DNA from: a virus
Direction: 5' to 3' (one strand)
Length of the DNA stretch: 64,000 nt
IMG/VR virus record: IMGVR_UViG_3300047157_000197
Coordinates: 211,971 to 275,970 of that record
In this document: one piece after another, positions 1 through 64,000 of the stretch
Layout of the letters: the number at the start of each line of letters is the position of its first letter
Position numbering within the stretch: position 1 is the stretch's first letter
The notes under the pieces: generated by a model
What the model was told of the DNA's origin: nothing
What the model saw: only the letters and a program-made list of their open reading frames with translations
Databases searched by the model: none
Made by a program: the position numbers and the translations under genes

Positions 1-2
1 CT

Positions 3-368
3 AATCCTGGTCATCCACATTTTTCATTTCAATATCAAGGTAGAGAGTTAGATTATTACGATAGAGAAATAGAATGTACATCACCACATCTTTTAGATTC
101 AGTTCATTGGTGTGATTCATTTGAAAAGTTTCCCCAACATATTGGAAAAGAAGGTGAGTACTTTACTACAACATCTCGTTATGGTAATTGGACAAACAAT
201 CCTTGTTTATATAAAAAAGATTTTTATTTAGAAACAGTAAAACAATTCGCAGGTGAGGGGATTGCATTAGAAGGTAACATCTCAAAGTGGTGGGCTAAAC
301 AAACTTACAAAGTTGCACATGGTGAGGGATTATTCAAACATATAGATGAGGGTAAACATGGCAGATAA
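3..368 (+). CDS. Partial glycosyltransferase-like protein (3' end only)
   Basis: An open frame enters from the left edge and stops at 368; the N-terminal part is outside the window. The visible 121 residues are rich in Trp, Tyr, His and Phe (for example HWCDSFEKFPQHIG and KWWAKQTYKVAHGEG), which fits the C-terminal part of a glycosyltransferase-like protein, but no catalytic motif is visible. It overlaps the next gene by 11 bases, so it belongs to the same operon as the sugar-nucleotide genes downstream. The glycosyltransferase assignment is inferred from context and residue character. Confidence 0.5.
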   Translation, partial: NPGHPHFSFQYQGRELDYYDREIECTSPHLLDSVHWCDSFEKFPQHIGKEGEYFTTTSRYGNWTNNPCLYKKDFYLETVKQFAGEGIALEGNISKWWAKQTYKVAHGEGLFKHIDEGKHGR

Positions 369-1728
369 AATTAAATTAGTTATATTCGATTTAGATGGGG
401 TTCTTGTAGAAGCAAAGAACATTCATTATGATGCACTTAATGATGCATTGGGTAAGGAATATGCAATTAGTTGGAACGAACACTTATCTACTTACGATGG
501 ATTAAAAACCAATCAGAAGTTAGATATGTTAACCGAAAGAAAAGGATTACCTACATCATCTCATACAGATATTTGGATTCATAAACAAAAACTAACTTTA
601 GAAAAACTAAAACAATTAGAACCAAGTGATGTTCTTATTGAATTAATGGATAGTTTAGTTGAACGAGGATATAAAATAGCAGTATGTTCAAACTCAATTA
701 GAAAAACAGTTCTAACTGTACTTTCAAAGTTGGGTATTATGGAATTTATGGATTACATTATTTCAAACGAAGATGTTGAAAATAGTAAACCACATCCTGA
801 AATGTATTGGAATGCAATATCAAAGATGAAATGTTTACCAGAGGAAACTTTGATAGTAGAAGATTCACCTTATGGATTACTTGCAGCAGCTCGTTCTAAA
901 TCACACATACTTAGAGTTAAGAATACAAAACAAACTAATTTAAAAAACATAAATAACAAATTAAAACAAATAGAAATGGGAGAACAACAATCAACACCAG
1001 CATGGAGAGATGAAACTTTAAATGTTTTAATTCCAATGGCAGGAGCAGGAAGTAGATTCCAACAAGCAGGATATACTTTTCCAAAACCACTTATTGAAGT
1101 AAAAGGAAAACCTATGATTCAAGTAGTGGTAGAAAATCTAAATATCAAAGCAAACTTTATCTATGTAGTACAGAAAGAACATAGAGAAAAATATAACTTA
1201 GATACTTTGTTAAATTTAATCACACCAAATTGTAAAATTGTTGAAGTAGATGGTATTACAGAGGGTGCAGCTTGTACTGCATTACTTGCTAAAGAATATA
1301 TAGATTCGGAAAATCCTTTATTCTTCGCTAACTCAGACCAGTTCGTAGAATGGGATTCAAATGAGTTCTTATATAAAATGAACGAAACAAATGCAGATGG
1401 TGGGATTGTATCATTTAGAGCAACACACCCAAAGTGGAGTTTTGCTAAGATAGATGAACAAGGATTAGTAACTGAAGTTGCTGAAAAGAATCCTATATCA
1501 GATATTGCAACAGTTGGATATTACTATTGGAAGAATGGTTCTGATTTTGTAAAGTATGCAGAAGAAATGATTGAAAAGATGTTCAGAGTAAATGGAGAAT
1601 TCTATGTTTGTCCTGTTTTCAATCAAGCAATTGAAGATGGAAAAGAGATTCGTACATTTGATATTCCTAAGATGTGGGGATTGGGAACACCAGAAGATTT
1701 GAAAGAATATTTGGAAAATTATAAATAA
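358..1728 (+). CDS. HAD phosphatase fused to a sugar nucleotidyltransferase
   Basis: A two-domain enzyme of 456 residues. Residues ~1-200 are a HAD-family phosphatase: FDLDGVL carries the nucleophile Asp, followed by CSNS, a lysine in SKPHPEM and the acidic motif VEDSPYG. Residues ~220-456 are an NTP-transferase: the MAGAGSRF loop and PKPLIEVKGKPM are the nucleotide-binding signature, and NSDQ is the likely metal site. Such fusions remove a sugar phosphate and activate a sugar as the NDP form for glycan assembly. I chose ATG 358, which has a GAGGG ribosome-binding site just upstream, over ATG 346. The sugar substrate cannot be read from sequence. Confidence 0.85.
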   Translation: MADKIKLVIFDLDGVLVEAKNIHYDALNDALGKEYAISWNEHLSTYDGLKTNQKLDMLTERKGLPTSSHTDIWIHKQKLTLEKLKQLEPSDVLIELMDSLVERGYKIAVCSNSIRKTVLTVLSKLGIMEFMDYIISNEDVENSKPHPEMYWNAISKMKCLPEETLIVEDSPYGLLAAARSKSHILRVKNTKQTNLKNINNKLKQIEMGEQQSTPAWRDETLNVLIPMAGAGSRFQQAGYTFPKPLIEVKGKPMIQVVVENLNIKANFIYVVQKEHREKYNLDTLLNLITPNCKIVEVDGITEGAACTALLAKEYIDSENPLFFANSDQFVEWDSNEFLYKMNETNADGGIVSFRATHPKWSFAKIDEQGLVTEVAEKNPISDIATVGYYYWKNGSDFVKYAEEMIEKMFRVNGEFYVCPVFNQAIEDGKEIRTFDIPKMWGLGTPEDLKEYLENYK

Positions 1729-1741
1729 TTTCGTATATTTG
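1710..1741 (+). promoter_or_regulatory. Class I promoter
   Basis: TTTGGA (1710-1715), an 18-base spacer, then TATATTTG (1734-1741). It matches the spacing of all other class I promoters in the window and the Bacteroidetes -33/-7 pattern. It overlaps the end of the HAD/nucleotidyltransferase gene and sits 9 bases before the next start codon, giving a very short leader. Confidence 0.65.
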
Positions 1742-1750
1742 TAAGTAGAT

Positions 1751-2203
1751 ATGATATTAATAGCACATAGAGGAAATATAAATGGTAAGGTTGAGAAGTT
1801 TGAAAACACTCCAAGTTACATAGATTCTGCTATTGAACAAGGTTACGATGTTGAAGTAGATTTACGATATCATCAACATGAATTTTGGTTAGGACATGAT
1901 TATGCAAAATATGAAATTAATTTAAAATGGTTAACTGATAGAAAAGATTCTTTATGGATACATTGTAAAGATTTAATAACAATTGATATGTTAAGAGAAT
2001 TACAGATTCATAACAAAGTTGATTTACATTATTTTTTCCATAATGATGATGATTGTACGATAACTTCAAAAGGAGATTTGTGGGTTTATCCAGGAAAACA
2101 ACCAGTAAAAAATAGTATAGCAGTAATTCCAGAATGGCATCGAGATGATGTTAGTTTATGTAAAGGAATCTGTTCAGATAATATAATAAATTTTAAAGAA
2201 TGA
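1751..2203 (+). CDS. Glycerophosphodiester phosphodiesterase-like protein
   Basis: 150 residues. The N-terminus IAHRGN followed by ENTPSYIDSAIEQG and VEVDLRYH resembles the HRG...ENT...ExD motif of the GDPD/PI-PLC-like TIM-barrel family, which hydrolyses glycerophosphodiesters. It is much shorter than typical GDPD enzymes (about 240 residues or more), so the C-terminal half of the barrel is missing or reduced. Short forms like this occur in polysaccharide loci. It overlaps the cytidylyltransferase gene by 4 bases (ATGA). Activity is uncertain because of the short length. Confidence 0.6.
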   Translation: MILIAHRGNINGKVEKFENTPSYIDSAIEQGYDVEVDLRYHQHEFWLGHDYAKYEINLKWLTDRKDSLWIHCKDLITIDMLRELQIHNKVDLHYFFHNDDDCTITSKGDLWVYPGKQPVKNSIAVIPEWHRDDVSLCKGICSDNIINFKE

Positions 2204-2634
2204 GTAAAATAGGATTTACAGCAGGTAACTTTGATTTACTACATCCTGGTTACATTTATACTTTTGAAGAAGCAAAGAAACATTGTGATAAGTTTTTTGT
2301 ATTTCTACACGCAGACCCATCTGAATATAGAAATAATAAATACAAACCAGTAGTTCCTTTATATGAAAGGTATAAAACTCTAATGGCTATTAAATACATT
2401 GATGCAGTTTATACTTACAAAACAGAGGAAGAATTATTAGATTTAATTATACATTGGAAACCTGATATAAGAATATTAGGTGAAGATTATATTGGGAAAT
2501 CATTTACAGGAGATGAATTACCTATTGAAGTTATTTACACTACTCGTTCACACGAATGGTCAACAACTAAAATTAAAAATCTAATTACAAAACAAACAAT
2601 TAAACAAAATCCTGATATACTAAAAGATGAATAA
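2200..2634 (+). CDS. Glycerol-3-phosphate cytidylyltransferase-like enzyme
   Basis: 144 residues of the cytidylyltransferase-like Rossmann fold. GNFDLLHPGY near residue 9 is the HxGH-type CTP-binding motif (here HPGY), and RSHEWSTTKIKN near the C-terminus matches the RTxxISTT region of TagD/GCT enzymes. The family couples CTP to glycerol phosphate or a similar alcohol phosphate. The GDPD-like gene before it also suggests glycerol-phosphate chemistry. HPGY in place of HPGH removes one of the two usual histidines, so activity deserves caution. Confidence 0.75.
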   Translation: MSKIGFTAGNFDLLHPGYIYTFEEAKKHCDKFFVFLHADPSEYRNNKYKPVVPLYERYKTLMAIKYIDAVYTYKTEEELLDLIIHWKPDIRILGEDYIGKSFTGDELPIEVIYTTRSHEWSTTKIKNLITKQTIKQNPDILKDE

Positions 2635-3829
2635 ACCAGAACAATCAATTCCATTATTTAAAGTTTACATGAACCCATCAGCAAAAGATGCGGCATGTGA
2701 AGTATTAGATAGTGGATATATAGGACAAGGACCAAAAGTAGATGAATTTGAAAAACAAATTGGAAATTACTTTGGTAATAAAAAAGTAGTAACTACAAAT
2801 GCAGGAACATCAGCATTACATTTAGCATTACATCTTTTGAAGAAACCTAAAGAAGATTGGAATGAAGATGTATTTCAAGGAATTGCATTTGTATCTCACA
2901 ACTGGCCAGGTATTCAAGATGGTGATGAAGTTTTAGCAACTGCTCTAACTTGTACTGCTTCAAATTGGCCAATCGTAGCGAATAACCTTAAAATCAAATG
3001 GGTAGATATAGACCCAAAAACTCTTAATATGGATTTGGAAGATTTAGAAAGAAAATTAACTCCAAAAACAAAAGTTATTATGGGAGTTCATTGGGGTGGG
3101 TATCCATTAGATTTGGAAAAAATAAGAGACATCAGAGTTAGATTTAGAAAAGAACATGGGTGGGCTCCTGCTTTGATAGAAGATGGTGCACATTCAATTG
3201 GTACAAAATACAAAGGAGAGTATTTAGGTAATCATGGAAACTTCGTAATGAACTCATTACAAGCAATTAAACACATCACATCAGTAGATGGTGGTATATT
3301 ATATTGTCCACATGAAGAATTATACGAAAGAGCTAAATTACTTAGATGGTATGGTATTGATAGAAGTCCAAAAGGAAGAACTGATTTCAGATGTGAGGCA
3401 GATATAGAAGAATGGGGATTCAAGTTCCACATGAATGATTTGTGTGCAGCAATTGGTATGGAAAACTTTAAATCAGTAGATACCATAATTTCTAAACACA
3501 AAGATAATGCACAATATTATGATGATAATCTAAAAGATGTAAATGGAGTTACCTTATTGGAAAGAGAAGAAGGATTTGAATCTGCATTTTGGATTTATAC
3601 AATGTTGGTAGATGATAGACCATCTTTCTATGAGTATATGAAAGAGTGTAACATTACAGTATCTCAAGTACACGAAAGAAATGATAAACATAGTTGTATG
3701 GCTGAATTTAAATCAGAACTACCTAACTTGGATAAAACAATTGGTAAGATAGTATCTATACCTGTTGGTTGGTGGGTTACCAATGAAGAAAGAGAATATA
3801 TTGTAGATTGTATTAAAAAATGGAAGTAA
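2627..3829 (+). CDS. DegT/DnrJ/EryC1-family sugar aminotransferase
   Basis: 400 residues, a normal length for the family of PLP-dependent enzymes that aminate nucleotide-linked keto-sugars. TTNAGTSALHLALHLL near residue 57 binds the cofactor phosphate, EDGAHSIGTKYKGEYLGNHG holds the PLP-pyridine Asp region, and SLQAIKHITSVDGGIL contains the lysine (QAIKH) that should form the Schiff base. It overlaps its upstream neighbour by 8 bases and its downstream GNAT neighbour by 10, a pairing typical of N-acylated amino-sugar synthesis. Confidence 0.88.
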   Translation: MNKPEQSIPLFKVYMNPSAKDAACEVLDSGYIGQGPKVDEFEKQIGNYFGNKKVVTTNAGTSALHLALHLLKKPKEDWNEDVFQGIAFVSHNWPGIQDGDEVLATALTCTASNWPIVANNLKIKWVDIDPKTLNMDLEDLERKLTPKTKVIMGVHWGGYPLDLEKIRDIRVRFRKEHGWAPALIEDGAHSIGTKYKGEYLGNHGNFVMNSLQAIKHITSVDGGILYCPHEELYERAKLLRWYGIDRSPKGRTDFRCEADIEEWGFKFHMNDLCAAIGMENFKSVDTIISKHKDNAQYYDDNLKDVNGVTLLEREEGFESAFWIYTMLVDDRPSFYEYMKECNITVSQVHERNDKHSCMAEFKSELPNLDKTIGKIVSIPVGWWVTNEEREYIVDCIKKWK

Positions 3830-4242
3830 CCTTATTATCATTATTGGAAAGTGATTTGCCATTTTTAATTGAAGTTAGAAATGATGAATCAACTCGTTCT
3901 CAATTAGGAAATGATTCTTTATTTACATTAGAAGATTCTACACAATGGTTTAAAAAAGAACAACCAGAGTGGTTACTTATTATAAACCATAATTTAACTA
4001 GAATCGGATACATGAGAATAGATGGTGATACAATTGGTATTGATATTCATCCTAATTTTCGTAGAAAAGGATATGCAAGATTGGCATATCAAAAATATTT
4101 AGAAGATACTGATTATGCAGACCTTTGGGTTTTTGAAGATAATCATGCTAAGAAACTATATGAAGAATTAGGATTTGTAGAAACAGGTGAATACGAAACG
4201 TTAAGAGATAGAAAGTATTTGAAAATGATATACGAAAAATGA
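3820..4242 (+). CDS. GNAT-family N-acetyltransferase
   Basis: 140 residues. The segment IDIHPNFRRKGYARLAYQKYL is the acetyl-CoA binding motif A (R/Q-x-x-G-x-A/G) of GNAT enzymes, followed by the motif B region ENHAKKLYEELGFVETG. It directly follows the sugar aminotransferase, so the probable substrate is the new amino group on the nucleotide sugar. Overlap on both sides shows tight co-translation. The substrate is inferred from context. Confidence 0.85.
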   Translation: MEVTLLSLLESDLPFLIEVRNDESTRSQLGNDSLFTLEDSTQWFKKEQPEWLLIINHNLTRIGYMRIDGDTIGIDIHPNFRRKGYARLAYQKYLEDTDYADLWVFEDNHAKKLYEELGFVETGEYETLRDRKYLKMIYEK

Positions 4243-4949
4243 AAGTAGCATTAATGTTGACAGGACTTGCTAGAAAAGTTCAAGAAGGATATGATGGTTT
4301 TTGGAAATATATTATTGATAATAATGATGTGGATTTATATCTTCATGCTTGGGAATCTAAACCAGATGAAGTAACTAATAATGAAGATAGTGATATTGTA
4401 CATCAAGTTTATCCAAATGCAACTTATGTTAATATTGAGAAACCTTTTAAGTTCACAAAATACAGAGAAGGTATAAAAACACCAAGAGATGATAAATCAA
4501 GACCTCTTACAGATTTTGATGTATTCAGTAATTTTAGAAGTTTTCCTATGTATTATTCTTGGCAATCTACTTATGAAAATATCAAATCTTCAAACATTGA
4601 TTATGATTGTATTATAAGAAGTAGATACGATATTGGTGGAGATAATTTAAATATATCTGAGTTTGATTTAAATAAAATATTCACATCAAATCATCATTGG
4701 AAAAACAGTCATGTTCACGATGATAATTTTTACATATCAAATCAAAGTAATTCTGATAAAGTATTTCCTACTATATTTGAAAACATAGTTGAATTTAATA
4801 GAAGTAAAGGTATGATGGATAGTGCAGAAGAAAATCTAACTAAGTACTTAGAAAGAATAGGATTAATAAATATCTCAGAAAAATCAGATAAAATAAAATT
4901 TGATTTATTAAGAGATAATAAAGTTTGGTGGCCAAAAGATATAAAATGA
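4239..4949 (+). CDS. Glycosyltransferase-like protein, RYDI type, copy 1
   Basis: 236 residues, no signal peptide. It begins KVALMLTGLARKVQEGY and carries DVDLYLHAWE and DCIIRSRYDIGGDN. This resembles proteins from polysaccharide loci with an N-terminal Rossmann-like strand, an H-(T/A)-W motif and an Arg-x-Asp motif, thought to be glycosyltransferase-like. The next gene encodes a related protein sharing RYDI. It overlaps both neighbours by 4 bases. No GT family can be named with certainty. Confidence 0.55.
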   Translation: MKVALMLTGLARKVQEGYDGFWKYIIDNNDVDLYLHAWESKPDEVTNNEDSDIVHQVYPNATYVNIEKPFKFTKYREGIKTPRDDKSRPLTDFDVFSNFRSFPMYYSWQSTYENIKSSNIDYDCIIRSRYDIGGDNLNISEFDLNKIFTSNHHWKNSHVHDDNFYISNQSNSDKVFPTIFENIVEFNRSKGMMDSAEENLTKYLERIGLINISEKSDKIKFDLLRDNKVWWPKDIK

Positions 4950-5620
4950 AAATAGGAATTAACTTAGTAGGAGTATCTTATAACAATGCAATAACTGGTG
5001 GACGTTTACGAAACTATGAAGATGCAATAGAAAACTTTCATACTTACATTGTAGAACCATTTAGAGAAAAGGGATATAATGTCCAATTTTATTTATATAG
5101 TTACGAAAATGAAAAACAAGATAAGATAATAAACGATTACAGACCTTGTATGAAATCGCAATTCGTAAAACCAGATTATAATAAATTAGGTGGTGGGACA
5201 AAAGTTTCTGAAGGATACAAAGTTATGTCAGTTAGTTATCTAAATAGTTTAGAACAATTAAAGAATCAAGATTTAGATTTAATTATATCAACTAGATACG
5301 ATATTAAGTTTCTTAAAAATCCATTTGAAGAATATAATTTTGATTTTGATAAAATGAATTTCTTATGGAGAGAACCAGAACTTAAAGATTTACCATTAGT
5401 TAATGATACTTTTTTGGTATTTCCATATAAAATGTTAGATAATGTTGTTGATTCTATAATTGAAATGGAAGAAAATCCACCACAAGGTAAAAATATAGCA
5501 ATGCATAATTGGTATTTACCCATGGTAAATCAAGTTGGAGAAGATAAAGTACAATGGGTTGACGATGAATTCAGAACCGCAATACAGAATGAGTTATACA
5601 TATTAACAAGAAAGACATAA
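4946..5620 (+). CDS. Glycosyltransferase-like protein, RYDI type, copy 2
   Basis: 224 residues from ATG 4946, whose ATGA overlap with the upstream stop decides the start over the in-frame ATG at 4925. It begins KIGINLVGVSYN, has VQFYLYSYE and then LDLIISTRYDIKFLKNP, so it follows the same plan as the upstream protein and probably arose by an old duplication. The role in glycan assembly is inferred from the operon. Confidence 0.55.
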   Translation: MKIGINLVGVSYNNAITGGRLRNYEDAIENFHTYIVEPFREKGYNVQFYLYSYENEKQDKIINDYRPCMKSQFVKPDYNKLGGGTKVSEGYKVMSVSYLNSLEQLKNQDLDLIISTRYDIKFLKNPFEEYNFDFDKMNFLWREPELKDLPLVNDTFLVFPYKMLDNVVDSIIEMEENPPQGKNIAMHNWYLPMVNQVGEDKVQWVDDEFRTAIQNELYILTRKT

Positions 5621-5623
5621 TAT

Positions 5624-6382
5624 ATGAATAAATTAATAAGTGGATATTGGTGGGCATGGAAAGAGATAGAAGCAGGAAAGAAATCTATGCAAACTCTAAG
5701 AAAGTATTATCCTGATGCTGATTTGTTTATTAATGTAGATTATGAAGGTGATGTAGATGGTTATACCAAAGTAGGTAAAGAACTAAATGCAACAGTTACT
5801 CGTAATAATTTTCAGTTAGGATATTGTGGAAACTTTGGTGATAGAGATATAGGATATGATTATTGGTCAAAAGAAAAAGCAGTAGAATGGTTAAGAGGAG
5901 TATATGATGCTTGTACTAAAACTGATTCAAAGTATATGATGTTGTTTGAAGAAGATGATTTTGTATTAAAGAACATCTCAATCTTAGATACAGATTTTTC
6001 AATAGCAATTCATCCAACTGCACCATCACCAGTTAGAATGAGACCAAATCTAATACCAAAACAGTTTTTAGATTATTCTAAAGAGATTGGTGGTATTGGA
6101 GATTGTCCTGGTTATGCAAGTGGTGGGGGAACTATTTTTAATAGAGAACATTATATGGATAGTTACGAAAGAATATTAGATAAGTTTACAGATGTATATG
6201 ATGATTTCTGTAAAATAAATAAAATATTTGGTTGGGAAGATTTTTTATTCCAATACATTTTTATGTTAGGTGGATATGAAGTTACACAAAATCATGATTT
6301 ATGTGAACTATGGGAAGTACCAAACTTTGAGGGATTTGAAATATTAACTGGTTGTAAAGACCCAAACTTAATTACACTATAA
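5624..6382 (+). CDS. Glycosyltransferase-like protein
   Basis: 252 residues, cytosolic. MLFEEDDFVLK near residue 105 looks like the acidic metal-binding DxD-type motif of GT-A enzymes, and GWEDFLFQYIFMLGGYEV late in the chain resembles the acceptor-side GxED motif of family 2-like transferases. It is rich in Trp and Tyr. It shares its stop/start (TAATG) with the next gene. Donor and acceptor are unknown. Confidence 0.6.
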   Translation: MNKLISGYWWAWKEIEAGKKSMQTLRKYYPDADLFINVDYEGDVDGYTKVGKELNATVTRNNFQLGYCGNFGDRDIGYDYWSKEKAVEWLRGVYDACTKTDSKYMMLFEEDDFVLKNISILDTDFSIAIHPTAPSPVRMRPNLIPKQFLDYSKEIGGIGDCPGYASGGGTIFNREHYMDSYERILDKFTDVYDDFCKINKIFGWEDFLFQYIFMLGGYEVTQNHDLCELWEVPNFEGFEILTGCKDPNLITL

Positions 6383-7191
6383 TGGATGATGATACTTACA
6401 CAATACTAGGTTGTATTACAAAATATAAGGCAGATGATATAAGACCTTATGTAGAATCAATTGAACAGACAGGTTTTAAAGGTAGAAAAGTAATGTTGGT
6501 ATATGATGTACCACAAGAAACTATTGATTATCTTAAATCAAAAGGATGGGATTTGTTTGGAGGAGAACTTCAACAACATATAATCTTACAGAGGTTTAGA
6601 GATTTATATAAACTATTAGGTTCAGAAATAAAAGGTACAGTTATTTGGACTGATGTTAAGGATGTGATATTTCAAAAAGACCCAACTGATTGGATTGAGC
6701 ATAATATGGAAGATGATATATTATCATTCTCAGAATGTATCACATTTAAAAATGACCCTTGGGCGTGTGTAAATGCAGGAACTTCTTTTCCTATGGAGTG
6801 GGAATGGTTACAAAATAAAACATCTTATTGTGCAGGAACTATCGTTGGTGATGCTTGTTATCTTAGAGATTTATTCATCGATATTTACAGATGGAGTATG
6901 ACAAGTTCAAACCCAGGCCAGTTATCAGACCAAGCAGCTTATAATGTGTTAATTAACTTACATCATATTAGTGATTGTGTTCAAACAGTAAAACAGGAAG
7001 AGGGATTTGTTACCCAATTAGGAACTGTGTTGGTAAAGAAAGATGAGTTTAAAGATGTTCTATTAGAACCAACACCAATCGTAGATGAAAACTATATAGT
7101 AAAGAATCAAAATGGAGAACCTTTCTGTTTAGTACATCAGTACGATAGAATACCAGCATTTAAAGAATTTATTTATAACAAATACAAATAA
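6382..7191 (+). CDS. Glycosyltransferase-like protein with TDVKDVIFQ motif
   Basis: 269 residues. VIWTDVKDVIFQKDP near residue 90 has the D-x-x-D layout of a GT-A metal site, and NAGTSFP plus DQAAYNVLI resemble the NxG and DQ motifs of nucleotide-diphospho-sugar transferases. It lies between two other glycosyltransferase-like genes with one-base overlaps, so it probably adds one residue in the same glycan. The family is uncertain. Confidence 0.62.
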   Translation: MDDDTYTILGCITKYKADDIRPYVESIEQTGFKGRKVMLVYDVPQETIDYLKSKGWDLFGGELQQHIILQRFRDLYKLLGSEIKGTVIWTDVKDVIFQKDPTDWIEHNMEDDILSFSECITFKNDPWACVNAGTSFPMEWEWLQNKTSYCAGTIVGDACYLRDLFIDIYRWSMTSSNPGQLSDQAAYNVLINLHHISDCVQTVKQEEGFVTQLGTVLVKKDEFKDVLLEPTPIVDENYIVKNQNGEPFCLVHQYDRIPAFKEFIYNKYK

Positions 7192-8084
7192 TGAAAGTAG
7201 TAATATCAATTTTCTGTTTACCATATGAGATAGATGATTTGGAAAATACACTAAATCAACTAAAGAAGGCATCTTATTATATAGATAAAAAAATAGATTG
7301 GTGTTTAGATGTAACGATGTGTTTGGCAGATGATATGGTAAATTGGAATAAATCATCTTTACCAAAGAAGTTTTTTGAAGATAAATTATTAAAATTATTA
7401 TCAATAACAGATTGGTGTACGAAGAATATTCAAACTTCAACAGAAATAAAAGGATGTGTATCTCAGAGAAGATATTCTTTAGAAAAACATAGAGAAGCAG
7501 ATTACTTTATTTGGTTAGATACAGATATTATATTTGATGAAAGAACGTTGTTCTATATCGAACAAAGTATAAAAGGTACAAATAAAGATTATTTACAAAC
7601 AATCATTACACCAGAAATTGTTAGAGTTTGGGATAATACTTGGGATTGTATTGTAAATGAACAATTCTTAGATAAACCACTTGAATATCAAAAAACAAAT
7701 GACCCTTATAAAGATAGTGGTATCAAAGGAGATATTAGTATTGTACCTGTAAATAATTCAAACTCCCCTCAATCAAGATTTAAATTTGCAGGAGGATGGT
7801 TCACTTGTATAAGTGGAAAACTTCTAAATAGAATTGGAATACCAGATTCATTTGCTCACTATGGTTATGAAGATACCTTTTTAATGGTGGGTAGTGAAAA
7901 ACTCGTTAGAGAACAAAATGAAGAAATTCATCAATTCAAAATAAAAAACCTAGTAGTTTGTGAAAACTACAAATATAGAGGACATTATCATTACCTAAAT
8001 TCTCTCTCAGTTTACGATAGAAGAGAGGAATTTAAAAAAATATCCCATGATAATTTCATATCAGAAGTAAAAATAATACAATAA
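7191..8084 (+). CDS. Glycosyltransferase (GT-A fold)
   Basis: 297 residues. YFIWLDTDIIFDERT near residue 105 holds a DTD metal/sugar-nucleotide motif, and GGWFTCISGKLL plus HYGYEDTFLMVGSEKL is the acceptor/catalytic GxED region typical of family 2-like glycosyltransferases. It is the last gene of the first glycan operon; about 200 noncoding bases follow. The sugar is unknown. Confidence 0.7.
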   Translation: MKVVISIFCLPYEIDDLENTLNQLKKASYYIDKKIDWCLDVTMCLADDMVNWNKSSLPKKFFEDKLLKLLSITDWCTKNIQTSTEIKGCVSQRRYSLEKHREADYFIWLDTDIIFDERTLFYIEQSIKGTNKDYLQTIITPEIVRVWDNTWDCIVNEQFLDKPLEYQKTNDPYKDSGIKGDISIVPVNNSNSPQSRFKFAGGWFTCISGKLLNRIGIPDSFAHYGYEDTFLMVGSEKLVREQNEEIHQFKIKNLVVCENYKYRGHYHYLNSLSVYDRREEFKKISHDNFISEVKIIQ

Positions 8085-8170
8085 ACCTACCCTTTAGAAT
8101 CTAATACCTATATTTATTGTTGTAAGAAATTACTTACATAAAACAAGTTATACCCAACATTCCCCCAAAA

Positions 8171-8212
8171 AGGGCAGTTCTACTTAACAATCCCCATAGA
8201 GGGCAGTTCTAC
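8171..8212 (+). repeat. Short direct repeat in the intergenic region
   Basis: AGGGCAGTTCTAC occurs twice (8171-8183 and 8200-8212), 29 bases apart, in the 200-base gap between the glycan operon and the exported-protein block. No terminator hairpin with a T-run is visible in the gap. The copies could be tandem operator half-sites or a remnant of duplication. Confidence 0.45.
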
Positions 8213-8284
8213 AAATAAGAGTAGTTTTAGTAAATCGTTTTTTAAATTAGTTACAGTAATCTATTAATAATATAGGAGATTACT

Positions 8285-8794
8285 TTGAAGTACGCTACAT
8301 TAAATGTATTTAAAATATTCATTTTATGTATCTTTGTTTTATTACCGACAGGTTCTAATGAGATACATACAAGTGATGACAACCTCATTAAAGTCGGTGA
8401 AGTGACCAACGAAATCCGAATGGGACAGTTTGCAGGTAACCGAAACCTAGCAGTTGGTGTCAAGAATATCCTCGAAGAATTATTAATGGATTTAGATTAT
8501 GATTTATCAGACCAAGCATCTACGCAAATAAATGTAAGATTGGTCTTTTTTGATATAAAAAATATTGGAACATCGGTTGCGGTGTTTCATAAAGATGTTT
8601 CATTAACGCAAATTATTGCGATTGGTGAATTAGAAGTCAAGGGAAAAGTTAAAAAACGTACTACTCAAAAAGGAACGAGTAAAACAATTTCTACTAGTAC
8701 TCTTGTAGTTGCACAAGACGGAACATTTAACCAACAAACAGCCTCAATTGCTTTAAAGAAAGTATGTGAGGCAATTATTAAGGATTTATTATGA
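8285..8794 (+). CDS. Secreted or periplasmic protein, possibly YajG/CsgG-accessory-like
   Basis: 169 residues starting at TTG, supported by AGGAG six bases upstream. Residues ~9-22 are hydrophobic (FKIFILCIFVLLP), so it is probably exported. The mature part (GVKNILEELLMDLDYDLS, then VRLVFFDIKN) resembles small outer-membrane-associated proteins with an alpha/beta CsgG- or YajG-like fold, but no definite family is recognised. It is the first gene of the exported block and overlaps the next gene by 4 bases. Confidence 0.5.
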   Translation: MKYATLNVFKIFILCIFVLLPTGSNEIHTSDDNLIKVGEVTNEIRMGQFAGNRNLAVGVKNILEELLMDLDYDLSDQASTQINVRLVFFDIKNIGTSVAVFHKDVSLTQIIAIGELEVKGKVKKRTTQKGTSKTISTSTLVVAQDGTFNQQTASIALKKVCEAIIKDLL

Positions 8795-10440
8795 AAAAAA
8801 TTTTATTATTATTAATTAGTGTATTTTTTACACTATCTGTATCTGGTCAGAATGACCCCGCTGAGATAAATTATAGTCCAGTAAATACAGTAACAAAAGT
8901 AGGGGATACTTTAGTTATGAAGTTCCAATACAACAAACAAGATGGAGGAGATTTGACATTAGCTCAATTCGATTTCGAATATAACAACAAATTGTTATCT
9001 TACATCTCAAGTACCTCACAAGCACCAACAGGTGCATCATTTGCTAGAAACAATTGGACAGGGTATAAGTTTGTACCTAAAGCAAATACATCAGAAGATG
9101 ATATGGATGTACAATACACTTGGTGGAAAGATGAAGCAGGAAATGCTTCCTATTCTACTTCTGCTGATTGGAGTGTAGAGAGAACTACAATCCAAACCTC
9201 AGCTGCATACGAAGATGGTGGAGAATTTGTAAAGTATAGCTTCAAAATAAAGGATAAGTTTGGTAGTGGGTATGATAACTACAACAATATCATTAAAGTG
9301 AATTGGGCAAACTACCAAAAAGCAGATGGAACAAAAATTCAAACTATTAAATCACCATCTACACAATCACTAAGTGGTATCGAGGGTGGTAATGCTGGTG
9401 CATTTACTATTAACCTTAAAACTGCAAATTCAACTAAAACAGATTATTCTTATACTATTAAGAATGGTGCAGGTGAATCAGTTGCAACTGGTACTTTTGA
9501 TGAAAGTGGACAAGCATCTGTAAGTGGTTTAGAAAACAACGTAACTTATACTGCTGAAGCAAACTTAGCCGAAGATGCAACTTACTTAGATGAAGTAGTT
9601 ACTGTATCTGATTTGGCATTAGTATTCGCTGAAGCAATTGGAGCAGGTTCTGGTCCAAGTGGTGGTTCAACTACATTTGATTATTTCATACAAGATATAA
9701 TGGGTGATGTTGTTGGTAGTGATAATGGAGTAGATTTCCAAGATTCATATGAGATACTTGCTTACCTACAAGGTGTAACAAGTGGTAATACAAACTTAAT
9801 CACACAAGATGGACAAACGGAAGATTATAGTGGTATTGAATCTACATATGGTGCAGTTACTAATAATACAGTAACCTTCGCTAAATCATTCACACCAATT
9901 GATTCAGATGCTACTTCTAAAACAATTGATTTAGCTCATGGTTTAAGAGGTGATGTAAATTTCTCTCACTCATGGGAGCCGAGTGTATCAAGTGGTGAAA
10001 AAGCAACATCAGCTCAAACATCATCATTTAGAATATCATCGGCAGCTGGTTCTAAATATAGTCAAACAGAAACAGCAAATATCGATTTAATATCTGAAAT
10101 AAATGATGATGGAAGAGTAGTATTTTCAATTAATTCTGAGATTGAAGATATGGTTGGTTCTCAGTTTAATATCGTATATGACCCTAACATATTATCTTTA
10201 GAAAATGTAATATTTGATACTGGTAATGAAATGACTAACTTTTCAAACGTAATCGAAGCAGGGTATGTAAGAGTTGGTTCATTTGACCAAAATGTTAGTT
10301 CAACAGTTAAAGCAGGAACACCATATCAATTAATATTTGTTCCAGTTGAAGATATATCAAATGCATCAGGTTTAATTTCGTTTAGAGTTAAAGAAGGTGT
10401 AAAAGCAGATGGAACACAAATTAATTTTATAATACAATAA
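8791..10440 (+). CDS. Secreted cohesin/dockerin-like protein, copy 1
   Basis: 549 residues with a clear signal peptide (KKILLLLISVFFTLSVSGQ) ending in the Bacteroidetes style before Gln. Residues ~25-190 look like a cohesin-type beta sandwich (VGDTLVMKFQY...LAQFDFEYNNKLLSY). Residues ~295-330 hold a dockerin-like stretch (VVGSDNGVDFQDSYEILAYL). After GDVNFSHS comes a second cohesin-like domain (SQFNIVYDPNILSLENV). The same order recurs in the protein at 14893. It is followed by a small lipoprotein gene, and this two-gene unit is duplicated. The likely place is the cell surface or periplasm; function is unknown. Confidence 0.65.
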   Translation: MKKILLLLISVFFTLSVSGQNDPAEINYSPVNTVTKVGDTLVMKFQYNKQDGGDLTLAQFDFEYNNKLLSYISSTSQAPTGASFARNNWTGYKFVPKANTSEDDMDVQYTWWKDEAGNASYSTSADWSVERTTIQTSAAYEDGGEFVKYSFKIKDKFGSGYDNYNNIIKVNWANYQKADGTKIQTIKSPSTQSLSGIEGGNAGAFTINLKTANSTKTDYSYTIKNGAGESVATGTFDESGQASVSGLENNVTYTAEANLAEDATYLDEVVTVSDLALVFAEAIGAGSGPSGGSTTFDYFIQDIMGDVVGSDNGVDFQDSYEILAYLQGVTSGNTNLITQDGQTEDYSGIESTYGAVTNNTVTFAKSFTPIDSDATSKTIDLAHGLRGDVNFSHSWEPSVSSGEKATSAQTSSFRISSAAGSKYSQTETANIDLISEINDDGRVVFSINSEIEDMVGSQFNIVYDPNILSLENVIFDTGNEMTNFSNVIEAGYVRVGSFDQNVSSTVKAGTPYQLIFVPVEDISNASGLISFRVKEGVKADGTQINFIIQ

Positions 10441-10458
10441 TAAAAAGGAAACAGAAAA

Positions 10459-10836
10459 ATGAAAAAAATATTAACATTACTTAGTTTGGTTTTAATAATG
10501 GGTTGTTACCAAGATGATGATTTAGTAACACTTTATCCAGACCAAGAAGTACCACAATCTTTACAGATTAAAGATTTGATTGGTATTAAATTAGAAAACA
10601 CTATCGTAACTGATAGAGTTGCGATGAATGTAAAATTACCACTTGATGGTAAATATAGAATAAAGATTAGACATGGTATGACCAATGAACTAATCTCACA
10701 AGAGATGATAACTGCTGGTGAGGGTGATAACCTTCTTAAAGTGTATGTTGCATCTTTAGAGAAAAGTGGTTATGTGATTCAATTAACAGATGAATTTCAT
10801 AATATATTAGGAAATCAGTCTTTCGTAGTAAATTAA
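10459..10836 (+). CDS. Small lipoprotein paired with cohesin-like protein, copy 1
   Basis: 125 residues. Residues 1-16 are a lipoprotein signal peptide with lipobox IMGC, so Cys16 should be acylated; the acidic YQDDD after it fits surface export in Bacteroidetes. The mature part is beta-rich. The lipoprotein at 16983 has the same position and plan (basic or acidic strands ending in a short beta segment), suggesting a duplicated secreted-protein/lipoprotein pair. A GGAA site lies upstream of the start. Confidence 0.65.
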   Translation: MKKILTLLSLVLIMGCYQDDDLVTLYPDQEVPQSLQIKDLIGIKLENTIVTDRVAMNVKLPLDGKYRIKIRHGMTNELISQEMITAGEGDNLLKVYVASLEKSGYVIQLTDEFHNILGNQSFVVN

Positions 10837-10837
10837 A

Positions 10838-10975
10838 ATGTTAAATAGTATATTTTTAGTGTCAGTTGGATTTATTACAATGTGGTTAGTATGTAAGTAC
10901 GAAATAACAAAATGTAAAATTGGTAAATCATGTGATTGTAAAGAATGTAGAGAAAAAAGGAGAGCAAAATTATGA
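10838..10975 (+). CDS. Small membrane protein with Cys-rich tail
   Basis: 45 residues, too short for most gene finders. One hydrophobic segment (residues ~4-18, SIFLVSVGFITMWLV) is followed by a basic tail with CKIGKSCDCKEC. The four close cysteines could bind metal or form disulfides. Its stop overlaps the next start (ATGA), which supports real translation. Function is unknown. Confidence 0.5.
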   Translation: MLNSIFLVSVGFITMWLVCKYEITKCKIGKSCDCKECREKRRAKL

Positions 10976-11274
10976 GTGAAAAAAAAGAAGGATTCTTTGC
11001 ACAAATAAAGAATCAAGTAATAGCTGGGGTTGGTATAGTACTAACTACATTGGGTGGTGTTTTTATAGATGAGGTTAAATCATTTGTAGGAATAGAAGAT
11101 GATTCAGAACCACAAACTGAGGTTGTACAAGAAAACAATCAATCAGTAAATGTAGAAGGACCTACTATCGTAGTAAACATACCAGAACAACAGGTAAAAG
11201 AAAAAGTAATTATCAAGGAAGTTAAAGTTCCTGTTAAGAAGAAAAAAGAAAAAGAACAAGAAATTGATTGGTAA
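10972..11274 (+). CDS. Membrane-anchored protein with charged C-terminus
   Basis: 100 residues. A hydrophobic segment at ~16-34 (VIAGVGIVLTTLGGVFI) is followed by an acidic linker, a short beta-like part (VEGPTIVVNIPEQQVKEKVIIKEVKV) and a Lys-rich tail. An AGGAGA site lies upstream. The alternating charged segment is similar in character to the protein at 14363. No family is recognised. Confidence 0.6.
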   Translation: MSEKKEGFFAQIKNQVIAGVGIVLTTLGGVFIDEVKSFVGIEDDSEPQTEVVQENNQSVNVEGPTIVVNIPEQQVKEKVIIKEVKVPVKKKKEKEQEIDW

Positions 11275-11292
11275 TTTAAATAAAGGAGAAAA

Positions 11293-11520
11293 ATGAGTAG
11301 TTTCAAAAAATGGTGGAAAGTAAATGGACAAGGTATCGGATTTATAGCTGGTATAGTGTTTCTAAATGCTTACTTTTTAATATTAGGTGATTTAATGAAC
11401 AAACACGAATGGTTAGCTGGTGTTTGGTTATTATGTTTCTTTGGATTTGCAGGATGGTATTCTTGGCAAATGAAGATTCATGGTTGGAGATTGCCTAAGG
11501 ATATAAAAGATACCCACTAA
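11293..11520 (+). CDS. Small two-helix membrane protein
   Basis: 75 residues with two predicted membrane helices (GFIAGIVFLNAYFLILG and WLAGVWLLCFFGFAGWY) and a basic C-terminus. AAGGAG lies directly upstream. It is in the exported/membrane block. It could act in membrane remodelling or superinfection exclusion, but nothing in the sequence decides this. Confidence 0.6.
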   Translation: MSSFKKWWKVNGQGIGFIAGIVFLNAYFLILGDLMNKHEWLAGVWLLCFFGFAGWYSWQMKIHGWRLPKDIKDTH

Positions 11521-11589
11521 CGTTTAATATTAATACATGGAGAACAATGATAAACAATGGAAGTAATAAAACAAATTTTCGGAGATAAA

Positions 11590-11751
11590 ATGTCAGACTA
11601 TAAAATAGTTGATATTATGTTGAAAATATGGGTTGCTGGTTTATTATCTATGGTTGTACTTGGTTTAGTTGCTGTGATTAGTCACATCATCATGAACCCA
11701 TCATCAGTAGATAACGCAACATTTGGTGTATTTGATACACTAGGGAGTTAA
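11590..11751 (+). CDS. Small membrane protein
   Basis: 53 residues from ATG 11590, chosen because GGAG lies five bases upstream; an in-frame ATG at 11557 would add 11 residues. One long hydrophobic segment (LKIWVAGLLSMVVLGLVAVI) and a short polar tail. No family is recognised. Confidence 0.5.
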   Translation: MSDYKIVDIMLKIWVAGLLSMVVLGLVAVISHIIMNPSSVDNATFGVFDTLGS

Positions 11752-11753
11752 AT

Positions 11754-11858
11754 ATGAAAAGAATTATAGAATTAATAATCAAGATAGATGATTGGGTAAT
11801 GAAATCATTATATGATATATATCCAGAATTAACCAAACATCAGAAAGATAAAAAATGA
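11754..11858 (+). CDS. Tiny hypothetical protein
   Basis: 34 residues (starting MKRIIELIIKIDDW), between a membrane protein gene and the CsgG-like gene. It overlaps the CsgG-like start by ATGA, which is the main reason to believe it. It may serve mostly for translational coupling. Confidence 0.4.
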   Translation: MKRIIELIIKIDDWVMKSLYDIYPELTKHQKDKK

Positions 11859-12574
11859 GAAATATATTTATTTTAATTTTATGTGTATTATTCACACAAA
11901 ATACTATTGCACAAACTGTTGGTAAAATCAAGGCAGAAACATATCAAGCTGAATTTGAAAAAAAGAAATCAATTGATGATGTATCTGATTACGATGGTCC
12001 ATATATTCCTATAGCTTTACTTAATATATCTGCTAGTGATGGGGTTTACGAAATGTGGCCTGAGTTAAAGGATGCTAGAGTAGGTTTAGGTGTAACAAAC
12101 ATGGTAATAGAGTACTTGGATTGGACAAACAGATTCGAGTTCGTAGAGGAGAAGTCAGAGATTAAGGATAGAATGAAAAATCAATGGGTTGCATCAAGAA
12201 AGGGTGTTTCTCAAAATGAAGTTTATGGAATGGGTAAAGTAATGTTGGCGAATTATTTCGTTACAATAGAGATTTACGATTTCTCAGTTTCAGAAGATGA
12301 GGTTTTATCTTTAAAAGATGGTTCTAAACAAACACAAACAACTCGTTTAGGGTTGCAAGTTCGTTTTACTAATGCCGAGAATGGTACTTACTTTGTAGGT
12401 TCTGGTCTAGGTGAAGCAAATACAGTTAAGACTCAAGAGGGTTTGCTGGGATTAGATTTGGAGGAAATAAACTTCAGACAATCAGCAATTGGGGTAACTA
12501 CCAGAAAAGCATTAGAAACGGCTTCAGCAAGAATAGTAGCAAGAATGATTAGAAAAAAAATATTTCCAAACTAA
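11855..12574 (+). CDS. CsgG-like curli secretion/assembly protein
   Basis: 239 residues with a signal peptide ending IAQ. The mature protein has the order of the CsgG family: an alpha/beta domain (IPIALLNISASDGVYE, then a helix and EYLDWTNRFEFVEE), a strand-rich insert (TRLGLQVRFTNAENGTYFVGSG) and a C-terminal helix (RKALETASARIVARMI). CsgG forms a nonameric outer-membrane export channel for curli. The lipid-anchoring Cys after the signal peptide of classical CsgG is absent here (Gln instead). No CsgA-like repeat gene is visible. The low-complexity barrel protein directly downstream (3-base gap) may be the cargo. Confidence 0.6.
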   Translation: MRNIFILILCVLFTQNTIAQTVGKIKAETYQAEFEKKKSIDDVSDYDGPYIPIALLNISASDGVYEMWPELKDARVGLGVTNMVIEYLDWTNRFEFVEEKSEIKDRMKNQWVASRKGVSQNEVYGMGKVMLANYFVTIEIYDFSVSEDEVLSLKDGSKQTQTTRLGLQVRFTNAENGTYFVGSGLGEANTVKTQEGLLGLDLEEINFRQSAIGVTTRKALETASARIVARMIRKKIFPN

Positions 12575-12577
12575 TGA

Positions 12578-14353
12578 ATGAGAAAACTACTATCGATACT
12601 TGCATTTTGGTTCATAACTAATCTTAGTTATGGACAAACATTCACACAGACATTTGTAGATAGATGTACTGGTGAAGTACAAGTTGTTACCGCTAATTTT
12701 ACAAGTGGTTCTGCTATCGTATCCTTTTACAACGAAGCTAAATTATTCACATACACACAATATACTAATGGTGAACTCCAACAATGGTTAGTTCAGAAAT
12801 ATGCATGGTGGGCTGCACTATCCCCATGTTCATCTGCGAGTAACGCAACCAACAACGCTAATAATACTGCAAACAACGCAACCAATAATACCAATTCAGG
12901 TTCAAGTGGTTCTAGTGGTGGTGGAGATAGTGGTTCAAGTGGTTCATCAGGTGGTAGTGGAGATAGTGGTGGTGGAAGTGGAGATTCAGGCGGTGGAGGT
13001 TCTGATGGTGGAAGTGGAGATTCTGGTGGCGGTGGTTCTGATGGCTCTGATGGTGGTGGTGGAGATTCTGATGGAGGAGGAGGCGATTCCGATGGCGGGG
13101 GTGGTGATTCCGATGGTGGCGGTGATTCCGATGGTGGAGATAGTGATGGTGGGTCTGGTGATTCCGATTCTGATGGTGGAGATAGTGATGGTGGAGATAG
13201 TGATTCTGATTCTGATGGTGGAGATAGTGATTCCGATTCCGATAGTGATTCTGATTCCGATAGTGATTCTGATTCCGATAGTGATTCTGATTCTGACTCT
13301 GATGGCGATAGTGATGATGATTCTGATTCTGACTCTGATGGCGATAGTGATGATGATTCTGATGGGGATTCTGATGATGATTCCGATGGAGATAGTGATG
13401 ATGAATCTGATGATGATTCCGATAGTGATGAAGATTCTGATGAATCTGATGAAGATAGTGAAGAAAGTGATGAGGAAGATAGTGAAGAAGAATCCGATGA
13501 AGAAGAAAAGGAAGAGGAAGAAGAAAGTGATGAAGAAGAGGAAGAAGAAGAAAAAGAGGAAGAAGAGGAAGAAGACGATGAAGAAGAAGATGAGGAAGAA
13601 GAAGATGAGGAAGATGAGGAAGATGAGGAAGACGAAAAAGATGAAGAAGATGAGGAAGAAGAAGAAGAAAAGAAAAAGAAATTTATGCCAATAGTATTGA
13701 AGGCAGATGTAATGTCAATGCAAGCTCTAACAAGAGAATACAACCAAGTTCTTGCAATTGGAGCATCACAAGCATCAATCTATGGTGATATAACAAATAC
13801 AGCAACTTTACAAGTATATGATAACTTAAAACAAGTTGGGTTATCATTGGGTAGAAGTAAAGTAAGTTTGAATGAAAATTATCAAGTAACTTGGGTAGAT
13901 GGAGCAAACGTATCTTATATGAGAAATTATCAGATGAACTCAACTACATTATCTCTCAGTAGAATGAAACCAATGGGTAAGTATGGAACTGTTGGATTGG
14001 GTGTTAGTTATTCATTTATGTTTGGTAAAGATGCTCTTGGAAATACAATGCCAAAAATGGGTACTATGGGATATAATGTTCTTTATACAAATATGGTAAA
14101 AATAAATGATAGAATAATGTACACACCAGCATTGATTGGTGCACAAAACCCATTATCTTATACAGAAAAAGTTGAGGGGTTCGATGCCTTTTCATCAACA
14201 TCAAAAGATTTTATAGGAATCCTTGCAAATTCCTTTACAATACAATTAACAAAAAGTTTTTCGTTTAATGCAGGTTGGACGATAATTTATAGTAGTAATG
14301 AGTTTGTTCCAATTATGAATTCGTTTATGATAGGAGCAAAGTTACCCTTTTAA
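12578..14353 (+). CDS. Ser-Asp repeat surface protein with C-terminal beta barrel
   Basis: 591 residues. A signal peptide (ending SYGQ) is followed by a ~70-residue globular part with a Cys pair, an Asn/Thr-rich linker, a Gly/Ser/Asp region, a long Ser-Asp dipeptide run and then ~100 almost pure Glu/Asp/Lys residues. From about residue 368 a normal domain resumes (MPIVLKADVMSM) with alternating strands such as GTVGLGVSYSFMFG, ending IGAKLPF with a terminal aromatic, as expected for an outer-membrane beta barrel. This looks like a barrel presenting a very acidic, extended and possibly Ca-binding stalk. The stalk DNA differs strongly in base use from its neighbours. Confidence 0.7.
   Translation: MRKLLSILAFWFITNLSYGQTFTQTFVDRCTGEVQVVTANFTSGSAIVSFYNEAKLFTYTQYTNGELQQWLVQKYAWWAALSPCSSASNATNNANNTANNATNNTNSGSSGSSGGGDSGSSGSSGGSGDSGGGSGDSGGGGSDGGSGDSGGGGSDGSDGGGGDSDGGGGDSDGGGGDSDGGGDSDGGDSDGGSGDSDSDGGDSDGGDSDSDSDGGDSDSDSDSDSDSDSDSDSDSDSDSDSDGDSDDDSDSDSDGDSDDDSDGDSDDDSDGDSDDESDDDSDSDEDSDESDEDSEESDEEDSEEESDEEEKEEEEESDEEEEEEEKEEEEEEDDEEEDEEEEDEEDEEDEEDEKDEEDEEEEEEKKKKFMPIVLKADVMSMQALTREYNQVLAIGASQASIYGDITNTATLQVYDNLKQVGLSLGRSKVSLNENYQVTWVDGANVSYMRNYQMNSTTLSLSRMKPMGKYGTVGLGVSYSFMFGKDALGNTMPKMGTMGYNVLYTNMVKINDRIMYTPALIGAQNPLSYTEKVEGFDAFSSTSKDFIGILANSFTIQLTKSFSFNAGWTIIYSSNEFVPIMNSFMIGAKLPF
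12900..13680 (+). repeat. Low-complexity Gly/Ser/Asp to Glu coding repeat
   Basis: Tandem GAT-TCN/GAT-AGT codons encode a Ser-Asp tract, grading into a nearly pure purine (GAA/GAG/GAT) tract from about 13480 to 13680. Open reading frames appear in other frames and on the other strand only because of this composition. Such tracts are unstable by slippage, so length variation between related genomes is expected. Confidence 0.85.
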
Positions 14354-14362
14354 GGAGATAAT

Positions 14363-14893
14363 ATGAGAAAAATAGATTTTAAATTAGTAGTAATAGGTAT
14401 ATTGATAGGAGTATCAGTATGGCAATTTTTAAACCCAACAATACAAGAAGTAGAAAAGATTAAAGAAATCGAAGTACTTCAGACTGTAATTGATAGTATC
14501 TATGTTGAAAAACTGATAGAGAAGAAAGTTTTTGTACCAAAGTATATTACAAAAATAAAAAGAGATACTATAATCAAAGAAGTAATTGTAGAAAAAATTA
14601 AAACTAAAATCAAAAAGGTTTATATAGATAAACCATATGAAGTAATCGTACCGAAGTATGAATTACCAGAATCAAAGTGGTATGCTGGATTTGCATATCA
14701 ATGGGATATGGAAAATTACTTTAGTGGAGCAAATGTACAAGTTTTACATAAATTCAAAAATGATAAAATGTTTAGTATAGATGTTGGATTTAGAAACGAT
14801 TTAATAGATTTAGAAAATAATCTTGGAAAATTAAGACCTTATGTTGGAGGAACAATATATTTCAGATTAGATAAACCAAAAGATAATTTTTAA
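14363..14893 (+). CDS. Membrane-anchored coiled-coil protein
   Basis: 176 residues. One N-terminal helix (LVVIGILIGVSVWQFL) is followed by a charged Val/Ile/Lys/Glu region (~30-100) that may form an extended coiled coil or beta stalk, then a compact aromatic domain (SKWYAGFAYQWDMENYFSG ... RPYVGGTIYFRL) with strand-like alternation. GGAGA precedes the start and the stop/start is shared with the next gene. It may bridge inner membrane and envelope. No family is recognised. Confidence 0.55.
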   Translation: MRKIDFKLVVIGILIGVSVWQFLNPTIQEVEKIKEIEVLQTVIDSIYVEKLIEKKVFVPKYITKIKRDTIIKEVIVEKIKTKIKKVYIDKPYEVIVPKYELPESKWYAGFAYQWDMENYFSGANVQVLHKFKNDKMFSIDVGFRNDLIDLENNLGKLRPYVGGTIYFRLDKPKDNF

Positions 14894-16986
14894 TGAAGAA
14901 ACTTCTTTTCATATTATTACTGTTACCAACTTTAGTATTTGGTCAGACCGGTGCTGGTTATACTCCAAGTGGTGAAGGAAAAATAAATTATAAATCCTAC
15001 AAAACTCACTCTGGTAATGGTGCAGCATCATCTTATAATAGTGTATCATATAGTGGTGGAGCAGGTTCAACTGCTGAGTTTGATGCAATGGTTGATACAA
15101 ACCAACCAGGTACAACATTAACTCATGTTGGTGAAGCAACACCATGGAGTTCAGGTGGTTTAAATGGAGGACACCCACCGAGATGGGGTAATTCGTATTT
15201 TGCAATAGTTTATTCAGGTTGGTTCAAACCAAATAAAAATGGAACTTATAATTTCAAAACTTATGCAGATGATTCATCAGAAACTAGATATAGAGAAGTA
15301 GGAACTACTACTTGGCAAACAATTACATTTCAATGGGGTTGTTGTTCTAATCGATATGGTACTGCAAATTTAGATAATACTAAATGGTATGAATTTGAAT
15401 TTAGATACCAAGAATATGGTGGAGGGGATTATTACTATTTTGGTTATTCAATACCAGCAAATTCAAGTTCACCAAATTACAATTGGATAAGTTCCAATCA
15501 TCAATTTGGAACTTGGACAAATGTAGACCCAAGTGGTGGAACAACTACTACAACAGAACCCGAAGTTGATTTAGATTTAGAATTCCATTCTCAATTAGCA
15601 CCAGAACAATATAGATTTGGTGTGTATTATGATGCATCAAATGAACAAGATGGTTCAACATATTTCAATACTTCTACAATGAATTCAAAATATTATTTAG
15701 ATGATGATGGAAGTAAAGATATAACTGATTATCTAAATTTGGTTAAGATGACTGATGGTTTGAAAGCAACCACAGAAAGTGGAAGTGTAGAGTGGGTAGT
15801 TTTATATCCATATGATTCTACAAACGATAGACATCGAATACTGATTGATGGTAGAGAATTTACTGCTACTAATCCTGATACAGACCCAAATGATTTAAAA
15901 TCATTACAATTACTTGATTTATATGATGGAACAATTACTGTTCATAGTGTAAGTGAGGGTTCGGGTGGTTGGCAACAATATTACATACCAGGTAATCTAA
16001 CAACTGCTATATCTAATAGTTCATATGGAAGTGGTGTGATTAGAAATGCTGGTAGTTATTTTGGTATTAGAGCAGAGTTCTCATTTGAAGATGTTGAAAT
16101 ATATAAAGGACATAAAATAGTTGTTAATAATCCATCTGATAATATAGAAGGGTGGACAGCTGAAGAATTTATGGATGATTACATTACAGTTGCAGATGTA
16201 GTTGCAGGATTTAATGAATTAGCAGGTGGTGGAATATTCGGTGGATATAAAGGAGATTTGAATGGAGTTCAATTACAAAACTCAGATGTTAATCAAGATG
16301 GTGAGTTTGATTTTCAAGATAGTCAAATAGGATTGGCTTTCTTAAATGGTGATGATACTCCTTTTAATGGTTACCTACAAGAGATAATGAGAATAGTTCC
16401 TAAATCAGAATACGATAATACTACAACTACTAATTGGAAAACACAAACAAATAAATCACCATCAACAAATTTTACCTTTAGTATTATAGATACGATACAA
16501 ACCTTAGAATATAAAGTTTCATTTATAGGTGATGTAAATCTTTCACATTCTGCACCACAATCAACAAGTTCACCTGGTACTCAATCAACATCAGTCAGAA
16601 ATTCATCTTCTCAAAAATCAAGTGAATTAGAAGTGTTGTTAGATATTGGTATGGAAGAAGATAAACTTGTGGTAACATTAGATGTACCACAAAACAATCA
16701 TAACATTGTAGGTTCTGAATTTAGAATAGGATATGATAACACTAGAGTGGAGTTTGATAGAATAGAAACTACTTCTAACTTACAATCATTTTCAGCTGAA
16801 AGAACAAACTACATAAAGTTAGGTTCTATATCTACTGATGGTTCTCAAAATTTAAATGGTGGTGTACAATATAAGATTTACTTTTCACCACAACAAACTT
16901 TTGAATCTATATTAGGATTACTATCAGTTACAAAATCAGAATTAGTAAAACAAAATGGGGGTGGAATAGACCATAAAATAAAATGA
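14893..16986 (+). CDS. Secreted PA14/cohesin/dockerin-like protein, copy 2
   Basis: 697 residues with a signal peptide ending VFGQ. Residues ~45-210 resemble a PA14-type carbohydrate-binding beta barrel (YSGWFKPNKNGTYNFKTYAD, GCCSNRYG, YEFEFRYQE). Residues ~465-490 contain DVNQDGEFDFQDSQIG, a calcium-binding dockerin/EF-like loop. After GDVNLSHS comes a C-terminal cohesin-like domain (SEFRIGYDNTRVEFDRIE) homologous in order to that of the protein at 8791. A small lipoprotein gene follows with a 4-base overlap. It probably acts outside the host cell in binding or assembling surface polymers; this is an inference. Confidence 0.68.
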   Translation: MKKLLFILLLLPTLVFGQTGAGYTPSGEGKINYKSYKTHSGNGAASSYNSVSYSGGAGSTAEFDAMVDTNQPGTTLTHVGEATPWSSGGLNGGHPPRWGNSYFAIVYSGWFKPNKNGTYNFKTYADDSSETRYREVGTTTWQTITFQWGCCSNRYGTANLDNTKWYEFEFRYQEYGGGDYYYFGYSIPANSSSPNYNWISSNHQFGTWTNVDPSGGTTTTTEPEVDLDLEFHSQLAPEQYRFGVYYDASNEQDGSTYFNTSTMNSKYYLDDDGSKDITDYLNLVKMTDGLKATTESGSVEWVVLYPYDSTNDRHRILIDGREFTATNPDTDPNDLKSLQLLDLYDGTITVHSVSEGSGGWQQYYIPGNLTTAISNSSYGSGVIRNAGSYFGIRAEFSFEDVEIYKGHKIVVNNPSDNIEGWTAEEFMDDYITVADVVAGFNELAGGGIFGGYKGDLNGVQLQNSDVNQDGEFDFQDSQIGLAFLNGDDTPFNGYLQEIMRIVPKSEYDNTTTTNWKTQTNKSPSTNFTFSIIDTIQTLEYKVSFIGDVNLSHSAPQSTSSPGTQSTSVRNSSSQKSSELEVLLDIGMEEDKLVVTLDVPQNNHNIVGSEFRIGYDNTRVEFDRIETTSNLQSFSAERTNYIKLGSISTDGSQNLNGGVQYKIYFSPQQTFESILGLLSVTKSELVKQNGGGIDHKIK

Positions 16987-17321
16987 GAAAGTATATAGTA
17001 TTAATATTGTTCGTTATACTATCTTGTCAACCAGAAGAGTTGATGATTGTAGAACCACTACCACAATACGAAATGATATTTGAAGAATCTGAATCATCAG
17101 TAACAGATGGACAAGAATTTTCTTTTGAAATAATATCAGAAGAAGAACATCATTTAGTTATATCAAAAGATGGTTCTGTTATTACAAAAGAATCATTTTT
17201 ACCTACACTTGAATTGAATACAAGAAAGATTTATACTAAATCACTTCCTACTGATTTGTTACAATTGGAACTAATTAACTCTAATGGTGTTATAAAATCA
17301 ACTTTTATACAAATATATTAA
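16983..17321 (+). CDS. Small lipoprotein paired with cohesin-like protein, copy 2
   Basis: 112 residues. Signal peptide with lipobox LSC (Cys15) followed by acidic residues. The mature part (FSFEIISEEEHHLVISKDG, then LQLELINSNGVIKSTFIQIY) matches the lipoprotein at 10459 in length and strand order, although identity by eye is low. Its start overlaps the stop of the secreted protein, so the two are made together. Confidence 0.62.
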   Translation: MRKYIVLILFVILSCQPEELMIVEPLPQYEMIFEESESSVTDGQEFSFEIISEEEHHLVISKDGSVITKESFLPTLELNTRKIYTKSLPTDLLQLELINSNGVIKSTFIQIY

Positions 17322-17329
17322 TATTTATA
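17322..17329 (+). promoter_or_regulatory. Class II motif TATTTATA
   Basis: The octamer lies 4 bases before the ATG at 17334. If it is a promoter element, the transcript would be leaderless or nearly so. See also 17841, 21546 and 61862. Confidence 0.4.
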
Positions 17330-17333
17330 CAAA

Positions 17334-17426
17334 ATGACTAACCTCATAACTCTACTTAAAATAATTGGAATATTGGTTATATTCTACATTATGGCAAATC
17401 GGTTTTTCAATTGGTTAGATAAGTAA
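17334..17426 (+). CDS. Tiny single-helix membrane protein
   Basis: 30 residues (begins MTNLITLLKIIGILVIFYI) forming one transmembrane helix and a short aromatic tail (FFNWLDK). Support comes from the class II octamer just upstream and the composition. Function is unknown. Confidence 0.4.
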   Translation: MTNLITLLKIIGILVIFYIMANRFFNWLDK

Positions 17427-17455
17427 CATAAATTAAAGGAATATTATATAATACA

Positions 17456-17668
17456 ATGTCAACAAAATTAAAACCAAGTTCTAAAGAATATCTTAGAGTT
17501 AACAACAAACTAACAAACAAATTTGTAATTAAACATTATACACCATCAGGTACATCAACTGAAGAATTGAAAAAACTTTACAATTCAGATTCATATAAAA
17601 GAAAAAAAGAATTAATTAGAAAAGAATTAGTGAAACGAGGAGCATGGGAAAACTTAAAGAAAAAATAA
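17456..17668 (+). CDS. Small conserved phage-type protein
   Basis: 70 residues, basic. KPSSKEYLRVNNK, HYTPSGTSTEELKKLY and ELVKRGAW resemble small proteins found beside structural genes of marine myoviruses, as far as memory allows. Its end overlaps the next gene by 25 bases. Function is unknown. Confidence 0.55.
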   Translation: MSTKLKPSSKEYLRVNNKLTNKFVIKHYTPSGTSTEELKKLYNSDSYKRKKELIRKELVKRGAWENLKKK

Positions 17669-17829
17669 TTGAAAAAGGAAGTGGTTTAGTTGCTAAATCA
17701 AAAACTAAAAAACAATTAGAAAAAGTATTACCAAAACCTTTGGCCAAACAAATATCAAAAAAAGTTGGTAAAGGGGTAGAATCAATTACATCTAAGGCAA
17801 TTGATTTGTGGAATAAATTTAGTAAATAA
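17644..17829 (+). CDS. Small Lys-rich helical protein
   Basis: 61 residues, about one quarter Lys, with no hydrophobic segment long enough for a membrane. It could bind nucleic acid or be a packaged internal protein. It is placed between a small phage protein and the PAP2 phosphatase gene. No family is recognised. Confidence 0.5.
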   Translation: MGKLKEKIIEKGSGLVAKSKTKKQLEKVLPKPLAKQISKKVGKGVESITSKAIDLWNKFSK

Positions 17830-17840
17830 ACATAACTATA

Positions 17841-17848
17841 TATTTATA
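17841..17848 (+). promoter_or_regulatory. Class II motif TATTTATA
   Basis: The octamer ends 5 bases before the ATG of the PAP2 phosphatase gene at 17854, in a 24-base intergenic gap. Confidence 0.4.
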
Positions 17849-17853
17849 GTAGT

Positions 17854-18501
17854 ATGTTCATATTCACAGAAGAAAATATAAAAGATATTAAGAATGCCGT
17901 TTACACAACAGATGGTATAAAGGATAAGCATGTGAAAAAGATTGAAGGAATCAAAGATGGTTTGTTCAAAGATTTTAATTACTCTAAATACAAAGTAAAA
18001 AATCCCCCTAAAAATAATTCAATGGTAGTTTATAATGAACTACAATTCTTAAAAGATTTACCAGAAGATGATGCATATGTTGAAGAACATGATGATATTG
18101 AAAAAGTATTTGAGCAAGTTTGTAAAGAAAACAACGTAGAATATCCAAAGGAACTCGTAGAGAGTTTAATCAAATCAGCCGCTGGTATTATATTAGATTT
18201 AAAATATCACTATAATAGACCAAGACCATTTCAACTTTCTAGCCATTATAATATTAAATTAGGTGAAAAAGTATTGGAATCAATGAAAACACCATCATAC
18301 CCATCAGGACATTCAGCACAAGGTATTTTAGTAGGGAAGGTACTACAAACTAAATTACCAATCAATACAGATGCCTTTTTGGAAGCAGGAAAACGAATAT
18401 CATATAGTAGAAATATAGGAAGAGCACACTATCCATCTGATTCAAGAATGGGTGAGATTATTGGTGATGTTATGTTTAACCATATAAAGCACAAGATTTA
18501 A
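17854..18501 (+). CDS. PAP2-family (class A acid) phosphatase
   Basis: 215 residues. The three signature motifs of the PAP2/vanadium-haloperoxidase superfamily are visible: KYHYNRPRP (~K-x6-RP), PSYPSGHS (catalytic helper His) and SRNIGRAHYPSD (nucleophile His in SR-x5-H-x3-D). There is no signal peptide or membrane helix, so this is a soluble form. Soluble PAP2 proteins are known in marine T4-like phages, where their role is unclear; lipid or nucleotide phosphate release is possible. Confidence 0.82.
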   Translation: MFIFTEENIKDIKNAVYTTDGIKDKHVKKIEGIKDGLFKDFNYSKYKVKNPPKNNSMVVYNELQFLKDLPEDDAYVEEHDDIEKVFEQVCKENNVEYPKELVESLIKSAAGIILDLKYHYNRPRPFQLSSHYNIKLGEKVLESMKTPSYPSGHSAQGILVGKVLQTKLPINTDAFLEAGKRISYSRNIGRAHYPSDSRMGEIIGDVMFNHIKHKI

Positions 18502-18524
18502 ATAATTATTTACAAATACTTTTA

Positions 18525-18532
18525 TACTTATA
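18525..18532 (+). promoter_or_regulatory. Class II motif TACTTATA
   Basis: Variant octamer 25 bases before the start at 18558, with an AAGGAA ribosome-binding site between them. Confidence 0.4.
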
Positions 18533-18557
18533 TAGTATAGAACATTAAGGAATTAAT

Positions 18558-19163
18558 ATGAAATTATCAGAATTTAAAGAAGCAGTTAAAAATGTACTTA
18601 GAGAAAGAAGTATAAATGCTATCTCAAAACTACAACAAAGAAATATTGAGAATATTGCATCTGCATTAGAGTTCTACAAAAAGAACAAACATACCGATAA
18701 AAAAGAACCATTTATCAAATTACTTAAAAAACTAGGTAAAGAGAAAGCAGCTCTAGCAAAAGAACTTGATATGAAAGTTAGTGGTATGTACAAAAACGCA
18801 GAGTATAAAGGAGAATCAGTAAACGAAGGAAGTGATATATACATTAACAACAGAATTCAAATTACTAAATTTTCTGGTGGTAAAGACGGTAAACTGATTC
18901 AAATTAACGCACCAAAAATACAAGGTTCTGGTGACCATATTATTATGAAGATAGATGATTTTAAAAAAATGTTAAAAAAATCATCTAACTTATTAAAACA
19001 AGTACAAGAATCAGTAAACGAAGGACCATCTTCTGAAGAAAAAAGAATTGCAATGTTAGCAGTTAAGAAACAAGCTAAATACAGAAATGTAAGTTTATCT
19101 CAAGCAATTCAAGACCAAATAAATGCATTAGAAGAATTAAAAAGACAATATAAAGGAAAGTAG
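18558..19163 (+). CDS. Putative internal head or virion-associated protein
   Basis: 201 residues, Lys-rich, no membrane segment. The N-terminus MKLSEFKEAVKNVLRE resembles capsid-targeting leaders of T4 internal proteins. The motif ESVNEG occurs twice (around residues 89 and 153), each time between likely domains, and could be a protease processing site like that of T4 gp21 (after a Glu). Residues 1-85 are helical; ~95-140 are strand-like (RIQITKFSGGKDG). It shares TAGTG with the next gene. Function is unknown. Confidence 0.55.
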   Translation: MKLSEFKEAVKNVLRERSINAISKLQQRNIENIASALEFYKKNKHTDKKEPFIKLLKKLGKEKAALAKELDMKVSGMYKNAEYKGESVNEGSDIYINNRIQITKFSGGKDGKLIQINAPKIQGSGDHIIMKIDDFKKMLKKSSNLLKQVQESVNEGPSSEEKRIAMLAVKKQAKYRNVSLSQAIQDQINALEELKRQYKGK

Positions 19164-19495
19164 TGATTAAACTAAAAAACATATTATCTGAAAGTAAAGT
19201 AGAATTAGGTAAAGTTTATTCTAATCCTTATGCAACTGCATTCAAACCACAAAATACGATTAAAGAAGAAGAGATAAAAGAAGATGACCATGAAGTAGGT
19301 ATGGGATTATCATCCTTAAAATCATCTGTTCGTTCCGCTAAAATCATATATACTAATATCAAAAAACGTAACATTGAAGATTTAGATGGTTGGGTTCAAG
19401 AGAAAATGACCTTAGCATCCGATTATCTTAAGAGTGTTGCTGATTACATGGAAGATTTAGACGAATACGATAAAGATGGAACAAATACTAACTAA
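19163..19495 (+). CDS. Putative internal head protein with capsid-targeting-like N-terminus
   Basis: 110 residues from GTG 19163, overlapping the preceding TAG. The N-terminus IKLKNILSESK matches the leader shared by proteins at 20634, 20960 and 24010; L-S-E would fit the L/I-x-E cleavage rule of T4 gp21. The C-terminal part (VRSAKIIYTNIKKRNIEDL, then a helix ending DYMEDLDEYD) resembles small conserved proteins of marine myoviruses. It is soluble and acidic. Confidence 0.6.
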   Translation: MIKLKNILSESKVELGKVYSNPYATAFKPQNTIKEEEIKEDDHEVGMGLSSLKSSVRSAKIIYTNIKKRNIEDLDGWVQEKMTLASDYLKSVADYMEDLDEYDKDGTNTN

Positions 19496-19508
19496 TCATA
19501 ATCACATA

Positions 19509-20113
19509 ATGGAATTATTAGGAGCATTTTTAACCGGTGTAGTGGGACCAGTATTATATTTACTAATTAGTAGATATTTACAGAAACAAAAAGAAAAGAC
19601 TAGAGATATCGTAAAAGAAAATATTCAAGTGTTTCCTTAATTTCAAATGAACTTGAAGAAATCAGAGAAGAATTCAAAGGAGATAGAGTTTGGATTGCTC
19701 AGTTTCATAATGGTGGTAACTTCTACCCCACAGGTAAATCAATCCAAAAATTCTCAATATTCTATGAAGTAACCAAAATTGGTATATCTTCGGTATCTCA
19801 TACCTTTAATAATATACCTTGTTCACTTTACCCTAAAACATTTGAACATACAATGGATGGAAATAATATTTATATTCCAGATTTCAAAGACCCTAAAATT
19901 GCAACCTATGGATTAAAAGGAGCAGCAGAATCTGTTGGTACAAAATCTACATACTTAGTACCACTATTTACCTTAGATGATAAGTACATCGGAAACATAG
20001 GAATTGATTATGTTAGTAAGAAAAAGAAAATGACCAAAGATGATTGGGAACATTTCCAAATCAAAGCTGGTAGAATAGCAGGATATATTTCAAACCACTT
20101 ATCTGCTAACTAA
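19509..20113 (+). CDS. Membrane-anchored GAF-domain-like protein, frameshifted
   Basis: Two frames make one protein. The 5' part (19509-19640) encodes a membrane helix and a basic linker; its frame stops at 19640. Reading resumes one frame over near 19634 and runs to 20113. The join is in a TTT run, where one missing T would restore the frame. The main part (RVWIAQFHNGGNFYPTGKS ... TYLVPLFTLDDKYIGNIGID) resembles a GAF sensor domain. The open frame remains intact for ~155 codons after the shift, so decay is recent or the shift is a sequence error. Confidence 0.6.
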
Positions 20114-20121
20114 AATACCCT

Positions 20122-20129
20122 TATTTATA
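20122..20129 (+). promoter_or_regulatory. Class II motif TATTTATA
   Basis: Lies after the GAF-like gene and 35 bases upstream of a class I promoter, so the protease gene at 20216 may have two promoters. Confidence 0.35.
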
Positions 20130-20163
20130 CTCATTATAAACTACAAAAATAATCCACTTTTTA

Positions 20164-20195
20164 TTAGGTTTTCTCGTTTATTTTCACTATATTTA
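20164..20195 (+). promoter_or_regulatory. Class I promoter
   Basis: TTAGGT (20164-20169), 18 bases, TATATTTA (20188-20195). The region downstream to about 20205 is nearly identical to that of the promoter at 35593, so these two promoters are close relatives. Confidence 0.7.
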
Positions 20196-20215
20196 CTATG
20201 TAAATAATCTAAAGT

Positions 20216-20605
20216 ATGACTGAGAAAGAAGTCCAAAAAATAATCAACGAAGTTTATCCAAAGATAGAGAAACATTATGGTTACTCTAAATTTATATCAG
20301 AGTGTACTCCTTATGTAGAAACTCATTATAATATCTATGCTAGATATAGTGGTGAACCTGAAGCTAGAGGTGAACAAGATGATTGTCATGCTGAATTTGA
20401 TAGAACTGATAATAGTATTGTTATCTATTGGCCTAATATGAAAAATAGAAAACATATAATTCAAACTTTAGTTCACGAATACCAACATTACCTACAATCA
20501 CCATCTTGGTTCAAAAGATATTATGATATGGGATATGATTATGGTAATCATCCTTACGAAGTTCAAGCGTATGGTGAAGAAAAGAATTGGGTTCTTTTTA
20601 AATAA
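20216..20605 (+). CDS. Zinc metalloprotease-like protein (HExxH)
   Basis: 129 residues. LVHEYQHYLQSP near residue 88 is an HExxH zinc-protease motif, and HPYEVQAYGEE some 25 residues later supplies a plausible third ligand Glu. The small size fits SprT/ImmA-type minimal gluzincins found in phages. The N-terminal part (EVQKIINEVYPKIEKHYGY) is helical. It has its own class I promoter. The substrate is unknown. Confidence 0.68.
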   Translation: MTEKEVQKIINEVYPKIEKHYGYSKFISECTPYVETHYNIYARYSGEPEARGEQDDCHAEFDRTDNSIVIYWPNMKNRKHIIQTLVHEYQHYLQSPSWFKRYYDMGYDYGNHPYEVQAYGEEKNWVLFK

Positions 20606-20607
20606 TA

Positions 20608-20615
20608 TATTTATA
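20608..20615 (+). promoter_or_regulatory. Class II motif TATTTATA
   Basis: Located 18 bases before the start at 20634, with a GGAG site in between. Confidence 0.42.
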
Positions 20616-20633
20616 CACAAATAGGAGAACATT

Positions 20634-20960
20634 ATGATAACATTAAAATCAATATTAGAAGATGCTAAAATCAATACAAAGATTGATGAAGCAAACGATA
20701 CATACTTTAAATCTTTTACAGATGCAGTAGAATTCGCTAGAAAAGCTACTGAAAAAAGAGGATTCACAATCGATGAAGATGATTGGCAATCTCAAATTGC
20801 TTTTGGTGGTAAGTATTCTCGTTCAAGGCCTTCTAAAGGTAAAACGAATTCATTTACAGTAGGGTTACTTAAAAAAGGTAAACCACAAAGAAAATCATTA
20901 CAAATCTCTGTATTTGGTATGGATAGTGGTTCTTATGAATTAACCCACTACATTAACTAA
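20634..20960 (+). CDS. Putative internal head protein with capsid-targeting-like N-terminus
   Basis: 108 residues. The N-terminus ITLKSILEDAK belongs to the shared leader type. The remainder (FTDAVEFARKATEKRGFTI, GKTNSFTVGLLKKGKPQRK, SYELTHYIN) looks like a conserved small domain known from marine T4-like phages. A good GGAG site precedes ATG 20634. Its stop and the next start overlap (TAATG). Confidence 0.62.
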   Translation: MITLKSILEDAKINTKIDEANDTYFKSFTDAVEFARKATEKRGFTIDEDDWQSQIAFGGKYSRSRPSKGKTNSFTVGLLKKGKPQRKSLQISVFGMDSGSYELTHYIN

Positions 20961-21214
20961 TGATTAAATTAAAAGATATGATAAGTAGAAGTTTATTTGT
21001 TGAATCAAAGAAACTCAGAGTTTTTGACTTTGATGATACTTTGGTTAAAACAACTTCGTTTATTTATATTACTAATGGTGATAAGAAAAAGAAACTTACA
21101 CCAGGTCAATATGCAGTTTACAATGAGAAGCCTGGTGATGAATTTGATTTCTCAGATTTCCAAAAAGTACAAGACCCAAAAGAAATTAAAAAGATAACTA
21201 AACGTTTTTCGTAG
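20960..21214 (+). CDS. HAD-like phosphatase, N-terminal part (frameshifted)
   Basis: 84 residues. After a shared-type leader (IKLKDMISRSLFVESKK) comes LRVFDFDDTLVKT, the HAD nucleophile motif DxDxT/V. The frame ends at 21214 because of a TTTTT run at 21205-21209; removing one T joins it to the reading frame of 21210-21506, which supplies the other HAD motifs. Together they would make a ~180-residue phosphatase or polynucleotide-phosphatase-like enzyme carrying a putative capsid-targeting leader. Confidence 0.6.
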   Translation: MIKLKDMISRSLFVESKKLRVFDFDDTLVKTTSFIYITNGDKKKKLTPGQYAVYNEKPGDEFDFSDFQKVQDPKEIKKITKRFS

Positions 21215-21506
21215 AATCGTAAAAAGTAGTGGTGGTGATGGAGTTCACATCCTAACTGCCAGAGCAGCATACAAACCGATAAGACAATATCTAAAAGATA
21301 TCGGTATTAACATGAGTAAAATATATGTAACCGCATTAGCATCTAACAATCCAAAAGATAAAGCAGATTGGATTGAAGATAAGATTGATAATGAAGGATA
21401 TGATGATGTATATTTTGCTGATGATTCCAAAAAGAACGTTGAAGCAACTAAAAAAATGTTAAGAAAAAAAAATATTAAGTTTAGAGTTCAACTGATAAAA
21501 CATTAA
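21210..21506 (+). pseudogene. HAD-like phosphatase, C-terminal part (out of frame)
   Basis: Continuation of the preceding gene in the next frame. VHILTARAAYKPIRQYL contains HAD motif II (LTAR), NNPKDKADWIEDKI a conserved lysine, and DVYFADDSKKNVEAT the acidic motif (ADDS). An internal ATG at 21312 could start a shorter product, but this would lack motif II. The clean frame suggests a sequence error or very recent mutation. Confidence 0.6.
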
Positions 21507-21545
21507 GTTCGGTATGATTATTGAACTATATACTAAATAAATCTA

Positions 21546-21553
21546 TATTTATA
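21546..21553 (+). promoter_or_regulatory. Class II motif TATTTATA
   Basis: The octamer ends 3 bases before the lipoprotein start at 21557. No ribosome-binding site fits between, so a leaderless message is possible. Confidence 0.42.
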
Positions 21554-21556
21554 AAT

Positions 21557-22495
21557 ATGAGACACCTAATATACATACTGTGGGTGTTGTTACTTACATC
21601 TTGTGGTACAACATACCAACTATCAACAATCAATCACGACCCAATCTATACATCTGATGGAACAGAAATCCAATTTGATGTAGTAGATAACGAATTTCAA
21701 TTAGCAAGAAAGTTCAGAACAGATGATAAATTCCGATGGGATTTTGCACAATTTGCAATGAAACAAGACCTAAGATGGAACTATGATTTCTATTTCAATA
21801 ATAGAATGTACAGAAGTCCATATGCATCACCATTTGATTTCTATTGGAACTCACATAACTATTGGTGGAATTGGGCAACTAATTCACATTTCAATATGGG
21901 ATTCAATCATTGGGATAGATTTGGATTCTATGGATATGGTAGTTCTTTTGGATATTATGGATTCAATAGATATGGTTGGAACAATGGTTACTATGGTAAT
22001 GGTTGGGGATACAGACAGAGAATGAATGATTATGCATGGAGAAATAGAAATAGAACAAATACAGCTTATGTAGTTGGTAGAAGAAGTTCAAACAATGTTG
22101 TAGTTGGTAATAGAACTAACGTAATAAAAGATAGAGTTATTATTAATAGAAACAAACCTAGACTGGTTGTTGATAAGGATGTAGTTATTGATAGAGCAAT
22201 TATCAAACTTAAACGAAATAACAACAACATCAGAGTTTACGAAAACCCTAATAACGTTCCTAATAAAATTATAATAAGAAATAATAACAACAGTAAACCT
22301 GTTAGAAATTATAATAGACCAGAGAACAATAGAAATAACTTTAACAGAAATAATAATACAAGACCAAGTAGAACTTACACACCTCCATCAAGAAGTTCTT
22401 CACCACCTGTGATTAGTAGACCTCCAACAAGAAGTTCTAATCCACCTGTGATTAGTAGAGGTAGTGGTGGTAGTAGAGGTTCTGTAAAGAATTAG
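21557..22495 (+). CDS. Asn/Tyr/Gly-rich outer lipoprotein
   Basis: 312 residues from ATG 21557, chosen because the lipoprotein signal (RHLIYILWVLLLTSCG, Cys16) then sits at the very N-terminus; the in-frame ATG at 21521 would spoil it. The mature part runs from a short globular region (DGTEIQFDVVDNEFQLAR) into a Trp/Tyr/Phe/Asn-rich stretch, then Asn/Arg/Val repeats and a Pro/Ser/Arg tail (PPVISR twice). Such lipoproteins occur in Bacteroidetes chromosomes. Here one sits between putative virion genes, which suggests a phage-encoded change of the host envelope. Confidence 0.62.
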   Translation: MRHLIYILWVLLLTSCGTTYQLSTINHDPIYTSDGTEIQFDVVDNEFQLARKFRTDDKFRWDFAQFAMKQDLRWNYDFYFNNRMYRSPYASPFDFYWNSHNYWWNWATNSHFNMGFNHWDRFGFYGYGSSFGYYGFNRYGWNNGYYGNGWGYRQRMNDYAWRNRNRTNTAYVVGRRSSNNVVVGNRTNVIKDRVIINRNKPRLVVDKDVVIDRAIIKLKRNNNNIRVYENPNNVPNKIIIRNNNNSKPVRNYNRPENNRNNFNRNNNTRPSRTYTPPSRSSSPPVISRPPTRSSNPPVISRGSGGSRGSVKN

Positions 22496-22513
22496 TTAAT
22501 ATTAATTTCTTTA

Positions 22514-22521
22514 TATTTATA
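22514..22521 (+). promoter_or_regulatory. Class II motif TATTTATA
   Basis: 20 bases before the start at 22541, with an AAAGGAAA site between. Confidence 0.42.
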
Positions 22522-22540
22522 TAGGTAAAGGAAATACCAT

Positions 22541-24007
22541 ATGTCAAGATTAAAAAAAGAAATCCTAAATAAACTTAAAGAGTATGCCGGTAAGATGGGT
22601 AAAGACCATCTAGGTGGTGATGATATTGAATCCCCAAAAAAAGGTGGGTTAAGAGATTTTGATGGATACGATAACGTAGACTACAATCAAGATATGCCAA
22701 TGGATGAAATGCAGGTTGTAAACAAAGCAACAGGTAAAGATATTACCAAGCACGTTTTAGCTTTATTATCGGGTAAAATTGATAAGAAAAAGTTTGAAAA
22801 ACTTACTGGTCTAAAAAAAGAATCAGTAAACGAAGTTGGAGTAAATGTTTGGTATTTTTACAAAAAAGCTAACAAAAATAAGAATAAGTTTTTTAAGATG
22901 TTATCTGATTTTCGTAAAAAACATAGTGATACTGCATGGATAAAGATGTTAAATTATGCTCTTGAGGATTTTAATGAAAATCCAAAGAAGTATAAAACAA
23001 TTGATGATAAACAAAATATATTATTTAAAAACCTTCAAAACAATAAAAAAGTATATGAGGGTATGATGTCTACAATAGACCAAATCAGACAAGATTCAAA
23101 AGATGTTAGAGATTTCGTAAAGAACGTATTTAAGGATAGAGAATTTAAAAAGATGAGTAATGATAAAGATTTCATTAAGTATCTTAAATCTATCTATGAA
23201 GGTACTACAAATGAAGATGGTCATCCACAAAATTGGATGAGTGGTAGAACTTCTGATTACCATACTGCACTAAGAGGTAAGAATAAAGATTATAGTGGTG
23301 GTACTAACTTTAAAAAAAAGAATCATGGTCAACCAGATGTTGAAGAAGATGATGAGGACCAAGAAACTAACCATCTGAGTAATAAACAAACTCATATAAA
23401 ATCTCCATTAAAAATGGCAGAGAGTGGAAAAAAAAAATCCGATAAGAACTACAAAGATTGGAAAAGTAGTAGATTAAGAAAAGAAATATCTAAAAAACTT
23501 AAAGAATACGGTCAAAGATTAGATTTATCATTTATAGAAGATGAAGAAGCTAAGTTAGATGGAACATATCCATCAACTGATGCAATTGATAGAGATATTG
23601 ATGAAACTGCTAAAAGAGATTACAAAGATGAGTACAAGAAATTTCAATCATCAAAGAAATCAAAGAAATACAGAGCGGAATTAAATAAGTACAATAGACA
23701 AAAGGGTACTTATGGTAATGGTGATGGTAAAGATGCTTCACATAAAGGTGGGAAGATAGTAGGTTTTGAATCTGCATCTAAAAATCGTGGCAGAAAAGAA
23801 AAGAGTAGGTTAAAGAAAGAATCAATTACACTAGATGAAATCGGTATATTTCCTGTAAACAATTACCTTAAAGGTATGATTCCACGAAACATGATGGATA
23901 CTACAACAAGACAGAAAAAAGAAAGATTAAAATCAACTATAAATGATTTGAAAAGTACGTTAAATCATTTTTGGAAATCACATGATATACCATATAGGAT
24001 AAAATAA
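22541..24007 (+). CDS. Large Lys-rich putative virion-internal protein with leader repeats
   Basis: 488 residues, highly charged, no membrane segment. The leader SRLKKEILNKLKEYAGKMG recurs at about residue 311 as SRLRKEISKKLKEYG and again near residue 425 as SRLKKESITLDE. ESVNE occurs near residue 97, immediately after LTGLKK. This reads like a polyprotein or fused internal proteins, each with a targeting-type leader and a possible protease site. One part (residues ~100-160) is helical with many aromatics. Function is unknown. Confidence 0.55.
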   Translation: MSRLKKEILNKLKEYAGKMGKDHLGGDDIESPKKGGLRDFDGYDNVDYNQDMPMDEMQVVNKATGKDITKHVLALLSGKIDKKKFEKLTGLKKESVNEVGVNVWYFYKKANKNKNKFFKMLSDFRKKHSDTAWIKMLNYALEDFNENPKKYKTIDDKQNILFKNLQNNKKVYEGMMSTIDQIRQDSKDVRDFVKNVFKDREFKKMSNDKDFIKYLKSIYEGTTNEDGHPQNWMSGRTSDYHTALRGKNKDYSGGTNFKKKNHGQPDVEEDDEDQETNHLSNKQTHIKSPLKMAESGKKKSDKNYKDWKSSRLRKEISKKLKEYGQRLDLSFIEDEEAKLDGTYPSTDAIDRDIDETAKRDYKDEYKKFQSSKKSKKYRAELNKYNRQKGTYGNGDGKDASHKGGKIVGFESASKNRGRKEKSRLKKESITLDEIGIFPVNNYLKGMIPRNMMDTTTRQKKERLKSTINDLKSTLNHFWKSHDIPYRIK

Positions 24008-24009
24008 TA

Positions 24010-24330
24010 ATGATAAAACTTACATCTATACTTAACGAAGGAAAGATATTATTACAATCTAAAGATAAGAATGCTGAATTACCATCAGTATTTCCTGATT
24101 TTTTAGTACACGCTAAAGAACATAATGTAATACAATTTATTCCAAGAAAATCAGTTGATTTAGATAAAATAGACCAATTGGGTAATATATCAAAAGATGA
24201 TATCACTAAACAATTAGCTAGTTGGGCTGAAAAGAAAACAAAAATCAAATATAAACCATTTAACGATTTCCAAGGAGCAGGATATGGAATTCGTATAGAT
24301 ATGGATTACATTGGAAAAAAACTTAAATAA
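24010..24330 (+). CDS. Putative internal head protein with capsid-targeting-like N-terminus
   Basis: 106 residues. IKLTSILNEGK is the shared leader, with L-N-E followed by Gly as a good candidate cleavage site. The mature part ends with GAGYGIRIDMDYIGKKL. It lies two bases after the large Lys-rich protein gene and directly before the endolysin gene. Confidence 0.58.
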   Translation: MIKLTSILNEGKILLQSKDKNAELPSVFPDFLVHAKEHNVIQFIPRKSVDLDKIDQLGNISKDDITKQLASWAEKKTKIKYKPFNDFQGAGYGIRIDMDYIGKKLK

Positions 24331-24340
24331 GGAGAATCAA

Positions 24341-24829
24341 ATGGCAATAGTACCAAAAGGAATCGTAGTACATAGTATGGGTGAGTATCTTCAATGGGAA
24401 GGTGAATGGATAACAGCTCATGAATTTTTAAAAGAATTGAAACTCTCAGTTCATGGATTTATACATCCTGATGGTAAATATGAAAAGATGATTTCATCAC
24501 CTGGTAAAGCATCTCATGCTGGTAAATCAGAATGGAATGGATTACAACATTTAAACTCACATTATTTAGGATTTGAATTGTTAGTACCTGGTAAACAAAC
24601 GTATGGTTCGTTTTTAAAGGCAATAGAACAAGAAGGTACTTATACTGAAGAACAATTTAAATCATCAGTAGATACAGTAAAATGGTGGATGAAAGAATAT
24701 AATATCCCTGCAGAAAATGTAGTAAGACATTCTGATTGTAGTGGAGACCATGTAAGAGGAAGTGGAAAAGGAAAAGTAGACCCTGGCTCTGCATTTGATT
24801 GGGAACGATTTAAGAAAGAAATTTCATAA
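24341..24829 (+). CDS. N-acetylmuramoyl-L-alanine amidase endolysin
   Basis: 162 residues of the amidase_2 (PGRP-like) fold. KGIVVHSMGEYL starts the domain with the first zinc His, SSPGKASHAGKSEW supplies the conserved SHAG-type segment, NSHYLGFELL the GxE region, and VVRHSDCSGDHVRGSGKGKVDPG has the second His and the Cys/Asp ligand zone near K-x-DPG. GGAG is six bases before ATG 24341, which I prefer to 24311. It should cut the amide between N-acetylmuramic acid and the peptide at lysis. A holin-like gene follows. Confidence 0.85.
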   Translation: MAIVPKGIVVHSMGEYLQWEGEWITAHEFLKELKLSVHGFIHPDGKYEKMISSPGKASHAGKSEWNGLQHLNSHYLGFELLVPGKQTYGSFLKAIEQEGTYTEEQFKSSVDTVKWWMKEYNIPAENVVRHSDCSGDHVRGSGKGKVDPGSAFDWERFKKEIS

Positions 24830-24886
24830 ATTTTTATATATATAAGTAATAAAGGTTACAACTCACATTTAAGGAGGAGTAATACA

Positions 24887-25217
24887 ATGATTGATAAAGA
24901 ATTAGAGAAAGCAAATACCAGTCATCCAGCAGATACAAACGGTGATGGTAAAGTATCTAAAGAAGAACACGATATGTATCTTGAATTCAAGAGAAAAGAA
25001 CTTGAAGATAAAGATGCTATGAGAGATGCACAACGTAGAATGGCATGGTTTGCCTTAATTGGTATGTTACTATATCCATTCGCAGTTGTAATCGCTTCAG
25101 TAAGTGGTGTGGAACAAGCATCAACTATACTTGGTGATATGGCAAGCTACATATTTTGTTTCAGTTGCAGCAATAGTTGCAGCATTCTTTGGTACACAAG
25201 CGTACTCAAGTAAATAA
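24887..25217 (+). CDS. EF-hand holin-like membrane protein (frameshifted)
   Basis: About 109 residues if one extra T in the TTTT run at 25154-25157 is removed; as written the frame ends at 25213 with an unlikely Cys-rich tail. DTNGDGKVSKEE is a canonical EF-hand calcium loop. Two membrane helices follow (WFALIGMLLYPFAVVIASVSG and, after correction, YIFVSVAAIVAAFFGTQAY). AAGGAGGAG precedes the start. The position straight after the amidase and the size fit a holin, with calcium binding as an unusual addition. Confidence 0.68.
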
Positions 25218-25236
25218 AGTTATAAAATTATAAAAA

Positions 25237-26007
25237 TTGGATAGATTTAAAAAAATACCACCTCTTGATATGAGTGAGTGGTTTGTTACAGAAAAAGAAA
25301 AGGACACCTTTCATCCTAATGATTGGAATATGCCAGTGCCTTGGATATCCTCATTTATTTTTACACATATAAAATCTGAATTTTGGGGTTATGGAAACGA
25401 CCAAGAATGGGATTATAAGCATAGACCAAAAGTTTTACAAATTGGTTGTGCTCAAGGATGGGATGCCATTGAAAATGCCAAAATACTTAAATTGCCTTCA
25501 ATAAATGGAGAGCTTCATATTATTGACTGGTTCAAAGGTAATTTAACTGTTGATACAGAAGAAGAATGGTATTATAATGAAAATAACCCACCAGAATGGA
25601 AATCCCACTTATGGAGTGAGGCAAAAAAATTCAAAGTAGATGATATTATAACAGTATTTGAAGGCGATTCAAGAAAAATGATTCATAATGTTATGGATAA
25701 TTGGTATGATATTATTTTTATTGACGGTGGTCATGAATATGATATCGTAAAATCAGATGTTGAAAATGGTTATAGAAAATTAAAAAAAGGTGGTATTATG
25801 GTTTTTGATGATTTTTCAGGAGATGAAACTACCTATGATGAATTAAATATCAAAGATGCATCTGAAGAAATGTTAGAAAAAGATACTTGGGAATTTGAAT
25901 CACATGGTTTGGTTCATGTTGGTGTTATAAAAGCAGTACATGAATTTTTAAAAGGAGATTATATTTCTGTTCCATGTCATCATAAATGCTATCACATTAA
26001 AAAATAA
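25237..26007 (+). CDS. Class I SAM-dependent methyltransferase
   Basis: 256 residues, probably starting at TTG 25237. KVLQIGCAQGWDAIENA is the SAM-binding motif I, IDWFKGNL an acidic post-I segment, VFEGDSRKM motif II and IIFIDGGHEYDIVKSDVENG the Methyltransf_24-type motif. GGIMVFDDF follows. This sub-type usually methylates sugars or small molecules rather than DNA. It heads a cluster with APS kinase, radical SAM and other modifying genes. Confidence 0.75.
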   Translation: MDRFKKIPPLDMSEWFVTEKEKDTFHPNDWNMPVPWISSFIFTHIKSEFWGYGNDQEWDYKHRPKVLQIGCAQGWDAIENAKILKLPSINGELHIIDWFKGNLTVDTEEEWYYNENNPPEWKSHLWSEAKKFKVDDIITVFEGDSRKMIHNVMDNWYDIIFIDGGHEYDIVKSDVENGYRKLKKGGIMVFDDFSGDETTYDELNIKDASEEMLEKDTWEFESHGLVHVGVIKAVHEFLKGDYISVPCHHKCYHIKK

Positions 26008-26016
26008 AATAAAGTT

Positions 26017-26490
26017 ATGATATATTGGTTCACAGGACAACCTGCAGCAGGAAAAACTATTTTAGGTAAAAAATTAATTGAGTTTCTTAAAACAGAAAAG
26101 AGAAATTGGAGAAGAACAGTCTTTCATTTAGATGGAGATGATTTAAGAGAACTAACTGTTAATAAAGATTATACCCCAAAGGGTAGAGAAATCAATATAA
26201 GAAATGCTCAGATGATTACAGAATTTCTTCATAAGAATGGGTGTGATGTAGTTGTTTCACTTGTAGCACCTCCAAGATGGTTACGAGAAGAATTCAAAGA
26301 AAGAATAGGTTTAGAAAACTTTCAAGAATTTTATGTACATTGTTCAGACCCTCGTGAAAGAGACCACTTTCATAGTAAGAATTACGAAGCACCTCAAGAT
26401 AACTTCATCGATGTTGATACAACAAAACATTCACCCGAAAAATCATTTTCAAAGATTATAAATACGCTGAAAAAGTTAAATAGATTATAA
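26017..26490 (+). CDS. cysC: Adenylylsulfate (APS) kinase
   Basis: 157 residues. FTGQPAAGKTILG is the P-loop, FHLDGDDLRELTVN is the conserved APS-binding DGDxxR region, NIRNAQMITEFLHKNG and VVVSLVAPPRWLREEFKE are family segments. The enzyme makes PAPS, the sulfate donor for sulfotransferases. A sulfotransferase-like protein is encoded at 41582, and the DUF2061-like gene at 28421 often accompanies cysC. No ATP sulfurylase is in the window, so APS would come from the host. Confidence 0.8.
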   Translation: MIYWFTGQPAAGKTILGKKLIEFLKTEKRNWRRTVFHLDGDDLRELTVNKDYTPKGREINIRNAQMITEFLHKNGCDVVVSLVAPPRWLREEFKERIGLENFQEFYVHCSDPRERDHFHSKNYEAPQDNFIDVDTTKHSPEKSFSKIINTLKKLNRL

Positions 26491-27533
26491 TGATTGATAA
26501 AAAAGAATATATCTGTTCAATGCCGTTTCAATATACAGAGGTATTTGATGACAGACAATATCTTTGTTGTCCCTCTTGGTTAGATGTGGATGTGTGGGAT
26601 GGAAAATCAATAAAATCTAGTTTTAATAGTGATAAGTCAAAAGAAGTTAGAGAATCTATTTTAGATGGTTCTTACAAATATTGCAATGAAACACAATGTC
26701 CATATTTATCAGGTCTAAAAAATAATAACTTATCAAAGAAATTTATAAAAAAAGATAAAAAAATTATAAACAACCTAAGAAGTAACGTTGAAATAAAAAC
26801 AGTTAATTTTTGTTTTGATAGAAGTTGTAATTTTCAATGTCCATCTTGTAGAAATGAATTAATAAACTACTATGGAAAAGATAGAGAACAAGTTGAAGTA
26901 AAACTTAAAGAAATTACAGATGAGATATCATCAACTGTAAAAATATTATATCTCACAGGAACTGCAGACCCATTTTACTCTAAATCATTTAGAGAGTTTT
27001 TAGAAAAATTAGATTCTACCAAATTTAAAAAATTAGAATCAATTCATTTACATACTAATGGAAGTTTATGGAATGAAAAAATGTGGAATAGATTAAGTGC
27101 AATACATCCTTATGTAAAAACTTGTGAAATATCAATAGATGCTGGAACAAAAAAAACCTATGAAACTAAAACAAGAATCGGTGGTAAGTGGGATGTGTTG
27201 TTAGAAAATTTAAAGTTTATCACCACAATAGATACTATACAATTCTTTAGTTTTTCATTTGTAGTACAAGACAGTAATTTTAGAGAAATGAAACTATTCT
27301 ATGATATAATAACTAATTGTATGAAAGGAAGTAAATCTAAATTTGATGTATTTTATAATTCAATAACAAATTGGGGTACTTATAGTGAAGAAGAATATAA
27401 TGAAAAAAATGTTACAAATTCAAATCATAAAGACCATAGCGAGTTTTTGGAAGTATTAAAAACAATGAAAGATTTACCTTTCTTTACAAATAATTTTAAT
27501 CACTTATATGAAAAAACAATAAGTTTAATATAA
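26490..27533 (+). CDS. Radical SAM protein
   Basis: 347 residues. CFDRSCNFQCPSC near residue 108 holds the C-x3-C-x2-C motif for the SAM-bound 4Fe-4S cluster, and LYLTGTADPFYS matches the GG-like SAM-binding motif. Cys residues before it (YLCCPSW, YCNETQCPYL) resemble the SPASM-type extra cysteines, although they lie on the N-terminal side. It begins at the stop of the APS kinase gene and ends at the next start. It probably modifies a peptide or sugar; the ferredoxin at 31391 could donate electrons. Confidence 0.75.
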   Translation: MIDKKEYICSMPFQYTEVFDDRQYLCCPSWLDVDVWDGKSIKSSFNSDKSKEVRESILDGSYKYCNETQCPYLSGLKNNNLSKKFIKKDKKIINNLRSNVEIKTVNFCFDRSCNFQCPSCRNELINYYGKDREQVEVKLKEITDEISSTVKILYLTGTADPFYSKSFREFLEKLDSTKFKKLESIHLHTNGSLWNEKMWNRLSAIHPYVKTCEISIDAGTKKTYETKTRIGGKWDVLLENLKFITTIDTIQFFSFSFVVQDSNFREMKLFYDIITNCMKGSKSKFDVFYNSITNWGTYSEEEYNEKNVTNSNHKDHSEFLEVLKTMKDLPFFTNNFNHLYEKTISLI

Positions 27534-27934
27534 TGGCAAATATAAAAACAAAAGCAGATAAAGAATCTTCCTCATCAGAAGTAAAGTATTCATTCTTTGC
27601 AGGTAGATGGCAACCACTTCACAAGGGGCATCTATGGTTAATTAATGAAAGATTAAAAGAAGGATATAAAGTATGGTTAGGTATCAGAGATGTAGAACCA
27701 GATGAAAAGAATCCTTGGACTGCAGAAGAAATTCTAAAAATGGTTCATGAAGGTGAGTTAAAAGAACTCATCTTAGAGGGTAAGGTAATTGCAACCATTA
27801 TACCTGATATCGAATCTATCAACTATGGTAGAGGAGTAGGATATGATATCATAGAGCACGTACCACCAAAAGAGATTGGGGATATTTCAGCAACATCTAT
27901 TCGTAATCAAATGAAAAAAGATGGTAAGCTATGA
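27533..27934 (+). CDS. Cytidylyl/adenylyltransferase-like nucleotidyltransferase
   Basis: 133 residues. FFAGRWQPLHKGHLWLI is the HxGH nucleotide-binding motif and ISATSIRNQM the ISxTxxR motif near the end, giving a complete minimal nucleotidyltransferase. GRWQP-type motifs occur in NMN adenylyltransferases (NadM/NadR type) and in sugar-phosphate cytidylyltransferases. The cluster context favours activation of a sugar or alcohol phosphate, but NAD synthesis cannot be excluded. Confidence 0.7.
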   Translation: MANIKTKADKESSSSEVKYSFFAGRWQPLHKGHLWLINERLKEGYKVWLGIRDVEPDEKNPWTAEEILKMVHEGELKELILEGKVIATIIPDIESINYGRGVGYDIIEHVPPKEIGDISATSIRNQMKKDGKL

Positions 27935-28419
27935 TTTTGTTTCAAGAAAAACTTATAGATGATATAGAAATAAAATACCTTCTTAATCTTTGGGATACTA
28001 ATTTAGTTCAAGATAATACTAAATTTTTAGATGAATATAAAGCACTAGCAATGGAATGGGTTGATGTAATTAAAAATAAGTTAGATATAAGTAGCTTGCA
28101 CAACGGAGGGTTTCATAATAAAAATTTTGAAAAAATAAGAATACAACATTATCACGAATCCATTGGTAATATAGAAACATACCATGGTCATGTCAATATT
28201 CATAATTATATTATATTTTTGAATGATGATTTTAAAGGTGGCGAATTAGAATTTGAAAATGGAATAATCATTAAACCATCAAAGGGAAGTTTAGTATATT
28301 TCAATAATAATGAAAGACATAGAGTTCTACCTTGTATCGGAAGTAGATATGTATTTACTGCATTAGGAAATACAGAAGCAAATATAGAATTTAAATCTAA
28401 AGAAAAAAGTATTATATAA
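27931..28419 (+). CDS. 2-oxoglutarate/Fe(II) oxygenase, prolyl-hydroxylase-like
   Basis: 162 residues. The C-terminal half has the order of the P4H-type double-stranded beta helix: TYHGHVNIHNYIIFLNDD, GGELEFENG, KGSLVYFNN, RHRVLPCIGSRYVF. The distal His (RHRV) and the 2OG-binding Arg (SRY) are visible. The proximal metal pair is H-V-N or an unassigned His rather than the usual H-x-D, so activity needs care. It may hydroxylate a sugar or protein in the same cluster. Confidence 0.65.
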   Translation: MILFQEKLIDDIEIKYLLNLWDTNLVQDNTKFLDEYKALAMEWVDVIKNKLDISSLHNGGFHNKNFEKIRIQHYHESIGNIETYHGHVNIHNYIIFLNDDFKGGELEFENGIIIKPSKGSLVYFNNNERHRVLPCIGSRYVFTALGNTEANIEFKSKEKSII

Positions 28420-28420
28420 T

Positions 28421-28615
28421 ATGGCATCAATAAAAGAAACTTTTATCAAAACTATTATTTGGAGAGTAATTGCTACTTCAATAACATTTTTAGTTAGTTG
28501 GGTTATAAGCGGTAACTTAGAGTTTGGATTAATGATAGGTGGTATAGATACAATAATAAAAACAATCGGGTATTTTACATATGAAAGATTATGGAATACT
28601 AAAAAAACAAAATAA
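28421..28615 (+). CDS. DUF2061-like small membrane protein
   Basis: 64 residues. KTIIWRVIATSITFLVSWVI and GGIDTIIKTIGYFTYERLW are typical of DUF2061, a small two-helix membrane family that is often next to APS kinase genes. The role is unknown. It lies one base after the oxygenase and one base before the amidinotransferase. Confidence 0.72.
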   Translation: MASIKETFIKTIIWRVIATSITFLVSWVISGNLEFGLMIGGIDTIIKTIGYFTYERLWNTKKTK

Positions 28616-28616
28616 A

Positions 28617-29645
28617 ATGATAAAACCAAATGTAAAAAATGAATGGGGTGATTTAAAAGAAATCATTGTAGGAAGTGCAATAAATGCACAAGTACCAACT
28701 GTTGGGGATAAATGTTTACATAATATTGATTATGCACACCTATCTGATGAAGAATTTAAAAACAGACCAAGTGGATTATATCCTCAAAAACTGATAGATG
28801 AAACTGAAGAAGATTTAGATGGAATTTCAGACCAACTTAGAGAACTTGGAGTAAAGGTTCACAGACCATTAGAAAGAGATTTTTCACAACCTATAAAAAC
28901 AGATAATTGGGAAGTTGATGGTTATTATAACTATTGCCCAAGAGATTCTATGTTAGTTATCAACGATAAAGTTATTGCAACACCAATGACTCTTAGACAT
29001 AGAAGTAATGAAGCAGAAACTTGTAAACCATTATTTGACCCAACACATTGGGTAGATGCTCCAAAACCAAAATTATTAGATTCAATCTATCAAAGAGAAG
29101 ATTTATCTATTCCAACGTTACTTGATGGTGAACCTGTTTTTGATGCAGCAAATGTTATTAAACATAATAATGATTTACTATATTTAGTTTCTAATACAGG
29201 TAATAAGACTGGTGCAGAGTGGTTAGAAAGATATTGTAAAGAAAACTTTGGTGAAGAATATAATGTACATTTAGCACAAGGTGTTTATGCATACATTCAT
29301 ATTGATACAACTTTTGTATTTGTAGGAGAAGGTAAGGTACTTTTAAATCCAACAAGAGTTAATGAATTCAATATACCAGAATTTTTAAAACCTTTTGATA
29401 AGATATGGGCACCCGAACCATTTCCTACTCAAGTACTTGATAATTGGTGTCCTGCTTCACCATGGTTGGGAATGAATATTTTACCAATCAATGATAAGTT
29501 AATAATGGTTGAAGAACACCAAACTCTACTAATGAAAGAATTAAAAAGATTTGGAATAGATACAATACCTGTAAGAATGAGACATGCTAGAACTTTTAGT
29601 GGTGGACCTCATTGTGTAACCTTAGATGTAGTTAGAGGTGAGTAA
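28617..29645 (+). CDS. Amidinotransferase family enzyme
   Basis: 342 residues from ATG 28617, one base after the preceding stop. The N-terminus EWGDLKEIIVGSA, PRDSMLVINDKVIATP, GEPVFDAANVI, HIDTTFVFVGEGKVLLNP and the end SGGPHCVTLDVVRGE follow the glycine/inosamine amidinotransferase pattern, with the catalytic Cys in GGPHC and His in IHIDTT. The family moves an amidino group from Arg to an amine. In this cluster the acceptor could be an amino sugar or inositol-type unit. Confidence 0.78.
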   Translation: MIKPNVKNEWGDLKEIIVGSAINAQVPTVGDKCLHNIDYAHLSDEEFKNRPSGLYPQKLIDETEEDLDGISDQLRELGVKVHRPLERDFSQPIKTDNWEVDGYYNYCPRDSMLVINDKVIATPMTLRHRSNEAETCKPLFDPTHWVDAPKPKLLDSIYQREDLSIPTLLDGEPVFDAANVIKHNNDLLYLVSNTGNKTGAEWLERYCKENFGEEYNVHLAQGVYAYIHIDTTFVFVGEGKVLLNPTRVNEFNIPEFLKPFDKIWAPEPFPTQVLDNWCPASPWLGMNILPINDKLIMVEEHQTLLMKELKRFGIDTIPVRMRHARTFSGGPHCVTLDVVRGE

Positions 29646-30723
29646 GCGTATATTAGATTTTCATCACCAAGCTAATAGATTATTTGGAAGATTTCTTGAT
29701 ATCAACGATTATAGAGATTCAGCCAATGGTGTTTATGATGCTATAATTGCACATAGACAAATTGAAGAAGATGGTGAAATTGAAGAACTTATTAAATATT
29801 GTAAAAAAACTACAAGAGTAATAGTAGATATAACAACCGAATCTGGTCAAATAGAACTTTTTATTGATAGATTTAATAAAATTATAAATAAACATCCATA
29901 TAAATTCATTTTAATTTCAGATGTACCTATTAATAAAGTAGTAAATTGTAAAGTGATAGATGATTATTCACTTGCATTTACATCTCATTTAAATGATTCA
30001 ATGGTTGGTAGAGTATATCATCATCCAACAGGTGCAAAATTGCAACATGGACTTGATAGTTATAATGGTTCTTTAAGAATACAAAGATTATGGTTAAATT
30101 ACTTTTTTATTACAAAATTCAGAAGAGATGTATTACCATTGAACGTTGAGTTTAATCATTATGTAAATTTAGGCGAAGGTCCACAATTTTATCAAGAACA
30201 ATTTGAAAATTTACTTAAAGAATTACCCACAACTGAAAGAAATGAAATACTTCATAATAAACAATATATAAACCCACCTGGAAAAGATATTGATATTGCA
30301 CATTTCAATGATTTAAAACACCATTGTAACACCGTAAACGTTGTAAGTGAAAACACAATAGGTAATGATATGAATAAAAACGATGATTCCTTTCATATAA
30401 CTTTCACAGAAAAAACAATTAAACCATTTGTAAGAGGACAGATACCGTTAATACATAGTTATGTAGGATTGCAATCTAAATTAAGAGAATTAGGATTTGA
30501 TTTATACGATGAATTTGTAAACCATTCATATGAAAATGAATCAGATTCAGTAAAAAGACTTGAAATGATTGTAGATGAGGGTAAACGATTAATGTACTTA
30601 GATACTGAAAATTATTTAAGAGAAAATCAAAGTAGAGTTTACAAGAATAAAAAATTATGTGAGTATTTGGTATGGCAAGGTAAAACCATGGTACATGATA
30701 TAATAGATAATATTAATATTTAA
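29638..30723 (+). CDS. Glycosyltransferase-like protein
   Basis: 361 residues from GTG 29638, overlapping the amidinotransferase end by 8 bases. HITFTEKTIKPFVRGQIPLIHSY near residue 255 resembles the (S/T)EKT-x-K-P-(x)-G-x-P motif near the nucleotide-sugar site of exostosin-like and related GT-B proteins. The rest has no recognised motif. It ends the second modification cluster. Confidence 0.58.
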   Translation: MSKRILDFHHQANRLFGRFLDINDYRDSANGVYDAIIAHRQIEEDGEIEELIKYCKKTTRVIVDITTESGQIELFIDRFNKIINKHPYKFILISDVPINKVVNCKVIDDYSLAFTSHLNDSMVGRVYHHPTGAKLQHGLDSYNGSLRIQRLWLNYFFITKFRRDVLPLNVEFNHYVNLGEGPQFYQEQFENLLKELPTTERNEILHNKQYINPPGKDIDIAHFNDLKHHCNTVNVVSENTIGNDMNKNDDSFHITFTEKTIKPFVRGQIPLIHSYVGLQSKLRELGFDLYDEFVNHSYENESDSVKRLEMIVDEGKRLMYLDTENYLRENQSRVYKNKKLCEYLVWQGKTMVHDIIDNINI

Positions 30724-30760
30724 AAATTAGAAAAGCCTATCAAAAAATTTTAATATACTA

Positions 30761-30768
30761 TACTTATA
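30761..30768 (+). promoter_or_regulatory. Class II motif TACTTATA
   Basis: Sixteen bases before the HNH gene start at 30784 (AAGAGGAT site between). Confidence 0.4.
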
Positions 30769-30783
30769 TTAAAGAGGATTACT

Positions 30784-31347
30784 ATGGAAAATAAAAAAGA
30801 AAAAATATTCCCTAATTATGACCCAACTCAAGATTTATCTTTAGCTGGTAAAAATCGAAGAATGAAACGAGGATTAGGTGCAAAACCACTTCTCGAATCA
30901 GAGATAAAGGAAGTTCAAAAGAAAGCTCGTTCAGCAATGGAAGCAGCTAGATTATTGGGAGTATCTTACAACACTTATAAAAAATACGCAAGAAAATATG
31001 GTATCTTTGAAGATTTAAAGAACCCTGATGGAACTGGTATTCGTAAAGGATATAATATCAAACGAGGAAAATACTCTTTAGATGATATTTTAAAAGGGAA
31101 ATATCCTGATTACCCTGTTTGGAAACTTAAACAAAGATTACTCAATAATGGTTATATGTTAGAAAAATGTAACAAATGTGGATTTGAAGAAAGAAGAATC
31201 ACAGACCATAAAGTTCCACTTGTTTTAGATTTTCTTGATGGAGATAGAAAGAATCATAATTATGAAAATTTAAGAATGTTATGTTTTAATTGTTCCTTTC
31301 TAATTAATGGAAATTTATCAGGCCCTAAAAAAGAATACGAATATTAG
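30784..31347 (+). CDS. HNH-type endonuclease-like protein with helix-turn-helix
   Basis: 187 residues. Residues ~40-75 (EVQKKARSAMEAARLLGVSYNTYKKY) form a helix-turn-helix. The C-terminal part has CNKCGFEE, then TDHKVPLVLDFLDGDRKNHNYENLRMLCFNCS: two CxxC pairs and the HNH-like H/D...N...H pattern (DHKVPL, DGDxxNN, N-L-R-x-L-C-x-x-C). This is a free-standing homing-type or phage HNH protein with a DNA-binding domain. It could also be a regulator that keeps the zinc fold without cleavage. Confidence 0.68.
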   Translation: MENKKEKIFPNYDPTQDLSLAGKNRRMKRGLGAKPLLESEIKEVQKKARSAMEAARLLGVSYNTYKKYARKYGIFEDLKNPDGTGIRKGYNIKRGKYSLDDILKGKYPDYPVWKLKQRLLNNGYMLEKCNKCGFEERRITDHKVPLVLDFLDGDRKNHNYENLRMLCFNCSFLINGNLSGPKKEYEY

Positions 31348-31375
31348 GATAATTAAATAATTTTTTGTATATTTG
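31344..31375 (+). promoter_or_regulatory. Class I promoter
   Basis: TTAGGA (31344-31349), 18 bases, TATATTTG (31368-31375). The first box overlaps the stop codon of the HNH gene. It drives the ferredoxin gene at 31391. Confidence 0.75.
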
Positions 31376-31390
31376 TAGAAATAAATAAAT

Positions 31391-31714
31391 ATGAGTTACA
31401 TAATCGGTGATAAGTGTGTAAGTGTATGTGATACTGCATGTGTTAAAGTATGTCCTGTTAATTGCATACATGGTCCTATTGATATTGAGGGAGCAGGAAA
31501 TGAAGTTGATAATATGTCACCTGAGGAATTAAAAGGAAAACAACTATATATTAATCCAGAAGAATGTATTTTATGTGGTGCATGCGTACCTGAATGTCCT
31601 CCAGATGCTATTTACTATGATGAAGATGATACAATTAAAGCAGAAGGTAATGCTGAATCTGTGAAAAAAAACTATGAATTTTTTGGATTCGAATTTGGAA
31701 AAGATAAATTTTAA
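31391..31714 (+). CDS. Ferredoxin with two iron-sulfur cluster motifs
   Basis: 107 residues. The first motif is CVSVCDTACVKVCPVNC (spacing like that of a 3Fe-4S/4Fe-4S site in 7Fe ferredoxins), the second CILCGACVPECPPDAI is a classical 4Fe-4S motif. The sequence fits soluble Bacteroidetes di-cluster ferredoxins. It has its own promoter. In this window it could feed the radical SAM protein (26490) and pair with the reductase-like protein (46188). Phage ferredoxins are known, but mainly plant-type 2Fe-2S from cyanophages. Confidence 0.85.
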   Translation: MSYIIGDKCVSVCDTACVKVCPVNCIHGPIDIEGAGNEVDNMSPEELKGKQLYINPEECILCGACVPECPPDAIYYDEDDTIKAEGNAESVKKNYEFFGFEFGKDKF

Positions 31715-31720
31715 AAAAAA

Positions 31721-31752
31721 TTAGGAAATTAAACAAATTTTTCGTATCTTTA
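31721..31752 (+). promoter_or_regulatory. Class I promoter
   Basis: TTAGGA (31721-31726), 18 bases, TATCTTTA (31745-31752), 38 bases before the start at 31791. Confidence 0.68.
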
Positions 31753-31790
31753 TACGATAAATACATATATATAAATATAAAACAGAAATT

Positions 31791-32003
31791 ATGAGTAAAT
31801 TTTTCGAAGTTACAGTAGAAGTGGTTGTTGCCACACTTAAAAATGGTAAAGACAAAAAAGTAAAAGAAATCTACTTAGTAGATGCACAATCAGTAACAGA
31901 AGCTGAAGCAAGAACCGTAAAGGATTTTGAACAAAGTGGAGTTCAGATTGACTACAAAGTAAGTGGAGCAAAAGAAAGTAGAGTACTAAGAGTAATTGAG
32001 TAA
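31791..32003 (+). CDS. DUF4494-like small protein
   Basis: 70 residues. FFEVTVEVVVATLKNGKDKKVKE followed by YLVDAQSVTEAEARTVKDF resembles the DUF4494 family of Bacteroidetes and their phages, but shorter. Two beta strands and a helix are likely. It has its own promoter, shared with the next gene (stop/start overlap). Function is unknown. Confidence 0.6.
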   Translation: MSKFFEVTVEVVVATLKNGKDKKVKEIYLVDAQSVTEAEARTVKDFEQSGVQIDYKVSGAKESRVLRVIE

Positions 32004-32269
32004 TGAGTAAAGAACCTCAAATACAAAAAGAAGAAGTTAAAACAAAAGTTGCAAAGAGAGTACCACCTGGAGATAGGTGGACTCCTCTTTCCAACTCTAC
32101 CGTAATGTTGGATTCTTTAACTGATGTACTTGAATTTATTTATCAAGATACAGGTAAAACACAATTTTATATGGATGCTAAAGAAGGATTTGTATATGTT
32201 GTTGATACTGAAGAAGTGGTGATAGAACCAGAACCAACAAAAAGATGGAGTTTATACGGTGAAGAATAG
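32003..32269 (+). CDS. Small hypothetical protein
   Basis: 88 residues, soluble. Basic N-terminus, then PPGDRWTPLSNSTVMLDSLTD and TQFYMDAKEGFVYVVDTEE. No family is recognised. It shares one base with the upstream gene and is cotranscribed with it. Confidence 0.55.
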   Translation: MSKEPQIQKEEVKTKVAKRVPPGDRWTPLSNSTVMLDSLTDVLEFIYQDTGKTQFYMDAKEGFVYVVDTEEVVIEPEPTKRWSLYGEE

Positions 32270-32399
32270 AACAAAAAAATTTATACTAAAGTTAGTGTTT
32301 TTATATGCTACATTATTTCCCTCATCAGGTCTTATAACAGAACTACATGATTATAGTTCTAAAAAAGCAGAAGATACCGATGAGCATATGTTTATTTAA
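32259..32399 (+). CDS. Possible tiny membrane protein
   Basis: 46 residues from GTG 32259, overlapping the end of the preceding gene. One hydrophobic stretch (FILKLVFLYATLF) and a charged tail (HDYSSKKAEDTDEH). It is supported only by the open frame in an otherwise empty 200-base gap. Confidence 0.3.
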   Translation: MKNRTKKFILKLVFLYATLFPSSGLITELHDYSSKKAEDTDEHMFI

Positions 32400-32407
32400 A
32401 AGTACTA

Positions 32408-32415
32408 TATTTATA
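32408..32415 (+). promoter_or_regulatory. Class II motif TATTTATA
   Basis: 54 bases before the start at 32470, in a noncoding AT-rich stretch with no strong ribosome-binding site. The flanking ctaTATTTATAgtagt is nearly the same as that at 17841. Confidence 0.38.
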
Positions 32416-32469
32416 GTAGTGATGTAATATATCACAAAATCAATTAATTAATTAAAAAATAAAAAAATC

Positions 32470-32781
32470 ATGCAAAACATTTTAATTATTTTAGCTATCC
32501 TTGCAATAGGAGCTGCAGTTTATTATTTCGGATTCTACAAACAAGGTAAAATCAACGATAGAGATGGGGATTTTATTCCTGATGAAATCGAAGATGCAGT
32601 AGAAGATGTAAAGAAAGTTGCTAAAACTGTAAAAAGAAGAGCTAAAAGAGTAAAAGAAGAACTTGGTGATGTTGCAGATGCAATTAAAGAGGTTGGTAAA
32701 CAATCTAAAGATGTTGTAAAAGCAGCAAAAGGAAAACCAAGAGCAGGTAGAAAACCTAGAGCTTCTAAGAAAAAGAAATAA
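32470..32781 (+). CDS. Membrane-anchored basic protein
   Basis: 103 residues. An N-terminal helix (ILIILAILAIGAAVYYFGFY) is followed by DRDGDFIPDEIEDAVEDV, a calcium-loop-like acidic stretch, then a long Lys/Arg-rich helical tail ending in RAGRKPRASKKKK. The tail resembles histone-H1-like or DNA-binding basic tails. Function is unknown. Confidence 0.55.
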   Translation: MQNILIILAILAIGAAVYYFGFYKQGKINDRDGDFIPDEIEDAVEDVKKVAKTVKRRAKRVKEELGDVADAIKEVGKQSKDVVKAAKGKPRAGRKPRASKKKK

Positions 32782-32793
32782 GGAGTACTATTT

Positions 32794-33612
32794 ATGAGTT
32801 TAAAATCATTGATTACCGAAACAGTATTAATTGATTCAATGTATGACATCGAATCTGAATTACTGAATATAAAAGAAGCTTTATTAGAACAAATGATTAT
32901 CGAGGGCGTTGATGACCCTGGAATACTTAAATGTGTTTTCATGGCAGGAGGACCTGGTTCAGGTAAATCCTATACTGCCATGGAGATTTTCGGTATTGAT
33001 AAAAGATTAAAACAATCCTTTGCAATGACTGGTCTTAAATCAGTTAATTCAGATTCAGCATTTGAAAAAGGATTAAAGGATAATGGTATTGACCCAAAGA
33101 ACTTAGCAAAAATTGAAAAAGAAGATGCTGAACTTTGGGATAAAATTTCTAATAATGATGACTCTATTAGAAATAATGCAAAACGATTAACTCAACTTCA
33201 AAAGAAATTTTATGAAGCTGGTAGATTGGGTATGATTATCGATGGTACTGGTCATGTATATAGTAAAATTCAAAAGAATAAGAAATATGCAGAATCACTT
33301 GGTTACGATACCTACATGATATTTGTAAATACTTCACTTGAAGTAGCACAAGAACGAAACTTAAATAGAGAAAGAGTTTTAGATGCTGACCGATTAGAAA
33401 AATCTTGGAAAGATGTTCAGAACAACTTGGGTAAGTTCCAAAACTTATTCGGTGGTAACTTTAGGATAGTAGATAATACAGTTTATAAACCTATCGGAAA
33501 ACAAGTACAGAAAGCAGTAAATGCTTTTGTAAGAAAGAAAGTGTATAATCCAATCGGAAAGAAATGGATTCAAACTGCAAGAGCACTTAAAAACAAAAAC
33601 TTCATTAAATAA
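32794..33612 (+). CDS. P-loop kinase, zeta-toxin-like, with leader sequence
   Basis: 272 residues. The N-terminus SLKSLITETVL fits the shared leader type (I-T-E as candidate site). FMAGGPGSGKSYTAMEIFG is a Walker A motif, and MIIDGTGHVYSKIQKN with TYMIFVNTSLEVAQERNLNR completes the zeta-toxin/AAA_33-type kinase pattern (substrate Asp and lid Arg residues). Zeta kinases phosphorylate UDP-GlcNAc; related phage kinases act on polynucleotides. If the leader is real, the kinase may be packaged and injected. Confidence 0.68.
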   Translation: MSLKSLITETVLIDSMYDIESELLNIKEALLEQMIIEGVDDPGILKCVFMAGGPGSGKSYTAMEIFGIDKRLKQSFAMTGLKSVNSDSAFEKGLKDNGIDPKNLAKIEKEDAELWDKISNNDDSIRNNAKRLTQLQKKFYEAGRLGMIIDGTGHVYSKIQKNKKYAESLGYDTYMIFVNTSLEVAQERNLNRERVLDADRLEKSWKDVQNNLGKFQNLFGGNFRIVDNTVYKPIGKQVQKAVNAFVRKKVYNPIGKKWIQTARALKNKNFIK

Positions 33613-33617
33613 ATTAA

Positions 33618-33752
33618 ATGGCATTAACATTAGGAAATCTCCTATCATCTCAAAAGAAAAAGAGACCAGGAGTACACGCTAAATCTAAAACTTCTAATAG
33701 TAAACAAGCAAAGAATTACAAGAAGAAGTATAGAGGACAGGGTAAAATATAA
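33618..33752 (+). CDS. Tiny basic protein
   Basis: 44 residues, about one third Lys/Arg, with KRPGVHAKSKTSNSKQAKNY and a YRGQGK end. Similar tiny proteins (VHAK-K-x-SKxK-x-S-KNYKKxYxGQG type) recur in phages of Bacteroidetes and marine myoviruses, as I recall them. It may bind nucleic acid. Confidence 0.52.
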   Translation: MALTLGNLLSSQKKKRPGVHAKSKTSNSKQAKNYKKKYRGQGKI

Positions 33753-33765
33753 ATCTAAGCTCGTT

Positions 33766-34767
33766 ATGGAAAATGCAATAATCTTTACAGGGTGTTCTTA
33801 TACATTCGGAGAAGGGCTTGAATTGTATTCAGATACACCAAAGTGGATAAATCAAAGAAACTACCAAACCCATGATTTTGAATTAAAACAAATTCATGAT
33901 TCGGACGGTACTAACTTTAGGTTAAATAATAATTTTCCATCTATTGTTAGTAAACATTTTAATACCATACCAATACAATCAAATAAAAATGGTGGTAGTT
34001 TCGCATCAAGTCTACGATTTATACGAAAAAACCAAGCCACTATTAAAAAAGAAAAGACTAAAAAAATAGTAAGTATTATATTTCAGTTAAGTTCTTTTAG
34101 TAGAGAACCTTTTCATTTTGATTATTCTTGTGAATGTGATTTATGTGAAGGAACTCTTTGGGCATATTGGGGTGAGTTTTATATGCATTTAGAATATCTT
34201 AGTGATTTAATTTCAAAAAAAACTAATACAGAACAAATAATCAGATTTCAAACATCAATAGATGATAAAAATAGAAATGTAATTATTAAATATTTTTCGG
34301 GTATAATGAAACTAATTTATAATGATTTTGATTATGATTATTTTGTTCAAAAATCATTAGAAAATAAAGAATATTTTTCAACTATAATGGAAACTGTAAT
34401 GGAAAATATTGATGATATTAAAAATAAACAAAACAAAGATGTATTAACTTCACTTCAAGCAACAATAGAAAAATTTGAAAGGGAAATTGCACCTGTATAT
34501 TTTATAGATAGTTGGTGTGAGGATACTTCTAAATTAATTTTTAATAATGAGTTTTATTATAATAAATTAATACGCTTAAAGGGAGATGATGGTAAGTATT
34601 ATAAAAAATGGACAGAATGGGAAAAAACTATAAAGAATAGATTAGTAAAGGATGATTTTCCAAATACACATAATCATCATCCATCGCTACATTCACATCA
34701 ACGTATAGGAGAATCTATAATAGATTTTTTAAATAAAAAACCGTTTTTGGAAATAAAGTATATTTAA
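33766..34767 (+). CDS. SGNH/GDSL-like hydrolase family protein 1
   Basis: 333 residues. The N-terminus IIFTGCSYTFGEGLE carries the G-x-S block with the likely nucleophile Ser, and HNHHPSLHSHQRIGESI near the end carries the HP-x-H block. The insert between them is long and charged with a Cys-x-C-x2-C motif (CECDLCEG). Nine relatives lie at 51414-61610. The family de-acylates or transfers acyl groups, often on sugars. This is an outlying copy next to the cupin gene. Confidence 0.65.
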   Translation: MENAIIFTGCSYTFGEGLELYSDTPKWINQRNYQTHDFELKQIHDSDGTNFRLNNNFPSIVSKHFNTIPIQSNKNGGSFASSLRFIRKNQATIKKEKTKKIVSIIFQLSSFSREPFHFDYSCECDLCEGTLWAYWGEFYMHLEYLSDLISKKTNTEQIIRFQTSIDDKNRNVIIKYFSGIMKLIYNDFDYDYFVQKSLENKEYFSTIMETVMENIDDIKNKQNKDVLTSLQATIEKFEREIAPVYFIDSWCEDTSKLIFNNEFYYNKLIRLKGDDGKYYKKWTEWEKTIKNRLVKDDFPNTHNHHPSLHSHQRIGESIIDFLNKKPFLEIKYI

Positions 34768-34801
34768 TCAGGTATGCAAAACTTATATTAGATTATATTA
34801 T

Positions 34802-34963
34802 ATGATAAACTTATCTGAAGAAATACAAAGAATTTTAACAGTTCTTGAAGATGCAAGAGATGAAAAAGATTGGGAAATGGTAAATGATACTATTGCTGAT
34901 TTAGAAAAGGTCTACGAAGAACTTGATAGACAAGAAAATGGATTTACTTATGAATATGAATAA
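34802..34963 (+). CDS. Small acidic helical protein
   Basis: 53 residues (INLSEEIQRILTVLEDA..., ending FTYEYE). Helical, acidic, with an ILTVLEDARDEKDWEMVNDTI pattern resembling UVR- or tetratricopeptide-like short helices that occur in T4-like phages. Function is unknown. Confidence 0.5.
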   Translation: MINLSEEIQRILTVLEDARDEKDWEMVNDTIADLEKVYEELDRQENGFTYEYE

Positions 34964-35028
34964 AGTAAGAAAAATAATTTGGGAATATTGGATTAAACCA
35001 TGGGGTGTATCCATTTAAATAATAAGTT

Positions 35029-35415
35029 ATGATTATACCAATAGATGTAAAACCACCTAAGAGAGTACAAAAGCTTTGGGGATATGAATTGTGGATTCAC
35101 AATGATGAAGAATATTGTGGAAAATTATTAGTTTTCGTAAAAAAGATGGCAAACTTTTCAATGCATTATCATCTTAAGAAAAAAGAAACTTGGTATATTC
35201 AACAAGGAAGTTTTCAATTCAATTGGATAGATGTTGAAAATGGATTACACGATAGTAGGATTCTAAATGAAGGGGATTCTGTTTTGATAGAAAGAGGTCA
35301 ACCACATCAATTGGTATCGTTAGAAGAGAACTCAATCGTTTTTGAGGTATCTACTGAACACTTTGATGAGGATTCATATAGAATATACAGAGGAACACCA
35401 AATGATTTATTATAA
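35029..35415 (+). CDS. Cupin, mannose-6-phosphate isomerase-like
   Basis: 128 residues, single cupin barrel. WGYELWIHND starts the fold, FSMHYHLKKKETWYI is cupin motif 1 (H-x-H...E) and GQPHQLVSLEENSIVFEVS is motif 2 (H). This pattern matches type II mannose-6-phosphate isomerase C-terminal domains. It could be a sugar-phosphate isomerase or a sugar-binding domain for the glycan clusters. Confidence 0.75.
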   Translation: MIIPIDVKPPKRVQKLWGYELWIHNDEEYCGKLLVFVKKMANFSMHYHLKKKETWYIQQGSFQFNWIDVENGLHDSRILNEGDSVLIERGQPHQLVSLEENSIVFEVSTEHFDEDSYRIYRGTPNDLL

Positions 35416-35564
35416 TGTATAACGAAAAACACCCAATTAAAATTACCAAAGAATTTTCTGAAAAGTACAATTCCCCAGCAATGAAGTTAAATCTTCTTGA
35501 ACAAGGTTGGAAGTATAAAGGAACAAATAAAGGTAATCCCATCTTTGAATATTATCATTCATAA
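35415..35564 (+). CDS. Tiny hypothetical protein
   Basis: 49 residues overlapping the cupin stop by one base (TAATG). PIKITKEFSEKYNSPAMKLNLL then GWKYKGTNKGNPIFEY. Soluble and basic. No family is recognised. Confidence 0.45.
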   Translation: MYNEKHPIKITKEFSEKYNSPAMKLNLLEQGWKYKGTNKGNPIFEYYHS

Positions 35565-35592
35565 AATTTTAACATAATTTTAACACTTTTTA

Positions 35593-35624
35593 TTAGGAAT
35601 TGTGGTTTATTTTCACTATATTTA
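35593..35624 (+). promoter_or_regulatory. Class I promoter
   Basis: TTAGGA (35593-35598), 18 bases, TATATTTA (35617-35624). Closely matches the promoter at 20164 from the spacer through the transcription start. Confidence 0.7.
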
Positions 35625-35643
35625 CTATGTAAATAAGTGATAT

Positions 35644-35868
35644 ATGATAAAGCAAAAACCACAAACAAACGGAATTGAAATCGATTTAACAGGTCCTCAA
35701 GGAAATGCATATTTCCTATTGGGTACTGCTAAGAAATTTGGTAAACAACTTGGTATGGGTGATTCCTATATTAAAGAAATGTTAGATAAAATGATGAGTG
35801 GAGACTATGAAAACTTAGTAAAAGTTTTTGATGATGAGTTCGGTTCAGTTGTAACTTTGTACAGATAA
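35644..35868 (+). CDS. Small conserved phage-type protein
   Basis: 74 residues. EIDLTGPQGNAYFLLGTAKKFGKQLG, then a helix and FGSVVTLYR. This is a recurrent small soluble phage-type domain; its job is unknown. It has its own class I promoter and stands ahead of the VWA/MoxR pair. Confidence 0.55.
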   Translation: MIKQKPQTNGIEIDLTGPQGNAYFLLGTAKKFGKQLGMGDSYIKEMLDKMMSGDYENLVKVFDDEFGSVVTLYR

Positions 35869-35886
35869 AAAATAAATCAAAAAAAA

Positions 35887-35918
35887 CTTGTGTATGTCAA
35901 ATATATTTCGTATATTTA
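35887..35918 (+). promoter_or_regulatory. Class I promoter
   Basis: CTTGTG (35887-35892), 18 bases, TATATTTA (35911-35918). The first box is weaker. The leader downstream shares a 24-base stretch with that of the promoter at 38073. Confidence 0.6.
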
Positions 35919-35952
35919 CAAAGTAAATGAGTGATAATTAAACCTTAAAACT

Positions 35953-36324
35953 ATGAGTAAATACAACAATTCTTCCTTTTGGTATGATGATTTTGAAACA
36001 GATGACATCATCGTTAACCAACTTTCCGATACGGAAAGAAAATCCCTAGATTTATATAAGTTGGCTTCTTCTAAAAGAGCAATATCTAACTTTGTTAATA
36101 TTGTAACCAACGAATCTGTACCTGTTAAGTTTAAAGAAAGAGGTGATTCTTATACCGATGGTAAATCAGTTGTTATTGGTAGTAGAATTACAGAACCAAA
36201 AGATTTTGATGTGGCAGTTGGATTGGCACTTCACGAGGGTTCTCACATTAAACTTTCTGATTTCAAATTACTTAATGATATATACAATTTAGTTCCAACT
36301 CATGTAAAAGATGGGGGCTATTAA
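35953..36324 (+). CDS. CobT/VWA-type protein, N-terminal part (frameshifted)
   Basis: 123 residues. DFDVAVGLALHEGSHIKLSD contains an HExxH-like segment (HEGSH) as in the N-terminal domain of phage CobT-like peptidase/VWA proteins. The frame ends in a GGGGG run at 36313-36317; with one G removed the protein continues into 36311-38050 without a stop. Together they form a ~695-residue partner for the MoxR ATPase downstream. Confidence 0.68.
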   Translation: MSKYNNSSFWYDDFETDDIIVNQLSDTERKSLDLYKLASSKRAISNFVNIVTNESVPVKFKERGDSYTDGKSVVIGSRITEPKDFDVAVGLALHEGSHIKLSDFKLLNDIYNLVPTHVKDGGY

Positions 36325-38050
36325 AAAAGGTATTAATAATTCAATTGAGATTATTAAGAATCTTTGGAACTATGTTGAAGATAGAAGAATTGATAACTTC
36401 GTATTCAAATCAGCACCTGGTTACAGAGACTATTACAGAAAAATGTACGATAAGTACTTCAATGATAAGTTAATCGATAAGGCACTCTTATCTGATGAAT
36501 ATACCGATGAAACGATTGATTCTTATATGTTCAGAATTATTAACTTACACAACAAAAATACCCAACTTTCTTCTTTGAAGGGATTGAGAGCAATTTATAG
36601 ATTAGTTGGATTGAATACAATTAGTAGATTAACCAACTCTAAAGAATCCTTTAATGTTGCACTTGCGATGTTCAATATAATTTTAAAAAACCTTAATCAA
36701 CCAACTGATATTGATAACCAACAAACCCCACAAAATGAAAATGGTGAGGGTTCTTCTTCTGATGAACAAGGTTCTGATGATGGACAAGGTGGTTCTTCTA
36801 ATGAGGGAATGAGTGATGATGAGTTCAATGAATTATTAGAATCAATTGGTGAATCTCCAATGGGTGGTGATTCTGATGAATCTCCAACTGGTGGTAATGG
36901 AATGGATGTTGGTAACTTACCTGATAACATGGAAGGTAAACCAAGTGAAGATAATTCTACTTCAACAAACTCAGTTCAACTTTCAGATAGACAAAAAGAT
37001 TTACTTAAAAAGAAAATAGAGAAACAAAAGAAGTTCATGGAAGGTGATATTCAGAAAACTTCACTTAATAAAACAGATTCTAAGAACCTAAACGCTATTG
37101 AAGAGAGTGGTTCTGAAATGAAAGAAGTTGGTAAGGATGTTAAAAAAGGTTACTATGGTAATGAATCTGTTCAATGTATTGTAGTTAAGAAACTTACTAA
37201 GGGATTATTTGAATCAACAATGTTTCCAATGACATCAACAAACTATTGGAATCAAGATACACCAATGAGAATGGATTATGTAGAAGAGGTTCAGAAAGGA
37301 ATCAAACTTGGTACAATGTTAGGTAAGAAACTTCAAGTGAGAGGTGAAGATAGAACAACAGTTTTCAACAGACAGAAAGTTGGTAGAATTGATAAGAGAA
37401 TGATTTCATCTTTAGGATTTGGTAATGAAAATGTATTCCAATTCTCAGAAATAGATTCTTACAAAAAGGCTAACTTACATATCTCAATAGATGCCAGTTC
37501 ATCTATGAATGGTGATAAGTGGAGAAATACGATGATTAATGTAGTTGCAATGTGTAAGGCAGTTGATATGATTCCTAACTTACAAGTTCAAGTAACTTTC
37601 AGATGTACTCAAAATGAGAAACCATATATCGTTATGGCTTACGATTCTAAAACAGAAAAGTTTTCTAAAGTAAAACAAATGTTCGGTGGTTTAAGACCAA
37701 ATGGTACAACACCAGAAGGATTATGTTTTGAAGCAATTATGAAATCTTTTATTCCAATTAATAATGATATGGATTCTTACTTCTTAAATCTTTCAGATGG
37801 ACAACCTTACTTCGGTGGAAGAGGGTTCTACTACGCTGGTGATGCTGCTGAAAGACATACAGGTAAGATGATTAAAATGATTGAGAGTATGGGAATCAAA
37901 ACCTTATCCTACTTCGTATCAGATTATGGTGTACAAAGTTACGAAAAAAGAAGTTTCCAAACAATGTATGGAAAAGGAGCTAAGTTTGTAGATGTTACAA
38001 ATCTTAACCAAATCACGAAAACAATGAACCAATTATTTTTACAAAAATAA
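36311..38050 (+). CDS. CobT/VWA-type protein, main part with MIDAS motif
   Basis: Reading frame of ~579 residues that continues the N-terminal part. Helical start, then an acidic Gly/Ser/Glu linker (~residues 140-230), then a von Willebrand A domain: HISIDASSSMNGDKW is the MIDAS motif DxSxS, with GTTPEGLCFEAIM and LNLSDGQPYFGG giving the remaining Thr and Asp ligands. VWA proteins of this type act with MoxR-class AAA ATPases as metal chelatase-like or protein-remodelling pairs. The ATG at 36311 may be a false start created by the frameshift. Confidence 0.8.
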   Translation: MGAIKKGINNSIEIIKNLWNYVEDRRIDNFVFKSAPGYRDYYRKMYDKYFNDKLIDKALLSDEYTDETIDSYMFRIINLHNKNTQLSSLKGLRAIYRLVGLNTISRLTNSKESFNVALAMFNIILKNLNQPTDIDNQQTPQNENGEGSSSDEQGSDDGQGGSSNEGMSDDEFNELLESIGESPMGGDSDESPTGGNGMDVGNLPDNMEGKPSEDNSTSTNSVQLSDRQKDLLKKKIEKQKKFMEGDIQKTSLNKTDSKNLNAIEESGSEMKEVGKDVKKGYYGNESVQCIVVKKLTKGLFESTMFPMTSTNYWNQDTPMRMDYVEEVQKGIKLGTMLGKKLQVRGEDRTTVFNRQKVGRIDKRMISSLGFGNENVFQFSEIDSYKKANLHISIDASSSMNGDKWRNTMINVVAMCKAVDMIPNLQVQVTFRCTQNEKPYIVMAYDSKTEKFSKVKQMFGGLRPNGTTPEGLCFEAIMKSFIPINNDMDSYFLNLSDGQPYFGGRGFYYAGDAAERHTGKMIKMIESMGIKTLSYFVSDYGVQSYEKRSFQTMYGKGAKFVDVTNLNQITKTMNQLFLQK

Positions 38051-38072
38051 ATGAAAAATAAGTACGAAAAAA

Positions 38073-38104
38073 TTTGTTTATTCCAATTATTTTTCGTATA
38101 TTTA
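38073..38104 (+). promoter_or_regulatory. Class I promoter
   Basis: TTTGTT (38073-38078), 18 bases, TATATTTA (38097-38104), 64 bases before the MoxR gene. The leader repeats the one after 35918 and ends with CCTTAAAAC before the start. Confidence 0.65.
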
Positions 38105-38168
38105 CAAAGTAAATGAGTGGGGAATTATCCCCAAGATAAATAAAGTATAAACCTTAAAACAAATAATT

Positions 38169-39392
38169 ATGAATGAAATGAATGAATTTAAAGTTGGATA
38201 TGTTTCCACAGAAGTGTACAAAGTTGAACAGTTTGGTAATACCTGGAAACTGATAGATTCACAAGGTACTAAAGTTGGTACTCTTGGAGCAACAACATTA
38301 ACAAGAAAAACAGCATTTAAAGAAGGTAAGGCACTTCAAGCATACATCAATAAGAATGGTAAGAAAACTTACAGAAAAGTTGATATGAATGTTTATAACT
38401 CCTTAGTTATTCCTATGAATACAGACCAAGGTGGTGTTCAGTTTGAAGATAAATCAGACCACACTGCAATAAAAGATTTTATCCACCAAGGTTCGGTATC
38501 TCTAAAACCAACTGAATTGGTTATGGAAGAATTGAAATGGAAATATCTTATCAGAAGTGCTGTGAGAGCTAAAAATATTATGATGACTGGACCGAGTGGT
38601 TGTGGTAAAACTATGGCTTCCAAAGCTTTAGTGAACGCACTCGATAGACCAGATTTCTATTTCAACCTTGGGGCAACTCAAGACCCGAGAGCTACCTTAA
38701 TTGGTAACACTCACTTCGATAAACAAAAAGGAACATACTTTTCAGAATCCGCTTTTGTTACGGCAATCAAAACTCCAAACGCAGTTATTCTGTTAGATGA
38801 GTTATCGAGAGCTCATCCAGATGCGTGGAACATCTTAATGACTGTACTTGACCAAGGACAGAGATACTTGAGATTAGATGAGGCTGATGGTTCACCAATT
38901 GTGAATGTGGCTGAAGGTGTTACTTTCATCGCTACCGCTAACATCGGTAATGAATACACATCAACAAGAGTTATGGATAGAGCAATCTTAGATAGATTTG
39001 TTACTATTGAAATGGATGTTCTTGATGATGTTAAAGAATTAGGATTATTAAAGTTTATGTTTCCTGAAGTTAAGGAATATGATTTGAAAGCAATCGCAGA
39101 AATCGCTCATCACACTAGAACTCAATCAATGAATGAGAATGGTAAGTTAACTTCAATGGTTTCCACCAGAGCATCTGTTGAGATGGCTGGGTTAATCTAC
39201 GATGGTTTCGAACTTAACGAAGCAGCTGAGATTTCAATCTATCCTTTCTTTTCTCAAGATGGTGGTGTTGATTCGGAAAGAACTTACATCAAACAATTGG
39301 TTCAGAAATACCAAATGGATGAAAATGGTGAACCTCTATTCAAAGAAGTAGATGACACCGAAAGTAATGAGGATGATATCCCTCAGTTTTAA
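38169..39392 (+). CDS. MoxR/CobS-type AAA+ ATPase
   Basis: 407 residues. Residues ~1-110 form a non-ATPase domain. MTGPSGCGKTMASKAL is Walker A, AVILLDELSRAHPDAW Walker B, FIATANIGNEYTSTRV sensor 1, and DRAILDRFVTIEMD holds the arginine finger region. This fits the MoxR/CobS class, which works with VWA proteins such as the one encoded just upstream. The pair is common in large phages, often annotated as cobalt chelatase subunits; a real role in cobalamin synthesis is unlikely here. Confidence 0.85.
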   Translation: MNEMNEFKVGYVSTEVYKVEQFGNTWKLIDSQGTKVGTLGATTLTRKTAFKEGKALQAYINKNGKKTYRKVDMNVYNSLVIPMNTDQGGVQFEDKSDHTAIKDFIHQGSVSLKPTELVMEELKWKYLIRSAVRAKNIMMTGPSGCGKTMASKALVNALDRPDFYFNLGATQDPRATLIGNTHFDKQKGTYFSESAFVTAIKTPNAVILLDELSRAHPDAWNILMTVLDQGQRYLRLDEADGSPIVNVAEGVTFIATANIGNEYTSTRVMDRAILDRFVTIEMDVLDDVKELGLLKFMFPEVKEYDLKAIAEIAHHTRTQSMNENGKLTSMVSTRASVEMAGLIYDGFELNEAAEISIYPFFSQDGGVDSERTYIKQLVQKYQMDENGEPLFKEVDDTESNEDDIPQF

Positions 39393-39460
39393 GGTTATCA
39401 ATTATTTACAAATGAATAAGGGGGATTAATTTCCCTCTATTCTAAATAGTATAAAGTTAC

Positions 39461-40132
39461 ATGAAATTATTATTAGGAGATAGTGTAGATAAATTAAAAG
39501 AGTTAGATGATAACTCTATTGATTCAATCGTTACAGACCCACCTTATGGTTTATCCTTTATGGGTAAAAAATGGGATTATGATGTTCCTTCACAAGAAAT
39601 ATTTGAGGAATGTTTAAGAGTATTAAAACCAGGTGGTTATTTACTTTCATTCGCAGGTTCACGAACTTATCACAGAATGGCAGTTAGAGTAGAAGATGCT
39701 GGGTTTGAGATAAGAGACCAAATAATGTGGATATATGGAAGTGGTTTTCCAAAATCTATGAACATAGGAAAAGCTATGGATAAAGTACAAGGTAATGAAA
39801 GAGAGGTAATTGGTAAAAAGGGAGGAAAAATAGATTTTAGTAAAACTAAAAAAGGCGATACATCTTTTTATGAGACTGCTTGGGATAATAAAGATTATGT
39901 GGAGTTAGAAATAACCAAAGGAAACTCTGAATGGGAAGGTTGGGGAACTGCTCTTAAACCTGCTCACGAACCTATTGTAATGGCAAGAAAACCTTTAAGT
40001 GAAAAAACAGTAGTTAATAATGTTTTAGAATGGGGAACAGGTGGAATTAATATTGATGAAAGTAGAATAGGAACAACAACAAAAACAAATGCTGGAAAAG
40101 CAAATAAAGAAAATAACAGAATAGCTGGCTAA
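39461..40132 (+). CDS. Beta-class DNA methyltransferase, copy 1, N-terminal part (frameshifted)
   Basis: 223 residues. TDPPYGLSFMGKKWDYD is catalytic motif IV (DPPY), followed by a target-recognition region. The protein is highly similar to the intact methyltransferase at 47041 over this stretch. The frame stops at 40132 after NRIAG; reading continues in the frame starting at 40131. The fault lies in ggctaatgg, not in a homopolymer. Without motif I, which lies downstream, this fragment alone should be inactive. Confidence 0.75.
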   Translation: MKLLLGDSVDKLKELDDNSIDSIVTDPPYGLSFMGKKWDYDVPSQEIFEECLRVLKPGGYLLSFAGSRTYHRMAVRVEDAGFEIRDQIMWIYGSGFPKSMNIGKAMDKVQGNEREVIGKKGGKIDFSKTKKGDTSFYETAWDNKDYVELEITKGNSEWEGWGTALKPAHEPIVMARKPLSEKTVVNNVLEWGTGGINIDESRIGTTTKTNAGKANKENNRIAG

Positions 40133-40811
40133 TGGTGGATATGTAAATGATGTCTCATCACAAGAACACAATTACGGCAGATTTCCTGCAAATATTATAT
40201 TAGATAAAGAAGCAGGTAGAATCCTTGATGAACAAACAGGTGAATTATCAACTGTGGGTAGTCCTAAAAAGATTGATAATAGTAAAACATCCATTTTTGG
40301 AGCAGGTGTACCTGGATTTCAAATGTATGGTGATAAAGGTGGAGCATCTCGTTTCTTCTATTGTCCAAAAACTTCTAAAACTGATAGGAATGAAGGATTG
40401 GATGAGTTTGAGGATAAATACTATGCCGCAGGTAATCAAGCAAAAGCAGAACTAAAACGAGGTAATGTTGAGTTTAATTCCAATAAAGGTAAAGGTAAAG
40501 ATGAACGACACAATCACAATCAAGTTGGTGTAAGTAAAAACAATCACCCAACTGTTAAACCTACTGATTTGATGTTATACTTAATCAGATTAATAACACC
40601 AAAAGGTGGAACTACTTTAGACCCTTTTATGGGTAGTGGTTCAACTGGTAAAGCAGCAGTTAGAGGTGGATTTGATTTTGTTGGTATAGAAAGAGAAAAA
40701 GAGTATATGGAAATTGCAGAAGCAAGAATCCAATATGAAAAAGATAATCCTTATAGTGAAGAAAAGGAAGAACGAATACAAATAAATAAAAATGCAAATA
40801 AATTTTTCTAA
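40131..40811 (+). pseudogene. Beta-class DNA methyltransferase, copy 1, C-terminal part (out of frame)
   Basis: Continues the preceding gene in another frame. LDKEAGRILDEQTGELS, GGASRFFYCPKTSKTDRNEG and TLDPFMGSGSTGKAAVRGG (SAM-binding motif I, FxGSG) align with the C-terminal half of the protein at 47041. Motif order IV then I shows the beta class. An internal ATG at 40254 could start a 185-residue product. Confidence 0.7.
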
Positions 40812-40816
40812 AATAA

Positions 40817-40848
40817 TTAGGATATATGAAATAAATTTCGTATATTAG
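40817..40848 (+). promoter_or_regulatory. Class I promoter
   Basis: TTAGGA (40817-40822), 18 bases, TATATTAG (40841-40848), 22 bases before the start at 40871. Confidence 0.72.
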
Positions 40849-40870
40849 AGTAAATATAAAAGTTAAAATT

Positions 40871-41131
40871 ATGAGTGATAGGGAGATTAGTAATTCAAAA
40901 AGTGGAATACCAATATGGTGGAAACCAGGTCTGGCCTTCTTAAAAGAAGATTGGATATCTATGAAAGAATTAAAACATTTCAAAGATAAAAAATGTACAG
41001 ATAAAAAATGTGATTGTGAATCCCCTAAATTAGTAAACCTATGGGAACACGATTCTTGTGTACGAGGAAGAATTGATACAGATGTATGTGTTAAGTGTAA
41101 TGAAGTTGAATCTTTTAGTATAATAAGATAA
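40871..41131 (+). CDS. Small Cys-rich protein
   Basis: 86 residues. CTDKKCDC and a later CVKCNEVE with a His (LWEHDSCVRG) suggest a zinc site. GIPIWWKPGLAFLKEDW is an aromatic N-terminal segment. The following gene starts with GTG directly after the TAA. Function is unknown. Confidence 0.58.
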   Translation: MSDREISNSKSGIPIWWKPGLAFLKEDWISMKELKHFKDKKCTDKKCDCESPKLVNLWEHDSCVRGRIDTDVCVKCNEVESFSIIR

Positions 41132-41410
41132 GTGGGTAGTAATGTAGATGCATCTTGGACTTGTGGTTGTGGTTCATTAAACGCAGGATGGAGAACAACT
41201 TGTGGAGGATGTGAAGAAAAAGAAATTATGGAAAATAAAACACCGAGAAAAGATTTACTTAAAATCCTAAATATGATTAAAGAAGATTTTGAAATGTTAC
41301 AAGATGGAACTTGGAGTTTGCAATATTCAGATGGTTCAGAAATTGAAGCATCATTAGATAACGTAGAAAAGGCAATTGAAATAGTAAATAAAGATTTATA
41401 TGGTAAATAA
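41132..41410 (+). CDS. Small protein with RanBP2-like zinc finger
   Basis: 92 residues from GTG 41132. WTCGCGSLNAGWRTTCGGC near residue 9 has the layout of a RanBP2-type zinc ribbon (W-x-C...N...C-x2-C), followed by a helical part. The family often binds single-stranded RNA or ubiquitin in eukaryotes; a bacterial or phage role is unknown. An internal ATG at 41228 could start a shorter form. Confidence 0.52.
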   Translation: MGSNVDASWTCGCGSLNAGWRTTCGGCEEKEIMENKTPRKDLLKILNMIKEDFEMLQDGTWSLQYSDGSEIEASLDNVEKAIEIVNKDLYGK

Positions 41411-41419
41411 AATAAAGAA

Positions 41420-41578
41420 ATGATTATTAGTTATATTTTAATAGGATTAATTTGGTCTCTTTATTGGGAATTAAGATTGCCAATGAATTGGGGTAGACGG
41501 TTAAGAACTATATTTCTCTGGCCAGTAACTGTTGTTGCATGGTGTGTAGGATTTATTGATGCAATGAATCGTAAATAA
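41420..41578 (+). CDS. Small two-helix membrane protein
   Basis: 52 residues. IISYILIGLIWSLYWELRL and TIFLWPVTVVAWCVGFI are membrane helices separated by a short basic loop (NWGRRLR). No family is recognised. It precedes the sulfotransferase gene by three bases. Confidence 0.5.
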   Translation: MIISYILIGLIWSLYWELRLPMNWGRRLRTIFLWPVTVVAWCVGFIDAMNRK

Positions 41579-41581
41579 TAT

Positions 41582-42085
41582 ATGAGAATTCTAATTATAT
41601 CACTTCCAAGGACAGGGTCTAATTCTTTAATGAAGAAATATTCTTCTAAATATAAATTAGATATGTACGGAGAACCATTTAATGAACGTCATCTACTACC
41701 AAGTGATTGGATAACATCTGATAATGTTATAGTTACAACCAAGTTGACACAATGTCCAGAAAATGTTAAAAATAGTGTTAAATATTGGTATGAACAATCA
41801 AAATCATTTGACAAAGTTATTTTATTATCAAGAAAAGATTTGTATGATTGTGCAAAGAGTTTTTCTTTTTTACTTGATAAACGTAATGAGGGATATAAAT
41901 ACAATGCTTCTTATGTTTGGGAAGAAACTCCAAGTTTAAATAATATTTATAAAAACTTACAATCAGAACATAAAAAATTAGAATTAATTTCAGAAAAATT
42001 AAATATTTCTGTAATATATTATGAAGATATTTTTGATATTAATTCAAAAGATAGGTTAAGAAAAAATAATAAAGAGATATTATAA
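41582..42085 (+). CDS. Sulfotransferase-like protein
   Basis: 167 residues. The N-terminus ILIISLPRTGSNSLMKKYS is the PAPS 5'-phosphosulfate loop (P-R-(T/S)-G-(S/T)), and KVILLSRKDLYDCAKSFSF contains the 3'-phosphate binding R-(x)5-S motif. The short length and missing C-terminal motif suggest a minimal or truncated sulfotransferase. Together with the APS kinase at 26017 it implies sulfation of a glycan or small molecule. Confidence 0.7.
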   Translation: MRILIISLPRTGSNSLMKKYSSKYKLDMYGEPFNERHLLPSDWITSDNVIVTTKLTQCPENVKNSVKYWYEQSKSFDKVILLSRKDLYDCAKSFSFLLDKRNEGYKYNASYVWEETPSLNNIYKNLQSEHKKLELISEKLNISVIYYEDIFDINSKDRLRKNNKEIL

Positions 42086-42098
42086 ATGTAAAGTTATA

Positions 42099-42111
42099 TG
42101 ACAATATGTCA
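42099..42111 (+). promoter_or_regulatory. Palindromic operator-like site TGACA-N3-TGTCA
   Basis: TGACAATATGTCA, a perfect inverted repeat with three central bases, in the gap between the sulfotransferase gene and small genes that lead to GroEL. The same palindrome occurs at 62521, 62580, 62667 and 63855. Confidence 0.5.
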
Positions 42112-42164
42112 GTATAATACCAAATGGTACAAAAATTGAAATTAATAAATTAAATATAAAACAA

Positions 42165-42260
42165 ATGAGTAAAAAATTATCAACAAAGATGAAAAATCAT
42201 CGAGAACATACTGCCGAAAGGAGTGTAATTAAAAGAACAAGAAGAAAAAATAAAAAGTAA
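42165..42260 (+). CDS. Tiny basic protein
   Basis: 31 residues, almost half Lys/Arg, ending RTRRKNKK. Its stop is five bases before the next ATG. It could bind nucleic acid, or the frame could be fortuitous. Confidence 0.35.
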   Translation: MSKKLSTKMKNHREHTAERSVIKRTRRKNKK

Positions 42261-42264
42261 AGTT

Positions 42265-42630
42265 ATGAGTGAAAAAATTTATGTAAGAAAGTGTGAAAGA
42301 TACACACTATGGGAAGCAACAAAACCAATTGAGGTTGATGTTGAAAAATTAAGAAAGTGTGAACCACCATATGAAGGTAACACACCAGAAGAACTTTTAA
42401 ATTATTTTGGAGATAATGTTTGGTGTAACGAAGAATTCTATGAGAATGAAACTAATAAAGAAGTTTATGGTGAAGATGAAGTATATGATTTATCTATGGA
42501 AGAAGAATACGATATGGAAGTATATTCAGATTCAAGAAATAAAGGATGTGAAGATTGGATAGATGTTGGAGTACCAAATGAAGAATACACCAAGTATGGT
42601 GGATTTGAAGTAAAGGCAACAAATGTATAA
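42265..42630 (+). CDS. Acidic hypothetical protein
   Basis: 121 residues, very acidic, with many Tyr and Glu and several Cys (KCERYTLW, KCEPPYEG, GCEDWIDVG). It lies directly before GroEL but shows no GroES signature (no mobile loop or IVLxE motif). Function is unknown. Confidence 0.5.
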   Translation: MSEKIYVRKCERYTLWEATKPIEVDVEKLRKCEPPYEGNTPEELLNYFGDNVWCNEEFYENETNKEVYGEDEVYDLSMEEEYDMEVYSDSRNKGCEDWIDVGVPNEEYTKYGGFEVKATNV

Positions 42631-42633
42631 TAA

Positions 42634-44262
<1,629 letters not shown>

Positions 44263-44263
44263 T

Positions 44264-44398
44264 ATGGCTAAAACTAAACAAGAAGAGTGGTTACATGAAT
44301 TGGTGAAGAAATACTCCATTCCAACCAATGATAACACAGATAAGAGGGGTATATTAAACGAAACACAATTAAAGAATTTAAAAAATGGGAAGAACTAA
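44264..44398 (+). CDS. Tiny hypothetical protein
   Basis: 44 residues (AKTKQEEWLHELVKKYSIP ... NETQLKNLKNGKN), two bases after the GroEL stop and overlapping the next gene by 14 bases. Helical and basic. No family is recognised. Confidence 0.45.
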   Translation: MAKTKQEEWLHELVKKYSIPTNDNTDKRGILNETQLKNLKNGKN

Positions 44399-44690
44399 AA
44401 ACTTTCTTGATAGTCTAAACTTAAATGAAGAAGAACTAAATGAAGAGTTATATTCAAGAGCAGATTCAGAGTATCAATACAAAAAATGGTTAGAATCAGA
44501 AGAATTTGTAGAATATGTAAATGCAGAACTTGATTCAACAAGACCTAGGTATTCAGAATATGATATTATGCGTGCAACTAGATATGCATCTGAACATATT
44601 ACAATAGAACCAAGTGAAGTTGGTAAGGAAGTATATGATATGTTATTTTCTGAGAAGATAGAAGAATATCTAACTTGTAAAACTTTTTAA
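44385..44690 (+). CDS. Acidic helical hypothetical protein
   Basis: 101 residues, helical and acidic (SLNLNEEELNEELYSR...). No motif is recognised. It shares TAATG with the APRT gene. Confidence 0.5.
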   Translation: MGRTKNFLDSLNLNEEELNEELYSRADSEYQYKKWLESEEFVEYVNAELDSTRPRYSEYDIMRATRYASEHITIEPSEVGKEVYDMLFSEKIEEYLTCKTF

Positions 44691-45187
44691 TGAATTACTA
44701 TAAAGAACACATAGATAAGATTTCAAACTTTCCTATCGAGGGAATAACTTACAGAGATATTCAACCATTACTTGCAAATCATACAGTATTTATGGATGCA
44801 ATCAAAGATATGGGAAATCTCATAGAAACTAAACCTGATTATTGGATAGCATTGGAATCACGAGGATTCTTATTTGCATCTGCACTTTCAATGTTATTTG
44901 GTGGTGGAGTTAGATTAATTAGAAAAAAAGGGAAGTTAGGAAATAGTAGATTGATGAGAGTTGATTATGGATTAGAATATGGTAAAGATTCATTTGAAAT
45001 GGCTTATCTACCTCAATTCGATTTGGGTAAAGTTGTAATCGTAGATGATGTATATGCAACTGGTGGTACTATGAAAGCTGCTGAAGGTTTAGTTAAAGGA
45101 CATGGATTAGAAGTTATCGATAAACTATGTTTAATGGATATTGGTATTGTAAAAGACCACGATGTTAAATGTTTAGTAACTTATTAA
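44690..45187 (+). CDS. apt: Adenine phosphoribosyltransferase-like enzyme
   Basis: 165 residues. SNFPIEGITYRDIQPLLAN matches the APRT N-terminus (I-x-D-F-P-x-x-G-I-x-F-x-D). WIALESRGFLFASALS is the A-x-E-x-R-G-F-x-F-A loop, and VVIVDDVYATGGTMKAAEGL is the PRPP-binding motif. The enzyme turns adenine and PRPP into AMP. The nucleosidase two genes later releases adenine, which makes a salvage pair. Confidence 0.88.
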   Translation: MNYYKEHIDKISNFPIEGITYRDIQPLLANHTVFMDAIKDMGNLIETKPDYWIALESRGFLFASALSMLFGGGVRLIRKKGKLGNSRLMRVDYGLEYGKDSFEMAYLPQFDLGKVVIVDDVYATGGTMKAAEGLVKGHGLEVIDKLCLMDIGIVKDHDVKCLVTY

Positions 45188-45188
45188 T

Positions 45189-45452
45189 ATGAAACGTTGG
45201 AAAGAGTACACACAAAAACAAGAAAAAGAAGTATTTAGTAACTTATACAAATATGGTGTACTATATCTAGGAACTACATTAATGATGATTTCACCATTCA
45301 TTATTGATTCTATTTATGGAAAATTGGGAATGATTGTAGGTTTAATTCTCATCACAATTCAGACACAGAAAACAAAACAATATAATCTTTCCTTACTTAA
45401 TGCGGTGGGGATAGTTGGTTACTTATACGCATTATTAAAAAATATATTATGA
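45189..45452 (+). CDS. Two-helix membrane protein
   Basis: 87 residues with two or three membrane helices (YGVLYLGTTLMMISPFII, LGMIVGLILITIQTQ, LNAVGIVGYLYALLKN). No family is recognised. Overlaps the following gene by 4 bases. Confidence 0.52.
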   Translation: MKRWKEYTQKQEKEVFSNLYKYGVLYLGTTLMMISPFIIDSIYGKLGMIVGLILITIQTQKTKQYNLSLLNAVGIVGYLYALLKNIL

Positions 45453-45640
45453 AACAAATTGTATTATTTCTAATAATTATGGTATTGATGGGATTTACTA
45501 TTAGTACTACTCAAAAAGAAAACTCATGGGAAGTAAAATATCATGAAGTAAAAAAAGAAAGAGATTATTACAAAAAAACATCTGAACAACTTTTAAAAAA
45601 TTGGAAAGATTGTGAAGAAAAATTAGTAGAGGTTATTTAA
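45449..45640 (+). CDS. Small protein with N-terminal membrane helix, possibly Rz-like
   Basis: 63 residues. An N-terminal hydrophobic helix (IVLFLIIMVLMGFTIS) is followed by a charged coiled-coil-like stretch (VKYHEVKKERDYYKKTSEQLL) with one Cys. The layout resembles i-spanin (Rz) proteins, but no spanin partner is adjacent, so this is only a suggestion. Confidence 0.45.
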   Translation: MKQIVLFLIIMVLMGFTISTTQKENSWEVKYHEVKKERDYYKKTSEQLLKNWKDCEEKLVEVI

Positions 45641-46188
45641 TGAGTAAAACAATATTAGTATCTGCAACACCATTAGAACATGGTGGATTAACTGAGTTAA
45701 ATGGATTACCTATATTCCAAGTGGGAATTGGTAAAATCAATTCTGCTATGAATTTAACAGAACTAATTTTACAAGAGAAGCCAGATTTGGTTATAAACTT
45801 TGGTAGTTGTGGAAATCTTAAAAATCACAAAGTTAGTGAGGTTATTGAAGTTGGAACTGTTTATAATAATATAGATGTTAGACCTTTTGCACCATATGGT
45901 TGTACACCAGGAAATATTCCTTGTGGATTAAAATTATCAGATAGTGAAATTCGTTGTTTTACAACAGACCAAATATATGATAACTCTCGTTCAGATTATG
46001 CAGAGAAGTATTTAGAAATGATTAATGAATGTGATATCGTAGATATGGAATGTTATTCACTTGCATATGTTTGCAACCAATATGGGATAAATTTTAAATC
46101 TTACAAATGGGTAAGTGATGATGGAAATATTGATTCATGGGAAGAAAACGCAGCAATAGGATTTGAGAACTTTAAAAAAATAATATAA
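45640..46188 (+). CDS. MTA/SAH nucleosidase-like phosphorylase-family protein
   Basis: 182 residues. LVINFGSCGNLKNH and ECDIVDMECYSLAYVC (the M-E sugar-binding Glu) are motifs of the PNP_UDP_1 nucleosidase family; KWVSDDGNIDSWEENA ends with the catalytic Asp region (S-D). This is short for the family (~230). The enzyme would cleave S-adenosylhomocysteine or methylthioadenosine to adenine, which the APRT can use. Methyltransferases at 25237 and 47041 and the radical SAM protein would produce such substrates. Confidence 0.75.
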   Translation: MSKTILVSATPLEHGGLTELNGLPIFQVGIGKINSAMNLTELILQEKPDLVINFGSCGNLKNHKVSEVIEVGTVYNNIDVRPFAPYGCTPGNIPCGLKLSDSEIRCFTTDQIYDNSRSDYAEKYLEMINECDIVDMECYSLAYVCNQYGINFKSYKWVSDDGNIDSWEENAAIGFENFKKII

Positions 46189-46913
46189 TGAATATAGCAG
46201 TTTTAGTAGATATAATAAAAGAAACAAAAACAAACTGGAGATTTATATTTGAATCTCCTCTTTACGATAATATAAACTTCATACCAGGTCAATTAGTACA
46301 ATTGGTTGCTAAACCATACGCTCCAAGTGAGGGTGGAAATGCAATACAAAGAAATTATTCAGTTGCAAGTTATCCTGATAATACAAATAGATTTGAATTA
46401 ATTATTACTTACTTGGAGGGTGGGCAAATGAGTGAATATTTATTTAAAGATGTTAAAATAGGAGATGAGTTTGGATACAAAGGACCAATGGGAGTATTTA
46501 CACTACCAGATAATCTAATAGATAGAGATATTTATTTTGTATCTACTGGTTCGGGTATCTCACCATTTCGTTCAATGATAAATTATCTTCATCAGAATAA
46601 AATTCCATTTAAAAATATAAAATTATTCTTTGGTACACGAAAAGAATCTGATTTATTGTATAGAAAAGAATTAGAAACGATACAAGAAGAATTACCAAAT
46701 TTTGAATTCATTCCATGTTTATCAAGAGAAGATAAACCAGAATTTGCTCATGGATATGTACATGAACACTATCTTGATTTGATTGATAGTACAGATGAAA
46801 AACCTTGGGTTTATTTCTGTGGTTGGGATAGAATGATTTCAGAAGGTAGAAAACACCTCGATGAGAGAGGTTTTGAAATGTTTAAAGATATAAGAGTAGA
46901 AATATTTGGATAA
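46188..46913 (+). CDS. Ferredoxin-NAD(P)H reductase-like flavoprotein
   Basis: 241 residues, FNR superfamily. FIPGQLVQLVAKPYAPSEGG and QRNYSVASYPDN hold the FAD-binding R-x-Y-S motif; GPMGVFTLPD the second FAD segment; IYFVSTGSGISPFRSMINYL the NAD(P)-binding GxGxxP/S motif; WVYFCGWDRMISEGRKHL the C-terminal CG motif. No iron-sulfur domain is fused. It starts at the nucleosidase stop. A ferredoxin is encoded at 31391, so the phage may carry its own electron-transfer pair. Confidence 0.82.
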   Translation: MNIAVLVDIIKETKTNWRFIFESPLYDNINFIPGQLVQLVAKPYAPSEGGNAIQRNYSVASYPDNTNRFELIITYLEGGQMSEYLFKDVKIGDEFGYKGPMGVFTLPDNLIDRDIYFVSTGSGISPFRSMINYLHQNKIPFKNIKLFFGTRKESDLLYRKELETIQEELPNFEFIPCLSREDKPEFAHGYVHEHYLDLIDSTDEKPWVYFCGWDRMISEGRKHLDERGFEMFKDIRVEIFG

Positions 46914-47044
46914 TGAAAAAAACAACTCAAACAGAATTATTTGATTTACTTTATACTTTAGAGGATAAATTCGAATACGATGAAACCAAGGCGGGATTAA
47001 GAATAGGTTTATTGATAAATGACTTACAAAACGAACTATTATGA
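46913..47044 (+). CDS. Tiny hypothetical protein
   Basis: 43 residues (KKTTQTELFDLLYTLEDKF ... GLRIGLLINDLQNELL). Its start overlaps the reductase stop (TAATG) and its end overlaps the methyltransferase start (ATGA), supporting translation. Helical; function unknown. Confidence 0.45.
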   Translation: MKKTTQTELFDLLYTLEDKFEYDETKAGLRIGLLINDLQNELL

Positions 47045-48402
47045 AATTATTATTAGGAGATTGTATTGACAAACTTAAAGAGTTAGATGACAATAGTGTA
47101 GATAGTATTGTTACAGACCCACCATATGGGTTATCCTTTATGGGTAAAAAATGGGATTATGATGTTCCCTCTCAAGAAATCTTTGAGGAATGTTTAAGAG
47201 TTCTAAAACCAGGTGGCCATCTATTATCATTTGCCGGTTCACGAACTTATCACAGAATGGCAGTTAGAGTAGAAGATGCTGGATTTGAGATAAGAGACCA
47301 GATAATGTGGATATATGGTTCAGGTTTTCCAAAATCTATGAATATAGGAAAAGCTATGGATAAAGTACAAGGTAATGAAAGAAAGGTAATTGGTAAACAA
47401 AACTACTCAATTCCAAAAGCAGATAACACTATACAAGCCAGTTCCTATGGTATAAGTGGAGGTTTATTGAAAGATGGAAAAAAAGCAGAAAGATTAGTAC
47501 CTGATATAACCAAAGGAAACTCTGAATACGAGGGTTGGGGAACTGCTCTCAAACCAGCTCACGAACCAATTGTAATGGCAAGAAAACCACTTTCAGAAAA
47601 AACTGTTGTAGATAATGTATTAGAATGGGGAACTGGTGGAATTAATGTAGAGGAAAGTAGAATACCATATAAATCAAAAGATGATATGGAAATTAGAAAA
47701 AATACACATCGTGAAACAAATAAATTAGGAGATGGTAATTTTGGTGGAGGTAAATATTCACAACCTGTTGAAAGTGGCAGATTTCCTTCAAACATAATCT
47801 TTGATGAAGAAGCAGGTAAGATACTTGATGAACAAAGTGGTATATCCAAATCCACAGGTGGTAGAAGTGGAAACAAAGAAGGAGTTGGTCAAAATGGAAT
47901 ATATGGTCAATATAGTGGAGAAGTAAGAGATGAAAATCCTGGTCTTGGTGATATTGGTGGAGCATCTCGTTTCTTTTATTGTCCTAAAACTTCTAAAACT
48001 GATAGAAACGAAGGATTAGAAGATTTTGAAATAAAACAAACTGTTGGTGGAGGTGGTGGTATAGGTGATTATCAAGATGACGTAAATAGTGCAAGTGGTA
48101 AGTTTGGTAGTGAAAAAGCACCAAGTAAGAACAATCACCCAACAGTCAAACCAACAGATTTGATGTTATACCTTATTCGCTTAGTTACTCCAAAAGGTGG
48201 AACTACTTTAGACCCATTTATGGGTAGTGGTTCAACTGGTAAAGCTGCAACTCGTGGTGGATTTGATTTTATAGGTATTGAAAGAGAAAAAGATTATATG
48301 GAAATTGCAAAAACAAGAATCCAATATGAAAAAGATAATCCTTATAATGAAGAAAAGAAAGAGCGAGTAAAAATAAATAAAAATGCAAATAAATTTTTCT
48401 AG
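47041..48402 (+). CDS. Beta-class DNA methyltransferase, copy 2 (intact)
   Basis: 453 residues. SIVTDPPYGLSFMGKKWDYD is motif IV (DPPY, as in N6-adenine or N4-cytosine enzymes); LDPFMGSGSTGKAATRGGFDF with GIEREKDYMEIAKTRI is motif I and flank. The central variable part (~120-300) is the target-recognition domain. It differs from the paralog at 39461 mainly in this central part, so the two may recognise different sites or are a recent duplication with recombination. No cognate nuclease is nearby: an orphan enzyme probably protecting phage DNA. Confidence 0.88.
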   Translation: MKLLLGDCIDKLKELDDNSVDSIVTDPPYGLSFMGKKWDYDVPSQEIFEECLRVLKPGGHLLSFAGSRTYHRMAVRVEDAGFEIRDQIMWIYGSGFPKSMNIGKAMDKVQGNERKVIGKQNYSIPKADNTIQASSYGISGGLLKDGKKAERLVPDITKGNSEYEGWGTALKPAHEPIVMARKPLSEKTVVDNVLEWGTGGINVEESRIPYKSKDDMEIRKNTHRETNKLGDGNFGGGKYSQPVESGRFPSNIIFDEEAGKILDEQSGISKSTGGRSGNKEGVGQNGIYGQYSGEVRDENPGLGDIGGASRFFYCPKTSKTDRNEGLEDFEIKQTVGGGGGIGDYQDDVNSASGKFGSEKAPSKNNHPTVKPTDLMLYLIRLVTPKGGTTLDPFMGSGSTGKAATRGGFDFIGIEREKDYMEIAKTRIQYEKDNPYNEEKKERVKINKNANKFF

Positions 48403-48408
48403 AATAAT

Positions 48409-48573
48409 ATGGTAGAATTTTTTAGACACATATTTGGAATCTGTGGTGAACATTTTCATCCGAACATTTGGAACACGATGGCATCTTTGCCAATCATAGC
48501 AACAACTGTACATTATATCAAATGTAAATGTGGTGGTTGGTTCAGACATAAAAAAGATTGTGAAAATAAATAA
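48409..48573 (+). CDS. Small Cys/His protein
   Basis: 54 residues. GICGEHFHPNIWN, then a hydrophobic part (MASLPIIATTVHYI) and CKCGGWFRHKKDC. The Cys and His could bind zinc. It follows the methyltransferase by six bases. Confidence 0.45.
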   Translation: MVEFFRHIFGICGEHFHPNIWNTMASLPIIATTVHYIKCKCGGWFRHKKDCENK

Positions 48574-48574
48574 T

Positions 48575-48826
48575 ATGAATTGGAATCAACTAGAACATCA
48601 ACTTAAAGCAAAAGAATACAGTTCACTACCACAAAAGATAATGATGGAGAAGTGGGAAGCATCTGGTAGAGATTTACATACATATTGGAATTCTATCGAA
48701 TGGGATTCTTCTTGGTTAAAACACGATACACCTGAAGAACGATATGCTAAAGATGTAACACGAGAATTTAATAGACATCCATTTAGAGAATATATAGAGA
48801 AACCCAAAGAATATATAGAATCGTGA
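48575..48826 (+). CDS. Small hypothetical protein
   Basis: 83 residues from ATG 48575, one base after the preceding stop; the in-frame ATG at 48530 is less likely. Helical, with aromatic DLHTYWNSIEWDSSW and a basic end. No family is recognised. It overlaps the DUF2805 gene by four bases. Confidence 0.5.
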   Translation: MNWNQLEHQLKAKEYSSLPQKIMMEKWEASGRDLHTYWNSIEWDSSWLKHDTPEERYAKDVTREFNRHPFREYIEKPKEYIES

Positions 48827-49053
48827 AGATAGAAGATATAGATAGAATAATTGAAATGGCTTGGGAAGATAGAACTCCATTCGAAGCAATAGAATATCAG
48901 TTTGGTATCAAAGAGAATGAAGTTCGTAAGATAATGAGAACTCATATGAAAGAGTCATCATTTAAGATGTGGAGAGAACGAGTAAAAGGTAGAAAAACAA
49001 AACACAGTAAAACATCAGAATCAAATAGATTCAAATCTAAAAATCAGAAATAA
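48823..49053 (+). CDS. DUF2805/TIGR03643 family protein
   Basis: 76 residues from GTG 48823. DIDRIIEMAWEDRTPFEAIE, FGIKENEVRKIMR and SSFKMWRERVKGRKTKH match the TIGR03643/DUF2805 family almost throughout. The predicted helix-turn-helix shape suggests nucleic-acid binding. The family is frequent in Bacteroidetes and cyanobacteria. Biochemical function is not known. Confidence 0.8.
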   Translation: MKIEDIDRIIEMAWEDRTPFEAIEYQFGIKENEVRKIMRTHMKESSFKMWRERVKGRKTKHSKTSESNRFKSKNQK

Positions 49054-49054
49054 T

Positions 49055-49156
49055 ATGGAAACATTAATGTGGTTAGCTGTAGCAGGTGTAGTAATGGTAG
49101 TAGGTAAAAAGATAGGTCAATTCCTATGGCCTGAAGATTGGGAAAATTATGAGTAA
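49055..49156 (+). CDS. Tiny membrane protein
   Basis: 33 residues with one helix (LMWLAVAGVVMVVGKKI) and a short acidic tail (WPEDWENYE). It overlaps the next gene by eight bases. Function is unknown. Confidence 0.42.
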   Translation: METLMWLAVAGVVMVVGKKIGQFLWPEDWENYE

Positions 49157-49334
49157 AGAATCGAAAGAATGGTTAGATAGAAACGAATGGCCAGATTTAC
49201 CAATAGATAGTTCAGCTTATTCTCATTATACATACCTATCTGAGTTGTTAGAACAATTTGGAAAAGAATATCACGAAAAACAACTTGTGAAATACGCATT
49301 AGTTCAAAAAACTAAATTCAAAAAATACTTATAA
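49149..49334 (+). CDS. Small hypothetical protein
   Basis: 61 residues (KESKEWLDRNEWPDLPIDSS...). Acidic at the front, basic at the end, helical. No family is recognised. Last gene before the class I promoter at 49336. Confidence 0.48.
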   Translation: MSKESKEWLDRNEWPDLPIDSSAYSHYTYLSELLEQFGKEYHEKQLVKYALVQKTKFKKYL

Positions 49335-49335
49335 A

Positions 49336-49367
49336 ATTAGGATATATCAAATATTTTTTGTATATTT
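49336..49367 (+). promoter_or_regulatory. Class I promoter
   Basis: TTAGGA (49336-49341), 18 bases, TATATTTG (49360-49367), 23 bases before the start at 49391; one of the best matches. A CTTAAAAC element lies just before the ATG. Confidence 0.75.
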
Positions 49368-49390
49368 GTATAAATATTAAAACTTAAAAC

Positions 49391-49876
49391 ATGGCGTATA
49401 ACCCATTTCGTTGGTTCACAGAAGGCAAGTACCGAACCAAACCACTTAAAAAATCATCACCACTTTTGTTAAAAATACAAAATGGTGATTTTGAATACTC
49501 CCCTTTTTTCTTAGAATCAAAAGATAATGATAAACTTTATGATGATATGTTCCAACAATATATGGAAACATCTCAAATCAGAGATATTAATGATAGAAAA
49601 GTAGAGGCACATGAATATGCTAAGATGAAGAGAATCAAAGCACAGAAGTTAATGGAAAAGGGTGTCGAGGAGGAACAGAGTAGGTTGCATGAATTAAAAA
49701 ATCAACTAGAATTAGAATTTGGTAAAGATTTGTGGGAAAAATGTTTGGAAAAGAAAAGAGGAAAAGGTACTACCGAAGATATGTATTGGTGGTACAAGAA
49801 ACAATGTAAAATGGGACAAACACCATCAGAGATAGCAATTGCATTGGGTAGAACAACAACAAAAGGATTAAGATGA
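49391..49876 (+). CDS. Coiled-coil protein with C-terminal helix-turn-helix
   Basis: 161 residues. Residues ~60-120 form a charged coiled coil (AHEYAKMKRIKAQKLMEKG ... LHELKNQLELEFG). The end WWYKKQCKMGQTPSEIAIAL resembles a short helix-turn-helix. First gene after a strong class I promoter; the operon continues into the SGNH cluster. It could be a regulator or structural accessory. Confidence 0.55.
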   Translation: MAYNPFRWFTEGKYRTKPLKKSSPLLLKIQNGDFEYSPFFLESKDNDKLYDDMFQQYMETSQIRDINDRKVEAHEYAKMKRIKAQKLMEKGVEEEQSRLHELKNQLELEFGKDLWEKCLEKKRGKGTTEDMYWWYKKQCKMGQTPSEIAIALGRTTTKGLR

Positions 49877-50049
49877 TGAAAGCATATATGAAAGTATGGA
49901 ATACCATACGAACTTGTAACTACATTCATTTAGAAAATGGTAGTGTATTGAAGTTAATAAATAACTTTAACAATATGTATAAAGACAAGGCTCGTTATAA
50001 TGAACTTATGTCAGATTATAATAATAAATTAAATAGTATAAATAACTAA
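49876..50049 (+). CDS. Small hypothetical protein
   Basis: 57 residues (KAYMKVWNTIRTCNYIHLENG...), Asn-rich at the C-terminus. It overlaps the upstream stop (TGATG). No family is recognised. Confidence 0.45.
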   Translation: MKAYMKVWNTIRTCNYIHLENGSVLKLINNFNNMYKDKARYNELMSDYNNKLNSINN

Positions 50050-50061
50050 TTTTTGAAAGTT

Positions 50062-50337
50062 ATGGAAATAAAAAGAAATAGGTATGGTGTAGAAAGAGTT
50101 TATGAAAAGATTGATGAGACTAGAATCAGAATCACAGGTGAATCTTTGCTTACAAGAGGCTCTAACGATGAAAACGGAGTTCAAATGATGTTTGACTTTG
50201 AAGGAGGTCCTTGTTTTACTGTTGGTGGAACTTTGGATTATATGAATACAAAATGGCTAGTCAAATCAATTACTGTTGATACAAATATCAGAGAAGAGAA
50301 TTTAGCATCAGTAGTTTGTGTTGTTGCAATTAAGTAA
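50062..50337 (+). CDS. Small hypothetical beta-rich protein
   Basis: 91 residues from ATG 50062 (a TTG at 50053 would add three). Strands such as YGVERVYEKIDETRIRITGES and MFDFEGGPCFTVGGTLDY. No family is recognised. It lies four bases before the next gene. Confidence 0.5.
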   Translation: MEIKRNRYGVERVYEKIDETRIRITGESLLTRGSNDENGVQMMFDFEGGPCFTVGGTLDYMNTKWLVKSITVDTNIREENLASVVCVVAIK

Positions 50338-50341
50338 CTTG

Positions 50342-50677
50342 ATGAGTTTAGATAGAAAATATAAAGTTAAACATATTTACATAGGAGAGGATGATGTCCA
50401 AGAGTGGACACAAGGTGTTGGAAAATATACTTTAATGCCTTTAATGTTTAGAGGAATTAAAAAAATAATAGAACTTAACTTAAAAAAATATCATTTTGCA
50501 AGAGTTGAATGTGTTATTAGAACAGAAAAAAAGGCATTCGATTTTTATGTAAAAGAAGATGGTATTTGGGATTCTCTTGAAAAAGTAATGGAGTGGGCAA
50601 TTGATGAAGAAGAATACGAAATGTGTTCTGAAATTAAAAAATTAGAAGAACTTTTAGATAAAGATAATACGTTTTGA
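50342..50677 (+). CDS. Small protein with UVR-like C-terminus
   Basis: 111 residues from ATG 50342. The N-terminal part is beta/alpha (KYKVKHIYIGEDDVQEW). The C-terminal helix pair DEEEYEMCSEIKKLEELLDK resembles the UVR/UvrB-C interaction motif. The proteins at 34802 and 60421 carry similar short helices. Function is unknown. Confidence 0.48.
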   Translation: MSLDRKYKVKHIYIGEDDVQEWTQGVGKYTLMPLMFRGIKKIIELNLKKYHFARVECVIRTEKKAFDFYVKEDGIWDSLEKVMEWAIDEEEYEMCSEIKKLEELLDKDNTF

Positions 50678-51417
50678 AAATATTAGTTATAGGAGATAGT
50701 TGTACAGATGTTTTTGTATATGGTAGTTGTGATAGGTTATGTCCTGAAGCACCAATACCTGTATTCAAACCATCAAAAACCATAACCAACCAAGGTATGG
50801 CTGGAAACGTTGTTGATAACCTCAGAGCATTAGGAGTTAGAAAAACTGAACTAATCACTAACAACGAACAAATCATAAAAACAAGATATGTAGAAACTAA
50901 ATCAAACCAAATGCTACTTAGAGTAGATGGTAATGATAAAGTTTCTAATTCATTTGATTATCGTAAGGTAGATTTTGATTCATATGATGCAGTAATTGTA
51001 TCTGATTATGATAAAGGATATCTAACGTATAAAGATATTGGTGAAATTGGTAAAAAATCTAAACTATCTTTTATTGATACTAAAAAAACAATAGGTAGTG
51101 GAGATTACTTCAAAGATTATACATTTGTAAAAATGAATGAAGAAGAATGGGATAATTGTGTTTCAAAAGGTGCAATTTATTCAGATTGGAAGAATAATTT
51201 AATTGTAACTATGTCTGAAAGAGGATGTATGTATGATGAGAAAAGATATCCGGTTGATAATACAATTGAAGTAAGAGATTTGAGTGGTGCAGGTGATACT
51301 TGGATGGCATCATTTGTAATGAAATATGTAGAAACTTCAAATATTGATACATCAATAATATTTGCAAATGATAATGCAACAATAGTAGTACAAAAAAGAG
51401 GTGTAACAACAATATGA
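50674..51417 (+). CDS. PfkB-family sugar kinase, HldE-N-like
   Basis: 247 residues from TTG 50674 (overlaps the upstream stop by 4). ILVIGDSCTDVFVYG with RLCPEAPIPVF is the RfaE/HldE-type start, NQGMAGNVVDNLRALG the substrate-binding Gly motif, and VRDLSGAGDTWMASFVMKY the catalytic GAGD motif with the base Asp. HldE-N phosphorylates heptose-7-phosphate. It is somewhat short (about 310 expected), lacking part of the middle. With cytidylyl- or nucleotidyltransferase genes elsewhere in the window, it could make an activated heptose-like sugar. Confidence 0.8.
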   Translation: MKILVIGDSCTDVFVYGSCDRLCPEAPIPVFKPSKTITNQGMAGNVVDNLRALGVRKTELITNNEQIIKTRYVETKSNQMLLRVDGNDKVSNSFDYRKVDFDSYDAVIVSDYDKGYLTYKDIGEIGKKSKLSFIDTKKTIGSGDYFKDYTFVKMNEEEWDNCVSKGAIYSDWKNNLIVTMSERGCMYDEKRYPVDNTIEVRDLSGAGDTWMASFVMKYVETSNIDTSIIFANDNATIVVQKRGVTTI

Positions 51418-52217
51418 TAAAAGAAATAATTTGTATAGGAACTTCTTTTACAGAAGGGTCTGGATTAAATCCAAAAGGTAAAAAAGATGTAAACCAAGCT
51501 GTAAAATGGTATAAAGAAAATAAAAATATTACAATAAAATCACTGTCAGAATACTCCTGGCCAAATGTTCTATCTGAACTATTAGATATAAAAGTAAGAA
51601 ATTTAGGTAAATGTGGTTCAAGTATAGAATATCTTATGAGAACTCTTGAAGAAATACTTGAAACCGAAGATTACTCAAATAAATTATTTATCTTAGAATA
51701 CTCTAGTTGGGGTAGAAGTGAATTATGGTCATCAGAATATAATCAATGGATAGTTGCAAATTGGGGACATAAAAATGGAGATGAACCATCAGATGGATAT
51801 GCTACTATGCTTTCTACTGATTATAATTTCGGAGAACAATTACCTCATTCAGAAATAAATTTTTATGATGAATTTTTAAATAAATTTTTTAATGAAAAAG
51901 AATTTTTAAAACAAAGAGATAGACATTTCTTAAACTTATTATATAAACTTAAATCTAAAAATATTAAATATCAAGTACTTCTATTAGAGAATTGTTTCTT
52001 AAATGAACTAGAATCTAATCCATTGTTTAACAATAAAGATTTAGATTTTAAAATAGATAATAAGCATTGTGATTTATGGGGATTTGTAGAAAAGAAGGGT
52101 TGGACACTAACTGCAGAAACAAACGGAAAAATAAAGGATGACCACCCATCAATTTCAGGACATCGATTTCTAGCTGAAGAACTTGCAAGAAAATTAAAAG
52201 TAGTTAATAACATATAA
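51414..52217 (+). CDS. SGNH/GDSL-like hydrolase family protein 2
   Basis: 267 residues. EIICIGTSFTEGSGLNPKG carries the first-block Ser, NLGKCGSSIEYL the Gly-block, FILEYSSWGRSEL a strand before the third block, and KIKDDHPSISGHRFLAEELA the D-x-H/HPS-GH end block. No signal peptide, so it acts in the cytosol. It starts at the sugar kinase stop (ATGA). Confidence 0.68.
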   Translation: MIKEIICIGTSFTEGSGLNPKGKKDVNQAVKWYKENKNITIKSLSEYSWPNVLSELLDIKVRNLGKCGSSIEYLMRTLEEILETEDYSNKLFILEYSSWGRSELWSSEYNQWIVANWGHKNGDEPSDGYATMLSTDYNFGEQLPHSEINFYDEFLNKFFNEKEFLKQRDRHFLNLLYKLKSKNIKYQVLLLENCFLNELESNPLFNNKDLDFKIDNKHCDLWGFVEKKGWTLTAETNGKIKDDHPSISGHRFLAEELARKLKVVNNI

Positions 52218-52219
52218 AG

Positions 52220-52615
52220 ATGAGAAAATACTTACCAACATTAGGAGAATTGATTGATAGATTATCAATCGTTCAGTTAAAAGAAGTGAAGATTCCACAA
52301 CATAAAGAGGAATATGCACAAGAAATATTAGAAATAGTACACGATATTAACGAAATCCTTAATGATAAACCAAAAGTAGATGGAGAATTTATCAGAGCAA
52401 TAGTTGTACTATCTCAGATGAATACACATATTTGGTACAATGAGGATAATGCAAGGAGTGGTGATGATGTAGGAAATAAATTAATGTTAACACATGGTTT
52501 AAATGGAATCAGAAATACTGCCAAAAATAAAATACAAGAATTAGATGGTGGTAGAAAAGATTACAAGATAGATTGTATTGCTGATGAATTTAATGATTGG
52601 GATGTATCGTGGTAA
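52220..52615 (+). CDS. DUF4254-like protein
   Basis: 131 residues, all-helical. LGELIDRLSIVQLKEVKI and MNTHIWYNEDNARSGDDV resemble the helix-rich DUF4254 family, which occurs beside glycosyltransferases and in phages. It lies between two SGNH genes. Function is unknown. Confidence 0.55.
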   Translation: MRKYLPTLGELIDRLSIVQLKEVKIPQHKEEYAQEILEIVHDINEILNDKPKVDGEFIRAIVVLSQMNTHIWYNEDNARSGDDVGNKLMLTHGLNGIRNTAKNKIQELDGGRKDYKIDCIADEFNDWDVSW

Positions 52616-53220
52616 AAAATAAACTTTGGAGATTTGGAGATTCATATTCTTTAACTTCAAAAGATTTTAATCATATTGAACAAAATCATTCGACTTATAT
52701 AGCTGAACATTTTAATTTAGAATTAGTTCATCTTGGTCAAGGTGGGTTATCTAATTTAGAAATATTTAACAAAATTTTATCTAATAGTCAAAAATACAAA
52801 AAAGGTGATATGTTACTAATTAATTTTGCATCACGAAGTAGATTTGCAATTGTAGAAAACGATGAAATTATAAAAATAAATGGAGGAGAAACTGATATGA
52901 ATAATCAAACGATTAGAAATGGTGTTTTGAGTAATTTAGTAATTCCTATATCGGATATAATTTTCTATTTAATTAAACCCTTTTTAGAATTATTAATTAA
53001 AAAAGGAATTAGAGTTTATCATTTTTATAACGATGTTGACAGAGAAGATGGACTTGTTTCAACAAAAATTAAAAATGAATTAATTTTTGATGTAAACGTA
53101 GGGTTCATTCAATGGATAAGTGATAATGGGTATGAAGATTTATCACCAAATGGAAATATACATTATTTAGTTGGTAAACAAAAAGAAATTGCAGAAGAAA
53201 TAATCAACAAAATTAGTTAA
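52609..53220 (+). CDS. SGNH-like protein 3
   Basis: 203 residues from GTG 52609 (an in-frame ATG at 52597 is possible). KLWRFGDSYSLTSKDF gives the GDS block, LGQGGLSNLEIFNK the Gly block, MLLINFASRSRF the third strand, and SPNGNIHYLVGKQKEIAEEI the weak His block (one His only). Shortest of the group; the degenerate end block may mean altered activity. Confidence 0.58.
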   Translation: MVKNKLWRFGDSYSLTSKDFNHIEQNHSTYIAEHFNLELVHLGQGGLSNLEIFNKILSNSQKYKKGDMLLINFASRSRFAIVENDEIIKINGGETDMNNQTIRNGVLSNLVIPISDIIFYLIKPFLELLIKKGIRVYHFYNDVDREDGLVSTKIKNELIFDVNVGFIQWISDNGYEDLSPNGNIHYLVGKQKEIAEEIINKIS

Positions 53221-54066
53221 ATGGAAATAACAAACAAATTACATATATTTGGCTGTTCACATTCAACAGGTATACACAGAGAAGATAATAACAAACCATT
53301 TTGGGCAGACTACATTGCTCAAAATTTAGGATTGGAAAGATTCCCAAGAATTGGACACTCAGGTAAAAATGTTGAGTATATTTTATTTGATATATTTGAT
53401 AGAATATTAAATAATGATATTTCAAAATCAGATATTGTTATTTTAAACACATCTTACCCACTTAGATTTGGTACCCCAAGATTACAAAACTATAATAAAA
53501 ATCCTATGGATTATGATTTTGATTATGAAAAAATTTTAGGAATAAAAGACTATGAATCTTTTGATGAGTTAGATACAAGCTTGACATTTAATCTTTGGTA
53601 TCATCAAACTTTTGGAGCTTGGAAACTTTTAAATTCTATATGTGATAATGTTTATCAATGGTGTGTAATTGATGTAAATGAGATTGATAAAACCTTTCAG
53701 GATCTACAATACAAGTTACATAATTCAGAAATTCCAAAACGTAGTAATAAACTTTCTTTTTTAGAAGATGCTTCTTTATATCTAAATAATTCTGGTGAAT
53801 CTAATACCAGCTGGAAGAGAGGTGATTCATTAAGAAAATATCGTATGTCTCGTATGTCAAGAACAATAACAGCTCCTAAAGATGCACCGCTAAATCCTTG
53901 GAATAATTTAGTAAAATGTCCAAATAATTATAAGGATTGGGATAGTTATATTGAGTTAAATCAACATCCAAAGGGACATCTAAATAATACTGATAAACTT
54001 CATAAAGACTTTGCAAAACAATTTATAAACACAATAAACCAAAATGAAAATAAAAGATTATTATAA
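53221..54066 (+). CDS. SGNH-like protein 4
   Basis: 281 residues starting right after the previous stop. KLHIFGCSHSTGIHRED has the G-x-S block, RIGHSGKNVEYIL the second, VILNTSYPLRFGTP the third, and ELNQHPKGHLNNTDKLHKDFA the HP-x-GH block. Soluble. It overlaps the DUF962-like gene by 23 bases. Confidence 0.62.
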   Translation: MEITNKLHIFGCSHSTGIHREDNNKPFWADYIAQNLGLERFPRIGHSGKNVEYILFDIFDRILNNDISKSDIVILNTSYPLRFGTPRLQNYNKNPMDYDFDYEKILGIKDYESFDELDTSLTFNLWYHQTFGAWKLLNSICDNVYQWCVIDVNEIDKTFQDLQYKLHNSEIPKRSNKLSFLEDASLYLNNSGESNTSWKRGDSLRKYRMSRMSRTITAPKDAPLNPWNNLVKCPNNYKDWDSYIELNQHPKGHLNNTDKLHKDFAKQFINTINQNENKRLL

Positions 54067-54337
54067 GATGTATCTATCGTTACATCAAAACAAGAATTGT
54101 ATCAGATTACATTTCTTAGGACAATGGGTAACTTTGATAAGTGCCTTTTTGATATTTTATCATTGGTTATGGTATCTAATACCAATTATACCATTTATTA
54201 TATATCCATTTGCATGGAGTGGTCATTATCTATTTGAAAAGAATGAACCCGCTGCATTCAAAGACCCATGGAAAGCAAAACTTTCCGATTGGATAATGTT
54301 TTTAGATATATTACGAGGAAAAGTAAAAATATTTTAA
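54044..54337 (+). CDS. DUF962/Mpo1-like membrane protein
   Basis: 97 residues with two or three helices. YLSLHQNKNCIRLHFLGQW and YPFAWSGHYLFEKNEPAAFKDPW match the DUF962 (YGL010w/Mpo1) pattern with conserved His residues (H-x3-N...H, SGH, E-x-N-x-P). Yeast Mpo1 is an iron-dependent 2-hydroxy fatty acid dioxygenase. In a phage it might alter membrane lipids or glycolipid precursors. Confidence 0.72.
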   Translation: MKIKDYYKMYLSLHQNKNCIRLHFLGQWVTLISAFLIFYHWLWYLIPIIPFIIYPFAWSGHYLFEKNEPAAFKDPWKAKLSDWIMFLDILRGKVKIF

Positions 54338-55278
54338 TGAGTGGCAACAAAACTTTAGTTGTAATAGGATGTAGTTTAACATTTGGTCAAGATGTTAAAT
54401 ACGAAGAAACTTGGGGTTATTTATTAGCAAAAGAACTTGGGTTGGATTACTTAAATCTTGGTTGTGGTGGAACTGGTTGGTATTATGTTGAGGAAGTAGT
54501 AAAAACATTTGTTTTAGAAAACCAAGAAAATATAGATGATTACTTATTCGTTATCCAAAAATCAGAATTCAATAGAAGACCAAATTATGAAGAAATTTCA
54601 TTTATACCAACAGAAAATAAAAATCTAAAGAAATATAATATAAATTTAATACCTAGGATTGCCTATGAATTTATAGGTCCAAAAGAAGGTGTTAGAAGTT
54701 GTGAACCTATTCATCACTTCAATAAAGATAGTTGGATTCATGATTTTAATATACCAAACCACAGAGTAAACCCTAATCATAGAAATGCATGGTGGGTTGA
54801 TGTAAATAAGGATGGTAAGAAATCTCCACATCCAAAAACAGATAGTATGGTTGAATCTTTACTTACGCATTGGGGATATTCTATATTTGGATTACATAAG
54901 TTTTTGAAAGAATTTAATGTAAATCATATACTTGTAGATGGTTATTTTCCAATCTTATCGTGTAAAATGAATTTTAAAAAATACGATTGTTTTAGTGAAG
55001 ATGAGTTTGAACTAACACAAGATTTTTGGAGTTCTAATCCAATGAAAAATGATGAAGATGAAATACTTCTCGTGAAGCATGATAATCCAAAATTAATAAG
55101 TATAATCGATAAAATAGATATTAAAAATAAAATAGATGATGTTGTTCTTTGGAGTACATTCTTTTGGAAGGGACATAATACTGAATATAATATTGATGGA
55201 GGACACCCTGGTCCAAAAGGACATATTAATATAAAAAATGTTATACTAGAAAATATCAAACAAAAAGGATTGGCATGA
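54337..55278 (+). CDS. SGNH/GDSL-like protein 5
   Basis: 313 residues from ATG 54337, which overlaps the preceding TAA. LVVIGCSLTFGQDVKYEETW, LNLGCGGTGWYYVEE, YLFVIQKSEFNRRP and DGGHPGPKGHINIKNVI are the four blocks in order. The Ser (GCS), Gly, (Q/N-like) and His blocks are all visible. The long insert before the last block is charged. Confidence 0.68.
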   Translation: MSGNKTLVVIGCSLTFGQDVKYEETWGYLLAKELGLDYLNLGCGGTGWYYVEEVVKTFVLENQENIDDYLFVIQKSEFNRRPNYEEISFIPTENKNLKKYNINLIPRIAYEFIGPKEGVRSCEPIHHFNKDSWIHDFNIPNHRVNPNHRNAWWVDVNKDGKKSPHPKTDSMVESLLTHWGYSIFGLHKFLKEFNVNHILVDGYFPILSCKMNFKKYDCFSEDEFELTQDFWSSNPMKNDEDEILLVKHDNPKLISIIDKIDIKNKIDDVVLWSTFFWKGHNTEYNIDGGHPGPKGHINIKNVILENIKQKGLA

Positions 55279-56195
55279 AATATATCATAAATACAGGTTG
55301 TAGTTATGGAGTAATGTTTCGTTCCATGAAAGAGTTTACAAAAGGAAACGATACTGATTTTAAAGTAATTGATTTGCATTGTGATTCATTTGGTGCAGAA
55401 TATCAAAAAAGAAGTGTAGTTTATACTGTTTCTAAATTATTATGGGATGGTGTATTACCTGATAATATATTTGTAATAATAGAATGGTCTCAACCAAATA
55501 GATTATTTACAGAAATACCAAATGAATTATGTAAAGATATTTTAAATGATTCGGATAATATTGAAGGTACTTTTATTTTAGATAATAAATTTAATTTAAA
55601 AGAAAAAACTAATCAATTAATTGGAAAATGGAAATCATTAAATGTTATTATTGGTAATAAAGTTTACACAAACCCAGATGTTGATGATTTAACCTATTTT
55701 GAAAATAAAGAAATAGAATGGTATCTAAGTGAATATAAAAATAATTGTCACATATCACATAAACCAATAGATAGATATGAGCATTATTTACAATGTATTG
55801 TAGATACTCAAAGTTTTTTAACCTCATTAAATATAGAACACATTTCATTCTTAATGAATGATACATTTACAGATTTAAAAAGTAAATCAGATTATTTAAA
55901 AAATATTTGGAATTGTGTTGATTTAACTAAATTTGTATTTCATAATAGGTTTGGTGGAATTGATGAGTTTGCAATGGAAAAATTTGGTAACATTTCTTAT
56001 CTAAGTGGAGCAAATGAATGGGATATACCACCAGATGGTAATATGATGGAATTTGGTAATCATCCACATGATTCTGTATATATAGATTTCTTTGAACAAT
56101 ATATTTATATTAAAGGTAAAAAGTATTTTGGAAACCTAACATTTGATTATACGGATAGGTGGTTAAAAACAAAACATAATGCAATTAGGTTATGA
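55275..56195 (+). CDS. SGNH-like protein 6
   Basis: 306 residues. YIINTGCSYGVMFRSMKEF starts the fold; VIIEWSQPNRLFTEIP is the third-block strand shared with the proteins at 56972 and 59578 (W-(S/T)-x-P-x-R); MEFGNHPHDSVYIDFFEQ the His block. Coupled by ATGA on both sides. Confidence 0.6.
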   Translation: MKYIINTGCSYGVMFRSMKEFTKGNDTDFKVIDLHCDSFGAEYQKRSVVYTVSKLLWDGVLPDNIFVIIEWSQPNRLFTEIPNELCKDILNDSDNIEGTFILDNKFNLKEKTNQLIGKWKSLNVIIGNKVYTNPDVDDLTYFENKEIEWYLSEYKNNCHISHKPIDRYEHYLQCIVDTQSFLTSLNIEHISFLMNDTFTDLKSKSDYLKNIWNCVDLTKFVFHNRFGGIDEFAMEKFGNISYLSGANEWDIPPDGNMMEFGNHPHDSVYIDFFEQYIYIKGKKYFGNLTFDYTDRWLKTKHNAIRL

Positions 56196-56971
56196 TAAAT
56201 AAAAAATCAGAGTGGAATCAAACAAAATCCGATTGGGGATTTGGAAGAATAAAACTTGATAATTTTCTTGACGAAAAAACTGTACACCAATTATATGAAG
56301 AATGTAAGAATGCACCAAAAGGTGGATGGACTGTATTTACTCGTGCTGGTTCTCGTATGGAAGAATTTAATGATTTAATTTCATTACCAACTGCACATAG
56401 AGTAACCTATGATATAATGCATAGTGGAGAGTTCTTATATGAATTAGAACAATTGACAGGTATTGTAGGATTATTACCAGACCCTCATTTAGTTGGAGCA
56501 GGATATTCAATAATCCGAAATGGAAAAGATTTAGGTTGTCATTATGATTTCAATTGGAATGATAGAATTCGATTACATAGAAAACTAACATCACTACTAT
56601 ATATTACACCAGATTGGAAAAATGAGTGGGGAGGACATATTCAGTATTATGATGATAATATTGATATAAATCCAAAATCAAATCTTATAGAATCAGTTTC
56701 ACCAAAGTTTAACCGATTGGTAATTAATGAAAATGTAAAACATGCACCATACCATAGAGTAAGTTCGGTAAACGCACCAAATGATATTCCAAGATGTGCA
56801 ATCAGATTTTTCTATTATATTTCTACATCAGAATATGATAAGGATAACCCACCACATAGAAGTACATACAAAACAAACGAATACGAACATCACAAATTAC
56901 ATGAAGAAGAAAATTGGGATGGACACTTTGTAGGAAAAGGTGGTGAAGATTATGGATATAACTCAAAATAA
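56192..56971 (+). CDS. 2-oxoglutarate/Fe(II) oxygenase
   Basis: 259 residues. GCHYDFNWNDRIRLHRKLTSLLYI gives the H-x-D metal pair, WGGHIQYYDDN a core strand, and PYHRVSSVNAP with RCAIRFFYYIS the distal His and the 2OG-binding Arg. This is a full canonical set (proline/sugar hydroxylase-like, 2OG-FeII_Oxy_3 type). It sits within the SGNH array and may hydroxylate a sugar, lipid or virion protein. Confidence 0.78.
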   Translation: MINKKSEWNQTKSDWGFGRIKLDNFLDEKTVHQLYEECKNAPKGGWTVFTRAGSRMEEFNDLISLPTAHRVTYDIMHSGEFLYELEQLTGIVGLLPDPHLVGAGYSIIRNGKDLGCHYDFNWNDRIRLHRKLTSLLYITPDWKNEWGGHIQYYDDNIDINPKSNLIESVSPKFNRLVINENVKHAPYHRVSSVNAPNDIPRCAIRFFYYISTSEYDKDNPPHRSTYKTNEYEHHKLHEEENWDGHFVGKGGEDYGYNSK

Positions 56972-57898
56972 ATGAAATATGTACTAACATCAGGTTGTTC
57001 TTTTACTAATAATGTAAGATTAAATCCTAATAATTTAAAAGAAGAAGATTCTAGTAGATTCTCATGGCCTTATTATTTACAAAAAGAATTAGGAAAAGAA
57101 TATGAGGTTTTAAATTATGGTGGTGCAACTAATGATAATGTAAGTTTATGTAGAATCTTTTTTTACCATACAAAAAGATTAATAAAAGAAGGAGTAAATC
57201 CAAAAGATATTATAATAATTGGACAATGGTCAGACCCTAATAGAGAATCTATTTGGATTAAATCTAAGTTCACAGAAGAAGATAGAGAAAAATATGGTCA
57301 CACCTTAGTTTATACACCAACCTGGGAAAAGGAAAATGGTTTCTTTTATTTAACAGGTGGATTTTCTCCACCAGATGGTGAAGATTCTGCACTTAAAAAA
57401 TATGGTATTGAAAACGCAATTAAATATTGGGAAGCAGATATCAATTGGAATAATATTTTAAATCAAGTTTTACATTGGTTAGAATCTTGGTCACATCTTG
57501 AAAGATATTGTAAAGAAACCCAAGTAAATACATATTGGATGAGTATGAGAAACCCTTATTCAGTTGAATCATATGAGTGTTGGTTTGGTGCACCCGAAAA
57601 CGATTCAACCATTCCTACAAAAAATTTATGGTTTGAGAAATATGAAATATTAAAACCATATATTGATGAATTACCAATTAATAAATCAAATCACTGGCAT
57701 TACAAAAACTATAATGGATTATTAGAATGGACAATTGATAATATTCAAGAAGGAGTTCCTTATTTTCAAGAATCAAGTGGAAAATATTTGAGTTGGGAAG
57801 ATTATAAAAAAGAAATCCACGAATATGGTTGGGGTCACCCATCACCACAAATGATGGAAAAGTTTGTAAAAGAAGAACTTATAAACATAATTAGATGA
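56972..57898 (+). CDS. SGNH-like protein 7
   Basis: 308 residues, starting at the base after the oxygenase stop. YVLTSGCSFTNNVRLNPNN, LNYGGATNDNVSLCR, IIIGQWSDPNRESIW and YGWGHPSPQMMEKFVKEEL are the block equivalents, with Ser, Asn and His in place. It overlaps the truncated aminotransferase by four bases. Confidence 0.65.
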   Translation: MKYVLTSGCSFTNNVRLNPNNLKEEDSSRFSWPYYLQKELGKEYEVLNYGGATNDNVSLCRIFFYHTKRLIKEGVNPKDIIIIGQWSDPNRESIWIKSKFTEEDREKYGHTLVYTPTWEKENGFFYLTGGFSPPDGEDSALKKYGIENAIKYWEADINWNNILNQVLHWLESWSHLERYCKETQVNTYWMSMRNPYSVESYECWFGAPENDSTIPTKNLWFEKYEILKPYIDELPINKSNHWHYKNYNGLLEWTIDNIQEGVPYFQESSGKYLSWEDYKKEIHEYGWGHPSPQMMEKFVKEELINIIR

Positions 57899-58533
57899 AA
57901 GAATATAATATAAATGACCCTTGGGATTGGGTAACTACTTTTGAAAATGAAGTTGCAGAATATACTGGTTACAGATATGGTATCGCATGTGATTCTAATT
58001 CTAACGCGATACGATTATGTTTACATTATTTAAACATTACAGATACCGATATAGAAATACCAGCAAATACATATGTATCAGTTCCTAATCAAATTATATT
58101 AAGTGGTAACAGACCACAATTTAGAGATATAAAATGGAAAGGATTATATCCAATTGGAGATACAAGTATCATTGATTCTGCAACTGCATTCTATGAAGGA
58201 ATGGGTAGAGGATATGAAGATAAATTTATGATTTTATCGTTTCATTTAAAAAAGATTTTAAATATTGGACAAGGTGGAATGATACTTACAAATCGAGATG
58301 ATTTTAATGAGTGGGCAAGACCCATGATTTACGATGGGAGACATAAGGATAAATTATATAAAGAAGATGAATTTGAGTGTATCGGTTGGCATATGTATAT
58401 GAGTCCTGAATCTGCTGAAAAAGGATTAAGAATATTTAATTCAGATAAAATACAACAATTTAACGAACCATGTGGCTCATCAGAAATGTATGGAGATTTA
58501 AGAAAACAGAAAATATACCAAGATTATGTCTAA
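57895..58533 (+). CDS. Truncated DegT/DnrJ/EryC1 aminotransferase-like protein
   Basis: 212 residues, about half of the family length. YRYGIACDSNSNAIRLCLHYL is the phosphate-binding start, IEIPANTYVSVPNQI and TSIIDSATAFYEGMG the middle (the pyridine-binding Asp), and FHLKKILNIGQGGMILTN carries the PLP lysine. The C-terminal domain is missing. Similar short forms exist in phages; activity without the C-terminal domain is unclear. Confidence 0.72.
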   Translation: MKEYNINDPWDWVTTFENEVAEYTGYRYGIACDSNSNAIRLCLHYLNITDTDIEIPANTYVSVPNQIILSGNRPQFRDIKWKGLYPIGDTSIIDSATAFYEGMGRGYEDKFMILSFHLKKILNIGQGGMILTNRDDFNEWARPMIYDGRHKDKLYKEDEFECIGWHMYMSPESAEKGLRIFNSDKIQQFNEPCGSSEMYGDLRKQKIYQDYV

Positions 58534-59581
58534 AAAGAAAATAAATAGAATTTTTTTACTTGGTGATTCTTGGATTGAAGGACAAGGTACCTATTCAGTT
58601 ATACACAAAGACGGCACACTAGATGAACCTTCAATGCCTTTTGATAATACTGGTTTTGGTGGAATTAATGAGTGGAGACGAGAAAATAGTTGGAATAAAT
58701 TTTTTAGAGAAGAGTATGGAGATGATATTGATATTATAAATCTAGGTAGACAAGGAGCAGATAATAAATCAATGTTTAGTAAATTAAACTATATTTTAAG
58801 TTATGATTACCAAGAGACTGATTTAATTTTATTTGGGTTCACTTCAAAATATAGAGATTATAATATAAACCACTGCTTTGGTAAAGAAAACTTAGATAAT
58901 TGGAGAAATGATGATGAAAGAAAAACCCAAGGACAAAAACACAATGAGAATTCTTTTCTATTACATAAATCAAATCCCATTATCAAATGTCCTATTTCCT
59001 ATGAAAGATTACAAATAGCACAACAACTTTTAAAAAAGAATAATGAGAAAAACTTATTTTTAGGAAAAGAGGACTTTTATGAATCAGATGAAATTCCTGA
59101 AGCTGAAAAAGAATTTTCAAGAAAATGGTTACAAGATTTTTTTGTTGAAATATTTGATGAGAGGGTTTATGAAAATATAGCATCAACAAATTATATGTTT
59201 TATCAAAAATATTGTAAATGGAAAGGAATTAATATTTTATTCTTTGATTTGTTTGAACCATATGTAGACTCAAAATTTCCAAATGAATTCTACAACGTAG
59301 ACACAGAAATGTATATCAACTATGGTAAAAAACATTTTAGAGATATTTTAGTAGATTATGAATTTGAAAATTATAGTTTTGATGCACCATATTCGGTATG
59401 GGAATGTGGACATACGTTTCCATCTTTAAACTCAAACCATTGGTATAAAAAAGGAGAAAAGTATTCTGGTCTAATATATCATCCAAATCAACATGGTTAT
59501 AAAGCGTTATTTGATTATTTAGTAGAAAATCATCTTAATAAAGGATATGAAATAAAACCAAAAATAAAAGATATTATATGA
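58526..59581 (+). CDS. SGNH/GDSL-like protein 8
   Basis: 351 residues, the largest of the group. IFLLGDSWIEGQGTYSV is a classical GDS block, INLGRQGADNKSMFSK the Gly block, LILFGFTSKYRDYN the third, and LIYHPNQHGYKALFDYL the HP-x-HG block. A second Trp/Cys-rich part (SVWECGHTFPSL) precedes the end. Confidence 0.68.
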   Translation: MSKKKINRIFLLGDSWIEGQGTYSVIHKDGTLDEPSMPFDNTGFGGINEWRRENSWNKFFREEYGDDIDIINLGRQGADNKSMFSKLNYILSYDYQETDLILFGFTSKYRDYNINHCFGKENLDNWRNDDERKTQGQKHNENSFLLHKSNPIIKCPISYERLQIAQQLLKKNNEKNLFLGKEDFYESDEIPEAEKEFSRKWLQDFFVEIFDERVYENIASTNYMFYQKYCKWKGINILFFDLFEPYVDSKFPNEFYNVDTEMYINYGKKHFRDILVDYEFENYSFDAPYSVWECGHTFPSLNSNHWYKKGEKYSGLIYHPNQHGYKALFDYLVENHLNKGYEIKPKIKDII

Positions 59582-60300
59582 AAACATTTTATTCAAATGG
59601 TGATTCAGTAGTTTGGGGAGCAGAACTAGAAAATAAACAAACAGAAAGATATTCATCAATTGTGAGTAATTTGTTTAATTGGGTAGATTGTAATAATGCA
59701 TCTGCGGGTGTTTCAAATGATTATATTTTCAGACAGACTATGAGAGATGTTTCACATTGGTTAGATACAAAAAAATGTTGGAGTGAAGAAACTGGTTGGG
59801 TAAAAAGTGATGAACTTTTTGTTTGTATTGGTTGGACATCACCAACAAGATTTGAATGGTGGACAGGAAAAGAATATCAACAAGAAAGATTATGGGCAGG
59901 ATATGATAAGTGGGGAGATAATGATAATAATAGAACCACCGAAGATGATTTCGTTTTAAATCAAACAGAAGATATACCGTCTTACATAAAAACATTGAAT
60001 CAAATAATATCATTGGGTAGTTTTTTACAAGTAAATAATATACCATATTGTTTTTACAATGTATTCTATGATTTTAAAACTTTAAAAGAACCAAAAAAAC
60101 AAATTGATAAGTTTGGTAGAAAAACACACCAAACCTCTTTAAAATCACTATGGAAGCAAATTCCTAATTTTAATGATATATCAATGTACAATTATTTAAA
60201 AACAAATGGGGGAACGTTTTTACCAAGAAAACACCCAACCAAAGAATCTCATATTAAATGGGGGAACTATTTATATAAAAGAATTAGTAATGGCCTGTAA
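59578..60300 (+). CDS. SGNH-like protein 9
   Basis: 240 residues. TFYSNGDSVVWGAELE (GDS block), NNASAGVSNDYIFR (Gly/Asn block), FVCIGWTSPTRFEWW (third block, W-T-x-P-x-R) and RKHPTKESHIKWGNYL (HP-x-H block). Several Trp suggest a carbohydrate ligand. Confidence 0.65.
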   Translation: MKTFYSNGDSVVWGAELENKQTERYSSIVSNLFNWVDCNNASAGVSNDYIFRQTMRDVSHWLDTKKCWSEETGWVKSDELFVCIGWTSPTRFEWWTGKEYQQERLWAGYDKWGDNDNNRTTEDDFVLNQTEDIPSYIKTLNQIISLGSFLQVNNIPYCFYNVFYDFKTLKEPKKQIDKFGRKTHQTSLKSLWKQIPNFNDISMYNYLKTNGGTFLPRKHPTKESHIKWGNYLYKRISNGL

Positions 60301-60421
60301 GAAAAAACCAAAAACAATTTTAGAAAAACGATTAGAAAAAAACCTTTCCAAAAAGGAATTAGAGGAGTTTTACAAACGAGCTGCTCATAATAATCATTTT
60401 AACGAAATATTCAATAGATAA
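60290..60421 (+). CDS. Tiny basic helical protein
   Basis: 43 residues from ATG 60290 (overlaps the SGNH gene by 11). CKKKPKTILEKRLEKNLSKKEL, then FYKRAAHNNHF. Its stop and the next start share a base. Function is unknown. Confidence 0.45.
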   Translation: MACKKKPKTILEKRLEKNLSKKELEEFYKRAAHNNHFNEIFNR

Positions 60422-60666
60422 TGACACCTCAAGAGTATTATTACAAATACGTTAGAAAAGATAATAAAACCCTTTACGAAATGCGGATAAAATCCCTCGC
60501 GTGGATGTTAGATTGTTTTGAAAAGGGAACCATACGAAAACGAACAATTGTAACTCTTATACCATTATCAGAATTAATAACCCTCTTAGAGTGGTTAGAA
60601 GAACGAGAAAGATATGAAGAATGTCATACAGTTAAAACAGTAATTGAAAAAATATATGAAAATTAA
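60421..60666 (+). CDS. Small helical hypothetical protein
   Basis: 81 residues, all helical, with a UVR-like ending (LEWLEERERYEECHTVKTVI) similar in character to the protein at 50342. Function is unknown. Confidence 0.48.
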   Translation: MTPQEYYYKYVRKDNKTLYEMRIKSLAWMLDCFEKGTIRKRTIVTLIPLSELITLLEWLEERERYEECHTVKTVIEKIYEN

Positions 60667-60880
60667 TAAAAACACGCAACACATGGAATTTTACACAAAC
60701 AACCCAAGAAATCTTCACACTCCTATTAAAAAAGGAAAACTTACGAAAAAACAAAGGAACAAAGAGATAATTTTTAATTTAGAATCTACTATTAATTTTG
60801 AAAAATCCAAAATAGGTGGTGGTAATAAAGAATTGATTGAAAAATTTCAAAACAAATTAAATCAAAAGCTAAAAGGATAG
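60656..60880 (+). CDS. Small basic hypothetical protein
   Basis: 74 residues from ATG 60656, or 65 from ATG 60683; no ribosome-binding site decides. Lys/Asn-rich and soluble. No family is recognised. Confidence 0.42.
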   Translation: MKINKNTQHMEFYTNNPRNLHTPIKKGKLTKKQRNKEIIFNLESTINFEKSKIGGGNKELIEKFQNKLNQKLKG

Positions 60881-60884
60881 TAGA

Positions 60885-61610
60885 ATGAAACCTACTAAAT
60901 TAAATTCAATTCTATTTTTAGGAGATTCGTTTACATGGGGACAGGGATTACAATATTATCATCTAATAGAAAACGAAGGTTGGGATTGGAAAAAATGTTC
61001 TAATTTTTTAGAAAGTAGAGAAAGATTTGAAAACCTTGGATATGGAGCAGATGAATATAGAAGAATAAATTCATTCCCTAACCTTGTATGTAAAGAACTC
61101 AATTGTAGACCAATCATTCCTCAACAAGAAAATGGTGGAGATAATTCTAGAATTATAGATATCTTAGAACAAATACATCTATTTGTTACCTCAAATGTAT
61201 TAGATTGTATCATTGTTCAGTTTTCTATACCCTCACGAATAAACGATACGAGATACCAACAATTTAATAATATAGATGAGATAATCATTTCAGAGATAGA
61301 AAGAATAAATGAGTTTTCAAACAAAAATAATATACCATGGTTTGGATTTTCATGGACAAAAGAGGTAGGTAGTATATTAGAGACTCAATATAAAGAAAAT
61401 TACATCCCTATCCAATATGATAATAAAGAATGGAATTATTTTAACATTGAACATCATCCACCAAGTTTTCCATTTAAAAAACTCGTTATAGCAGGAAACA
61501 AGAAAATAAAAGATTTTCATCCTAATTTAGAAGGACACAAAGTTATAAAGAATTCCATTATTAACAAACTAACACGAGTTCGACCCCCTTTTGAACTTAT
61601 AGGGAACTAA
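60885..61610 (+). CDS. SGNH/GDSL-like protein 10
   Basis: 241 residues. ILFLGDSFTWGQGLQYY is a strong GDS block, GGDNSRIIDILEQ the second, CIIVQFSIPSRIND the third, and IKDFHPNLEGHKVIKNSI a classical D-x-H...GH end block, making this the most canonical copy. It closes the third glycan-type cluster. Confidence 0.72.
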   Translation: MKPTKLNSILFLGDSFTWGQGLQYYHLIENEGWDWKKCSNFLESRERFENLGYGADEYRRINSFPNLVCKELNCRPIIPQQENGGDNSRIIDILEQIHLFVTSNVLDCIIVQFSIPSRINDTRYQQFNNIDEIIISEIERINEFSNKNNIPWFGFSWTKEVGSILETQYKENYIPIQYDNKEWNYFNIEHHPPSFPFKKLVIAGNKKIKDFHPNLEGHKVIKNSIINKLTRVRPPFELIGN

Positions 61611-61614
61611 CATT

Positions 61615-61767
61615 ATGATAAAAAAAGAATGGACGTGGATGTTAAATCTACCAACAAAGACCCATAAGAACGAGACCATCAATCAAGATAACCTCGAAGA
61701 TGGAATAGATGATATTATATCAACTCCCAAAGAAACTCCTTACAATGATGATGAATACGATAATTAA
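61615..61767 (+). CDS. Tiny acidic protein
   Basis: 50 residues. WTWMLNLPTKTHKNETINQD followed by an acidic tail. Four bases after the SGNH gene. No family is recognised. Confidence 0.42.
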   Translation: MIKKEWTWMLNLPTKTHKNETINQDNLEDGIDDIISTPKETPYNDDEYDN

Positions 61768-61861
61768 TCCCTTATAACTCAACTAATCCCTTTTCGTTCT
61801 TTTGTCGTGGGGGGTCGAATGAGTCGTAAGAAAAATTTTTTACCCTATTTTTTATTGATAG

Positions 61862-61869
61862 TATTTATA
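61862..61869 (+). promoter_or_regulatory. Class II motif TATTTATA
   Basis: Ends 4 bases before the start at 61874, another near-leaderless arrangement. Confidence 0.4.
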
Positions 61870-61873
61870 TAGA

Positions 61874-62014
61874 ATGAAACAATGTAGAAAATGTAATATA
61901 GAATTACAAGTATTTAATCCTTCAAGTGGACGATATTATATTTGTGGTAAATGTAATGATGTAACTTATCCTACCGAAGATATAGATAAGGTAGTAGAAA
62001 GAGGAAGAGATTAA
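61874..62014 (+). CDS. Small zinc-ribbon protein
   Basis: 46 residues. CRKCNIELQVF and CGKCNDVTYP are two CxxC knuckles of a zinc ribbon, as in many small phage proteins that bind nucleic acid. Last gene before 850 bases of noncoding DNA. Confidence 0.58.
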   Translation: MKQCRKCNIELQVFNPSSGRYYICGKCNDVTYPTEDIDKVVERGRD

Positions 62015-62520
62015 CTAACCCTATATACATAATACCCTATATACAGGTATACCGAATCCCACTACCGCATACTCTATACTCCCATACTCCCATACCAACA
62101 GTACCCCTACTCCAGACTCAACCCCAAACCCTTTCCCCCATAATAACCAAAACGATAACACCCTCGAACTCCCGATACTCACCTAAAACTTTCCCTATAA
62201 CTCTCTCTATTCCAATGTGTTAAATGGGGTAAAAGGGGGAGCTGTGAAAGTACGAGGTTTTTAATCCTTTTTAAGAGGTCTGAGATTGAATCCGTACCAA
62301 GATATTACACCCTACCCTAATTAACCACTATACCCTCTTATATGGAGTGTACAAGGGAGTTGGGAGTGCACATACTCACTATGGGGTTGAATATTACACC
62401 CTATGTCATATTATGATATGATGTAGTTCCCACTTTCTACCACCCGATACCACTATATCACTATGGAGAGGAGCCTCAAGCGTATGTGTTGTTGGAGGTT
62501 ATTTTTTTCCGGAGTAACTA

Positions 62521-62533
62521 TGACACATTGTCA
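62521..62533 (+). promoter_or_regulatory. Operator-like palindrome TGACA-N3-TGTCA
   Basis: TGACACATTGTCA inside the longer shared string ACTATGACACATTGTCA. First of three copies within 160 bases. Confidence 0.55.
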
Positions 62534-62542
62534 CACCCCCTA

Positions 62543-62574
62543 CTTGGGACTCAATTGCATTATTCGTAATTCTA
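62543..62574 (+). promoter_or_regulatory. Weak class I promoter-like site
   Basis: CTTGGG (62543-62548), 18 bases, TAATTCTA (62567-62574). The second box is a poor match. The palindrome at 62580 would lie at the transcription start, as expected for a repressor site. Confidence 0.3.
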
Positions 62575-62579
62575 CACTA

Positions 62580-62592
62580 TGACACCTTGTCA
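62580..62592 (+). promoter_or_regulatory. Operator-like palindrome TGACA-N3-TGTCA
   Basis: TGACACCTTGTCA, with the same upstream ACTA as the copies at 62521 and 62667. Confidence 0.55.
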
Positions 62593-62666
62593 CCCGATTA
62601 TGGATTATTTAAAATATTGGAATAAACCGCCCATTTCATTGTCATATTCGTAAATCGATGATACTA

Positions 62667-62679
62667 TGACACATTGTCA
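62667..62679 (+). promoter_or_regulatory. Operator-like palindrome TGACA-N3-TGTCA
   Basis: TGACACATTGTCA, ending nine bases upstream of the class I promoter at 62689, a position fitting an activator or repressor site. Confidence 0.55.
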
Positions 62680-62688
62680 TGAGATTTA

Positions 62689-62720
62689 TTTGTTTATTTA
62701 AAAAAATTGTCGTATCTTTA
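62689..62720 (+). promoter_or_regulatory. Class I promoter
   Basis: TTTGTT (62689-62694), 18 bases, TATCTTTA (62713-62720). The G-rich stretch that follows to ~62800 has no convincing gene; it contains inverted CAGTA...TACTG and may be a leader RNA for the gene at 62861. Confidence 0.5.
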
Positions 62721-62819
62721 GGGTGGTTGTGGGTGGGAGTGTACACATCAGTATATAGGGGTCACCAGCGGCACTGGAGTACTGGAGTGGAAAATAAATT
62801 AAAAATAAGTCCTAAATTG

Positions 62820-62851
62820 TTTGGTAGTCTCAGTTATTTTTCGTATATTAG
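62820..62851 (+). promoter_or_regulatory. Class I promoter
   Basis: TTTGGT (62820-62825), 18 bases, TATATTAG (62844-62851), nine bases before the ATG at 62861; the message would have almost no leader. Confidence 0.65.
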
Positions 62852-62860
62852 TCATGTAAT

Positions 62861-63079
62861 ATGACTGATATGAGAGATATAAAGAAATTAGTTCCCTATA
62901 TAGGGTTAGGTGTAGTGATTGCCATTATACTGTTGTTGGTACCGATGATTATTCGAGGTTTTTTCGCGATATTGTTACTTTTGATGAAAAATCCACTTGA
63001 ATTCCTTATTGGAACCACGATTTTGCTCCTGTGTATGTATATAGGGGAGAAGATAATAAATAAACCATTAAATAAATAA
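62861..63079 (+). CDS. Small membrane protein
   Basis: 72 residues with two long helices (YIGLGVVIAIILLLVPMII and FLIGTTILLLCMYIGEKII). ATG 62870 is an alternative start that leaves more room for initiation. It is under a class I promoter in the operator-rich region. Function is unknown. Confidence 0.52.
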   Translation: MTDMRDIKKLVPYIGLGVVIAIILLLVPMIIRGFFAILLLLMKNPLEFLIGTTILLLCMYIGEKIINKPLNK

Positions 63080-63082
63080 AAC

Positions 63083-63415
63083 ATGAGAAACATTACCAAA
63101 ATCCTCGACAGAAGTCAGAGGTTATTCCTAGCTGGGAATATGAAAAAGAGTTATTCTATCGCGATTGATGGGATTACCGAACTATCCCAAGTAAACAGAA
63201 GATTAAACGAAGAAACCCAAGGTTGGGATTTAAAGAAAGCGTACGATTACAAGGGTACTTACAAGATTCAAGGTAAAACTCTTACCAATTGGATGGAGAA
63301 ATTATGGACAATAGTTGAAAATACTGGAGTTGAACCGATTGTAGAGGAGTATGAAACTGATATGATTCAGTACAGTATAGATAATACACAGACGTTAGTA
63401 AAGAATAGAAAATAA
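63083..63415 (+). CDS. Hypothetical soluble protein
   Basis: 110 residues. NITKILDRSQRLFLAGNMKKSYSIA, then GWDLKKAYDYKGTYKIQG and an acidic helical end. No family is recognised. Follows the membrane protein by three bases; noncoding DNA begins after it. Confidence 0.55.
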   Translation: MRNITKILDRSQRLFLAGNMKKSYSIAIDGITELSQVNRRLNEETQGWDLKKAYDYKGTYKIQGKTLTNWMEKLWTIVENTGVEPIVEEYETDMIQYSIDNTQTLVKNRK

Positions 63416-63426
63416 TTCTAATTTTA

Positions 63427-63458
63427 TTAGGATATATCAAATAAATTTTGTATATTAG
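63427..63458 (+). promoter_or_regulatory. Class I promoter of the structured RNA
   Basis: TTAGGA (63427-63432), 18 bases, TATATTAG (63451-63458). No start codon with a usable frame follows, so the product is probably an RNA ending at the terminator at 63791. Confidence 0.72.
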
Positions 63459-63464
63459 CCCCTG

Positions 63465-63828
63465 TAGTTGAGGTTGATGATTGAGAATATAGGGTTTGAT
63501 TCCCTCTCTAGTTAATCTCTAAAGACCTCCTCTTAATAGAATTAGAGGCCGTCAGTAGTGTTGGGAGATACACCTACTATAAAAACTGAATCTCTTTTAA
63601 AGAAATGTGAGCTGTTGGTGGTATTTTCTCACTCTAAACAACGAACCACCACATATAACGATGATGAGTCACAGGCGATGAAATGATACTACGCTCGGAA
63701 TCGAATTTCATCCACAGATTAGGGGTTTTCTGTGGAGATTAATAGGAGCCAACTCAACTCTCTCCTATCCTAAGTGTTCAATCTGAACCACCCACTAAGT
63801 TATGGCTTCCTTCTTAGTGGGTTTTTTT
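63465..63828 (+). ncRNA. Structured noncoding RNA, ~365 nt, unknown class
   Basis: Between a class I promoter and a perfect terminator lies a stretch with no gene but many perfect stems: AGGG/CCCT (63491-63505, 7-base loop), CCTC-TAAT/ATTA-GAGG (63529-63548), AGTAG/CTACT (63554-63578), GTGAG/CTCAC (63607-63632), GATGAAA/TTTCATC (63677-63712), TCCACAG/CTGTGGA (63711-63736) and ATAGGAG/CTCCTAT (63742-63768). The loop TGGTGGT (63616-63622) can pair with ACCACCA (63645-63651), a possible pseudoknot. Known conserved cores of RNase P RNA, tmRNA and SRP RNA were not found. The 5' end is set about 7 bases after the promoter box. Confidence 0.62.
63791..63828 (+). terminator. Rho-independent terminator
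   Basis: CCCACTAAG (63791-63799) pairs perfectly with CTTAGTGGG (63813-63821), followed by seven T (63822-63828). The clearest terminator in the window. Confidence 0.9.
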
Positions 63829-63854
63829 ATTCCCTATACTCTGGAGCGGGAACA

Positions 63855-63867
63855 TGACATAATGTCA
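63855..63867 (+). promoter_or_regulatory. Operator-like palindrome TGACA-N3-TGTCA
   Basis: TGACATAATGTCA, between the terminator and the promoter at 63933. Confidence 0.5.
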
Positions 63868-63932
63868 GATGCTGCTCCTGTACCTATTGTTAATAACTTG
63901 TTAATAACTTTTTTAAAATAAACCTCTTTTTA

Positions 63933-63964
63933 TTAGGTTTTTACAAAAAATAGTCGTATATTAC
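63933..63964 (+). promoter_or_regulatory. Class I promoter
   Basis: TTAGGT (63933-63938), 18 bases, TATATTAC (63957-63964). Followed by CCTTAAAAC-type leader, as at 35953 and 38169; the gene it drives lies beyond the right edge. Confidence 0.68.
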
Positions 63965-64000
63965 ATATGTAATAAGTAATAATCCTTAAAACTAAAAAAT

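Follow-up and report, generated by a model that had tools for sequence, protein, structure and literature searches.

Closest Described Systems

Enzymes of the SGNH/GDSL superfamily, such as TesA, the CE2 acetyl xylan esterases and the Bacteroides lipase 3bzw, carry the block I G-x-S motif on the first strand and the catalytic His before the last helix. The phage proteins analyzed here have the same predicted fold with both of these features; in contrast to the superfamily, however, they have Ser/Thr instead of the block III Asn, an invariant Arg four residues further on and, in most cases, no Asp three residues before the His. The PatB1-like O-acetyltransferases, where the part of the block III Asn is taken by the side chain of an Arg, provide a precedent for Arg as an oxyanion-hole donor (PMC9487903), and the same is proposed here. 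The PatB1 Arg is nevertheless located in block II and the enzyme acts on a cell-wall glycan outside the cytoplasm (PMC9487903), while in the phage family the Arg comes after the block III strand and the proteins show no apparent export signal.

In gene content, the record, together with its relatives, partly resembles the LPS/polysaccharide clusters of cyanophages and other jumbo phages (PMC7824862) in having PfkB, nucleotidyltransferases, cupin, 2OG oxygenase, epimerases and carbamoyltransferase, and in being polymorphic between relatives. Such clusters in jumbo cyanophages (PfkB, nucleotidyltransferase, cupin, 2OG, carbamoyltransferase) were read as glycan-tailoring systems, with no mention of SGNH, GDSL or esterase (PMC7824862). 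A cluster of this type would combine sugar kinase, nucleotidyltransferase, epimerase and glycosyltransferase genes; here, kinase, nucleotidyltransferases, cupin and DegT were identified by Pfam, and a dehydratase in relatives. A further likeness is to the Moraphages, large aquatic phages of Bacteroidota with predicted Flavobacteriia hosts and core glycosyltransferases, whose description mentions neither SGNH nor GDSL (PMC12619734). No description of the array turned up in the literature search. The purpose of the many sugar genes in phage genomes is a matter of guesswork, and about ten genes for one enzyme fold that are swapped between close relatives, with fixed neighbors, offer a handle on the role of such clusters.

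Gene Run and Its Neighbors

The window is a 64-kb stretch of the 276-kb viral record IMGVR_UViG_3300047157_000197, and positions refer to it unless stated otherwise. All ten SGNH-like proteins listed in the original prediction, including the one at 33766, were recovered as ORFs (Table 1), with two start corrections: 52609 begins with a GTG within ORF 52597, and 54337 with an internal ATG of ORF 54268. The term "tandem array" holds for a tight run of co-directional, overlapping or abutting genes, in which eight SGNH copies are mixed with the PfkB, Mpo1-like, 2OG oxygenase and short DegT-like genes, but not for 60885, the ninth copy directly downstream of the run, or for 33766, which are set apart. 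Two further copies at contig positions 5188–6072 and 23206–23934 bring the total in the record to 12.

Table 1. Genes of the run and related copies in the window
Feature	Position	Strand	Evidence
SGNH-fold family member, 333 aa	33766..34767	+	all ten seed profiles recover; Ser11, Arg113, His305
PfkB-type sugar kinase, first enzyme of the run	50674..51417	+	PF00294 1.4e-12; phrog_8133 2.1e-76
SGNH-fold family member, 267 aa	51414..52217	+	profile search; Ser11, Arg101, His244
Conserved partner protein, 131 aa	52220..52615	+	PF14063 (DUF4254) weak, E 0.001, below cut-off
SGNH-fold family member, 203 aa, GTG start, variant block III, without HP	52609..53220	+	profile search, alignment
SGNH-fold family member, 281 aa	53221..54066	+	profile search; 3/10 seed profiles recover
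Mpo1-like (ex-DUF962) protein, 97 aa	54044..54337	+	PF06127 2.6e-26
SGNH-fold family member, 313 aa, DxxH kept	54337..55278	+	orthologs in 6 other contigs
SGNH-fold family member, 306 aa	55275..56195	+	cross-phage group of 14
2OG-Fe(II) oxygenase, 259 aa	56192..56971	+	PF13640 6.9e-14
SGNH-fold family member, 308 aa, AF2-modelled	56972..57898	+	cross-phage group of 10
Short DegT/DnrJ/EryC1-like protein, 212 aa	57895..58533	+	PF01041 5.3e-19
SGNH-fold family member, 351 aa	58526..59581	+	5/10 seed profiles recover
SGNH-fold family member, DUF6071, 240 aa, AF2-modelled	59578..60300	+	PF19547 36.9 bits vs cut-off 27
SGNH-fold family member, 241 aa	60885..61610	+	profile search, alignment

The neighbors had been named correctly: PfkB, 2OG oxygenase, DegT-like and the Mpo1-like PF06127 protein (former DUF962). 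The "truncated aminotransferase" is indeed short (212 aa), but its length was kept at 207–229 aa in all ten related contigs, indicating a stable short form, and decay was rejected. The 131-aa partner protein was present in 10/10 compared contigs (69–89%), and the 2OG oxygenase had matches at 26 viral loci (63–90%). Elsewhere, the record encodes an APS kinase, a HAD-nucleotidyltransferase fusion, cytidylyltransferases, a cupin, a full-length DegT protein and a methyltransferase; GDP-mannose dehydratase, carbamoyltransferase and radical SAM genes occur in relatives. The candidate glycosyltransferases of the window (ORFs 4239–8084) had no Pfam match. No exact terminal repeat of the contig was found, and its ends overlap inexactly (BLAST).

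A Single, Strongly Diverged Family

G[CDT]S was present near the N-terminus of all ten proteins and HP near the C-terminus of nine (except 52609). Among 187 other ORFs of the record with at least 150 aa, G[CDT]S occurred within the first 30 residues in five and its combination with a late HP in none, which rules out a chance origin of the pattern. The proteins had been described as very different from one another, and the best within-genome matches reach only 24–33% identity, mostly over partial lengths. Iterated profile searches from the ten seeds nonetheless converged on largely the same ca. 91 phage proteins, with the final sets overlapping by 71–88 of their 79–90 members; 53221 was among the two weakest. 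Computationally, the ten proteins group as divergent members of a single phage clade within the SGNH/GDSL-fold superfamily, as judged from their sequences.

Comparison of the ten with Pfam, PHROGs, NCBIfam and PADLOC gave no name except DUF6071 (PF19547), a Pfam family without assigned function, for 59578, the most widely conserved window copy. The other nine stayed below the DUF6071 cut-off (13.5 bits for 56972), and 51414 was below that of Lipase_GDSL (E 0.0015). Among relatives, DUF6071 matched 20/44 at E ≤ 0.01; the family is named in no paper of the literature searched. None of the ten matched the PADLOC anti-phage defence models at E ≤ 0.01. A molybdopterin-factor match of one family profile (A7) was confined to a short segment and, being probably spurious, was disregarded.

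The AlphaFold2 model of 59578 (pLDDT 85.8, pTM 0.87) retrieved SGNH esterases, TesA and CE2 with Foldseek (E 9e-5, probability 1.00), and its 20 PDB matches at E ≤ 0.001 were SGNH/GDSL proteins. With the 56972 model (pLDDT 87.4, pTM 0.89), SGNH esterases headed the list at E 0.018–0.1, none below 0.001. The models therefore support an SGNH/GDSL fold clearly for 59578 and more weakly for 56972, while the other eight copies are assigned to it by homology. The "SGNH-like" label of the original prediction is upheld by the fold in two models and by homology for all ten, and the Ser and His residues aligned. Of the outcomes named beforehand as refuting it, unaligned Ser/His was thus not seen in the ten, nor a missing SGNH fold in the two models.

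Active-Site Signature

Four positions were nearly invariant among 88 relatives: the block I Gly (87) and Ser (86), an Arg (86) and the late His (88). The G-x-S serine was also present in all ten window copies, located at a median residue 11 and within the first 20 residues in 76/87, and because of this position no signal peptide is apparent. Block II had Gly in 56/88, otherwise mostly Ser, Thr or Ala. The canonical GxND of block III corresponds to [WF][ST]xxxR, with Ser/Thr in 83/87 and the Arg four residues on in 86/88, the equivalence being set by the strand order in the models and not by superposed coordinates. In block V, Asp was found at H-3 in 13/88 (54337 in the window) and at H-2 in 23/88. 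The predicted catalytic signature is non-canonical: it lacks the block III Asn and mostly the block V Asp, and has an invariant Arg. Retention of Ser, Arg and His amid near-total variation elsewhere argues for a maintained active site.

The original prediction mentioned neither the missing Asn and Asp nor the invariant Arg.

Proposed Function

The most likely reading, which we hold with slightly better than even confidence, is that the family members work in the cytoplasm as O-acyltransferases or esterases and tailor a phage-directed glycan. The earlier proposal of a diversified set of acyl esterases or transferases tailoring a polymer fits the gene neighborhood and beyond that stays conjectural. 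We infer serine catalysis in the cytoplasm, in the direction of either transfer or hydrolysis: acyl groups would be put on or taken off a sugar or glycan precursor produced by phage-encoded enzymes during infection. The block I Ser would attack the acyl donor, with the late His serving as base. The invariant Arg, which lies in the block III loop, may either stabilize the oxyanion instead of the missing Asn or bind an acidic group on the donor or substrate. Individual copies may each serve one acceptor or position, so that gain or loss of a copy would alter the final glycan, on either the host surface or the virion. If active, the Ser-Arg-His site would give the SGNH superfamily a further, unusual way of forming the oxyanion hole, suggest acyl chemistry in the cytoplasm of the infected cell and give DUF6071 a function.

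The glycan reading is supported by the kinase, 2OG oxygenase and DegT-like neighbors and by the sugar-nucleotide genes elsewhere in the record and in relatives. Against it, those SGNH O-acyltransferases of surface glycans that the consulted literature covers are extracytoplasmic and have a membrane partner, the glycosyltransferase candidates of the window lack Pfam support, and the 2OG oxygenase and radical SAM genes would equally suit small-molecule or nucleobase chemistry. The run may build a secondary metabolite or modified nucleotide, the substrate being a small molecule, hypermodified nucleobase or lipid, with SGNH proteins acylating or de-acylating intermediates. We regard this as possible but unlikely: the short PLP-type protein and the carbamoyltransferase also accompany the family, a secondary-metabolite reading was offered for similar cyanophage clusters (PMC7824862) and the Mpo1-like PF06127 protein hints at lipid chemistry, but kinase, nucleotidyltransferases, GDP-mannose dehydratase, epimerases and cupins are sugar-nucleotide enzymes, and a dozen copies are many for a single metabolite.

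Less probable are virion-borne or released esterases that de-acylate the host surface polysaccharide at adsorption. Phage tail proteins can carry SGNH domains, a tail-associated lysin and tail fibers were among the weak matches, and differing copies are expected of receptor-directed enzymes; most copies (200–350 aa), however, have no attached fiber or adhesin domain, the early Ser leaves no apparent room for a signal peptide, and the genes are packed among metabolic enzymes, apart from the head and tail modules. Slightly less probable still is a pure binding role (sugar or nucleotide sensing) for SGNH-fold proteins that have lost catalysis, as the absence of the block III Asn and most of the block V Asp might suggest: Ser and His are retained in nearly all 88 very divergent sequences, and CE2 Ser-His dyads without Asp are active (PMC9487903).

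Gain and Loss of Copies

Two related ca. 288-kb phages contained at least 10 and at least 11 copies. In the tree, where 51414 and 52609 were not resolved, the copies of the present genome fell into separate lineages. The "lineage-specific expansion" of the original prediction through recent duplication in this phage is highly improbable, despite the high copy number and a true recent pair in one relative (L015 10704 and 11893, sisters, 100/100), since none of the phage's copies forms a clade with another and, for several, the nearer orthologs belong to other phages. Comparison of ten related contigs revealed a conserved framework in which SGNH genes have been gained or lost around core ones. 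This turnover within a stable gene order would fit the arms-race pressure suggested in the original prediction but does not demonstrate it. Tailoring of the glycan could then be combinatorial, a speculative and rather doubtful extension of the glycan reading: an unchanging core (kinase, 131-aa protein, 2OG oxygenase, short DegT-like protein and SGNH copy 59578) would be joined by a variable complement of about ten cytoplasmic serine acyl-enzymes that have an undescribed Ser-Arg-His site and whose combination would set the glycan type of the phage or host.

In cultured phages, 56972 and 60885 had no match and 59578 a single weak, partial one. In bacterial genomes, the 59578 group had no match, and the 60885 group matched a single contig deposited as a Flavobacteriales MAG, the genes of which look phage-like.

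Sequence Homology and Conserved Residues

All ten SGNH-like ORFs of the original prediction, named here by their window start positions, exist, and the motif pair on which it had relied (the N-terminal G-(C/D/T)-S of block I with the candidate catalytic Ser, and an HP near the C-terminus) was not a chance pattern: of 187 further ORFs in the record with a length of 150 aa or more, none had both motifs. Pfam, PHROGs and NCBIfam searches with the ten proteins named almost none of them, the only one above a cut-off being 59578, for DUF6071. Iterated profile searches from each seed (E ≤ 1e-4) over 1,877 distinct ORFs taken from 118 loci ended in ten sets of 79–90 proteins with a pairwise overlap of 71–88 and a union of 91; the weakly held window members were 53221 and 58526, recovered by three and five of the ten profiles, respectively. 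The common block I motif may have aided this convergence on one family, so that the later residues matter. In the 88-member alignment, Arg (86) and His (88), both distant from block I, were conserved as strongly as the block I Gly (87) and Ser (86), whose conservation is partly by construction because membership selects for this block. Two much longer members, L026 1119-3206 (695 aa, no Pfam domain found) and L172 9995-11596 (533 aa), were possible fusions.

Fold and Putative Active Site

Structure models covered two of the ten window proteins. The 59578 model, built from a 44-sequence alignment (pLDDT 85.8, pTM 0.87), matched SGNH/GDSL proteins in the PDB, 20 of them at E ≤ 0.001 (best 9e-5); most of its viral structure matches were unnamed proteins from uncultured Caudovirales, and some of the matches carried the label SGNH_hydrolase. 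SGNH esterases also headed the match list of the 56972 model (pLDDT 87.4, pTM 0.89), but the best E-value there was 0.018, and the assignment of 56972 therefore depends more on sequence homology.

Canonical SGNH enzymes carry the block III GxND at the place matching the Thr87 region of the 59578 model. Because strand 79–86 of this model ends right before Thr87, a Ser or Thr appears to occupy the expected Asn position, with the Arg four residues on; Ser or Thr was present at position -4 from the invariant Arg in 83 of 87 members. Asp was found at His-3 in 13 of 88. Ser-His dyads have been described in CE2 enzymes, and Arg as an oxyanion donor in PatB1 (PMC9487903). The candidate catalytic Ser had a median position of residue 11 (within the first 20 in 76/87), which leaves most members without room for a signal peptide.

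Copy Number and Phage Genome

Best matches between copies of the window phage genome were 24–33% identical, and orthologs elsewhere reached 90% (55275), 71% (56972) and 69% (59578). No clade of the tree paired two copies of this genome; the bootstrap had not converged, and several long branches (51414 and 52609 among them) were left unplaced. A single-profile search, with split matches counted once and ORFs from the ten-seed profiles added, showed two related records, 287 and 289 kb long, to have at least ten and at least eleven copies. At E ≤ 0.001 the single profile detected no member in six kinase-bearing records that were more distant.

Genes for the large terminase subunit and the major head protein (phrog_138, 9.1e-71) assign the 275,970-bp record, with the window at its positions 211,971-275,970, to a tailed phage. 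The two ends of the record overlap, but not exactly (window 61,905-64,000 against contig 4-2024, 96–99% BLAST match), as if a circular genome was imperfectly closed or two variants were assembled; should this overlap close the genome, the window end would be followed after ~3 kb by the SGNH copy at contig 5188. Locus L148, filed as a Flavobacteriales MAG and probably phage DNA, held two family members with the 131-aa partner, a host hint that makes a Bacteroidota host plausible.

Gene Neighbourhood and Possible Function

Fourteen same-strand genes at 50318-60300, eight of them family members, abut or overlap (gaps 0–2 bases, overlaps ≤23) as in an operon; 60885 follows beyond a gap and 33766 lies 17 kb upstream. 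The ten contigs compared were picked, for holding several copies, from fetches with the 2OG oxygenase query; the sample was thus not blind, and the selection itself guaranteed a 2OG gene in each. All ten contained an ortholog of 59578, the short DegT-like protein and the 131-aa protein; 56972 occurred in eight and the PfkB sugar kinase in six (within the fetched stretches), and the other SGNH genes varied. The nearest relative, L020, was without 51414 to 54337, its flanks kept at 77–90%. Just one or two copies were present in the fetched loci L016, L019, L029, L031 and L037, so the SGNH-rich array is not universal. In more distant contigs members stood among epimerase-like and nucleotidyltransferase-like genes, named by eye from sequence. 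The commonest non-SGNH neighbours (18 in 12 loci) were relatives of a 361-aa window protein.

The sugar-enzyme setting, the maintained Ser and His and the apparent lack of export signals suggest that the proteins work in the cytoplasm, transferring or hydrolysing acyl groups on a glycan or glycan precursor; the target may be a virion glycan, a host-surface glycan or a metabolite. Comparable jumbo-phage clusters have been read as surface-glycan or metabolite systems, with no mention of SGNH proteins (PMC7824862). The APS-kinase-like gene and the possible sulfotransferase hint at sulfated products.

Other features of the window
Feature	Position	Remarks
HAD phosphatase-sugar nucleotidyltransferase fusion	346-1728	One 460-aa protein
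Protein with long Gly/Ser/Asp/Glu repeat tract	12578-14353	Tract between signal-like start and C-terminal domain; overlapping frames open across it
APS-kinase-like gene	26017-26490	PF01583
361-aa protein	29638-30723	No Pfam or PHROG match
DNA methyltransferase-like gene	39461-40811	Near-identical to the 47041 copy; broken into ORFs 39461-40132 and 40254-40811
Possible sulfotransferase	41582-42085	By eye, no Pfam hit
GroEL-like chaperonin, phage-encoded	42646-44262	
DNA methyltransferase-like gene	47041-48402	Intact copy

Follow-up and report, generated by a model that had tools for sequence, protein, structure and literature searches.

Several structured RNAs carried by phages have no assigned function, among them GOLLD, ROOL and the T4 stable RNAs C and D, the latter being small, stable and made from the tRNA operon. 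In staphylococci, a non-proteinogenic tRNA-Gly with changed D- and T-loops serves cell-wall synthesis. Many GOLLD members exceed 800 nt and combine a universally conserved 3′ region with linkers that sometimes hold tRNAs, and both GOLLD and ROOL often lie near tRNA islands (PMC12286853). These two are the nearest analogues of the RNA described here, which resembles GOLLD as a phage-borne large structured RNA whose variable internal part can contain tRNAs, and ROOL as a phage RNA with multiple pseudoknots. However, members of the new family are only about 150-370 nt long, and the covariance models of Rfam assign the RNA to neither group, in agreement with the first-pass annotation, which saw no match to either. 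With T4 RNAs C and D it shares the setting of a T4-like phage, but those come from a tRNA operon; sequence comparison here covered Rfam and a phage collection.

The window, i.e., the whole stretch of 64,000 nucleotides that was analysed, corresponds to positions 211971-275970 of a 275,970-base virus record (IMGVR_UViG_3300047157_000197), whose source appears to be a T4-like giant phage of marine flavobacterium type. Its terminase is T4-like, with 54% identity to that of the Flavobacterium phages 'immuto' and 90-100% identity to many IMG/VR fragments. The start of the record repeats the last ~2 kb of the window, with small indels and 99.3% identity over 1.5 kb. It follows that the record is either circular or terminally redundant and that it contains some sequencing or base errors or differences between strains; inside the RNA, the copy of the region at the opposite end of the record has two base differences. 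Larger genes form a block on one side of this region, and short genes form one on the other. Elsewhere, the phage encodes a GroEL and an AAA ATPase (42646-44262 and 38169-39392), the latter matching porphyrin-biosynthesis/ATPase families.

At 63427-63828, a promoter, a gene-free structured stretch and a terminator follow one another (Table 1), as the first-pass annotation had described. The promoter, which it placed in class I, is shared with other loci: the ~31-33 nt upstream of the RNA recur in six further copies in the genome (87-94% identity), each preceding genes, and a TCGTATATTAG-type box also lies upstream of the RNA in two related phages, G052 and G053. No open reading frame of at least 60 aa occurs between 63416 and 64000. 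Perfect Watson-Crick stems of at least 7 bp, with loops of up to 25 nt, number five in the RNA against a mean of 0.43 in 200 dinucleotide shuffles, none of which reaches five; this is about ten times the shuffle frequency and bears out the claim that such stems exceed chance. The global folding energy of the region is ordinary (z of -1.3), and energy by itself would have missed the RNA. The terminator is perfect, as had been claimed; a stock terminator scan accepts loops of up to 8 and hence misses it, the loop here being 13.

Table 1. Elements of the RNA locus and its genomic neighbours, in window coordinates
Feature	Position	Strand	Remarks
72-aa membrane protein, NPLE motif	62861-63079	+	Genomic partner of the RNA
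110-aa protein	63083-63415	+	Between membrane protein and RNA; only this genome in the sample, relatives not found
Phage promoter TTAGGATATATCAAATAAATTTTGTATATTAG	63424-63458	+	Class common to other genes in the genome
5′ domain	63470-63519	+	P1 63470-63478/63511-63519, flush with GAUUGAGA (63479-63486) and CUCUA (63506-63510)
Hairpin AGGG-UUUGAUU-CCCU	63491-63505	+	T-loop-like sequence; extra insert in 5′ domain, window RNA only
Variable hairpins	63524-63597	+	From sequence; hairpins 63524-63553 and 63554-63578, loop GGGAGAU (63563-63569) of the latter can pair with AUCUCUU (63591-63597), possible pseudoknot
H-type pseudoknot GUGAG/CUCAC + UGGUGGU/ACCACCA	63607-63651	+	Pairing in sequence
Core hairpin	63663-63699	+	Closing stem GAG/CUC 63666-63668/63694-63696; loop UCACAGGCGAUGAAAUGAUACUACG, 25 nt, 63669-63693, nearly invariant
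Hairpin region	63711-63773	+	From stem scan; two hairpins plus loop pairing, UUAGG (63719-63723) can pair with CCUAA (63769-63773)
Hairpin UCCACAGA/UCUGUGGA	63711-63718/63729-63736	+	Stem not general in relatives
Hairpin AUAGGAG/CUCCUAU	63742-63748/63762-63768	+	Stem not general in relatives
Conserved 3′ element CUCUCCUAU	63760-63768	+	In 5/5 orthologs
Intrinsic terminator	63790-63828	+	Perfect 10-bp stem ACCCACUAAG/CUUAGUGGGU (63790-63799/63813-63822), then T7

A search of Rfam, at the gathering score over the window and at a permissive E<=10 over 62400-64000, gave no credible match, and ARAGORN found no tRNA or tmRNA in the window; a tmRNA, with its tRNA-like domain and tag frame, was considered and rejected, as neither ARAGORN nor Rfam recognised one. 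Cultured phages contained no meaningful DNA similarity to the RNA region. Of the ~365-nt RNA originally proposed, a discrete structured non-coding RNA is supported, with 63465 as a reasonable start for a 5′ end that is uncertain by several bases; the length does not hold as a property of the family, since size is not conserved among its members.

Palindromes of the form ATGACA-N3-TGTCA surround the RNA and the membrane-protein gene (62520-62533, 62579-62592, 62666-62679 and 63854-63867). Besides these four exact sites within 62520-63867, the rest of the window holds one more (42098-42111), and similar sites adjoin the RNA in G053; they are likely operators or origin sites. If they mark an origin, the transcript might prime or regulate replication at the adjoining palindrome-rich region, but the sites may be operators and the RNA ends at a terminator, and we consider such a role very unlikely.

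Among viral contigs, no close relatives of the small proteins encoded nearby were detected, searches with the 110-aa protein, the 86-aa protein and the radical-SAM protein led to none, and a 735-kb phage with a relative of the 86-aa protein has no such RNA at that locus. Nor was the RNA present in 50 terminase-bearing contigs, as expected because such fragments lie far from it. A sugar-kinase-like protein 12 kb upstream (50674-51414, phrog_8133, for which cyanophage annotations give putative carbohydrate kinase) pointed the way to related contigs of great length, and a DNA search of these records located the RNA in G052 (213 kb), G054 (289 kb) and G055 (86 kb), with 63758-63836 matching the last two at 76% identity; G053 (128 kb) was added through inspection and profile search.

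Together with the window genome (G000), these four uncultured phages supply five orthologs, which are few, and all five share P1 with GAUUGAGA/CUCUA, the 3′ element and a terminator, a strong hairpin and T-run ending the RNA in each of the four relatives too. A promoter of its own lies directly upstream of the RNA in G000, G052 and G053, and in the same three phages it adjoins the gene for a small, PLE-motif membrane protein, confident relatives of which occur in no other record searched. G054 and G055 have a short form only, situated in the 3′ region of a different small gene and without its own promoter, and the core loop was not found in their RNA region. This last arrangement would be expected if the RNA were a cis element, i.e., an elaborate leader, terminator or 3′ UTR controlling the neighbouring membrane-protein gene or early gene block, as would the occurrence of the core hairpin on its own between genes (contig L200) or between two promoter-like boxes (contig L233). 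However, three of the five RNAs are bounded by a promoter directly before and a strong terminator after, and the membrane gene changes position, being upstream in G000 and G052 and downstream, behind its own promoter-like box, in G053, all of which makes regulation in cis improbable.

The first-pass annotation proposed that compensatory changes be sought in related phages, and P1 exhibits them: over the five orthologs, 94.3% of cells are paired and 7/7 pairs have changed on both sides, a covariation score that 0/500 shuffles reach and that slid controls come nowhere near, with the caution that the rows were hand-trimmed around the invariant words and that these same sequences are the ones in which the helix was recognised to begin with. 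The stem sequences are unrelated among phages yet pair (GAGGUUGAU/GUUAAUCUC in the window, UAGUGUGUUU/AAAUACACUA in G052 and GUAUUGU/ACAAUAC in G053), and in these three genomes the helix directly abuts the invariant GAUUGAGA and CUCUA. Given these changes and the lack of an Rfam match, the claim of a new phage RNA class holds; judged from its sequences, the family appears previously undescribed, is absent from Rfam and is supported by covariation. Of the seven stems in a row on which that claim had been built, however, most of those in the middle are not maintained but swapped for other modules in relatives. An 8-bp stem that had been listed, GAUGAAAU/AUUUCAUC (63677-63684/63705-63712), is incompatible with the core hairpin, which is conserved, and the relatives read lack the 3′ half of this stem. 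The parts that are conserved, i.e., P1 with its invariant words, the 25-nt core loop and CUCUCCUAU, were not those originally stressed.

The core hairpin is present in the RNAs of G000, G052 and G053. Its loop differs at two positions between G052 and the window and is diverged in G053, whose RNA was the best new match of model R2 (18.7 bits, with 700 kb searched). The same loop occurs in free-standing hairpins in three other phage contigs (L200/L201 and L233). Its closing pairs vary and the loop hardly does, pair 2 being A-U, U-A, C-G and G-C in four sequences, although with four pairs in four sequences the statistics are modest. In L233 (reverse complement, 7680-7830), the hairpin stands alone amid closely spaced boxes and may be a very short RNA in its own right. 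Most matches to a loose core pattern fell in Shine-Dalgarno/start-codon contexts or in coding sequence of unrelated phages, and those in L198, L199 and L202 were rejected because they look like coding sequence.

Another reading of the loop is that it is a translation start, with AGG, 7 nt and then AUG AUA CU(A/U) initiating short peptides that begin MIL. Four sequences retain AUG AUA CUN at a reasonable spacing from AGG, but the frames are unrelated past 3-4 residues and end after 18, 19, 22 and 65 codons, AUG-AUA is lost in G053, and conservation also covers sequence upstream of AGG. Moreover, Shine-Dalgarno sites are little used in flavobacteria, and the chance that the loop starts translation appears slight. 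It could instead be a ligand-binding aptamer. The loop pattern has no exact match in a collection of 84,980 species' genomes so that, within this set, it is not a copy of any host RNA or CRISPR repeat. Among 198 Bacteroidota genomes, nine match the core sequence at up to two mismatches, with one match each, which does not support the core as a copy of, or antisense to, a conserved Bacteroidota RNA and argues against simple rRNA antisense.

Between the conserved elements, the five orthologs have from 72 to 273 nt of variable sequence. Because the window's hairpins at 63524-63597 have no homolog in relatives, they lack covariation support, and the UUAGG/CCUAA pairing in the 3′ part has no confirmation in relatives. 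As for the pseudoknot that had been suspected, an H-type knot is indeed present, and its topology recurs in G052 (AGGAGU/ACUCCU with UGCUAGUUU/AAACUAGCA) with near-equal loop lengths and unrelated sequence; however, at a weaker criterion such knots arise in 22/300 shuffles for the window and 12/300 for G052, so that the window pseudoknot alone is only suggestive.

The RNA of G052 also holds a complete, perfect cloverleaf derived from tRNA-Gly(UCC) in which the D- and T-loops are broken, and the L201 contig has two tandem copies of it, flanked by genuine genes for tRNA-Ala and tRNA-Glu. These tandem pseudo-tRNAs (L201 674-826, minus strand; also G086 18740-18890) have a phage promoter-like box upstream. 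All 21 pairs form in each of three copies (100%), eight having changed on both sides, and the best outside matches in a search with the cloverleaf model were genuine tRNA-Gly(UCC) genes from three further phages. The identity nucleotides of tRNA-Gly are U73, C35, C36 and a GCG acceptor, and the G052/G087 module has all of them on a 7/4/5/5 cloverleaf. It does not have the canonical D-loop GG and T-loop UUCRANN, its D-loop being UAAAAGAA/UAAGAGAA and its T-loop GGCAGUU, which would make ordinary use in translation unlikely. Two of the three copies have A33; ARAGORN called none of the three a tRNA, and the tandem pair also falls below the Rfam tRNA threshold. In its changed D- and T-loops, the module in G052 and G086/G087 recalls the staphylococcal tRNA-Gly, but the latter is a host gene for cell-wall synthesis whereas the former belongs to phages and is either part of a larger RNA or repeated in tandem within a tRNA cluster.

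A tRNA-Gly(UCC) mimic barred from translation by such features might serve as an anti-defence decoy, the RNA imitating tRNA-Gly or another host substrate and absorbing a host nuclease or defence protein, and fast-changing modules would suit an arms race. Against this, the window RNA has no tRNA-like module and its core loop has no exact counterpart in the 84,980-species collection, so we regard anti-defence mimicry as unlikely. The same unit, set within a variable internal region of a phage-borne, pseudoknotted RNA, is also reminiscent of GOLLD, with its occasional tRNA-bearing linkers, and of the placement of GOLLD and ROOL near tRNA islands (PMC12286853), and might point to an ornate RNA-only assembly in which loop-loop multimers form a particle enclosing or presenting cargo, with tRNA-like modules as cargo or linker. 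However, lengths of 150-370 nt contrast with the >800 nt of many GOLLD members, Rfam gives no match, the short members keep little besides P1 and the 3′ element, and no tRNA gene lies near the RNA in the window; a particle of this kind therefore seems decidedly unlikely.

Invariant loops on freely varying stems, together with modules that recur elsewhere, are most economically accounted for by something that reads the loops, and the lack of any conserved Bacteroidota sequence that matches the core loop or is complementary to it makes a protein a likelier target than a conserved host RNA. Our favoured reading, which we hold tentatively and at somewhat less than even confidence, is that the locus specifies a discrete RNA that is non-coding, acts in trans and belongs to a new phage family, and that this RNA would act as a decoy or scaffold gathering proteins. 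Its own promoter and terminator would yield a discrete RNA; the loops would probably be recognition sites for one or more proteins, either host factors related to translation or tRNA or phage-encoded ones, which the RNA would gather; and the pseudoknots and terminal hairpins would supply stability and spacing. The middle is assembled from exchangeable modules, and two of them recur as free-standing units in other places in phage genomes. For G052, the tRNA-Gly-like module suggests that the targets include a tRNA-binding factor. What weighs against a decoy or scaffold is that the window RNA itself has no tRNA-like module, that G054 and G055 have only the short form without a detected core loop, and that the orthologs are so few.

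A more elaborate version, possible but somewhat more doubtful, is that the RNA is a platform whose capture modules are interchangeable; among them would be a tRNA-Gly mimic and an invariant loop that binds protein and is also found elsewhere in phage genomes. In this way one RNA would sequester several host or phage factors and be re-tooled by module exchange between phages. Because both the loop and the tRNA-like unit are found inside the RNA as well as alone, these parts can be tested separately. The comparison also defines, as far as its sequences indicate, a covariation-supported RNA family among T4-like phages that form a large, uncultured group.
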